A DNA stretch of 31,298 nt from a virus: the IMG/VR virus record IMGVR_UViG_3300035698_021353, positions 1-31,298 of that record, one strand, 5' to 3'. How positions within the stretch are numbered: position 1 is the stretch's first letter; every line of letters starts with the position of its first letter. The notes beneath the pieces were generated by a model. That model ran no database searches and was not told where the DNA came from. It was given only the letters and a program-made list of their open reading frames with translations. The position numbers were made by a program, and so were the translations under genes. This document shows positions 1 to 31,298 of the stretch, one piece after another.

Positions 1-104
1 ACGGCCATCATATCCTCTTCTTTCATACCTGCGGTGACAAAGACGCCAGGAGAGGTCTCTGTTATCCCGCCCATGCCATTTATTGCTGTTCCGTGTATTG
101 CCAT
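1..104 (-). CDS. Tail-fibre gene, 5' fragment duplicated by the contig overlap
   Basis: The first 34 codons of the tail-fibre protein (MAIHGTAING...) lie here on the minus strand and run off the left end. The complete gene is at 30118-31275. The fragment exists only because the circular genome was written out linearly. The gap between the stop of the upstream tail gene (123) and this start (104) is 18 nt, so the two are one operon across the junction. Confidence 0.9.
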   Translation of the reverse strand, partial: MAIHGTAINGMGGITETSPGVFVTAGMKEEDMMA

Positions 105-127
105 CTTGTTACTAGTTTAATATTAAA
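1..127. repeat. Exact terminal direct repeat, left copy (circle overlap)
   Basis: These 127 bases are identical to 31172-31298. An exact repeat of this odd length at both ends of a contig is what a de Bruijn assembler with k=127 leaves when it closes a circle. It contains the start of the tail-fibre gene (start codon complement at 102-104), so the sequence continues from base 1 back to base 31171. I read it as an assembly overlap showing circularity or circular permutation, not as a packaged terminal repeat. Confidence 0.93.
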
Positions 128-884
128 TACTGAAGTCGTCTAGATAGTACCAGAAATTGTGAGTGAACTGAATTGTCCCATTCGCCCAATTACCGCTATC
201 TTTATAATACCTTAAATAAGGTGTATATTCCCCACGTGCTGAAGCGTCCTGTTGTATACCGCCTTCTAGCACTAGCACCCGCTCTCTACGGCTGTTAACG
301 AACCCGTTACCACCAATAACGGGTAAACCTACCTCAATGTATTCTGGAGTGCCTGAAAGAATTTCAGCATCAATGTCGAGGTTTACAAATACCAACGATC
401 CTAAAATCACAAGTGTAGCTCTGCTAAGCATTCCAGGATCGATAGCACCAGACGGCGTTGTAATTGACAGCAGTATACCGCCTCCTCCAGACGTCCCCAC
501 TGCTACGTTAGGGATAAAGCTCTGTGGCTGCAGCTTATCAGAGATCCTAATTGTAGTCAGAGCGGAAGCATCTACAACACTCCCGACCACACTCAACCTG
601 TAATTGATTCTATCAATAAAGTAGATGTAGCCATAGCGCTGCGATGTGGGGTCGAAGGGATCATCAATAGCATGGGTCCAGCGTACACGATCCCCGACAG
701 TCCATCTCTTGATTTCATTCTCATTAGTCTGGAATTCTGTATTCGTATTCCGGCTATAATCACTTGGGTTAGCATTAAAATAGTCACCAAGCTGTGGCTG
801 GTCAGCAACGGAAAGATCGTATACCCGCTCTTTCAGGTTCTTTATTTCGGTTACTAGTGTTTGTATCAGTGGGTTATCGCTCAT
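123..884 (-). CDS. Putative tail tip or upper-baseplate protein (253 aa)
   Basis: I do not recognise the family. Residues 5-25 look like a short coiled coil (IQTLVTEIKNLKERVYDL), as in trimeric tail-tip proteins. A beta-rich body follows, with a Gly-rich stretch (GTSGGGG) and a C-terminal half rich in aromatic residues. The gene starts 2 nt after the stop of the gp37-like hub gene and is followed after 18 nt by the tail-fibre gene, so position suggests a structural protein between hub and receptor-binding fibre. No enzymatic motif is visible. The role is inferred from context only. Confidence 0.7.
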   Translation of the reverse strand: MSDNPLIQTLVTEIKNLKERVYDLSVADQPQLGDYFNANPSDYSRNTNTEFQTNENEIKRWTVGDRVRWTHAIDDPFDPTSQRYGYIYFIDRINYRLSVVGSVVDASALTTIRISDKLQPQSFIPNVAVGTSGGGGILLSITTPSGAIDPGMLSRATLVILGSLVFVNLDIDAEILSGTPEYIEVGLPVIGGNGFVNSRRERVLVLEGGIQQDASARGEYTPYLRYYKDSGNWANGTIQFTHNFWYYLDDFSI

Positions 885-886
885 TT

Positions 887-1975
887 CTATGGAATAATTT
901 CTAATCTAGGTACTATGCTTTCGCCTCCGTTTTCATCTACATTCACCGTTAAACCAACAACGCGCCCCTGTCTATTCCTGAAGTTTAAATATCCACCCTC
1001 AGTGCCCACTTGGCAGTTGATAAATAACACATCTCCTATGTTAAAAGTACCAAGCTGTGGCAAGGTATCTTGATATTGCTCAAGATCAATTAAAAATCTT
1101 TCGACGCTGACTTCATTTAAATATACCTCATTGTAGAGGGAGAGGGTAGAAGATAACTGCGCATCTTTTATTGTTTGTATGGTTTCCCTCCTAGTGTAGG
1201 CACGTTGGGACGCGCCAAAGTCTAGCTCTGAAGTGATTTGGTCTTCCCCAGTTCCGGCGCCCAAAGCAATCGAGGAGTTTAGAATCTTGTCCTTAGTCAC
1301 GAGCCTAATTCTGTGGATATTCCTACCAAGCTCCAAAGGGTTGAGATCGCGTCTTAGTCTTCCAATACGGGTGGCATAGAAGTTGAGCACAACACCAGTG
1401 ACCCGGTTACTTGCGTCTGTGGTTGGCACGAATAGGAAATCAAAACTTCCAATCAATCCGCTATCCTCAATGATCTCACGAGAAATCGATCTATACTCAA
1501 GTACACGTGGCCTCTGAATACCAGCGGGCATAGCCGCAACCGTGATGCCAAGATCGCCGTTTGTACGAAGCTGTACGTCAGTTACCAGGTCCGCACATAA
1601 TTCAATAAGATCTGTAGTTTCAGGATAGATCAAACTTCGCTCACTGAACCTTTCTTCAAAATGGGATAAAACTGTGTTGCAGTCGATGACATAATTACCG
1701 CTAACATCAACATAATCAGTGCTTATGTCAGTGATAGGGCCAAACCAAACAACGCCGCCTCTGCGCTTAATTGCAATATGGTTGCGGTATCGAGTTAGGT
1801 TGGTCACAGTTGCTTTCGGATCTTGCACAGCCATCTCGAAGCGCGCGCCGCCAACGCCGTTATAGACTTCCGTATAAGAAAGGTTTTTGTAGGTTGTGAT
1901 CTGGTCGATGCGAAGAAACTCGCCAGTGGTGACATTTAGCTGATAAACTTCCAGTATATACTTTTGCTCTGGCAT
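887..1975 (-). CDS. Siphovirus ReqiPepy6 gp37-like tail/hub protein (362 aa)
   Basis: The sequence has the layout of the siphovirus Gp37-like family: an N-terminal beta domain written as a tail-ligand statement (DQITTYKNLSYTEVYNGVGG), the conserved GGVVWFGPITDIS segment near residue 75, and a middle region resembling the tail-associated hub fold. Members sit directly after the distal tail protein and form the hub that closes the tail tube and carries the fibres. The gene starts 2 nt after the stop of dit and no peptidase motif is visible. The family call is from recognised motifs and synteny. The detailed role is inferred. Confidence 0.82.
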   Translation of the reverse strand: MPEQKYILEVYQLNVTTGEFLRIDQITTYKNLSYTEVYNGVGGARFEMAVQDPKATVTNLTRYRNHIAIKRRGGVVWFGPITDISTDYVDVSGNYVIDCNTVLSHFEERFSERSLIYPETTDLIELCADLVTDVQLRTNGDLGITVAAMPAGIQRPRVLEYRSISREIIEDSGLIGSFDFLFVPTTDASNRVTGVVLNFYATRIGRLRRDLNPLELGRNIHRIRLVTKDKILNSSIALGAGTGEDQITSELDFGASQRAYTRRETIQTIKDAQLSSTLSLYNEVYLNEVSVERFLIDLEQYQDTLPQLGTFNIGDVLFINCQVGTEGGYLNFRNRQGRVVGLTVNVDENGGESIVPRLEIIP

Positions 1976-1977
1976 AA

Positions 1978-2805
1978 TTATAAACTCAAATACTTCTTTG
2001 TAAAACTAACTGTAAGTGATGCGTTGCCATCGAAAGCGCTGCCATTAAAGGTAATTACATTCGATCCGACTCTCAAGGCGAAGTATGTCCCGCTCCAAAA
2101 TTGATACCAATTTGCGCCATTGTTCACCACAAAGATACCCTCATTGTTCTGATATACTTCAAGGGTCTCACCTACGGCTATTGTATTTGCAATAGCAAAT
2201 GACTCCCCCGTGGTTTGGTTATAGACCACAGGATTTTCGATCACACCAGTGATTACAAAGTTAGGATAGATCTCTTTATCCCCGTCGTTTACAATGATCA
2301 AAGTTTCAGTGACACCACCAAGTGGGGCTGGTAATGGCGTGGCTAGAGGGGCGCCACCAAGAGTCCCCGGGCTGATGGTTCCGCTTTGCTCGCCAGCCTC
2401 AAAAAGAGGATCCTCACACATCAATACTATGTTGTAAGCACAGACAGCATAATCGCCAGGCTCTTCGGTGAATTGTGGGATCTCAATTACCTTGGCATGT
2501 ATTTGCTTAGAAGCGCCATCGGGCCTTGTTATTGTCATGAGATCGGAGTCCACAACGATGTCAAAAGCTCTTTCCATGTCCGTGCGCATATCGTAGTACT
2601 CAGTAAGATCGGTCGCCATTAGCGCCCCCCCTATAGTTAGCACCCTCATTCCCCTCTGTAGTTCCCAAATATTACCGCCAGAAGCTCCCGTCCTTACGTC
2701 TGAAGACCTTCTAATATCATACCTACTTATCCCATCGAAGAGATCAATAGTGCGGCGATTCTCTTCTACTTCTAGGGTGTAGTTGTTGTAATTGATTATA
2801 TACAT
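1978..2805 (-). CDS. Distal tail protein, Dit-like (275 aa)
   Basis: The N-terminal domain (about 1-140) matches Dit/SPP1 gp19.1-type phage tail proteins: a short beta start (MYIINYNNYTLEV), a DGISRYDIRRSSDVRT stretch, then an alternating beta pattern ending EEPGDYAVCAYNIVLMCEDPLFE. The C-terminal domain (about 150-275) looks like the galectin or carbohydrate-binding-like beta sandwich seen in Dit proteins. The start codon immediately follows the tape-measure stop (TAAATG), the expected gene order. Dit forms the hexameric hub connecting tail tube and tip. Confidence 0.85.
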   Translation of the reverse strand: MYIINYNNYTLEVEENRRTIDLFDGISRYDIRRSSDVRTGASGGNIWELQRGMRVLTIGGALMATDLTEYYDMRTDMERAFDIVVDSDLMTITRPDGASKQIHAKVIEIPQFTEEPGDYAVCAYNIVLMCEDPLFEAGEQSGTISPGTLGGAPLATPLPAPLGGVTETLIIVNDGDKEIYPNFVITGVIENPVVYNQTTGESFAIANTIAVGETLEVYQNNEGIFVVNNGANWYQFWSGTYFALRVGSNVITFNGSAFDGNASLTVSFTKKYLSL

Positions 2806-5175
2806 TTAAGTCATTTTCAATAGATAGTTTAGTTTTGAATTGAATACGGTGAAGTCTTCTTGATTGTTAAAGTAGTTGTAGTTAGTCATATTGACAGTTC
2901 TTCCACTTCCCCCACTAGCGCTATTGGCCTGCCTGTGTGTGCTGGCATTATGGTCTACTCTGGCTCCTGCTGGCAGGCTCACTACTTCAGGGCCGCGCTC
3001 CCCGACTAAGAATTGATCATTTTTAAGCGCATAGCCCCCAGTTTCCCGTTGCTCCGCCCACTTCAACATTTTAGCGTTACCGTCGGTGAAGTACTGGTCA
3101 ACTTCAGGTACGGTCGCAGTTTTGCGTTGCTGCTCTTTGAAATAGTCGCCAAGTAGCGGGATATTAGCAGTTACTCTGGCCGCCAGATCAATAGCTTTAC
3201 GAACGGTGCCAAGCACGATGCGGAGACCTTCCATCAATAATACTGCGAGCCCCGTGAGGATCGCCTTGAACATTAAGCCAAGCTCAGCTGCTATATCAGC
3301 GATGTCAAGTTTCAAATCCTTCGCGCCTAAGATCTTATCCCAGTCTACTTTCTTGTTATTCATATCGGCCATCATGGTGTTGAACTTATCCCCAACGCTG
3401 CCGAAATGTTCGCCGTATTGCTTCTTTTCTTTGTCCAGTTGGCTGGTAAGTTCGTTGAGTCTCTTCTGATGCGCCCTTACTAGCTCCTCTATTTCATCCT
3501 CCAGGATACCCCGATTAATACCTTTGATCACCCCAGCATGCTTGAGCAGGAAAGCTTCATCATCTGAAATCTTCTTTTGCAAGGCGCTAGTCCTTTCATC
3601 ATACTCAGACTTAGCATCGGATGTCTCTTGTTGATATTGGGCGGTTAATGCCTCAAGTCTAGTTTGACTGATGTTCTTCTCCTCCTCGATTGCCCTTGTG
3701 AAATTAGCAACGTCCTGATCGTAAGTTTCCGATCCAGCTATTAATGTGTTGGCTAGGGACTTTTCTAAATCGTCAAGCCTCGTGGCATTTTGGCGTTTCA
3801 TTCCCTCGCTTTTCTCTTTGTACTTCTTTGCCATCTCCTCTTGCTTACGGGCGAAATCACGTTGCTCCTGGGCTAAAGTTTTTCTGTTATCCTCAAGATT
3901 TTGCTTTCTACGGTCAGCAATGTCAGCAAGTTGTTTGTTGAATTGTCTATTCTCTTCGGCGATTTGAGACTGTATATCCTTGAGTCTCGCAGACGTATCC
4001 TGGGCTTGCCCGTCAATCTTCTTCAAAGAGCCCACGCCATTATTACCCAAGTCCTTCATTGCTTTGTCAAGATCACCTGTGGAGTCGGTCATGTCCTCTG
4101 TAAAATCGATTTGTTTAGCAAGGCTTCTAGATACCGCTAAGGAAACTGCTACTAGCGCGATGGCAAGCAAACCTGCACGGGCTTGGGCTATTGTTAATCC
4201 TTTCCCTAATGCATTTATAGCTCCGATTGCTAGCGTAACCGCCTTGACAGTAATAATGGTACCTACTGTAAGCACGCCTAATGCGCCTGCGAATGTAATC
4301 GCTGTCGCCGCCGCCTTTTGATTGTCTTGTACCCATTCGCGGATTGATTTAATACCGCTTAAAACACCCCCTGTTATAGCCCTGAATACTGGCTGGATTG
4401 TAGCGCCAAGCATTTGGCTCGTGGAAGCCATAGCGGATTGAATGGATAATAAGTTTTTGCCGGCAGTGTTGTAGGTAGCATCGTAGACTCCAGCTACTTT
4501 AGCTCCTTGGTTCATTACCTCATTTAAAAATATTTGTCTTTGCGCGGTTGTCAAGGCCTCACCGCTCAGTCCCTCTAATGCGCCCTTGTTAGCAGTCCAA
4601 AGTTGCCCAAGATTGATCTGGATACCCATATTCTCAAGTAGACTAGGATTCATCTGATTGATTGAGGAGGTCACTTGAGCGATTGCATCGGAAGAGTTTA
4701 CACCGGCAAAGGCTCCGAAGTCCTTAACCGTTTTGATGAAGGCGGTAAATCCCTCCTCGGTTTCTTTCGTAACTGGGTTCACACGTTTCATCGCTGCGAT
4801 CATCGGCAATAGCCCTCCTGAAGTCAACGTGCTGATCGCATTATATGCATTGATGCCAAAGGTGTTAGTCTTCTCAAGCTCCTTCACCATCCCATCAACT
4901 GCCTTGGCACTAATACCCATGTTCTCACCCATTACTTTCGTGCCAACCTCGACTCGCTCTAGATTAGCACCAGCTCTACCAATATCAAGAAGGCCTTTAG
5001 CGATAGCCCCAATCCCTAAGGTAACGCCAAGCATACCCGCAACGGATTCTACGCTAAAAGAGGAGAAGCTTTGTGATGCTGCGTTTACCTCACTATTGAT
5101 CTCTTTAAGCCCTTGGGTAACGCCAGTACTATCAAGTGTTACTTCACCTTCTAGTTTACCTATTGTTTCCGCCAT
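2806..5175 (-). CDS. Tail tape measure protein (789 aa)
   Basis: This is the longest protein of the genome and lies between the G/GT chaperone and Dit, as tape measures do. The N-terminal third is Ala/Gly-rich with hydrophobic helices (LGVTLGIGAIAKGLLDIG; AITFAGALGVLTVGTIITVKAV). Residues about 385-590 are highly charged heptad-like coiled coil rich in K, E, R and Q (EENRQFNKQLADIADRRKQN). More hydrophobic segments follow near 630-665. The C-terminus carries the KNDQFLVGERGPEVVSLPAG motif common in TP901-type tape measures. At about 0.15 nm per residue the tail would be roughly 115-120 nm. The start overlaps the GT frame by 20 bp. No lytic domain is seen. Confidence 0.95.
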   Translation of the reverse strand: MAETIGKLEGEVTLDSTGVTQGLKEINSEVNAASQSFSSFSVESVAGMLGVTLGIGAIAKGLLDIGRAGANLERVEVGTKVMGENMGISAKAVDGMVKELEKTNTFGINAYNAISTLTSGGLLPMIAAMKRVNPVTKETEEGFTAFIKTVKDFGAFAGVNSSDAIAQVTSSINQMNPSLLENMGIQINLGQLWTANKGALEGLSGEALTTAQRQIFLNEVMNQGAKVAGVYDATYNTAGKNLLSIQSAMASTSQMLGATIQPVFRAITGGVLSGIKSIREWVQDNQKAAATAITFAGALGVLTVGTIITVKAVTLAIGAINALGKGLTIAQARAGLLAIALVAVSLAVSRSLAKQIDFTEDMTDSTGDLDKAMKDLGNNGVGSLKKIDGQAQDTSARLKDIQSQIAEENRQFNKQLADIADRRKQNLEDNRKTLAQEQRDFARKQEEMAKKYKEKSEGMKRQNATRLDDLEKSLANTLIAGSETYDQDVANFTRAIEEEKNISQTRLEALTAQYQQETSDAKSEYDERTSALQKKISDDEAFLLKHAGVIKGINRGILEDEIEELVRAHQKRLNELTSQLDKEKKQYGEHFGSVGDKFNTMMADMNNKKVDWDKILGAKDLKLDIADIAAELGLMFKAILTGLAVLLMEGLRIVLGTVRKAIDLAARVTANIPLLGDYFKEQQRKTATVPEVDQYFTDGNAKMLKWAEQRETGGYALKNDQFLVGERGPEVVSLPAGARVDHNASTHRQANSASGGSGRTVNMTNYNYFNNQEDFTVFNSKLNYLLKMT

Positions 5176-5763
5176 TATTTTGGGTTCTCAAATAATTAAA
5201 AAATAGATTGTGGGGCATCCCACGTTTTCCCTGGTTTCCCTCTACTACATTTGTACCACTTTGAGAACTTTGCAGCAATTTGGAGAATTCCATGTAGAGC
5301 TGTATCAATACAGCTGTGGGGAGAGACCGGATATAACTAATTTTCCAGCCAGTGCAGAATATAATTCTAGAAAGCACCTCTGGGGAATCAAGGGTTACTG
5401 TTTTTTTTTAGGAAGCGGTTTCCCGTTTCCATCAAGCTCAGTCTCCTCTTGGTCATCACCGGTCATTAGTCCCGCTTTTTGGATCGCCTGATCAAGCTCC
5501 TTAAAATCAGCTAGCTTTGTGATGTTCATTGAGGATATGAACTTCACTCTCTCTTCGTACGTTTCATCGTAGTCATTCATTAAGTGGGCAAACATCTTGA
5601 TGGTCCTACTGATCATATTTGTAGCATCGTCAAAATCCGTCGTATTGAAGAAGTCAAGGTCGGCAAGAGTAGCTTGTCTTAAGACAAATTTTTCCCCTCG
5701 TACAGTGACCTCGACTGATTGCACTTCAGTTAATTTAGTATTGGTTGGTAGCTTGTTAGCCAT
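5156..5763 (-). CDS. Tail assembly chaperone GT fusion made by -1 frameshift
   Basis: The -1 frame of the A9 tract at the end of the G-like gene stays open: after the slip it reads T-V-T-L-D-S-P-E and then runs into the 73-codon stretch ending at 5156, giving a product of about 202 aa. The T-like part ends 20 bp inside the tape-measure start, as in lambda-like tails, where gpG and gpGT bind the tape measure before tube polymerisation. What is seen: the homopolymer slip site, the continuous -1 frame and the overlap. What is known: this arrangement is conserved in long-tailed phages. The frequency of shifting cannot be read from sequence. Confidence 0.85.
5395..5763 (-). CDS. Tail assembly chaperone, G-like (122 aa)
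   Basis: A small acidic protein lies between the tail tube and tape-measure genes. It starts MANKLPTNTKLTEVQSVEV, has a conserved-looking beta start (VRGEKFVLRQATLADLDFF) and ends LPKKKQ. The terminal lysines are encoded by nine consecutive A residues directly before CAG-TAA, the slip site for the GT product. The ATG is preceded by CTAGACGCAG with a 2-nt gap and no purine-rich ribosome site, a leader shared with the glycosyltransferase at 13171. Function is assigned by position, size and the frameshift. Confidence 0.85.
   Translation of the reverse strand: MANKLPTNTKLTEVQSVEVTVRGEKFVLRQATLADLDFFNTTDFDDATNMISRTIKMFAHLMNDYDETYEERVKFISSMNITKLADFKELDQAIQKAGLMTGDDQEETELDGNGKPLPKKKQ
5401..5409 (-). 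promoter_or_regulatory. Programmed -1 frameshift slip site (A9)
   Basis: On the coding strand the codons are CCT AAA AAA AAA CAG TAA. The run contains the A-AAA-AAA heptamer. A one-base backward slip avoids the TAA and enters an open frame that reaches 5156. No clear downstream pseudoknot was identified by eye. Confidence 0.8.
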
Positions 5764-5790
5764 AGCTGCGTCTAGTAATGGTTAATTAAA

Positions 5791-6279
5791 CTAAGGGGTA
5801 ACGTCGTTATCAGCAAAGATGCTAATTTTGATACACATGATCTCGATTGGAACCTGGGCAAAGTCCTCGGTCGCTAAATTAACGCCGTTAGTCGAAATAA
5901 TTGGGTCATCTAGTTGAAGCTGTACTGGCTTGGTTGGATCATCATCTTCGTAGACAGTCAATAGCATCTGTGTGGCGTTCTGCTGGCCGTCCTTCATGTT
6001 GAACTGAACGCCGTCAGATACTGGGGAACTTGAACTGAAGAAGGTCTGCAACAAAGTTCTCTTGATACCAAAGACAGTTGCTGAAACGCTAGCCTCATGG
6101 GTTGCACGCCTCTGTGCTCTTTTGAAAATAGAATTAAGCGTTCTGTAAGATTTTACATCGAAAGACATGTTAACTGTTACATTGCTTACGTCTGCTAGTC
6201 TCTCGGTTCCGATAGATAAATAACCGGAGTTAAAAAAGATCTCTTGTTGCCCTGGTGTTCCTGTTGGTATGAAAGCCAT
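5791..6279 (-). CDS. Major tail tube protein (162 aa)
   Basis: The protein starts MAFIPTGTPGQQEIFFNSG and shows the alternating beta pattern of tail tube proteins: SNVTVNMSFDVKSYRTLNS, the T-H-E-A-S-V-S-A-T-V strand and a C-terminal FAQVPIEIMCIKISIFAD strand. It sits between the tail terminator and the chaperone G gene, the normal site. I chose the ATG at 6279 rather than an upstream in-frame TTG at 6288 because it gives the usual N-terminus. No Shine-Dalgarno site is visible. The leader is A/T-rich with an AAATTAATTT run. Confidence 0.82.
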   Translation of the reverse strand: MAFIPTGTPGQQEIFFNSGYLSIGTERLADVSNVTVNMSFDVKSYRTLNSIFKRAQRRATHEASVSATVFGIKRTLLQTFFSSSSPVSDGVQFNMKDGQQNATQMLLTVYEDDDPTKPVQLQLDDPIISTNGVNLATEDFAQVPIEIMCIKISIFADNDVTP

Positions 6280-6311
6280 TTTATGCAAATGTCTAAATTA
6301 ATTTAATGCGT

Positions 6312-6710
6312 CTAACTATTTATACTCCAAATTCGATACCGTGTCACTATTACTTGCATACTTCGGTCAGTTTCTGGTTCGTTGGTTTTCACTTCCCTGA
6401 CCATCCACTGGATTTTTGGGCTATTAGTCTTCTTATAGTAGTTTAGCAAAAAATCCATGCGAGTGAAAATATTCTCTGCTGCCATGATATCTACGGCATA
6501 GATTCTTAACTGTAAAGTTGTGTCGTCAACATTAATAGGGACGGTCCGGCGTGAGGAGCCTACAACATCGTGGACAATAACAGGAGTCTCTTCAGGGCTT
6601 CCGGGAGCTTGTGGCTTAATCCTGCGATCGCCAGCAGTACCACCTAATAGTGTTTGCAGTTGACTATCGCTACTAAATATGCTGACTATCTGTTGGACAA
6701 TGTAGATCAT
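6312..6710 (-). CDS. Tail terminator / completion protein, DUF3168-like (132 aa)
   Basis: The size, position and pattern are those of tail terminators: an N-terminal helix (MIYIVQQIVSIFSSD), an ETPVIVHDVVG strand, then TTLQLRIYAVDIMAAENIFTRMDFLLNYY and a C-terminal VIVTRYRIWSINS. These proteins form the ring that ends tail tube growth and docks to the head. The start overlaps the stop of the gp10-like gene (ATGA-type, 4 bp). Confidence 0.72.
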   Translation of the reverse strand: MIYIVQQIVSIFSSDSQLQTLLGGTAGDRRIKPQAPGSPEETPVIVHDVVGSSRRTVPINVDDTTLQLRIYAVDIMAAENIFTRMDFLLNYYKKTNSPKIQWMVREVKTNEPETDRSMQVIVTRYRIWSINS

Positions 6711-7120
6711 AGCTTGAGTGTGTTTTTAATTATATTCTTTACACCCATCTTAGACGATGTAAAGGCTTTTGAGAAAAAGAAGAGGCCTTTCTGGTCGTAT
6801 TCGCGTCCCAAGCTGTCAGAACCACTAAACCCAAATTCAAGCCTTCTGATATAAGGGACGTTTGAACCCAGCACCCCGATGATCAAGTGGCTGAGAAAAT
6901 TTCTTTTTGTCTCCACGCTAAAAATCGCATCTCCTTCCACTACCGCGCTCCCCTGAATGGAACCCTTGGCGCGGCCAGTTCTGACGGGGATATTTGGTAC
7001 AGCCAGAGATCTAATATACTCAATACCACGCTTAACTGCCAGCTCACCTAGTGTATTGATCTTGACTTCTACTCTTTTTGTCTCTCTAGGGAAAGTGTTT
7101 TTCTTAACTTTGTAACCCAT
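6707..7120 (-). CDS. HK97 gp10-like neck/tail protein (137 aa)
   Basis: The family signature is visible: NIPVRTGRAKGSI in the middle, then VPYIRRLEFG, and a C-terminal helix after an F-F-F-S-K-A-F segment. HK97 gp10-like proteins are small head-tail connection proteins encoded between the head-closure protein and the tail terminator, as here. It overlaps the downstream gene by 4 bp and begins at the stop of the upstream one (TAATG). Confidence 0.85.
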   Translation of the reverse strand: MGYKVKKNTFPRETKRVEVKINTLGELAVKRGIEYIRSLAVPNIPVRTGRAKGSIQGSAVVEGDAIFSVETKRNFLSHLIIGVLGSNVPYIRRLEFGFSGSDSLGREYDQKGLFFFSKAFTSSKMGVKNIIKNTLKL

Positions 7121-7464
7121 TACGGTTTTGTTAAAATAATCTCATAGTGGTGTAAAGCCTTGACATAAGCTTGCACAGCAGGGTTAATGCCATCGATCGT
7201 GCCGAGTAGCACCCCGTCCTGATAGACAATGTCATCATGTAGTAAGGCCGCATTTGAAGCCACGTAAATATGAGTGACATTATCTACACGATCACCACTT
7301 TTGCGGTGTTGAAGCTGGTCCCTATAGATTTCGACCCTAGCAGGCAAAGCGGCGTACACTGTCGAGTTTGAGGTCACATTACCACCCAAGGCGTTCTCAC
7401 CCGCCTTTAAAGGCCTCACAATCGTAAGCCTATGAATCATTAATCTTATCGGGAAGCCGCTCAT
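7120..7464 (-). CDS. Head closure / stopper protein (114 aa)
   Basis: A small beta-barrel-type protein resembling SPP1 gp16/HK97 gp7-class head-tail joining proteins: MIHRLTIVRPLKAGENALGGN, then VYAALPARVEI, and a C-terminal VQAYVKALHHYEIILTKP. It lies between the connector adaptor and the gp10-like gene, overlapping both (4 bp at the start, 1 bp at the stop). The role, closing the portal channel after packaging, follows from family and order. Confidence 0.78.
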   Translation of the reverse strand: MSGFPIRLMIHRLTIVRPLKAGENALGGNVTSNSTVYAALPARVEIYRDQLQHRKSGDRVDNVTHIYVASNAALLHDDIVYQDGVLLGTIDGINPAVQAYVKALHHYEIILTKP

Positions 7465-8159
7465 ATTACTTTATTGAAAATGTATGGCTTAAGTAGACTA
7501 AGAATCGCTGTGAACTTAGGATCTTCCATTGGTGTCGCGTTTGTCTGAGAGTAGGTTTGGGTTCTAAATGCTTTTACCGTTGCGTCCACGTCATCAACTC
7601 CAAACATATAATCAACCATCAAAGCGGTTGCCTTGCGCACGGCTCTTGGCACGTTATTAATAATATTACTAGGATCGGTGTAATCAATTTCGTAGCCGCC
7701 AGTATACCTAATCCAGAGATTTGAAGATGTCTCAATGTTATAAGCCGGGATTGTTGTGTAAGATGCATAAAAGGTCCCTGGCAAGATTTTCAGCACGGCT
7801 TCTCGGGTAAGAAGTTGGAAATACGTTTGCAGGATCGGTGTAAAAACGTTGACGGTCTGTATCCAAACGTTTTCGATCGAGATGACTGGGGCGTTATCTA
7901 GTGAGACATTCACGTAGTCAAGCACACGTAGGTACTTGTCCAAAACGATCTGATCAATGATTTGAGCATTAAACTTCTTCTTGCATATCGCGTTGATAGC
8001 AGCGCAAGCATCAATAATGTAGTCATTGATAAAAGGCGCTTTGTCGGGATCGGCAAGCAGCTTCTTAAATGTGTAGTATTCATTAGACCTGATCCAGCAC
8101 TCTGCTAGTGTTGTAGGGTCAACGGGATCGTACTTTTGCCCATCCGGTGTATATGCCAT
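7461..8159 (-). CDS. Head-tail connector adaptor (232 aa)
   Basis: An alpha-helical N-terminal part includes FINDYIIDACAAINAICKKKFN, the typical first helices of gp6/gp15-like adaptors. A beta insertion and further helices (VPRAVRKATALMVDYMFGVDD) follow. Adaptors bind the portal ring. It is the first gene after the glycosylation cassette, which interrupts the usual capsid-to-connector order. The ATG is immediately preceded on the coding strand by an A9 run and one C, an A-rich translation enhancer rather than a Shine-Dalgarno site. Confidence 0.75.
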   Translation of the reverse strand: MAYTPDGQKYDPVDPTTLAECWIRSNEYYTFKKLLADPDKAPFINDYIIDACAAINAICKKKFNAQIIDQIVLDKYLRVLDYVNVSLDNAPVISIENVWIQTVNVFTPILQTYFQLLTREAVLKILPGTFYASYTTIPAYNIETSSNLWIRYTGGYEIDYTDPSNIINNVPRAVRKATALMVDYMFGVDDVDATVKAFRTQTYSQTNATPMEDPKFTAILSLLKPYIFNKVI

Positions 8160-8183
8160 GTTTTTTTTTAGAATTAAGTAATA

Positions 8184-9200
8184 CTAAAGGCGGTTTTTAT
8201 CCGCTTCCACCATCATCTTAACTAATTTATTAAAGTTTGTCGCCGGCTGCCATCCGATTTTAGTTGATGCCTTGATTGCGTTGCCCCTTAAAACATTCAC
8301 TTCAGCAGGGCGATAGAACTCTTTACTTATCTCTAGCACCTGCTCAAAGCCGATTATGCCCTTCTCCTTAAGGCCCTCGCCAATAAACTCAATATCGAAC
8401 CCAGCGGCTTTAAATGCGCTTATAACAAAATCCTTGACTGAATGGCTTTCACCGGTGGCTAAAACATAATCGTCGGGTTTATCTGCTTCTAGCATTAACA
8501 CCATACCTTCTACGTAGTCTTTGGCATAGCCCCAATCTCTGGACGAATACAAGTTGCCAAGCTGCAGCGGAATGACTATGTCCCTTGTTTCCTTGCACTT
8601 TGAGTAGTAGGCCACATATTCTGTTATTTTTTTTGTGACAAATTCCGATCCTCTGAGTGGGGATTCATGGTTGAACAGTATCCCACAACAGGCAAAGAGG
8701 TTATAAGATTCTCTGTAATTTACGGTGAGCCAATGGGCTGCTAGCTTAGCAACACCATAAGGAGAGCGTGGGCGGAATGGTGTATGTTCATCTTGCGGGT
8801 CCTGAAAGCCTCCAAACATTTCGGATGATGAAGCCTGGTAAAACCTTGTAGCTGGCGAGTAGTGCCTTATTGCCTCTAGTATGTATAGTACAGCCATGGC
8901 ATCTGTATTCATGGTGTATTCAGGTTGGTTATAACTAGCGCCCACAAAAGACATCGCCCCCAAATTGTAAAAATAATCGGGTTGCTCTTTGCGGATAAGC
9001 GCGGTCATTTGCTCGCGGTCGGTAAGCTCGCAATCTACAATCCGGACTTCTTTCTCAACGCCAAGCTCCTTTAACCTCCAAGAAGAACCGCTAGCAGACC
9101 TGCGTGCCGTGCCGATCACCTCGTACCCTTCCAAAACTAAGTGTTTTGCTAAGTATGCCCCGTCTTGGCCGGTGATGCCAGTGATAATTACCTTAGGCAT
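8184..9200 (-). CDS. gmd: GDP-mannose 4,6-dehydratase (338 aa)
   Basis: It converts GDP-mannose to GDP-4-keto-6-deoxymannose using bound NADP, the entry step to GDP-rhamnose, GDP-fucose and related sugars. The short-chain dehydrogenase features are all present: GITGQDGAYLA (GxxGxxG, residues 7-17), the catalytic SSSEMFG segment near 125-131, YGVAK (YxxxK) near 149, and the family-specific GILFNHESPLRG and RDWGYAKDYVEGM blocks. Length is normal for Gmd. It overlaps the preceding epimerase gene by 8 bp (ATGCCTAA), implying translational coupling. It is the last gene of a five-gene sugar cassette inserted in the structural operon. Confidence 0.95.
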   Translation of the reverse strand: MPKVIITGITGQDGAYLAKHLVLEGYEVIGTARRSASGSSWRLKELGVEKEVRIVDCELTDREQMTALIRKEQPDYFYNLGAMSFVGASYNQPEYTMNTDAMAVLYILEAIRHYSPATRFYQASSSEMFGGFQDPQDEHTPFRPRSPYGVAKLAAHWLTVNYRESYNLFACCGILFNHESPLRGSEFVTKKITEYVAYYSKCKETRDIVIPLQLGNLYSSRDWGYAKDYVEGMVLMLEADKPDDYVLATGESHSVKDFVISAFKAAGFDIEFIGEGLKEKGIIGFEQVLEISKEFYRPAEVNVLRGNAIKASTKIGWQPATNFNKLVKMMVEADKNRL

Positions 9201-10119
9201 TCATGAACATGTCTAATTGTAACTTAAGAAAGCGTGGGTCTATCTCTGCGTCCGTGACAACCTCATCGAGATGCTCTTTGTACCACTCGACTGTCTTCTT
9301 TAAATCACCCTCGATATCAAAAGTTCGCACCATCTTGGTAACGTTGTGGTATTCAGACAAATCTGCTTTGACAATAGAATTAGGCTCCTCTCCTTCTCTC
9401 ATCTCTAGATATTTTCTTTTAACGGGCTTGCCGGCAAAACCTTCAACAAGTTCAACGAAACGGTTAATGGTCATATCTTTTTCTGTACCAATCTCGACAA
9501 TTTTGCCGCGTCCATCATCGCCAGCTTCCAATACATCGATCGCCATATTTACAGCGGTCTCAACATGGATATGGTCAGCTGTTTGGTTGCCATCGCCATA
9601 GATTGGGACGGGCCACCCTTTTAAAGCGTGTACTATGGACGTAGGCGCAAGCTTTCTTGGCCAACCGTAATGCTGGCCAGCGCCGAAAATATTGAACCAC
9701 TTAATCATTCTTACGTCGACATTCTGATACTTGCCATAAGCAATAGTCATATCTTCAGCAGCCTGCTTGGTGATAGTATAAACGTTGTGCTTCCACAGAT
9801 TGGGTTTGCCGATTTCAACAACCTTAGCTCCAGTTCTTTTAGCAACCTCAAGCACGTTGATACAGCCTCGTACGTTAATTTCAAAAGCATTCCATGGCTC
9901 TAAGAATAGCTCAGTAGTGCCTAATATACCGGCTAGGTTGAAGATTACGTCGGGCTTAACGCTTTGAGCTGATTTATAAAGTGACTCGAAAACCCTGACA
10001 TCCTGCGTTTTATCTACTGAATAGTCAAAGCCATAAACCTCGAACCCGCGTGCTTCCAAAGCCTTCATTAAATGCCTTCCTACGAATCCGTTGGAACCTG
10101 TTACTAATACTTTCTGCAT
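9193..10119 (-). CDS. NAD(P)-dependent sugar epimerase/dehydratase/reductase (308 aa)
   Basis: An extended short-chain dehydrogenase: VLVTGSNGFVGRHL (residues 4-17) is the nucleotide-binding loop and YTITK near 134 is the YxxxK motif. The block YGDGNQTADHIHVETAVN matches the GdGxQxRDxxHV segment of nucleotide-sugar epimerases. Ahead of YxxxK the usual Ser/Thr cluster is weak (EIGKPNLWKHNVY), so the catalytic serine may be replaced. Paired with Gmd, it is probably the reductase or epimerase that finishes a GDP-6-deoxyhexose, but the exact product cannot be read. It has a strong ribosome site, AGGAGG 5 nt before the ATG. Confidence 0.88.
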   Translation of the reverse strand: MQKVLVTGSNGFVGRHLMKALEARGFEVYGFDYSVDKTQDVRVFESLYKSAQSVKPDVIFNLAGILGTTELFLEPWNAFEINVRGCINVLEVAKRTGAKVVEIGKPNLWKHNVYTITKQAAEDMTIAYGKYQNVDVRMIKWFNIFGAGQHYGWPRKLAPTSIVHALKGWPVPIYGDGNQTADHIHVETAVNMAIDVLEAGDDGRGKIVEIGTEKDMTINRFVELVEGFAGKPVKRKYLEMREGEEPNSIVKADLSEYHNVTKMVRTFDIEGDLKKTVEWYKEHLDEVVTDAEIDPRFLKLQLDMFMNA

Positions 10120-10124
10120 TTCGA

Positions 10125-10130
10125 CCTCCT
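10125..10130 (-). promoter_or_regulatory. Strong Shine-Dalgarno site of the epimerase gene
   Basis: The coding strand reads AGGAGG, then five bases, then ATG at 10119. It shows that canonical anti-SD pairing is used in this host, in contrast with many other genes in the window that lack it. Confidence 0.85.
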
Positions 10131-10141
10131 TAAAATATTAT

Positions 10142-11485
10142 TTATTCTGACTGTTTCGGGGCTTTCTTTCTTGGTCTTACAGTGATCTCGGTTAAATTCT
10201 CGAGCTCCTCCTCGCTAAACCCCGTAAAACGGAAGTTACGATTGACCTCAAGCCTTTGATAATACGAATTAGCTTCATCCTTGGTAACGAAAACCACTAG
10301 TGGCTCTAGAGCTCCTAGCAACTCAACAAGCGCCGCAGGTACTGAATGGTCGTCGGGTCCAACAACATAAACAGTGATTTCTAGACGTGCCGCCGCTTCA
10401 GCAAGGGCTTGGACTCTGACATGATCGTCATTCTTAACAAAAAAAGTCGTGGTGCTATCAGCCTTCTTCAGATAGTGTCTAATTACTTTATAATCTGTAA
10501 ACTTTCCCTTAAATGCTTGATCGTAAAACTCTAAAAATTGGGCGCTCATGAGGTCTTTGGTAACAAATAAAATAGATCTGAGTTGTTCTAAATTTAGCTG
10601 CCTGTCAAGGAGCCGGGAAACATGGGCTTGGGCCTCTAGTGACATCTGCTTATATTCAGCATACTTCATTTTTTCAATTCTGTCTAAAGCCTCTTGAACG
10701 CTTGATACACCAATAGAATTAGTGTCTGTGAAGTACACAAGGCCAGGGTGCTTGTTTGCAAGGTAAGATTTCCACCAAATTACGGGCACTCCAAGTAACA
10801 TACTTTCAACTATCGTGTTTGCGTATCCTTCGGATGTTTTGAAGTTGAAAGTAAACCTCGAACCGTGCATCTTATTGAGAACTTCGATTCTAGTGAGTGA
10901 AGGGTTTGGCGCACCTTCCCCGTGGATATCACACTGGTAGCCCGCGTTAGATAATTCCTTTGATAGCTCCAGACTTCGGACTCTGCTTATAGCATATGCT
11001 GGATGGGTGAAAGTAACCATAAACTTCGAAATGAGTTTGCTCCTCCATCTTGCACGAAGTAATTTATCTGTAAGTTCCGGAGCCTTGAACATGGGGTCCC
11101 TGTAATACATCACCTTGGGGATTGGATTGGGATACTCGTCAAAGGTAGGTTGGTCGGAAGCAATCAACGCGTCTCCAGCACCGGGCCCGTAGAAGCTGCG
11201 GGAGTTCCCCGCATGCAAGAGTATGATATCTTTATGTTCTCTACCTATGCGTGATAAATCCTTATGATTAGCACCGCAGCCTACTAGTACATAACCGCGC
11301 GGGAGGGCCGCATACTCTGCTGGGCTTATTAGCTCTCCCCCCATACCTTCGTTACTTTCGCCGTAGGAAATCCCCCAATCTTGCATAGAATTAGGCAGAA
11401 CCACCCTAAGCCCTATAGCTTGGAAATCATGAACCATAGCCCGCGTTGCCGTCGGGTGGTAATTATGAATCAGAATCGTTTGCAT
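10142..11485 (-). CDS. GT-B type glycosyltransferase with C-terminal extension (447 aa)
   Basis: The C-terminal Rossmann-like part of the catalytic core contains KTSEGYANTIVESMLLGVPV, with E219 and E227 forming the E-x7-E motif of GT4-type retaining glycosyltransferases. The first 150 residues are the acceptor-side domain. After about residue 310 a further alpha/beta domain (LFVTKDLMSAQFLEFYDQAF; TTFFVKNDDHVRVQALAEAA) has no recognised function. The C-terminus is basic (RPRKKAPK). It begins 23 bp inside the preceding small gene and is followed after 22 nt by the epimerase. Donor and acceptor are unknown. The cassette context suggests a GDP-sugar donor. Confidence 0.82.
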   Translation of the reverse strand: MQTILIHNYHPTATRAMVHDFQAIGLRVVLPNSMQDWGISYGESNEGMGGELISPAEYAALPRGYVLVGCGANHKDLSRIGREHKDIILLHAGNSRSFYGPGAGDALIASDQPTFDEYPNPIPKVMYYRDPMFKAPELTDKLLRARWRSKLISKFMVTFTHPAYAISRVRSLELSKELSNAGYQCDIHGEGAPNPSLTRIEVLNKMHGSRFTFNFKTSEGYANTIVESMLLGVPVIWWKSYLANKHPGLVYFTDTNSIGVSSVQEALDRIEKMKYAEYKQMSLEAQAHVSRLLDRQLNLEQLRSILFVTKDLMSAQFLEFYDQAFKGKFTDYKVIRHYLKKADSTTTFFVKNDDHVRVQALAEAAARLEITVYVVGPDDHSVPAALVELLGALEPLVVFVTKDEANSYYQRLEVNRNFRFTGFSEEELENLTEITVRPRKKAPKQSE

Positions 11486-11828
11486 ATATTTTCTTCAAGT
11501 TATCTATTTGATCGGTTACATCCGGCTCCGTTGAATCAATAATCCAAGTGACTTTAACCGACTTCACAATTTCCTGCCTTGCCTGCTTAATCATCTTTTC
11601 TTTTGTGAGGGGCGTTTGGTTAAGTATGATAAGTAACTTCCCTTCCCAATACGTGTTAAAAAGCTCCTGCAAATACACCTCCTGAGAGTTGTCATCTGTG
11701 ATAATCAGCATTGCTTCGTGTTGAGTATCTGCCATCCTCCCGACTAACTCAGTGACGTTTTTACAGTCTTTGGTAAGCAGGATTATCCCAAGTTTGTATC
11801 TGCGGGCCGCGAAATTGTGCCTTCTCAT
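11463..11828 (-). CDS. Small protein of the glycosylation cassette, possible GT-A fragment (121 aa)
   Basis: I do not recognise a full family. The start YKLGIILLTKDCKNVTELV followed by LIITDDNSQEVYLQELF resembles the first strands and nucleotide-binding DDxS loop of GT2-type GT-A folds. A later VTWIIDSTEPD could mimic the second acidic strand. At 121 aa it is far too short for a complete transferase, so it may be a partner or remnant. It starts on the stop of the GT4 gene (TAATG) and overlaps the next transferase by 23 bp. Confidence 0.68.
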   Translation of the reverse strand: MRRHNFAARRYKLGIILLTKDCKNVTELVGRMADTQHEAMLIITDDNSQEVYLQELFNTYWEGKLLIILNQTPLTKEKMIKQARQEIVKSVKVTWIIDSTEPDVTDQIDNLKKIYANDSDS

Positions 11829-13171
11829 TAAAACTTTTTGTCTAAATAATCAACAAGCTTTTTAGCAGTGATCTGCGCGTCGTATTTGTCTCTCATGACT
11901 TTAGCAGCCTTTTTACCCTTGGCTTTAGCTTTGTCAGGCTTTTCATAAATCTCTCTCATAATTGATCGTAAATGGTCCTCACTTGCCTCACCCCACATCT
12001 GCCCTTCTCTCCAAAGTTCAGGAGGATAGGAACCGAAAGAGTTTTCTTTAATCGGTTGTAAAGTGTAGTCGATAGGGTATGCGTAGCTTGGTTTCATAAA
12101 TTCAGATGGAGCTGACCAGTTTGTGCAAACGGTAGGTAGCCCCACACACATCGCTTCCATTGCAGGTAGGCCCATCCCTTCGCCCCTTGTAGGGAATACA
12201 AAGCAATCAATCCTTGCAAAGAAGTCAGTAAGCAATTGCTCAGGGGAGAAACTATCTCTTACCAAAATAATACGGTCGTCTTTTTTCCATTCTTCGGTGC
12301 TCATAAACCACATCATCGAGATGCCGCCAATAGCAAGGGTTTTAATATATAACTCAACGTTTGGGTATTTGTCCCGTGGGAATTCTTTTTGAAAAGCCTT
12401 AACAAGGATATCTGTACCCTTGCGGTATGTCAGCGTGCCCATAGTGCCAAAGCGGAAAATCTCTTTGTTTTCATCCTCGCTACGGTCACGTTCAAGTACT
12501 GGAAACATCTCAGGATTTAATCCGAGCGGAACGACCTCAACATCTTTTACTACTCCGCTATCCAAAAACGCCTGCCTTTGGTGCTCAGAGGGAACGACTA
12601 AACGCTCACAATAATTGTTAATTCTATCAGCCCAACTCTGAGGTACTAGGTTAGATTCAAGCATTGAGTAGGATACTAATCTTTCAGCGATGCGGTCGTT
12701 GATACAATGTACGGGGAAGAATTTCACATAAAAACCATCCATCGCTTCTTTCATTTCGCCAGTTTCCTTATCGACCCCTTTGTCTAAAATGGCTTGTAAC
12801 TCAGGGTTGATATGTCCTAATTGGGTGCCCTTCCATTTAGAGTGCACGAAGTAGAGATCAGCATATTTATTAACACCCTCAGCCATCATCATCGATGCTT
12901 TCCCATAGCCGTTGTTGTAGCCAATGGGGCCGTCCCAAATGATCTTGCGTCCATCCCTCCAGCTCGCTGGATTAAAAGACAATGTGGCGGATGTGGAACC
13001 GCCGGGCAATTCTTGCTTAAAGATCTCATATTCACCGCCAAGCTGCGTTAACTCAAGCGCATCTTTATCGGGCATCTCACAAAAGCCTTTGTTAAACTTA
13101 TAGTAATGGGGCTTCTTGCCGGAATTAATGGTAACGGTGATCCCAGGGTATCGTTTTGAGCGTACTAACAT
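11828..13171 (-). CDS. GT4 glycosyltransferase with phage-type N-terminal domain (447 aa)
   Basis: Residues about 60-440 are a GT-B glycosyltransferase: LVVPSEHQRQAFLDSG, VEVVPLGLNPEMF, FGTMGTLTYRKGTDILVKAF (phosphate-contacting R/K near 250), and RGEGMGLPAMEAM with E331 and E339 as the E-x7-E motif. The first 55 residues (RSKRYPGITVTINSGKK, YYKFNKGFCEMPDKDALELT) look like the small 'filled by a sequence element' domain found as free-standing proteins in phage head modules, so this may be a fusion that docks the enzyme on a virion protein; that is inference. It is the first cassette gene, with its ATG directly after CTAGACGCAG and no Shine-Dalgarno site. Confidence 0.88.
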   Translation of the reverse strand: MLVRSKRYPGITVTINSGKKPHYYKFNKGFCEMPDKDALELTQLGGEYEIFKQELPGGSTSATLSFNPASWRDGRKIIWDGPIGYNNGYGKASMMMAEGVNKYADLYFVHSKWKGTQLGHINPELQAILDKGVDKETGEMKEAMDGFYVKFFPVHCINDRIAERLVSYSMLESNLVPQSWADRINNYCERLVVPSEHQRQAFLDSGVVKDVEVVPLGLNPEMFPVLERDRSEDENKEIFRFGTMGTLTYRKGTDILVKAFQKEFPRDKYPNVELYIKTLAIGGISMMWFMSTEEWKKDDRIILVRDSFSPEQLLTDFFARIDCFVFPTRGEGMGLPAMEAMCVGLPTVCTNWSAPSEFMKPSYAYPIDYTLQPIKENSFGSYPPELWREGQMWGEASEDHLRSIMREIYEKPDKAKAKGKKAAKVMRDKYDAQITAKKLVDYLDKKF

Positions 13172-13172
13172 C

Positions 13173-13181
13173 TGCGTCTAG
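13173..13181 (-). promoter_or_regulatory. CTAGACGCAG leader motif before the glycosyltransferase start
   Basis: On the coding strand CTAGACGCAG abuts ATG at 13171. Similar copies are at 5767-5775 (before the chaperone ATG) and, inverted, at 13225-13233. The last part, CGCAGATG, also matches the leader of the early genes (aCCGCAGATG). Function unknown. Confidence 0.45.
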
Positions 13182-13217
13182 ACTGAAGTTAATACACGAC
13201 TTTAGCACAAAAACAGG

Positions 13218-13241
13218 GCCACGGCTAGACGCAACCGTGGC
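13218..13241 (-). terminator. Intrinsic terminator 2 after the capsid gene
   Basis: GCCACGG and CCGTGGC are 7-bp perfect arms around a 10-nt loop, followed on the minus strand by CCTGTTTTTG. The loop contains a CTAGACGCA motif in the opposite orientation to the copy at 13173-13181. Confidence 0.65.
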
Positions 13242-13256
13242 TTGTTTAAGGATAAC

Positions 13257-13285
13257 AAAAAGAGGAGCATAAAGCTCCCCTTTTT
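13257..13285 (-). terminator. Intrinsic terminator 1 directly after the capsid gene (bidirectional form)
   Basis: GGAGC-ATAAA-GCTCC lies inside flanking AAAAAG and CTTTTT that also pair, giving a near-perfect 12-bp stem with an A- or T-run on both sides. It lies 19 nt downstream of the capsid stop and should stop minus-strand transcripts from the head module. Confidence 0.85.
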
Positions 13286-13303
13286 GTAGTGTTGACCGCT
13301 AGA

Positions 13304-14338
13304 CTACGCGCTGATGATTGCATCGCTCACGTTAGTAATCTTTGCGCACCATGGTTCTGCAGTAAGCTTCAAACCAGTGTACTCATTCACGAAGAAGTCA
13401 CGTTTGTCTGCAGTTCTTCCAAGCTCTTCCATTCCAAGTGGCTGTAAATCTTTCATTGAGATGAAAGGCATTGCAAGGATGAATACTGTAGATACAGGCG
13501 CGCCATTAGGGAATGAACTCTGACCGTTTGGCAAGGTGTACTGGTTGCCAGGGTTGATAAAGAAGTCAGGCGATAAGCTCAAAACTCCAGCAACTGTGGA
13601 AATGTCGCGGACCTTATTCCCGAGTCTAAGGGAATCCCTGTCAGACTGGTTGATGATTACTTGAGCGTACTGGTTAAAGAAGTTATCAATGTTTATTCCG
13701 ACACGAATCGAAGTAAAGATATGAGTAGCCATTCCACCATACTGCGCGATCATCTCACAAGCACGATCAATAAGGGTTTTAGAAATAACTCCACCTTGGG
13801 CATCAATAACGTTGGTAGTGATTAATTCATCAAGACCAGGGTACTGAGGCAAACTAGCTGCGTTCAAAGTCGTAGTACTACCCCAGAAGTTCAACCACTC
13901 TTCTGATTGGATGACGTTCTTAGTTGTCTTTTCGACTTCAGTTGCATAAAGGTCAATAAGGCTTCTCATCTGAGCCTGTGCTAAACCAGTTACACCACTC
14001 TGCAAACCGATTGGAGCATATGCATGGTAATGTGAGCCAAACTTTGGTGCTCTAGCAGTTGGAAGCCCCCCGTCACCATATACAGCATTCCTTGGGTTCT
14101 GTGGTGTGCTATTTAGCGCCTCATAGACGTTGTAAGTAAAGCCCTCGCCCTCGCCAGCTTCTCTTTTAACGATATCGCGGAAGGGCGTATTTCTCTGTGT
14201 TATATCGGTTACGATCGGGTCAAGATCCTGTCTAACGACAAGGTTGTTGGCTCCAGCAGAAATGCCTAACTGTGAAGAACTCACAGTTTTAGCAATAAGA
14301 TTTTGCTGTTTCTCTATAATTTGTTTTAAGTTGTACAT
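13304..14338 (-). CDS. Major capsid protein, HK97-fold type (344 aa)
   Basis: It follows the protease/scaffold gene and precedes a strong terminator, the usual place and isolation of the major capsid gene. The N-terminal part (GANNLVVRQDLDPIVTDITQ) and the TPFRDIVKREAGEGEGFTYNVYEA segment resemble capsid proteins that bind as an N-arm and E-loop. The middle (AQMRSLIDLYATEVEKTTKNV) fits the spine helix, and PLGMEELGRTADKRDFFVNEYTGLKL near the C-terminus is typical for such proteins. The ATG has an A/T-rich leader with TTAATTAA and no Shine-Dalgarno site. It is probably a glycosylation target of the neighbouring cassette, which is unproven. Confidence 0.88.
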   Translation of the reverse strand: MYNLKQIIEKQQNLIAKTVSSSQLGISAGANNLVVRQDLDPIVTDITQRNTPFRDIVKREAGEGEGFTYNVYEALNSTPQNPRNAVYGDGGLPTARAPKFGSHYHAYAPIGLQSGVTGLAQAQMRSLIDLYATEVEKTTKNVIQSEEWLNFWGSTTTLNAASLPQYPGLDELITTNVIDAQGGVISKTLIDRACEMIAQYGGMATHIFTSIRVGINIDNFFNQYAQVIINQSDRDSLRLGNKVRDISTVAGVLSLSPDFFINPGNQYTLPNGQSSFPNGAPVSTVFILAMPFISMKDLQPLGMEELGRTADKRDFFVNEYTGLKLTAEPWCAKITNVSDAIISA

Positions 14339-14361
14339 TTCAAATATTTTAGTTAATTAAT

Positions 14362-16017
14362 TTACGAATTTTCGCCTAAGAATCCAGCAACGACGTTGCG
14401 TAGGGTTGGCGCTTCTTGTTTTCTATCTTCAAAACTTTTAGCAAGAACCTTTGATTTCTTCTCGAATGGCAATCCTGCCATGATAGAAACATCCTCGCTA
14501 ATCGATTTCAGAATGTTCTCTTGAGTCTTGATAGACTTCTTGAGTTCCTCACCGTCACCCATTTTACCTTCCAGAGTGTCGAGTCTGTCCATGACTATTT
14601 CGAATGCTTTAACAACATCGCTCATTGTCATCTCCTTCTCGGTCTCATCCTCTGATTTCTCAACAGTAACTTCCTCTTCAGTTTTCTCTTCAGTTTCCTC
14701 TTTCTTGAGTACTTCCTCCTCTGTTTTCATAGTCTTGCCATAGGATTTTTCCAAAGACTCTACAGTATTTTCTTGCTCTTTAGTTTCCGCTCCAGCTGTA
14801 TCGGCGGCGACCTCTACGGTCTCCTTCTCAACAGTTGCCTGGTCGGTTTGGCTATTGGCTTCAGAATTAACTACGTTCTCTTTTTGATCTTCTTTAGACA
14901 TCGAAGTGGTATCACTTAAATTAGTTTGACGAGATTCCTGACCATGCGGAGTGGGGGAGTCATTAGTTTTATAATTACTTAAATGCTGCGAGTTGTCAAC
15001 ACTAGATTTGATGATAGTGTCGATTTCGGCAGGTCCATTAGCATAAGTAACACTGTCTACGGGGATATCTTGCGCCTCTAGGGGTTGCTCAAGATACTTA
15101 GTGGCTTCCCCTTTTACCATGTAGGCAAGAGTGATATGAGGGTTATAATCAGGATACTCATTTCCGTTCGGTAGGCCACTCAGCTCATTAAAAGCAGATT
15201 GCATGGTATCGGTCTTTTTGACCTTGGCAACCAATACATCATAGTCCTCGTTTTTATCAAAGACTGCTAACTCCCCGGTTAATTCTAGTTTCTGCAACTG
15301 CGGTACAAAGGCTTTCATTATCTTCGAAACTTCATTTTCTGGAACTTCTTTGAGGCCATAGAACAGTGTGCAATGCTGATCAGCCTTCATAATCTTACCG
15401 CCGGCATCCTGCGCAGTGTAGACATCATTATCATCAATCACATCTACAATAGACTGGATTGTATCGGAGCTAGTTGTGAGTATCACGCATCCATATTCAA
15501 AGTCTTTCGTTTGAGTCTTGCTCGCAGCTTTTTGTAGAAATTCAACGAAGGAGAGTGTGTAACTTGGTTTTGTTGTCACCGCGACATTAGTGGGGATTAC
15601 ATCAAAAAACTCTGTAATGAACTTTTGTATACCAGGGTCCCACACAGTTCTGTATTTTGCGTCTTTGCCCTCGATCGAGAATGCATACTGCTTGCCCTCC
15701 TGGATTTTTTTAACTAAGAAAGGAACAGTCGGGTTATCCTTGTCTAGCCTCGCCTTAATGAACCAAGATCCGTTTTCATCATCCAATACCTCACCATAGA
15801 GCACTTCACCAAGGTCAGCAATAACAGCCCCATCGGTTGGATGTGCGTCGGTTAGTTTAAGCGGTAGAGATTCCATGAACCTTTGTATGACAGGTTCGGT
15901 GACTCGGTGCTCATCCTTGTCAATTGCAGTACCAGTAGCGATGCCCTGAATATACCACTCCCCGTTGTCTTCGTAAGCTTTCTTGATATCAACGAAATAT
16001 TTTGCAGTTTTTTCCAT
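14362..16017 (-). CDS. Prohead protease (XkdF-like) / 2H phosphoesterase / scaffold fusion (551 aa)
   Basis: There are three parts. Residues 1-160 are an XkdF-like prohead serine protease: IQGIATGTAIDKDEHRVT, candidate catalytic H59 (DAHPTDG) and S114 (YAFSIEG), then FDVIPTNVAVTTKPSY. Residues about 170-335 hold two H-x-T motifs in 2H phosphoesterase context, H215-C-T217 (HCTLFYG) and H294-I-T296 (HITLAYM), spaced about 80 residues apart. Residues 340-551 are acidic and low-complexity, then helical (SDVVKAFEIVMDRLDTLEGK), as in scaffolds. In-frame ATG at 14901 (MSKEDQKENVV) could start a separate scaffold, as Nu3 lies within lambda C. It starts 15 nt after the MuF gene. Confidence 0.86.
   Translation of the reverse strand: MEKTAKYFVDIKKAYEDNGEWYIQGIATGTAIDKDEHRVTEPVIQRFMESLPLKLTDAHPTDGAVIADLGEVLYGEVLDDENGSWFIKARLDKDNPTVPFLVKKIQEGKQYAFSIEGKDAKYRTVWDPGIQKFITEFFDVIPTNVAVTTKPSYTLSFVEFLQKAASKTQTKDFEYGCVILTTSSDTIQSIVDVIDDNDVYTAQDAGGKIMKADQHCTLFYGLKEVPENEVSKIMKAFVPQLQKLELTGELAVFDKNEDYDVLVAKVKKTDTMQSAFNELSGLPNGNEYPDYNPHITLAYMVKGEATKYLEQPLEAQDIPVDSVTYANGPAEIDTIIKSSVDNSQHLSNYKTNDSPTPHGQESRQTNLSDTTSMSKEDQKENVVNSEANSQTDQATVEKETVEVAADTAGAETKEQENTVESLEKSYGKTMKTEEEVLKKEETEEKTEEEVTVEKSEDETEKEMTMSDVVKAFEIVMDRLDTLEGKMGDGEELKKSIKTQENILKSISEDVSIMAGLPFEKKSKVLAKSFEDRKQEAPTLRNVVAGFLGENS
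14971..14999 (-). promoter_or_regulatory. Possible internal promoter ahead of the scaffold part
   Basis: Within the protease gene the coding strand reads TTGACA (14999-14994), then 17-18 bp, then an AATTATAAAA stretch. It lies about 70 nt before the internal ATG at 14901. The -35 is perfect and the -10 is poor (AATTAT or ATTATA). If active it would give extra scaffold and capsid message. Confidence 0.3.
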
Positions 16018-16032
16018 ACTACAAATATAACC

Positions 16033-17709
16033 TTAAATGGGAACTTCTTCAAACATTGTTTTGTTAATTATGACTAGATCCTGGATTGGATCTTTTCGAT
16101 AAACCACCGCGTCCCACCCATTTTCCTTTAGCCAGTCAGCGATATACTGACCACGCCTGTTACTCCAAGCCTGCAAGTTAGTGTTGGGGCCAGCCGCGAT
16201 TAAGGCGTCAGCGAGGATCTGAGAGGGGATATCTTGACTGTCGATTATTTTGGCATTAACTTTAGGCCTAAAACCTGTAATCAATGAGCCATATCTTTTG
16301 GCGTCACTTAGTGACGTGGTTGTATATAAACCTCTAGCGCCTGCGGATATTCCAATGTTGTTGCCAGCCCCTCTATAAAAGATTTGCTCTGGTATGGGAT
16401 TAATTGGTTTACCCAAGAATCCTGTTGTAGGAGTGACGGTGGAGACTCTCTGAGCTGCTTGTGCAATCTCCCCAGTTAGAGGTTTATTTAGAAAGCCCGT
16501 CGCGGTGGTTGTGGTTGTAGCAGCAGCCTTTTGCCCGGCGAACTCAAGAAGCCCCTTAGCATTTTTGATGGAAGATCTTATAATACCTTGTACTTCTTTG
16601 TCAGCGATCGTCGGTAGAATTTCCTGGTACTTTGATACAAATTTCTGTAGCTCCGTTAACTGATCTTGGCCAGTAAGATGCGAAGTTATAAACTCTAACT
16701 CCTTGTTTGCTTGGTATTGAGAGCCCATGACTTTTTGCCCCACGATTTCTGTTTTGCCAGGGACCTGGGCACGCTTGGCGGCCAGTAAGTCAGCAAGTGA
16801 TTGCTTAGGAGGCGCAACCTCACTAAGTAACTGCCTGACCTGAATGGATTGATCGCGCGGTATAAAGTTCTCAAAGATCTGGATTAGCGGGGAGTCATTG
16901 GGCCTCAACCACTCTTCAGGGATAACGGATACAATCACGCACCTGCAAAACGGATGGATAGGGACAATATTACCTTCTTCGATACTGAATTTCTTACTGC
17001 CCAAAGTCTCACCCTCTGTTGCTCCAGCAATGCGCCTACATTCAGGGCAAGCATCAGCCGCTAAAGATATTTGATACTGTTGAACACCGATGTCACTCAT
17101 GTACTGGCGGGCGCCTTCATTAAGCGCCCAATTAGTTTCAGTCCTGGCAATCTTGCGCGCGCGCGTGCGGTCCATCTCTAACCCTTTTTGGAGCCGGGCG
17201 GCGATTTGATCAAAGGACTCACCCTTACGGATACCGTCCTCGATGATTTGGTTTACTTTCTTGAGTGTGTTTTCTTCAAGGACTTTAGCAAGGTATGCTT
17301 TTCTTCCCCGTAAAAGGTCGATGTATTTTACTCCGTTGCCGATATCGAAGTTGATCCCATAAAGCTGGCTAACCTTACTAGGGTCAGTCCCTTCGCTTTG
17401 GAGTTTGTCTTTGACATAGTCGTACTGGTAGTTTACAGAAATATCCAGCATTGGGGTAAGCAGGTTTTCATCAAAATCAAAATCCTGCTGGCCAAAATCT
17501 TGGGGTGTTGAATAAGCTTTGGCTAACCTTCCGCTTTGCATATCAAAGGCAGCGCGGGCAATACGGAGCACCTTATCGTTAACGACATCTAGTTTCTTTT
17601 GCGAGTAACGCTCGAATAAAATCTCAACCTTGTCAGCTTGCCTCTTGATGGGTTCAGGATATTCTTCTGCCTCGTGCGATCTATGAAGTTGTGCTAGTAG
17701 TTGTTCCAT
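16033..17709 (-). CDS. MuF-type minor head protein with ADP-ribosyltransferase-like C-terminus (558 aa)
   Basis: Residues about 145-265 are the phage MuF domain: RTRARKIARTETNWALNEGA, then CPEC (C221, C224) and HPFCRC (H252, C255, C257), a likely metal site. Residues 300-435 are a Gln/Ala-rich linker with a GFLNKP/GFLGKP repeat. Residues about 440-558 look like an ADP-ribosyltransferase fold: YRGAG (R446), GLYTTTSLSDAKRYG (Y462), and the end GWDAVVYRKDPIQDLVIINK, where the usual catalytic Glu position seems to be Q543 or D544. MuF proteins with C-terminal toxin or effector domains are a known class. The gene overlaps the portal gene by 16 bp. Confidence 0.85.
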   Translation of the reverse strand: MEQLLAQLHRSHEAEEYPEPIKRQADKVEILFERYSQKKLDVVNDKVLRIARAAFDMQSGRLAKAYSTPQDFGQQDFDFDENLLTPMLDISVNYQYDYVKDKLQSEGTDPSKVSQLYGINFDIGNGVKYIDLLRGRKAYLAKVLEENTLKKVNQIIEDGIRKGESFDQIAARLQKGLEMDRTRARKIARTETNWALNEGARQYMSDIGVQQYQISLAADACPECRRIAGATEGETLGSKKFSIEEGNIVPIHPFCRCVIVSVIPEEWLRPNDSPLIQIFENFIPRDQSIQVRQLLSEVAPPKQSLADLLAAKRAQVPGKTEIVGQKVMGSQYQANKELEFITSHLTGQDQLTELQKFVSKYQEILPTIADKEVQGIIRSSIKNAKGLLEFAGQKAAATTTTTATGFLNKPLTGEIAQAAQRVSTVTPTTGFLGKPINPIPEQIFYRGAGNNIGISAGARGLYTTTSLSDAKRYGSLITGFRPKVNAKIIDSQDIPSQILADALIAAGPNTNLQAWSNRRGQYIADWLKENGWDAVVYRKDPIQDLVIINKTMFEEVPI

Positions 17710-19082
17710 TCTCTTCGAAGGTAAGCACGTCTAATGCGGCTCTTGCCTTGGGATTTAGTGAAGTTAGCAACTACATCATCGAAGGCAGCATCATCTTGTT
17801 CGCCCTGTTTAGCCTCGAAAGTCGTCTTTTCTTCATCGCTCAGAGTATTCCATCCTTCCCTAGCCTGGATATGCTCAGCAGTGACAACGCCATTGGCCAG
17901 GTATATCGCGTCTATATCCGCTTGATCCTTCTTGCCGACTTCAGACTTAACGTCCCAATGAAATTCTATATCTGCGAACTTCGGGTCTATATCCGCAAGG
18001 TCTTCGATAAGGTCTGTGTTTATTTCTTCGGCAATAACATCGGCGTAAAAAGAGAACCCGTCAGAATCTGTGATCTCCTTTTGAACTTCCCCGGTTGCTT
18101 TGTTGATATCCATTGTGAGGCCCATCTCCTGTGGTGAAATGCCGAAAGCAGAACAGACAATGCGGGTTAGCCACATATTCAACTCTAGAAATTGCATGTC
18201 TTGGTTAGTATCTCTGAGCTTTTGTACATCTATTGCTTCGGCGTTGGTGTAGGCGTTTTGCCATGGCTTGCCTTCAAGAGACGCTTCCCATGCTGCCTTA
18301 AACTGAGTGACCTCGTCAGCGCCGATGCCCTTTAGGTTGATAAGAGCTGGGGGTAATTTTGCTTCATCAAAAAATGAAGCGTTGTAAATCATCGCCTGAA
18401 GGCCGGTTGTGACGGTCGAAAGGATGTACTCGACGGGCGAGTATCCAAAGCCTGATCGAAAGATATCACCCTGCGGGTTGCCCTGGAATATTAGAACATC
18501 TTGGAGTTTGAACTCCGCATCTGGTTCTCTGCTTCCATAGTCAATATATTGGTAGAAAGCAGGGTTCAGGTATAAACCACGGTCATCCATGTTTGGTCTG
18601 ATTGTAGCGCCATCTACTTGGTATAACTCAACAACGTAACCATAGGCGTTGCGGACTTTCTCAATAACTCCGTTATCAATTACGAGCACATCGTCGAGGA
18701 TTTTCGATACTAGTTTTCTAAAAGTTTCATCGTTTCGATTTGGACGTTTGAGTAATTGCTCGAGGTATTTGATTTGAGGTTGTAGCTCTTTAGTCCTAGA
18801 TTTGTCCTTGGCGGCAATAACATAGGGATACTTGGATACTTTGCGTTTTATCTTGTTGATAGCGGTTTGCACTATTGCGTTAGCCTTGGCTAAGTTTCGA
18901 AGTGCCTGGTAATTTACTAGTGAAATATTATCCTTGCCTTTGCGCACGGTTGAAAATTGCCTGAAAAGTGATGCATCCTTTGACTTCTTTTTACTTGAAG
19001 TCGGTGTGTCAGCTTTGGCTTTAGTAAGGACTGAACCCGTTTGCTGCTGTATTCCCTCAAGGTGTTGTGATCTTTTTCTCAT
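17694..19082 (-). CDS. Portal protein (462 aa)
   Basis: It lies between TerL and MuF, the normal order. The core contains NAIVQTAINKIKRKVSKYPY, the LDDVLVIDNGVIEKVRN wing segment, DVLIFQGNPQGDIFRSGFGYSPVE and the helix after TTGLQAMIYNASFF, then FGISPQEMGLTMDINKATGE, all typical for HK97/SPP1-like portals. The N-terminal 35 residues are basic and Ser/Lys-rich (TSSKKKSKDAS). The portal forms the dodecameric DNA channel at one capsid vertex and binds TerL during packaging. Confidence 0.93.
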   Translation of the reverse strand: MRKRSQHLEGIQQQTGSVLTKAKADTPTSSKKKSKDASLFRQFSTVRKGKDNISLVNYQALRNLAKANAIVQTAINKIKRKVSKYPYVIAAKDKSRTKELQPQIKYLEQLLKRPNRNDETFRKLVSKILDDVLVIDNGVIEKVRNAYGYVVELYQVDGATIRPNMDDRGLYLNPAFYQYIDYGSREPDAEFKLQDVLIFQGNPQGDIFRSGFGYSPVEYILSTVTTGLQAMIYNASFFDEAKLPPALINLKGIGADEVTQFKAAWEASLEGKPWQNAYTNAEAIDVQKLRDTNQDMQFLELNMWLTRIVCSAFGISPQEMGLTMDINKATGEVQKEITDSDGFSFYADVIAEEINTDLIEDLADIDPKFADIEFHWDVKSEVGKKDQADIDAIYLANGVVTAEHIQAREGWNTLSDEEKTTFEAKQGEQDDAAFDDVVANFTKSQGKSRIRRAYLRREWNNY

Positions 19083-19101
19083 GCTTTAGATTATACCAAA
19101 A

Positions 19102-20607
19102 TTAACCAACAGCGAAGGCAAATCTCTTTGCCCTGCCTATTGTTTGACCGATTGCCCCTAGTAGTGCGTCAAGCTGGTCGTCGTGCTTGGCGTTAGGGAA
19201 CTGTGAGCATTCAGCTATGAAATCATTATGCCACGTTTCGCCATTGAGTAGAAATACCCTGCCAGCCTCTAACAGTGGCGCGTATGCACGCGCTCTTGTA
19301 ATCTTAGCATCGGTTGGAGCCTTATCAGCGATCACGTTAATTCTTGAACCGTTTGATAGCTTCTCTTCCTTGAGTTGCTGAATGATCGAATCGCCGGACG
19401 CTTTAGGCTCGAAAACGCAACGCGAAGCTGGTACATACCTGTTTGCCTCAATAAAGCCCTTGTACTTGCGTATAAAATCCGGGAAGGGTAAACGATCTTT
19501 TGTTACTTTCCAAATGTACAAATCACCCCCAAACTCTGAATAACAAATCGTTGCCGAATTATCACCCTTCTCTTTCCCGTAGGCTGTATCACTGTAGAAG
19601 TGCCGGGTTAGATCGGCAGGCACTTCCGCTGGTAAGAAGAATTTAAACCAATTCTTTTGAATGATGTTTCCTTCAGCTGGCGAGGGGCGCTGACCGAACT
19701 GGCCTGCGTATCCCGTAGAACCCATCACCACTTTTAATTGTCTCAATACCTTTGGGGGGAGCCGCACGGGATCCAACAGACCATCTTGCGCGTCGTAATG
19801 GGCTTTAATTTCTGGAGGCGACGCAACCTCTGCGTCCCACTCTGCTGGTAAGACTAGGTGTCTAAGCAGGTAATCGGGGCCAACCTTCTCTAACAAATGC
19901 CCCGATAAATCGCTCTCATGTAACCTCTGCATCACAAAAATCGTCGGGGTGTTCTCTTGGGTCACCTTACGAGATGAAAGGGTTGTATCGTGCCATGCGT
20001 TCGTTTTTGTAAGCTCAGCGGGCTCCTCGACGGCCTCCGCTTTAGCAGGGTCTGGTGGCTTGTGAGGGTCGTCAACAATGATGATATGCGCGTGCTTGGA
20101 TGTGATCGAAGCACCCGATGATGTGGAGATACGCTGGCCTTTCTGTGTATTTTCATAGGTTTTTTTCTGGTCGTTATCCTCTTTGAAGTCGAATAAGTGC
20201 CCATAAAGTTCGCGAAACTCAGGGCTTCTCATTAGGTCTCTTGACTTAACAGAGTGCGGCAAGCTTGCATCCATTGAGTAGGAGCTGGTAATAATGCGAA
20301 TCGATGCGTCATTGACCCAAAGCCATGCGGGGAATAAGATCGAAATAATGGTGCTCTTTGAGGTCCCTGGTGGTACGTTTACAAGCAGGTCATGGACTTT
20401 TGCAGAACGGGCAATGACCAATTTGCCTATCTCTTGAACTTCATCGCACAAAAACTTGATGTGCCAGTTATCCACAAGCGGGTCTGAAACTACTACTGGC
20501 CAGAAATACAGGAAAAACTTATAGAAATTACGTCTAAGTTTCTCCCCCTTCACCGCTGCTAAAGGAGGCAGCTGTAAGGATGCTCTCAAGTTGTTTGAGT
20601 TGCTCAT
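19102..20607 (-). CDS. terL: Terminase large subunit (501 aa)
   Basis: The packaging ATPase/nuclease. Walker A is NVPPGTSKST (77-86), Walker B IIIVDD (175-180). The nuclease half has YSDTAYGKEKGDNSAT with a candidate metal aspartate, and DDQLDALLGAIGQ near the C-terminus. Length is normal. The annotated ATG overlaps terS by 74 bp. A GTG at codon 19 (20553) would cut the overlap to 20 bp and keeps the first conserved segment (LRRNFYKFFLYFWPVVV), so the true start is open. With circular assembly, a headful mechanism is likely. Confidence 0.95.
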   Translation of the reverse strand: MSNSNNLRASLQLPPLAAVKGEKLRRNFYKFFLYFWPVVVSDPLVDNWHIKFLCDEVQEIGKLVIARSAKVHDLLVNVPPGTSKSTIISILFPAWLWVNDASIRIITSSYSMDASLPHSVKSRDLMRSPEFRELYGHLFDFKEDNDQKKTYENTQKGQRISTSSGASITSKHAHIIIVDDPHKPPDPAKAEAVEEPAELTKTNAWHDTTLSSRKVTQENTPTIFVMQRLHESDLSGHLLEKVGPDYLLRHLVLPAEWDAEVASPPEIKAHYDAQDGLLDPVRLPPKVLRQLKVVMGSTGYAGQFGQRPSPAEGNIIQKNWFKFFLPAEVPADLTRHFYSDTAYGKEKGDNSATICYSEFGGDLYIWKVTKDRLPFPDFIRKYKGFIEANRYVPASRCVFEPKASGDSIIQQLKEEKLSNGSRINVIADKAPTDAKITRARAYAPLLEAGRVFLLNGETWHNDFIAECSQFPNAKHDDQLDALLGAIGQTIGRAKRFAFAVG

Positions 20608-20878
20608 CGGTTAATTCTGATAAATCATAATCTGAAATACTAAGCCCACCTGTGATTTTGTTGGTTTGAATCGCCTTGCCGTATACTTGCTCGAACGCCC
20701 ATAGAGATTCCCGCCAGTTGTTACTTCGCAATTTTTTCTTAATAAATTTCTCAAAATATTTAACACCGAGCTCTTGCGCGACGCGTAACCTTATCATTTG
20801 GCCAATCGCGCTAACCGTGTTGACCGATCCTTTTTTTCTACCGCCTCCTTCTCTTTTCCCGCCGTGTCCAAACGCCAT
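20534..20878 (-). CDS. terS: Terminase small subunit (114 aa)
   Basis: The N-terminus GHGGKREGGGRKKGSVNTVS is the Gly/Arg-rich start common to small terminases. A helical middle (IRLRVAQELGVKYFEKFIKK) and an acidic C-terminus follow. It directly precedes and overlaps terL. Small terminases recognise pac DNA and stimulate TerL. The DNA-binding helix-turn-helix is not clear by eye, so the call rests on N-terminus, size and position. Confidence 0.75.
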   Translation of the reverse strand: MAFGHGGKREGGGRKKGSVNTVSAIGQMIRLRVAQELGVKYFEKFIKKKLRSNNWRESLWAFEQVYGKAIQTNKITGGLSISDYDLSELTDEQLKQLESILTAASFSSGEGGET

Positions 20879-20903
20879 AATTTAAAAAGACTTGTTTAAT
20901 ATA

Positions 20904-21104
20904 TCAAGATTCTACCACTTCCACGATCTCACCGATATCAAGATCTTTTGCTCTGTAGTGAATGAACAGCTTGACCGCGGATTGTAGGGCGGCGATTCTC
21001 AATTGCGAAATATTTGGGATGCCGTGGGCATCGAGTTCGAATAAAACTTCACCTCGACCGGCCGCTGGATCCTTGTGGATAACCTGAGCTTTGAATCTAC
21101 GCAT
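20904..21104 (-). CDS. Small conserved-looking protein before terS (66 aa)
   Basis: The function is not recognised. The protein (MRRFKAQVIHKDPAAGRGEV, LDIGEIVEVVES) is a small alpha/beta domain with an acidic tail. I placed the start at the ATG at 21104; a TTG at 21134 would add ten residues. It is the first gene of the packaging operon, 25 nt before terS, and its 5' part holds one of the three DnaA boxes (21074-21082). Confidence 0.6.
   Translation of the reverse strand: MRRFKAQVIHKDPAAGRGEVLFELDAHGIPNISQLRIAALQSAVKLFIHYRAKDLDIGEIVEVVES
21074..21082 (-). promoter_or_regulatory. DnaA box on the minus strand (TGTGGATAA on plus)
   Basis: Perfect reverse-complement match. It lies inside the small gene 20904-21104, so it is partly constrained by coding, but fits the cluster. 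Confidence 0.6.
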
Positions 21105-21146
21105 TGGATAAGGCGTAACAAGATAAGTGCCCAAAGCTCGGTGGAG

Positions 21147-21155
21147 TTATCCACA
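21147..21155 (+). promoter_or_regulatory. DnaA box (TTATCCACA)
   Basis: Perfect match to the strong DnaA box consensus. It is the middle one of three within about 160 bp. Confidence 0.75.
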
Positions 21156-21160
21156 TCGTA

Positions 21161-21166
21161 ATTATA
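21161..21166 (-). promoter_or_regulatory. Candidate late promoter -10 (TATAAT)
   Basis: The minus strand reads a perfect TATAAT about 57 nt before the ATG at 21104, with no matching -35 17 bp upstream. It could be an activator-dependent late promoter. It sits between two DnaA boxes. Confidence 0.3.
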
Positions 21167-21223
21167 AGAACATTCCTGCTGATCATCGTGCGGGTGGCTA
21201 CATCTTGTAACAATGATCGGTAG

Positions 21224-21232
21224 TTATCCACA
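21224..21232 (+). promoter_or_regulatory. DnaA box (TTATCCACA) next to AT-rich tract
   Basis: Perfect consensus, 18 bp before the (TTAGT)n tract, the relation expected between a DnaA box and the unwinding region. Confidence 0.75.
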
Positions 21233-21250
21233 TTTTTTTCCTTCATGCTA

Positions 21251-21288
21251 TTAGTTTAGTTTAGTTTAGTTTAGTTTAGTTTAGTTTA
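21251..21288. repeat. Tandem repeat (TTAGT)7 plus TTA
   Basis: Seven perfect 5-bp units in AT-rich DNA between a DnaA box and the iteron-like repeat. It may be an origin unwinding tract, and it is also a slippage-prone site whose copy number may vary in the population. Confidence 0.9.
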
Positions 21289-21297
21289 TATACCTAT

Positions 21298-21345
21298 AAG
21301 ATTATCACTTGCATACAAGATTACCATTTGCATGCATTTGCATGG
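21298..21345. repeat. Iteron-like 19-bp direct repeats (2.5 copies)
   Basis: AAGATTATCACTTGCATAC (21298-21316) is followed without gap by AAGATTACCATTTGCATGC (21317-21335), 16 of 19 identical, then by ATTTGCATGG. TTGCAT appears three times. Head-to-tail repeats of this size next to DnaA boxes recall iterons that bind a phage or plasmid initiator. Confidence 0.75.
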
Positions 21346-21346
21346 G

Positions 21347-21634
21347 TTAGTTACCCCTTAGTAAACTTGTCCTTGGTCTTTTAAAGTCATTCCAACGGGC
21401 TTTTGCGGACTCTTGGCGCTTTTTTCTTATGTCTTCGTACTTTGCATCATTAGCGCGGAGCCTTTGTAGTATAAACGCGAAAATCGGCTTGATCTGGGGA
21501 TCCCGAGTTTTCGGATCGTAGGCGGGGCCGTCGTATGCCAGGATCATGTCAAAGACGATTAAACGCTTTTTATCTGGCAACACATCAAATAACGACTTCC
21601 ATTCTTTATAAATTATGATTCCGGGGCTACTCAT
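21347..21634 (-). CDS. DUF6291-like replication-associated protein (95 aa)
   Basis: The segment YKEWKSLFDVLPDKKRLIVF followed by AYDGPAYDPKTRDPQIKPIF, then the basic helix KKRQESAKARWNDFKRP, resembles the N-terminal domain of DUF6291-type proteins, which in other phages sits in replication modules. Here it is short and lacks any ATPase or primase part. Its stop is next to the iteron-like repeat, and it overlaps the HTH gene by 4 bp (ATGA). It is a candidate origin-binding protein by location only. Confidence 0.65.
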   Translation of the reverse strand: MSSPGIIIYKEWKSLFDVLPDKKRLIVFDMILAYDGPAYDPKTRDPQIKPIFAFILQRLRANDAKYEDIRKKRQESAKARWNDFKRPRTSLLRGN

Positions 21635-21915
21635 TGTCTTCCACCCCCTGTGATTTGTATCTTGGGTTTAGATCCACGGTTGCCTTTCCCTTTTAGCGGG
21701 ATTCCGGCTAAGCGCACATAACGAGTTAGTGTGGTGTTCGACACACCGAGGAGCTCACACACACTTTTATTAGTTTTGGTCGAATAGAGGTATTCGAGCC
21801 GGGGGCGGGGGATTCTCTTCATCTGCGAATGACTAAAGTTAGTTAGTGATAATGTCAATTTATCACATCCAGGTAGGTTGTCAAATGGGAATTTCCCCGC
21901 GTTAATATGAGGCAT
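21631..21915 (-). CDS. Small helix-turn-helix protein (94 aa)
   Basis: Residues about 40-75 (RLEYLYSTKTNKSVCELLGV, then SNTTLTRYVRLAGIPLKGKG) read as a resolvase- or sigma-region-4-like helix-turn-helix followed by a basic arm (KGNRGSKPK). It is the first minus-strand gene of the divergent control region, coupled to the DUF6291-like gene, and is the best candidate for a phage transcription regulator in a genome without a recognisable repressor. DNA target unknown. Confidence 0.65.
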   Translation of the reverse strand: MPHINAGKFPFDNLPGCDKLTLSLTNFSHSQMKRIPRPRLEYLYSTKTNKSVCELLGVSNTTLTRYVRLAGIPLKGKGNRGSKPKIQITGGGRQ

Positions 21916-21928
21916 GGTAAGATATATG

Positions 21929-21985
21929 AGGCGCTCGGTGATGATTTATAGCTTAGCGGCAAAACCATCTGCGGACCGGGCGCCT
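21929..21985. repeat. 11-bp inverted repeat in the divergent control region
   Basis: AGGCGCTCGGT (21929-21939) and ACCGGGCGCCT (21975-21985) are complementary at 10 of 11 positions with 35 nt between them. The enclosed stretch includes CCGCAGATG on the minus strand (21974-21966). This GC-rich dyad lies in the leader of the minus-strand HTH gene, just upstream of early promoter P1. It may be an operator or RNA hairpin. Confidence 0.6.
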
Positions 21986-21994
21986 AAAATTCCC

Positions 21995-22023
21995 TTGACA
22001 ATCTTTTTACGTTGCAGTATAGT
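21995..22023 (+). promoter_or_regulatory. Early promoter P1 (TTGACA-17-TATAGT)
   Basis: -35 at 21995-22000, 17-bp spacer, -10 at 22018-22023. 29 nt later the aCCGCAGATG motif gives the ATG of the zinc-ribbon gene at 22053. It likely also drives recT. Confidence 0.85.
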
Positions 22024-22052
22024 AATAGTAGATTAAGATTTTATCACCGCAG

Positions 22053-22223
22053 ATGATGGAATGTTCAAATGGACATGATATGACGCTAGAATCCACCACT
22101 TATGATGAATATGAGCCTACAATAGGCCATAAACAAACCGAGGGCCCTGCCCGCTGGCTTTGCCCTCTTTGCGGCGAAGAATGCGAGCAAACCACCTACG
22201 ATTTCGATTTTTGCACTGACTGA
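22053..22223 (+). CDS. Zinc-ribbon miniprotein (56 aa)
   Basis: A short gene starting MMECSNGHDMTLE at the ATG of the CCGCAGATG motif and ending TTYDFDFCTD. It has C-S-N-G-H near the start and W-L-C-P-L-C-G-E-E-C in the middle, with a further Cys before the end, consistent with one or two zinc-binding knuckles. It is the first gene of the early operon, behind P1. It may be a nucleic-acid- or host-protein-binding takeover factor; no specific family is recognised. Confidence 0.72.
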   Translation: MMECSNGHDMTLESTTYDEYEPTIGHKQTEGPARWLCPLCGEECEQTTYDFDFCTD

Positions 22224-22253
22224 ACCATGGCCAAGACATCGATAAAGAGTTAC

Positions 22254-22273
22254 TTAATTTAATTTAATTTAAT
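22254..22273. repeat. Tandem repeat (TTAAT)4 in the recT leader
   Basis: Four perfect 5-bp units ending 10 nt before the recT ATG at 22284. It lies in the 60-bp gap after the zinc-ribbon gene, has no Shine-Dalgarno site, and may keep the leader unstructured. Confidence 0.85.
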
Positions 22274-22283
22274 CTACACCGTA

Positions 22284-23147
22284 ATGAGAAACGAAAATAC
22301 AAAAGCACTCGTAGCTGAAGTAGAAAAAACTTTGGTGCTGATGCGCGACACTTTGAATATAATTTTGCCACCCACGTTGAGCGCTGAGAAGTTTTCGCGG
22401 ATAACAATCCAGGCCATCAAAACTAACCCTGACCTCGTTAACTATGACCGGAGCTCACTCTATGGGGCGATCGTCAAAGCCGCTCAGCTAGGCTTAGAAC
22501 TTAACACACCACTAGGGCATGCATACTTGGTCCCCTACAAACGCAAAGTTACTTTCCAAATAGGATACAAAGGCCTACTTGAACTCGCCTACAGGTCAGG
22601 AGAGATCGCGGCTTTCGACGCCGAAATTGTATACAAAAATGATGAGTTTGTTTACGAACGCGGGACTAATCCTAAGCTTGGGCACAAACCTTCCTTTGAC
22701 GAAGAACGCGGCCCCATACGCGGCGCTTATGCTGTAGCCCATCTGCTACGCACAGACTTAAAACCGTTTGTGGTTATGTCGAAAGCTGATATTGATAAGA
22801 TCGCGGCAAGGAGCGCGTCTGCTTCTGCGAGCCATTCACCCTGGAAATCTGACTATGAAATGATGGCTAAGAAAACTGTACTTAAGCGGTTGACCAAGTA
22901 TCTTCCCGCAGCCATTGCGCTTGCAAGAGGTGTTTATACCGATGATCGCGCTGAAGCAGGATATGTCACAACAGTAAAAGCCTCAGACCTAGAGAATACA
23001 AGGGTTATAGATGCCGAGGATTTGGACGCTGTCATGAGTGAAGAACAGGTAAACGAGGAGTTATCTCAAGCAAGAGAAGAATCTAATGGCCAGAAACTCG
23101 CAGATTCCGCTAAACTAAAGATGTTAGCTGCTAAAGGAGGGCAGTAG
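22284..23147 (+). CDS. recT: RecT-family single-strand annealing protein (287 aa)
   Basis: RecT anneals complementary single strands and promotes recombination with a partner exonuclease. The family blocks are visible: ITIQAIKTNPDLVNYDRSSL, GAIVKAAQLGLELNTPLGHA, VPYKRKVTFQIGYKGLLEL, and SPWKSDYEMMAKKTVLKRL. Length is normal, and the C-terminal 60 residues are acidic and likely disordered. The next gene is the YqaJ-type exonuclease, its usual partner, but with its own promoter just after the recT stop. The ATG has no Shine-Dalgarno site. Confidence 0.96.
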   Translation: MRNENTKALVAEVEKTLVLMRDTLNIILPPTLSAEKFSRITIQAIKTNPDLVNYDRSSLYGAIVKAAQLGLELNTPLGHAYLVPYKRKVTFQIGYKGLLELAYRSGEIAAFDAEIVYKNDEFVYERGTNPKLGHKPSFDEERGPIRGAYAVAHLLRTDLKPFVVMSKADIDKIAARSASASASHSPWKSDYEMMAKKTVLKRLTKYLPAAIALARGVYTDDRAEAGYVTTVKASDLENTRVIDAEDLDAVMSEEQVNEELSQAREESNGQKLADSAKLKMLAAKGGQ

Positions 23148-23163
23148 AATTGTGATCAATAAC

Positions 23164-23192
23164 TTGACATTGCCTTGCTGTTCTGTTACATT
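23164..23192 (+). promoter_or_regulatory. Early promoter P2 (TTGACA-17-TACATT)
   Basis: -35 at 23164-23169, 17-bp spacer, -10 at 23187-23192, then 27 nt to the CCGCAGATG motif (ATG 23220). It lies 16 nt after the recT stop and drives the exonuclease gene. Confidence 0.82.
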
Positions 23193-23219
23193 AACGTAAT
23201 TAGTATTATTTAACCGCAG

Positions 23220-23243
23220 ATGAAAATAGATGAAACATATTGA
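23220..23243 (+). CDS. Possible 7-codon leader peptide overlapping the exonuclease start
   Basis: The ATG of the CCGCAGATG motif here opens MKIDETY then TGA, ending 14 nt inside the exonuclease gene in another frame. The other leader motifs put the ATG at the start of a real gene, so this one may be a coupling leader, or the exonuclease start may simply use the second ATG. Confidence 0.35.
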   Translation: MKIDETY

Positions 23244-24186
23244 TATAACTAAACATTCCCAAAAAGAATTTTTAAAACTTCGCGAAGGTAGTATTGGCAG
23301 TAGCGACGTCGGAGTGATAATGGGATTAAGCGAGTATAAAACTCACTACCAATTGTGGGCTGAAATGTCAGGGATTTACGAGGTCCAAGATTTTGAAAAT
23401 AAGCATGTTTTTTTCGGTAGGTACTTTGAAGAAATGATCGGTGCTTTATACCAATTTTGGGATAAGGATTTTGATACTATGGTCCAAAATTATAAAGAGA
23501 ATAAAGTAGTGTCGGGAATAGACACTAGACGGTGGCTATTCAGATCTGAAGAGCACAAATACCTTCACGCTTCCCCTGATTTCGTAGTTCTGCAACATCC
23601 TAAATACGATGGCAAGGGGATACTAGAAGTAAAAACTATCCTTGGTTGGGTTGCCCAAAAATACGAAGCGGGTTTGCCCCCACAATACTACGCACAGCTC
23701 CAGTGGCAGCTCTATATCTCAGGATATAAGTGGGGAGATTTTGTGGTGCTTAAAGATGGCAGGTTCATGGAAGTTTATCATCTCGATCGTGATGAAGAAT
23801 TTATCGCAGACATGGTCAAACAGGTTCACGACTTTCACAAAAAGGTGGTCCTCACCAAGGAGGCTAGAAAGCTTGGTACTGATTTTTCACAATTTGAACC
23901 CGAAGTAGATGGCACTGAAGCTTTTCGGGATTACCTCAAAGCTCGATACAAAGCTAAAGAAGAAATAACCGAAGGTGATGAAGAAGACCAAGCTACAGCG
24001 GAAGATTTGGTCGGAGTAAAGGACCAACTCAAAGCCATTAAGGCAAAAGAGCTGTTTTACTCAAATAAGCTCAAAGCAAAACTCAAGACCGCTACCGTCA
24101 TGAGTTTTTCAGACGAAGGGAATATCACTTGGAGACCTGATAAGAAAGGCACGCGAATACTCAGAATTAATTTAAAATATTTATAA
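23230..24186 (+). CDS. YqaJ-type exonuclease / viral recombinase (318 aa)
   Basis: The lambda-exonuclease fold signature is complete: GSIGSSDVGVIMG (20-32), E67 in FGRYFEEMIG, D117 in HASPDFVV, E133-x-K135 in GILEVKT, and PPQYYAQLQWQLYISG (150-165). It degrades one strand of dsDNA ends to load RecT. The C-terminus (about 225-318) is a charged helical extension. It has its own promoter P2 and sits immediately after recT. Confidence 0.93.
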   Translation: MKHIDITKHSQKEFLKLREGSIGSSDVGVIMGLSEYKTHYQLWAEMSGIYEVQDFENKHVFFGRYFEEMIGALYQFWDKDFDTMVQNYKENKVVSGIDTRRWLFRSEEHKYLHASPDFVVLQHPKYDGKGILEVKTILGWVAQKYEAGLPPQYYAQLQWQLYISGYKWGDFVVLKDGRFMEVYHLDRDEEFIADMVKQVHDFHKKVVLTKEARKLGTDFSQFEPEVDGTEAFRDYLKARYKAKEEITEGDEEDQATAEDLVGVKDQLKAIKAKELFYSNKLKAKLKTATVMSFSDEGNITWRPDKKGTRILRINLKYL

Positions 24187-24193
24187 AAATAAT

Positions 24194-24385
24194 ATGGACC
24201 TTCCGATTAGAGATGCAATCATTAATGGCGTGAAGTGCCGGCATGTCGCCTCCGACAAAGAGCTACACAACCCCTTGAGGCAAAGGATTTATAGAAAGAA
24301 AATTAAGGCGTTTTACTTGGAGCGTGGTTGGTACATTCCACTCTCTGAGCTTGAGAAAATTAAAATAATTAAGCGTAAAAAATAA
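24194..24385 (+). CDS. Small basic protein (63 aa)
   Basis: The function is not recognised. It is Lys/Arg-rich, with AFYLERGWYIPLSELEKI resembling the recognition part of a small winged-helix or MerR/excisionase-like domain, and a very basic tail (KIIKRKK). DNA binding is plausible but unproven. It starts 7 nt after the exonuclease stop, and its stop overlaps the next ATG (TAATG). Confidence 0.65.
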   Translation: MDLPIRDAIINGVKCRHVASDKELHNPLRQRIYRKKIKAFYLERGWYIPLSELEKIKIIKRKK

Positions 24386-24621
24386 TGGAATACCCAACAA
24401 CTAATCCAAGTGAGATTGAGGATGAACTTAACTATCTAAGCCTCAAGAGCATCGAAGCTTTTAGACTAAGAAGACAAAGCTTACTTGACATAATAGGATA
24501 TGAACTTACTATCATGGCCCTGGATAACCAAAAAGCTTTGCTAAATATGATACACCAAGGGCAGCCGATTAAGACTGAGCTAAATAATTTAACGGGGTTC
24601 TTATCGGAGGTATTGCCATGA
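24385..24621 (+). CDS. Small helical protein (78 aa)
   Basis: Unknown. Mostly alpha-helical by composition (LKSIEAFRLRRQSLLDIIGY) with no signal peptide or motif. Coupled to both neighbours: TAATG at the start, ATGA at the end. Confidence 0.65.
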   Translation: MEYPTTNPSEIEDELNYLSLKSIEAFRLRRQSLLDIIGYELTIMALDNQKALLNMIHQGQPIKTELNNLTGFLSEVLP

Positions 24622-24827
24622 GAAAAGACCGAGTACCACCGATCTACGAAACTACAGGGCATTTTATAGATAAGCAAATATTTGGCGGGGAGAGCCATTT
24701 TGCTACTTTACACCTCAAGCCTGAATCAATGGACGGGGTGTTAGATAATACGCCTGGTATGCATACCTACATTATGATCGCTGGCAAAGTAGTACTGCTG
24801 CCAGGTGTGTTAAGAAGTAATAATTAA
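24618..24827 (+). CDS. Small unknown protein (69 aa)
   Basis: Unknown. It has a good ribosome site (GGAGG 7 nt before the ATG) and overlaps the preceding stop by 4 bp, so it is very likely translated. The sequence (MRKDRVPPIYETTGHFIDKQ) suggests a small beta-rich fold. Confidence 0.7.
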   Translation: MRKDRVPPIYETTGHFIDKQIFGGESHFATLHLKPESMDGVLDNTPGMHTYIMIAGKVVLLPGVLRSNN

Positions 24828-24845
24828 ATTAATCTGAAAACCTAC

Positions 24846-25127
24846 GTGAACCACTCACAAAAAGAATGGGATGAATTGATCACAAACTATATTGCGAACA
24901 GCAACGGCCCCCAAGTAAATAACCCCAGGCACGAAGAGGAGGTGGCAAGGTTAATGGATAATTTACGCAGGCCGTTAATGATAAGTTACTTCGAAAATCG
25001 TAGAAAAATTGAGCCCGACTTTAGTATAGATCAAATCGACAATCAGAGTTTTGAAGTCCTGCTTGAATATTTCTGCCAGGGTGTTATATACGGGGTCAAT
25101 ACATACAAGGAAGTTCAAAAAGCTTGA
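24846..25127 (+). CDS. Small unknown protein with GTG start (93 aa)
   Basis: Unknown. The only fitting start is GTG at 24846. The protein is helical and acidic (KEWDELITNYIANSNGPQ, EEEVARLMDNLRRPL). Its stop codon lies within the -35 of promoter P3, so the two units are tightly packed. Confidence 0.6.
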   Translation: MNHSQKEWDELITNYIANSNGPQVNNPRHEEEVARLMDNLRRPLMISYFENRRKIEPDFSIDQIDNQSFEVLLEYFCQGVIYGVNTYKEVQKA

Positions 25128-25152
25128 CAGTAGATTACAGTGCTGTTATAGT
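25124..25152 (+). promoter_or_regulatory. Early promoter P3 (TTGACA-17-TATAGT)
   Basis: -35 at 25124-25129, 17-bp spacer, -10 at 25147-25152, then 25 nt to the CCGCAGATG motif whose ATG (25178) starts the membrane-anchored hydrolase gene. Confidence 0.87.
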
Positions 25153-25177
25153 ATAAATATAACATCAATAACCGCAG

Positions 25178-25861
25178 ATGATGAGAAAACTAACGTACAC
25201 ACAACTAAGAAACAAGGCTCGCCAGACTGTCTGGCAGTCAGTTCCACTTTATAAAAAGGTTGCATACGTATCCCTTGTACTTGCATCATTCTGGATTTTA
25301 AATGGAATGATAACTCTTGTCCATGCCGGTTTGCAGTTAGATGCTTATGAAGTTAATAAACAAGAGGCGCCCGTGCAAACGATTTCGCCCTTGGAGTCCC
25401 AATCGGCGGTCGTAAGAGAGTTTGATCTTCAAACTCTCCCGACTACTGGCCGGGATTGCGAGGGTGAAATTAATTCTTTTCTACAGAGTTATGGTAGTGC
25501 CTGGGCTGGTATGGCTGCCTCTTTTGTTAACGCAGCAACCAAAGTAGAATCACAAACTAATCTAGGTGGTGATGCGTGTGAGGCTGCCAAGCTTGCAGTA
25601 GCTATAGGCTGTGTCGAGTCATCATGCGGTAAAAACCATATGAGCTTCAACGCATGGGGGCTGCGGGATTATACCGGCAAGAATAAATGGGAGAAATTCG
25701 ATAATTGGGAGGACGCGATTTACACGTATGTATACAGGACTTACAGACCATATCTCAGTTCTGGGTTTGATGGATTCCTTGACTCAAGACTAAGTATATA
25801 CTGCCAATCGAGTTGCTCGGGCTATGCTCAGCTGTTAACTAATTTTAGGGAAAGAATGTGA
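25178..25861 (+). CDS. Membrane-anchored cell-wall hydrolase-like protein (227 aa)
   Basis: A basic N-terminus is followed by one transmembrane segment (about 27-49, VAYVSLVLASFWILNGMITL), so the rest should lie outside the membrane. Residues about 135-225 read as a lysozyme/glucosaminidase-like domain: AIGCVESSCGKN with E147 as the likely catalytic residue, MSFNAWGLRDYTG, and FDNWEDAIYTYVYRTYRPYL. Cysteines 93, 134, 145 and 150 could form disulfides. It is made early from promoter P3, not with the late endolysin. Possible roles are local wall opening for DNA entry, superinfection exclusion or wall remodelling. Confidence 0.78.
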   Translation: MMRKLTYTQLRNKARQTVWQSVPLYKKVAYVSLVLASFWILNGMITLVHAGLQLDAYEVNKQEAPVQTISPLESQSAVVREFDLQTLPTTGRDCEGEINSFLQSYGSAWAGMAASFVNAATKVESQTNLGGDACEAAKLAVAIGCVESSCGKNHMSFNAWGLRDYTGKNKWEKFDNWEDAIYTYVYRTYRPYLSSGFDGFLDSRLSIYCQSSCSGYAQLLTNFRERM

Positions 25862-25928
25862 TGGTAAGAGGATAACCTATACTTGCTGTTTGAATGACCT
25901 ACTATTTATTTATTTATTACTTTTACAC

Positions 25929-26303
25929 ATGGCAACAGATGACAAGACCGATACTAACACTGCACTAACTGATAACATGGTGCTGAATGAAGGTGATCAC
26001 TCCGAAATCACAGCAGGCGATGACTCCAAAATCACGGCAGGTTATGACTCCGAAATCACAGCAGGCGATCACTCCGAAATCACGGCAGGCTACCGCTCCA
26101 ATATCACAGCAGGCGATCGCTCCGAAATCACGGCAGGTTATGACTCCGAAATCACGGTAAGAGGAAAAACCTGCACAGCAACAGCAGGGGATAACTCATT
26201 GTTAACTCTTCGTTACGATGGCAAACCGGAAATATTTAAAATTAACAACGAAAAGATTAAAATACAGGACGGTAAGCTAATTTCTAGAACACGACCAATA
26301 TGA
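25929..26303 (+). CDS. Ice-nucleation-like octapeptide repeat protein (124 aa)
   Basis: After a disordered, Thr/Asp-rich start (MATDDKTDTNTALTDN) come seven uninterrupted 8-residue units of the form G-[DY]-x-S-x-I-T-A (for example GDHSEITAGYRSNITA; DNA 25992-26159). A further half-matching unit (ATAGDNS) and a short C-terminal domain ending KIQDGKLISRTRPI follow. The octad resembles half of the 16-residue repeat of bacterial ice nucleation proteins, which stack as a beta-helix with exposed Thr ladders. I chose the ATG over a TTG at 25890 that would add a hydrophobic 13-residue extension. Its stop overlaps the next start (ATGA). Confidence 0.75.
   Translation: MATDDKTDTNTALTDNMVLNEGDHSEITAGDDSKITAGYDSEITAGDHSEITAGYRSNITAGDRSEITAGYDSEITVRGKTCTATAGDNSLLTLRYDGKPEIFKINNEKIKIQDGKLISRTRPI
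25992..26159. repeat. Seven in-frame 24-bp tandem repeats (octapeptide array)
   Basis: Each unit is GGN-[GT]AN-xxx-TCC-xAA-ATC-ACN-GCN. Third positions differ between units, so selection on the peptide rather than recent slippage keeps the pattern. Confidence 0.85.
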
Positions 26304-26773
26304 TTATATCTGTCAACCGATTAAAGAAAACAGGGGGGATGAAGGCATACCATAAATGGCTCAGGGGCACTCCTCAAGATTCTTTGGAAGATAATTGGCT
26401 TCAATGGCTGATTGGTAGGGCGGTTGAAAATGATGAGGTTATCAAGATTACTCCGTACTTCGTAATCGTCAAGGCATTAACTCATGTGAATCCTGAGTAC
26501 GCGCCTGATTGCAGTTGTCACACGTCCACAGCAAAGAGCCACATCGTTGCATTCACGACTGAGCCTGTCAGCTACTGGACAGATGGATCGCCACACGCTA
26601 AGGTCGCATTCTCAAAGTTATGTGATGCCTTGAAAGGTTGGAGGATGTATATCAGTGAAGACCCTGATAAATCAATCACCAGATTCCACGCGCACTTTGT
26701 AAGTATGGGCGGTACTTATAAGGATGTTCAAGACCGTTTGAATAAATCTTATTTAATAGAGAAGAATTTCTAA
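26300..26773 (+). CDS. Unknown early protein with Cys/His cluster (157 aa)
   Basis: Not recognised. A central APDCSCHTSTAKSH segment gives C-x-C-H plus a further His, a possible metal site. Trp-rich elsewhere (DNWLQWLIGRAVEN, SYWTDGSPH, DALKGWRMYI). Soluble, no signal peptide. Translationally coupled to the octapeptide-repeat gene by ATGA. Confidence 0.7.
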   Translation: MIISVNRLKKTGGMKAYHKWLRGTPQDSLEDNWLQWLIGRAVENDEVIKITPYFVIVKALTHVNPEYAPDCSCHTSTAKSHIVAFTTEPVSYWTDGSPHAKVAFSKLCDALKGWRMYISEDPDKSITRFHAHFVSMGGTYKDVQDRLNKSYLIEKNF

Positions 26774-26798
26774 GAGTGTGACCACAGATACAAGAGTA

Positions 26799-26858
26799 AT
26801 GCTGAAACTCATAACAGATGGTCGTTCTTGCATTTCATATCTAGACTACATACAATAA
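26799..26858 (+). CDS. Possible microprotein (19 aa)
   Basis: The sequence MLKLITDGRSCISYLDYIQ ends 5 nt before the next gene's ATG (26864). It may be a leader that couples translation, or chance. No ribosome site is clear. Confidence 0.25.
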   Translation: MLKLITDGRSCISYLDYIQ

Positions 26859-26863
26859 ACAAA

Positions 26864-27133
26864 ATGGAAAAAAACGGAGACTTCAGGACAATAAGAATTG
26901 GTTGGGATGACGAAGAAAAACTAAAATTGGTTGCTGAAGTCGATGTCCTTCAGCGGTCTATCTATCGCACAAACAATCGTCGCCTTCAAGAAGAACTCAG
27001 GGCCGCGAGAAATCTAATTCTGACCAAACTTTGCGGAGAGAACTGGCTCACTTTCACAAGAAAAATATCTTACTTCCGCAGTGATTTACTTTTAATTGTG
27101 AAATATCACCCTAATGAAGCACCTCAAATATAA
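26864..27133 (+). CDS. Unknown charged early protein (89 aa)
   Basis: Not recognised. The start at the ATG at 26864 (AAACAAA leader) is preferred over an upstream in-frame TTG at 26828. It has a strand-like N-terminus (GDFRTIRIGWDDEEKLKLVAE), a charged helix (RTNNRRLQEELRAARNLIL) and a strand-like end. The last 20 bp overlap the next gene. Confidence 0.65.
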   Translation: MEKNGDFRTIRIGWDDEEKLKLVAEVDVLQRSIYRTNNRRLQEELRAARNLILTKLCGENWLTFTRKISYFRSDLLLIVKYHPNEAPQI

Positions 27134-27410
27134 AGACTTCACCACTAGAGAGGCAGATCTCGACCGCCAAATAACAACGGTACATTTTACTTATAGCCGT
27201 GGTGGCTTCGAGATCGTCATTGCGCCGTCAATGGAAGGTTTTGATGTTAGATTGTACAAACTAAAACACCCAACATATCTTGAAACGCACTCCACTGGAT
27301 TCCAAAAAATGATTGCGCCTGCTTATGCATACATGGCAGCGCTAAACATTGCGCAGCAGCTTTATTCAAAACATATAGCACCAAAAACTATTACACTACT
27401 TGACGACTGA
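27114..27410 (+). CDS. Unknown early protein (98 aa)
   Basis: Not recognised. An alpha/beta pattern: GGFEIVIAPSMEGFDVRLYK, then an Ala/Tyr-rich helix (APAYAYMAALNIAQQLYS). It overlaps the preceding gene by 20 bp, and its 3' end overlaps the -35 of promoter P4. Confidence 0.65.
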   Translation: MKHLKYKDFTTREADLDRQITTVHFTYSRGGFEIVIAPSMEGFDVRLYKLKHPTYLETHSTGFQKMIAPAYAYMAALNIAQQLYSKHIAPKTITLLDD

Positions 27411-27428
27411 GTTAATAAGTGTTACAGT
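27400..27428 (+). promoter_or_regulatory. Early promoter P4 (TTGACG-17-TACAGT)
   Basis: -35 at 27400-27405, 17-bp spacer, -10 at 27423-27428, then 29 nt to the CCGCAGATG motif with ATG at 27458. Confidence 0.8.
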
Positions 27429-27457
27429 ACAGGAATAATTTAAGCATCTAACCGCAG

Positions 27458-27673
27458 ATGAAGACAAGGATACCACTTCAAGTTACATTATTTGCAGAAA
27501 TAGCAGATGGCGCTATTCAAAAGGAGGCACATGGCTGGTCCGTAACCGTCGATAATGGCTCTCACATCACACTGTTTAAATTCTCCGAATCCGGAATCTA
27601 TGCCGGTGTATCAGTCGAGCTATTCCAAATTGATCTAAGGCAACCTAAATTAACTGAGGAGATACAATCTTGA
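27458..27673 (+). CDS. Unknown early protein (71 aa)
   Basis: Not recognised. A small beta-rich protein (MKTRIPLQVTLFAEIADGAI) beginning at the ATG of the CCGCAGATG motif. Its stop TGA overlaps the TTG start of the next gene. Confidence 0.68.
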   Translation: MKTRIPLQVTLFAEIADGAIQKEAHGWSVTVDNGSHITLFKFSESGIYAGVSVELFQIDLRQPKLTEEIQS

Positions 27674-27858
27674 CACATGAAGAATACATAATGGTAGGTG
27701 CGATGACGCAATACGGGGGCAGTTTTGCAGTAGCCCTTGCTGAATGTATCCGGAAAGCCGACCCGATCAATAGGGCAAAGCTTAAGCTTGCGTTTCCTGA
27801 GCTCTGGGAAAAATATACTGAAATGGGACTGGAGGATATCGATGCAAACAAAATCTAG
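27670..27858 (+). CDS. Small conserved phage protein, TTG start (62 aa)
   Basis: GAGGAG ends 8 nt before a TTG at 27670, supporting that start over the ATG at 27691. The core GGSFAVALAECIRKADPINR followed by AKLKLAFPELWEKYTEMG matches a small helical protein I have seen in many phage genomes, always without an assigned function. It overlaps the next gene by 17 bp. Confidence 0.72.
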   Translation: MTHEEYIMVGAMTQYGGSFAVALAECIRKADPINRAKLKLAFPELWEKYTEMGLEDIDANKI

Positions 27859-28087
27859 CGAAATGAATATTGCCGTTGTAATGGGCTTCATTGTTGGAGT
27901 TATAGTGGCGATGTTATGCTTTACTGGGTTTACACAAAACCAAGCGGTCAACTCAGAGGGTCGGGATAGATTCTGGCAGCACATTACAGATGCATGTAGA
28001 AAGCAAGGGAAAGTTCCTGTTGTCGTCGATGAAGTGCAGCCCAATCGTTGGGTTAGATTGCAAGTAGGTTGTGATGATGAATCCTAA
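27842..28087 (+). CDS. Small exported or membrane protein (81 aa)
   Basis: ATG at 27842 has GGAGG 6 nt upstream. One transmembrane segment (about 9-29, IAVVMGFIVGVIVAMLCFTG), then a polar domain with two Cys (C62, C77) and VPVVVDEVQPNRWVRLQVGC. Topology suggests an inner-membrane-anchored outer domain. Possible roles are superinfection exclusion or lysis control; neither is shown. Confidence 0.72.
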   Translation: MQTKSSEMNIAVVMGFIVGVIVAMLCFTGFTQNQAVNSEGRDRFWQHITDACRKQGKVPVVVDEVQPNRWVRLQVGCDDES

Positions 28088-28196
28088 TCGCATGATGGTC
28101 ATGGTTATGCTAGCCTTTTCCCCAGCTGTTATAGTCGTAGGTTTAGTTCCAATTGCGCTTTTATTTAAACTTATTTACCAATTTTGCCAACCATGA
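28074..28196 (+). CDS. Tiny membrane protein (40 aa)
   Basis: MMNPNRMMVMVMLAF, then a hydrophobic run (SPAVIVVGLVPIALLFKLIY) and a short tail. It overlaps the preceding gene by 14 bp and the next by 4 bp (ATGA), so position supports translation. Single-TM; role unknown. Confidence 0.6.
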   Translation: MMNPNRMMVMVMLAFSPAVIVVGLVPIALLFKLIYQFCQP

Positions 28197-28573
28197 GAAA
28201 ACTCAAAACTGTAGTTAAAACAAAAATCAGGAGATCGCCACTGATGAGTTTAAGCAAGGGTGAATTAGTAGACAGATTGATTTTAGTCACAAACGATTTT
28301 AATGCACTAGGTGAGCATTTAAAAGAACTGACCAAAGATAAGGATGCGCTTAAAAAGAAACGTAAGGCTTTTATTGACATGTATTCTGATCACATTAATT
28401 CAGAAGCATTGGCCGTGGATAGGCTCAATGCAAGATTGAGTAACGTTCATACCCAATTATTCCAGCTTAAACGCAAGCTGAATAAGAACATCTTTGAGCG
28501 TATTATGTTTGCTATCAGCTATAACCCTGCACTTAGCAATAGTGCAAAAAGCGGCATAACAATACAGAAATAG
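28193..28573 (+). CDS. Basic coiled-coil protein (126 aa)
   Basis: Unknown. The N-terminus is strongly basic (MRKLKTVVKTKIRRSPL). Residues about 25-65 and 75-110 are heptad-like helices (HLKELTKDKDALKKKRKAFI; AVDRLNARLSNVHTQLFQLK). Last gene of the plus-strand early block. The ATG at 28193 is preferred to a TTG at 28184 because it gives ATGA coupling. Confidence 0.68.
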   Translation: MRKLKTVVKTKIRRSPLMSLSKGELVDRLILVTNDFNALGEHLKELTKDKDALKKKRKAFIDMYSDHINSEALAVDRLNARLSNVHTQLFQLKRKLNKNIFERIMFAISYNPALSNSAKSGITIQK

Positions 28574-28589
28574 CTCCCCAGGTTGGTGT

Positions 28590-28616
28590 GAGGCTTGTTA
28601 TAATAAGCCCAGCCTC
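28590..28616 (+). terminator. Candidate hairpin at the end of the early block
   Basis: GAGGCT and AGCCTC flank a shorter GGCTT/AAGCC stem (28592-28609). There is no T-run, so termination is weakly supported. It lies 16 nt after the last early stop, between convergent blocks. Confidence 0.4.
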
Positions 28617-28667
28617 GATAGTGCGGAATATTAATAGTCCAGCGCTAAGAAGTAAAGTACTCCAACG

Positions 28668-28684
28668 CATTAGCAGTGCTAATG
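28668..28684. repeat. 17-bp palindrome in the convergent gap
   Basis: CATTAGCA-G-TGCTAATG is perfectly symmetric. It lies in the 166-bp non-coding gap between early and late ends (28574-28739), which also has ACTGT-TTATTG-ACAGT at 28717-28732. Possible operator, resolution or packaging-related site. Confidence 0.5.
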
Positions 28685-28739
28685 GTGTCCAGCACAGTTC
28701 TGTGATGGATCTGAAGACTGTTTATTGACAGTAACTTAA

Positions 28740-29066
28740 TTATACACCAAATCTTCTTTGAAGTAATTTGAGTAGTATCACAGCAACAACAAGCGCGCCA
28801 TTGATGAGAAATGCGGAGATACTTCCAATAGCGACGCCGACCTCCACTGGCAACTGCCAGGCATAAGCAGCAATAACAGCAATCCCTGCGCCTGCACTGT
28901 TGGCCGCTGCAGAATATGGAAGCCACGATTTGAAGTCACTGGCGATACTTTTTTGATCTCCGTACCGCGTTCCTTGGGTGGTTGAAACACCATCAAAGCT
29001 GGTATCCCCAGCACCATAGTCTGGGGCCGAAAGGACATCTGGATTCTGTAACTCTATGTCGGACAT
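28740..29066 (-). CDS. Holin-like membrane protein (108 aa)
   Basis: Two hydrophobic segments (about 55-75, AGAGIAVIAAYAWQLPVEV; about 76-100, IGSISAFLINGALVVAVILL) are separated by a short turn, with a soluble acidic N-terminus (MSDIELQNPD) and a basic end (LLQRRFGV). This is the layout of a class II holin, which forms the membrane hole that releases a signal-less endolysin. It directly follows the M23 gene. The ATG at 29066 is preferred over an upstream ORF start at 29198 that would overlap the endolysin by 113 bp. Confidence 0.7.
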   Translation of the reverse strand: MSDIELQNPDVLSAPDYGAGDTSFDGVSTTQGTRYGDQKSIASDFKSWLPYSAAANSAGAGIAVIAAYAWQLPVEVGVAIGSISAFLINGALVVAVILLKLLQRRFGV

Positions 29067-29085
29067 AATTAAAAAATATAATAAA

Positions 29086-29793
29086 TTATCTAGGAATGAT
29101 CCTGAAAGGTACTGCGTTCTGTTTTGTGAATCCACCCTTATACTTTTTGTGAAGTTCAAGGTGCAGATGGGGGCCCGTAGAATTACCGGAGTTGCCAAGA
29201 TACCCCACTATTGTCTGCGCGTCGACACGAGTGCCGCTAGTTACACCGTAAGCATCAAGGTGTGCATAGATGATGCCAAAGCCGTCATCACACCTAACAT
29301 ACACATACCTCCCGAAACCGTTTGCCTCGTAGTACCTATATAAAGTTCCTTTTACTACAGCCCTGGAGTATTTAAGGGGTTGCATTCTTGCTGGCGGTTT
29401 GGCATAGTCTTGCCCGCGATGGAAGCCGCTACCACGGGGGCCATAAGGTGAAGTTAGTCTCATCGTTCCGGGTATTGGTGACAAGAGAGAATATCCTGCT
29501 GGCGTAGGTACGGGTACAGGCGTAGGTACGGGTACAGGCGTTGGTGCCGGGTTTACCCGGTTGTCAAAGATTTTGTGGTTATTAGGGAATATCACCTTGT
29601 ACCTGATTCGATCCATATTAATGACTGCAGGGCCTCCGCCTTTCCCCCCTCTTGGCCTATTAATCCAAATACCTTTAATGTAGGTCCCTTTTTGAGCCCC
29701 ATCAAGTCTTTCTACCATTATGTGTCCTTGGAATCTGCCCTGGGTAATATCGATTCTTAGGTTATTGCCCAAGCTGTATAGATAGTAATCCAT
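29086..29793 (-). CDS. M23-family endolysin (235 aa)
   Basis: A peptidoglycan peptidase. The C-terminal half has the LytM/M23 zinc site: H125-x3-D129 in FHRGQDYA, H178 in YAHLD, and H209-x-H211 in HLHLEL. The first 80 residues form another beta domain that may bind the wall. A Pro/Val/Thr linker (VPVPTPVPVPTP, 86-97) joins them. No signal peptide, so release should need the holin. Coupled to the upstream gene by TAATG and 19 nt ahead of the holin-like gene. Confidence 0.92.
   Translation of the reverse strand: MDYYLYSLGNNLRIDITQGRFQGHIMVERLDGAQKGTYIKGIWINRPRGGKGGGPAVINMDRIRYKVIFPNNHKIFDNRVNPAPTPVPVPTPVPVPTPAGYSLLSPIPGTMRLTSPYGPRGSGFHRGQDYAKPPARMQPLKYSRAVVKGTLYRYYEANGFGRYVYVRCDDGFGIIYAHLDAYGVTSGTRVDAQTIVGYLGNSGNSTGPHLHLELHKKYKGGFTKQNAVPFRIIPR
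29504..29541. repeat. 18-bp tandem repeat in the endolysin linker
   Basis: The linker DNA repeats GGCGTAGGTACGGGTACA twice plus a partial unit, coding the VPVPTP repeats. In-frame slippage would change linker length without breaking the enzyme. Confidence 0.7.
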
Positions 29794-30083
29794 TATTGTT
29801 TTTGTAGATCACTAATGTTAGATCGTATCTCCTTGATATCTGCCTTTACCTCAACCGTTAGACCGCTTTGAACATCAAGTTTCTCTTCCATCCTTGCTAG
29901 CGTGATTAAGATTGTATTGATCATAACCCGTTCTTGCTCTAAGCGGATCTCTTGACTAGCGACTTGAGCTTGTATTTGCACAACCCTCTCATTAACCAGC
30001 GCCCATCCCGCGATAAATGCGGCCGTTATCATGATTAGAGTTGGTATCGATTTTATAAAGATCTCCCGTATCTTGTCTTCCAT
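29793..30083 (-). CDS. Membrane/coiled-coil protein of the lysis cassette (96 aa)
   Basis: One transmembrane segment near the N-terminus (about 12-30, SIPTLIMITAAFIAGWALV), then a long coiled coil (VQIQAQVASQEIRLEQERVM, through LKADIKEIRSNISDLQKQ-like heptads). Location before the endolysin is that of XhlA-like or other holin-partner proteins. Spanin-like or tail-tip chaperone roles are alternatives. Confidence 0.62.
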   Translation of the reverse strand: MEDKIREIFIKSIPTLIMITAAFIAGWALVNERVVQIQAQVASQEIRLEQERVMINTILITLARMEEKLDVQSGLTVEVKADIKEIRSNISDLQKQ

Positions 30084-30117
30084 ATATGCTTGTCAGTATA
30101 CAAAAACTAATTTATGC

Positions 30118-31275
30118 TCAGTTGTGTCCTAATACTATCAGCTCAGCAGCCCCTAAGTTGCCGCTTGAGATGCTGAAAACTACCGAGCTAATCTGTGCTG
30201 CGGTATTATTCCAGGCCCCGATACACATTCTGCCGCCAGCTCCGGCAGATGTTCCCCCACCGATATTGCCCTGCACTCCCTTTTGTCTGTTGGATATATT
30301 CACTACATTAAAATCACCAATTAGATTTTGTGCTCCGGAATCGGTAAGTGCTAAAAGATTAGCACTTGATGCCGATGTTGCTGGGGAAAAAGACCCCCCA
30401 TAAGGGTTGACAAAAGCATAAGCATAATTATTACCTGAGTCGCCGTTGAACCTCATTGATAGGGTAGCGCCGGTTGATGGGTTAAATAAGAACATAATCT
30501 TTAGGTATTTCCGGGCTGGTAAACTACTCACTGTGATAGAGGTCTGGGCACTATTAGAAAGTCTACCTAATTCTTCCCACCACACTTGCCTACCATTAAT
30601 TGTGAACCCACTAGCGTTTGTATCTCCTAAGTTAAGGATGCCACTACTATCTATATTACCTAGATTACGCGCTACTCCTGCAGAATCGTAAACTTGAAAA
30701 TCTTTGGCCTTCATTTGCATTATTACTCTTGCATCGGTGATGTTTGCGTTCACAATCGAACTCACGCTAGTGCCTACTAGAATGGTCGCCAGAAGAATAC
30801 TATCTGCAGGGGTTACTTTGGCAACAGGTGAGGCCGCGGGGACACCTTGGCAATTAGCATTAGCAGCGGAAGACTCGATTACGAATACATTGTTAGCATC
30901 GTCATTAGGGGTCGTGCTTGTTTTCCTTGCGATGACTAGATCGATCCTAGGATTACTCCCGTTAGCAGCCGCAACCCCAACGTTTTCAATCGCGCTGCTC
31001 TTAAACCTCCAGAATCTAGTTTGGGCAATAGAACTATTAGTGTAGTTGCTGTTTAAAACCATACCTGCTCCAGGAGCTACGTCAACAGATAGATTTGCGC
31101 CGGCGGCTCGCTGCGAAACTGCCAGATCGGCGGGGAGCCTGATTGATGCGGCCACTAAAATATCCTCATATACGGCCATCATATCCTCTTCTTTCATACC
31201 TGCGGTGACAAAGACGCCAGGAGAGGTCTCTGTTATCCCGCCCATGCCATTTATTGCTGTTCCGTGTATTGCCAT
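30118..31275 (-). CDS. Tail fibre / receptor-binding protein (385 aa)
   Basis: The N-terminal 110 residues resemble the shaft and upper part of siphovirus fibres. The block NPRIDLVIARKTSTTPNDDA, then ADSILLATILVG, is common in baseplate-upper proteins. The C-terminal part (about 230-385) is Gly/Ser/Ala-rich beta structure (WEELGRLSNSAQTSITVSS, GGGTSAGAGGRMCIGAWN) fitting a galactose-binding-like or jelly-roll receptor domain. It is the last tail gene of the circle, followed by the lysis cassette. Host receptor unknown. The gene crosses the contig join (see 1-104). Confidence 0.72.
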   Translation of the reverse strand: MAIHGTAINGMGGITETSPGVFVTAGMKEEDMMAVYEDILVAASIRLPADLAVSQRAAGANLSVDVAPGAGMVLNSNYTNSSIAQTRFWRFKSSAIENVGVAAANGSNPRIDLVIARKTSTTPNDDANNVFVIESSAANANCQGVPAASPVAKVTPADSILLATILVGTSVSSIVNANITDARVIMQMKAKDFQVYDSAGVARNLGNIDSSGILNLGDTNASGFTINGRQVWWEELGRLSNSAQTSITVSSLPARKYLKIMFLFNPSTGATLSMRFNGDSGNNYAYAFVNPYGGSFSPATSASSANLLALTDSGAQNLIGDFNVVNISNRQKGVQGNIGGGTSAGAGGRMCIGAWNNTAAQISSVVFSISSGNLGAAELIVLGHN

Positions 31276-31298
31276 CTTGTTACTAGTTTAATATTAAA
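31172..31298. repeat. Exact terminal direct repeat, right copy (circle overlap)
   Basis: This is the right-hand copy of 1-127. Removing one copy gives a circle of 31,171 bp in which the tail-fibre gene is intact and follows the gene ending at 123. Confidence 0.93.

Follow-up and report, generated by a model that had tools for sequence, protein, structure and literature searches.

A candidate start-associated sequence abutting the ATG in five promoter-leader units of a virus genome

Several promoters of one virus genome are each followed, a short leader later, by the same few bases and an ATG. Do these bases belong to the promoter or to the start codon, and what would read them? The window analysed here is the whole of IMG/VR virus record IMGVR_UViG_3300035698_021353 (positions 1-31,298; 31,298 nt). 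It has a 127-bp direct terminal repeat, so the genome is probably closed, with a length of about 31.17 kb. Only 7.6% of the window is non-coding. A single divergent control region at 21.82-22.05 kb is the origin of two arms. The leftward arm carries the structural genes (TerL, portal, head, tail) together with a glycosyltransferase and two sugar-nucleotide enzymes, of which one is near GDP-mannose 4,6-dehydratase. The rightward arm begins at 22.0 kb and holds recT and a YqaJ/RecE-like exonuclease amid small genes without an assigned function. TerL is nearest to Flavobacteriia phages (about 41%), and the GMD matches are mixed.

An earlier note on this DNA had described one layout recurring at 22.0, 23.2, 25.1 and 27.4 kb, and that description is correct. 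The four rightward units start at 21995, 23164, 25124 and 27400 and have exact 17-bp spacers. Unit 1 (21995..22055, + strand) consists of TTGACA-17-TATAGT, a leader and CACCGCAGATGATG, and its ATG at 22053 starts a 56-aa CxxC protein at the head of the recT operon. The RecT-family annealing protein (22284..23147, +) is the second gene of this unit, behind an AT-rich leader with neither the motif nor a Shine-Dalgarno (SD) site. Unit 3 (25124..25180, +) has TTGACA-17-TATAGT with a TGT-extended -10, a leader and AACCGCAGATGATG; the ATG at 25178 starts a 227-aa protein with a hydrophobic stretch at its N-terminus. Unit 4 (27400..27460, +) has TTGACG-17-TACAGT, again with a TGT-extended -10, then a leader and AACCGCAGATGAAG, and a 71-aa protein starts at its ATG (27458). 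These are the three ATGs that had been taken as gene starts, and each opens a long ORF.

Unit 2 (23164..23222, +) is built in the same way (TTGACA-17-TACATT, TGT-extended -10, leader, AACCGCAGATGAAA). Its ATG at 23220 opens only a 7-codon ORF (MKIDETY, then stop) that overlaps the start of the exonuclease gene (23230..24186, +). The exonuclease ATG lies 10 nt past the motif ATG and is out of frame with it. The sequence at the two starts, ATGAAAATAG ATGAAACATA, looks as if 10 bp of the start had been duplicated imperfectly, and such a duplication would have moved the original start away.

In the rightward units ACCGCAGATG occurs at 22046, 23213, 25171 and 27451, and all four share the 11-mer ACCGCAGATGA, with A at +4 in 4/4. 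The gap of 25-29 nt given in the earlier note holds when the ATG is taken as its far end (29, 27, 25 and 29 nt after the -10 box in units 1-4); counted only as far as the first C of CCGCAG, it shrinks to 19-23 nt.

A fifth unit points the other way. Unit 5 (21820..21884, -) has TTGACA-16-TAAATT at 21884-21857, a leader and TCGCAGATGAAG, and the motif TCGCAGATGA lies at 21828-21819 (-). The ATG at 21822 opens a gene for a 63-aa HTH_17-like protein (21631..21822, -), the first of the leftward operon; its Pfam match (E 0.00096) fails the Pfam cut-off. This ORF has a longer alternative start at 21915. The unit 5 promoter lies downstream of that start, so 21822 is the more plausible one. It must be noted that the choice of 21822 was partly guided by the motif itself.

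The window contains seven copies of the core CGCAGATG, and 7/7 are non-coding. Five copies lie exactly at gene starts and one is inverted in the control region. Besides unit 5, two copies go beyond those already described. The late glycosyltransferase gene (ATG 13171, -) opens with ACGCAGATG at 13177-13169. This tag, TAGACGCAG directly followed by ATG (13169..13180, -), has no convincing sigma-70 promoter, and two terminator-like hairpins lie just 5' of it. The other is a perfect CCGCAGATG in inverted orientation (21966..21974, -), which sits between the two divergent promoters and has no assigned gene start. It lies just inside the right arm of an inverted repeat with 10-bp arms, GGCGCTCGGT/ACCGGGCGCC (21931..21983). 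This repeat is a possible operator or structured RNA; its fold is not significant against shuffles (z -1.0 / -1.7). A weaker, related leader box, TAGACGCAG at 5766..5774 (-), precedes the ATG of another late gene (5763) by 2 nt. Two copies, those of unit 2 and at 21966, are away from any long-ORF start. The earlier observation is thus confirmed and extended.

Shuffled sequence hardly ever reproduces the layout. When the early region was dinucleotide-shuffled 300 times, no 10-mer was repeated more than 3 times, counting 10-mers with at least 4 G/C and all four letters present. Promoters called at a threshold of at least 9/12 and paired with CGCAGATG form 5 distinct units here, and 60 shuffles of the window yielded just 1 such event. 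CGCAG lies exactly at -5 from the ATG in 5/42 genes of this genome (4/42 if the motif-guided 21822 start is dropped), against 0/1069 ORFs in other viral contigs and 2/1350 ORFs in bacterial loci. The Fisher p for this enrichment at starts is 2e-8.

To which neighbour are the conserved bases tied? The gap between motif and ATG is 0 at five annotated starts (22053, 25178, 27458, 21822 and 13171). In units 1-5 the -10 box and CCGCAG are 23, 21, 19, 23 and 28 nt apart. The evidence supports a position of the conserved bases that is fixed relative to the start codon rather than the promoter. The glycosyltransferase tag argues the same way, since without an early-type promoter it is a motif detached from the promoter. 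The tagged starts lack an SD, as the earlier note had said of three of them; their anti-SD duplex energies are about 0. Strong SDs (-8 to -14 kcal/mol) are found at the operon-internal starts 9193, 21347, 24618 and 27670, so the canonical anti-SD is seemingly in use. The SD system is therefore present yet unused at the tagged first cistrons. A -10 gap that varies over 19-28 nt, combined with fixed abutment to the ATG, argues for a start-site element at the RNA level over a part of the promoter. We favour an element that would act in the mRNA at translation initiation, and RNA-level regulation seems more likely than DNA-level regulation. A leader hairpin with CCGC in its loop is suggestive in units 1, 3 and 4, but overall it is not significant (p 0.08). 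No known RNA family was found: Rfam gave no match at gathering level, and relaxing the E-value brought up nothing plausible.

We argue that CCGCAG-AUGA is a start-associated sequence read by one trans-acting factor to control the first cistrons jointly, and we put the probability of this reading at about one half. Host RNA polymerase would use promoters that mostly have an extended -10, and the resulting leaders would measure about 20-28 nt. On every promoter-driven transcript the tag would be a short RNA element that abuts the AUG of the first cistron and replaces the SD. A single trans-acting factor reading the tag would then control ribosome entry on the tagged mRNAs together. The likeliest reader would be an RNA-binding protein of the virus, a repressor or an activator, which would either recruit the 30S subunit or compete with it as T4 RegA does; direct reading by the ribosome would rank second. 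We infer the transcription start sites, the action in RNA, the sign of the regulation and the factor, both that it exists and what it is. Comparing most early proteins with Pfam and part of them with PHROGs gave no match to RegA or to another RNA-binding protein. The 63-aa HTH_17-like protein is a candidate regulator.

Several points run against the start-associated reading. The motif ATG of unit 2 opens no long ORF, and for the inverted copy at 21966 no gene is assigned, so the ATG may be no more than a component of the recognition sequence. The leader hairpins are not significant, no RNA-binding protein was matched, and no relative with the motif was found for comparison. The earlier interpretation is partly supported. 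It saw in the bases beside the start codon a translation signal or the binding site of a regulator. The lock to the ATG rather than the promoter and the lack of an SD at the tagged starts hold; on the evidence of one genome, the signal may be read in RNA or in DNA. Its extension to the whole early set was too broad. Only promoter-proximal first genes are tagged, most early genes are operon-internal and untagged, and one late gene (13171) is tagged too.

A possible but doubtful alternative is a DNA operator. A transcription regulator of the virus, with the 63-aa HTH protein as the likeliest candidate, would bind CCGCAGATGA as an asymmetric site at about +13 to +22 of each promoter and block clearance or elongation there, in the manner of the oriented stoperators of mycobacteriophage L5. 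The divergent control region contains the HTH gene, whose own leader has the motif, and the inverted perfect copy sits between the divergent promoters within the 10-bp-arm inverted repeat. Five copies accompany promoters and two are away from long-ORF starts, which also suits an operator. However, the spacing from the -10 box differs by up to 9 nt among the units, and at five starts the spacing to the ATG is constant. Nor is there a convincing promoter for the late copy at 13171, and the HTH match is under the curated cut-off. An antisense RNA would use the same control region differently. A hairpin RNA from the + strand (21931-21983), modelled on the c4 RNA of P1/P7, would carry CATCTGCGG, which is complementary to the tagged starts, and would repress them in trans. 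There is indeed a perfect 9-nt complement inside the 10-bp-arm inverted repeat, but 9 bp is all the complementarity there is. There is no promoter-like site on the + strand for such an RNA, its fold is no better than shuffles (z -0.96), and the Rfam search was as negative for it as for the leaders. We regard this scenario as extremely improbable.

If the ribosome itself reads the tag, CCGCAG, extended to AACCGCAG, would pair with the 3' strand of helix 45 of 16S rRNA (CUGCGGUU) or mimic its 5' strand. CUGCGGUU is just upstream of the anti-SD, and the tag would be a non-SD ribosome-binding signal. CUGCGGUU, within the final 24 nt of 16S rRNA in E. coli, is perfectly complementary to AACCGCAG over 8 bp. 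The pairing lengthens to 12 continuous pairs for units 2 and 4, again with the E. coli sequence, which may not match that of the host. The upstream extension beats shuffles in which CCGCAG is fixed (p 0.003), but with the E. coli-type tail only; of the three rRNA types tested, the two others gave no continuous extension beyond chance. The lack of an SD at the tagged starts fits this idea. Such pairing would require opening helix 45, though, which is conserved and forms a stable hairpin, and the match was noticed post hoc. Other genomes would be expected to use the motif as well, and none of those sampled did. We consider recognition by the ribosome unlikely. Its fuller form, in which AACCGCAG beside the AUG would be read via helix 45 as a private 30S route for first cistrons with internal cistrons left to the SD, strikes us as unlikely too.

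The units could also be recently duplicated promoter-leader cassettes, or leaders of a host type, with no regulatory role of their own. A TerL-related contig, L045, does repeat a near-identical promoter-leader cassette three times. In the present genome only the boxes are conserved among the units; the spacers and leaders have diverged. This implies that selection, and not recent copying, maintains the motif. No sampled host group uses it either. Across 713 genomes (380 from the phylum of a Wolfebacteria MAG, 185 from the class of a Massilia genome and 148 from the phylum of an Allomuricauda genome) there was 1 match, against 2 with a reversed control pattern. Matches at the level of chance mean that it is not a host-type leader in those three groups, and a host-wide leader was rejected for them. 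Passive descent of either kind is very improbable.

Relatives with the same leader, a check that the earlier note had called for, did not turn up. IMG/VR scans with RecT, TerL, portal and exonuclease as single proteins and with a TerL profile gave distant homologues or none, and none of the homologues found shares synteny with the window. No DNA match came from the phage collection, and no relative carrying a promoter-motif unit was found in IMG/VR. Pattern scans of IMG/VR returned 3 strict, 11 looser and 24 relaxed matches, all of them single and lying inside ORFs, before short ORFs or beside an ordinary SD. One contig (L179) was rejected as a motif carrier; a better start and an SD lie further downstream in it. 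In the collections searched, from which near-identical records were possibly left out, the motif appears confined to this virus or to close relatives of it.

How does the tag compare with known systems? Stoperators act in transcription and are unlinked to the ATG. Those of mycobacteriophage L5 (cluster A) are many short asymmetric sites oriented with transcription (as cited in PMC3203893). The present motif likewise forms many short asymmetric sites along the direction of transcription, but it is ATG-locked at five starts and has a different sequence. On about 30 early mRNAs the RegA protein of T4 occupies A+U-rich sites with no clear common sequence, located at the AUG or immediately 5' of it (PMC3014915). 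Our proposed reading resembles RegA in that one virus protein would act on many mRNAs at a site at or just 5' of the AUG. The sequence here is fixed and contains C and G, unlike the RegA sites. The cassettes of L045 are alike in that three genes stand behind a repeated promoter and an SD-less leader ending at the ATG (...ACAACAAAACCACACAGACAATG). However, the L045 promoter is of the Bacteroidota type (TATATTTG), and conservation spans the entire cassette, which suggests duplication.

Start-associated sequences (SAS) have reportedly been an open puzzle since 2011, and to our knowledge they are known from one mycobacteriophage group. The SAS and ESAS of cluster K are the nearest known case and share the architecture described here; their function was still untested as of 2025. 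The SAS is a 13-bp sequence, GGGATAGGAGCCC, which contains an AGGAG SD core and is separated from the start by 3-9 bp. These short asymmetric repeats stand beside the starts of mainly non-structural genes, nearly all in sense orientation. Several genomes have a single opposite copy without a gene, and the sequence is absent from the host. In the ESAS, which form a subset, the sequence is preceded by a SigA-like (sigma-70-like) promoter with a -35/-10 spacing of 17-18 bp, and 17-bp imperfect inverted repeats surround the promoter. Our motif copies also lie at starts, in sense orientation and in non-coding DNA, with one inverted in the control region, and the five sigma-70-like promoter-motif units recall the ESAS. 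The motif here, (A)CCGCAG-ATGA, has no GGGATAGGAGCCC-like core even when 2 mismatches are allowed. It also lacks an SD core, stands directly at the ATG and belongs to an unrelated virus. A repeat search of 20900-28800 found no ESAS-like 17-bp inverted repeats flanking the promoters. Since sequence, SD core and inverted repeats all differ, the motif is not a member of the SAS/ESAS family.

These differences are what make the comparison useful. In cluster K the SAS overlaps the SD, so a regulatory role is hard to separate from ordinary ribosome binding. The comparable element here is SD-free and abuts the AUG, and the virus that carries it is unrelated and has a probably closed genome of 31 kb. 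With five promoters in both directions and one tag, one regulator, or the ribosome itself, could control several genes together. If the tag is active in translation, this virus would be a clean system for finding the reader of such tags, and it would also suggest that coordinated start-codon control arose more than once in phages.

Late genes are preceded more often than by chance by a second box, TAGACG(CAG). Its core TAGAC lies upstream of 7 genes in the window where 0.9 are expected, and the box is found at 5774, 6314 and 13180 and upstream of 16033-17709, all on the minus strand. It is possibly a late version of (C)CGCAG, the tag that abuts the start codon. In L045, a viral contig with a related TerL, a promoter-leader cassette is present in three copies (12930-13060, 14160-14290 and 17740-17870). 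Each has a TATATTTG promoter and then a leader without a Shine-Dalgarno (SD) site, ...ACAACAAAACCACACAGACAATG.

At the second promoter-leader unit of the window a 7-codon ORF, MKIDETY* (23220-23243), overlaps the exonuclease start and sits inside an imperfect 10-bp direct repeat. Pentanucleotide repeats, (TTTAG)n / (TTTAA)n, lie close to the divergent control region at 21251-21290 and 22252-22272. Many SD-less genes have AT-rich TAATTAA leaders upstream.

The window begins and ends with an exact 127-bp direct repeat (1-127 and 31172-31298), so the genome in this contig is probably complete and closed, at ~31,171 bp. Between its tail and head genes are a GDP-mannose 4,6-dehydratase-like enzyme, a second epimerase-like enzyme and a glycosyltransferase (8184-13171, minus strand). 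A 551-aa protein among the head genes (14362-16017, minus strand) has a 2H phosphoesterase / 2',5' RNA ligase-like domain (phrog_755, E 7e-16; TIGR02258, E 6e-5); this cluster is an uncommon location for an RNA enzyme. The plus-strand gene at 25929-26303 has 24-bp tandem repeats encoding 8-residue GDxSEITA-type repeats, which bear a weak likeness to ice-nucleation repeats.
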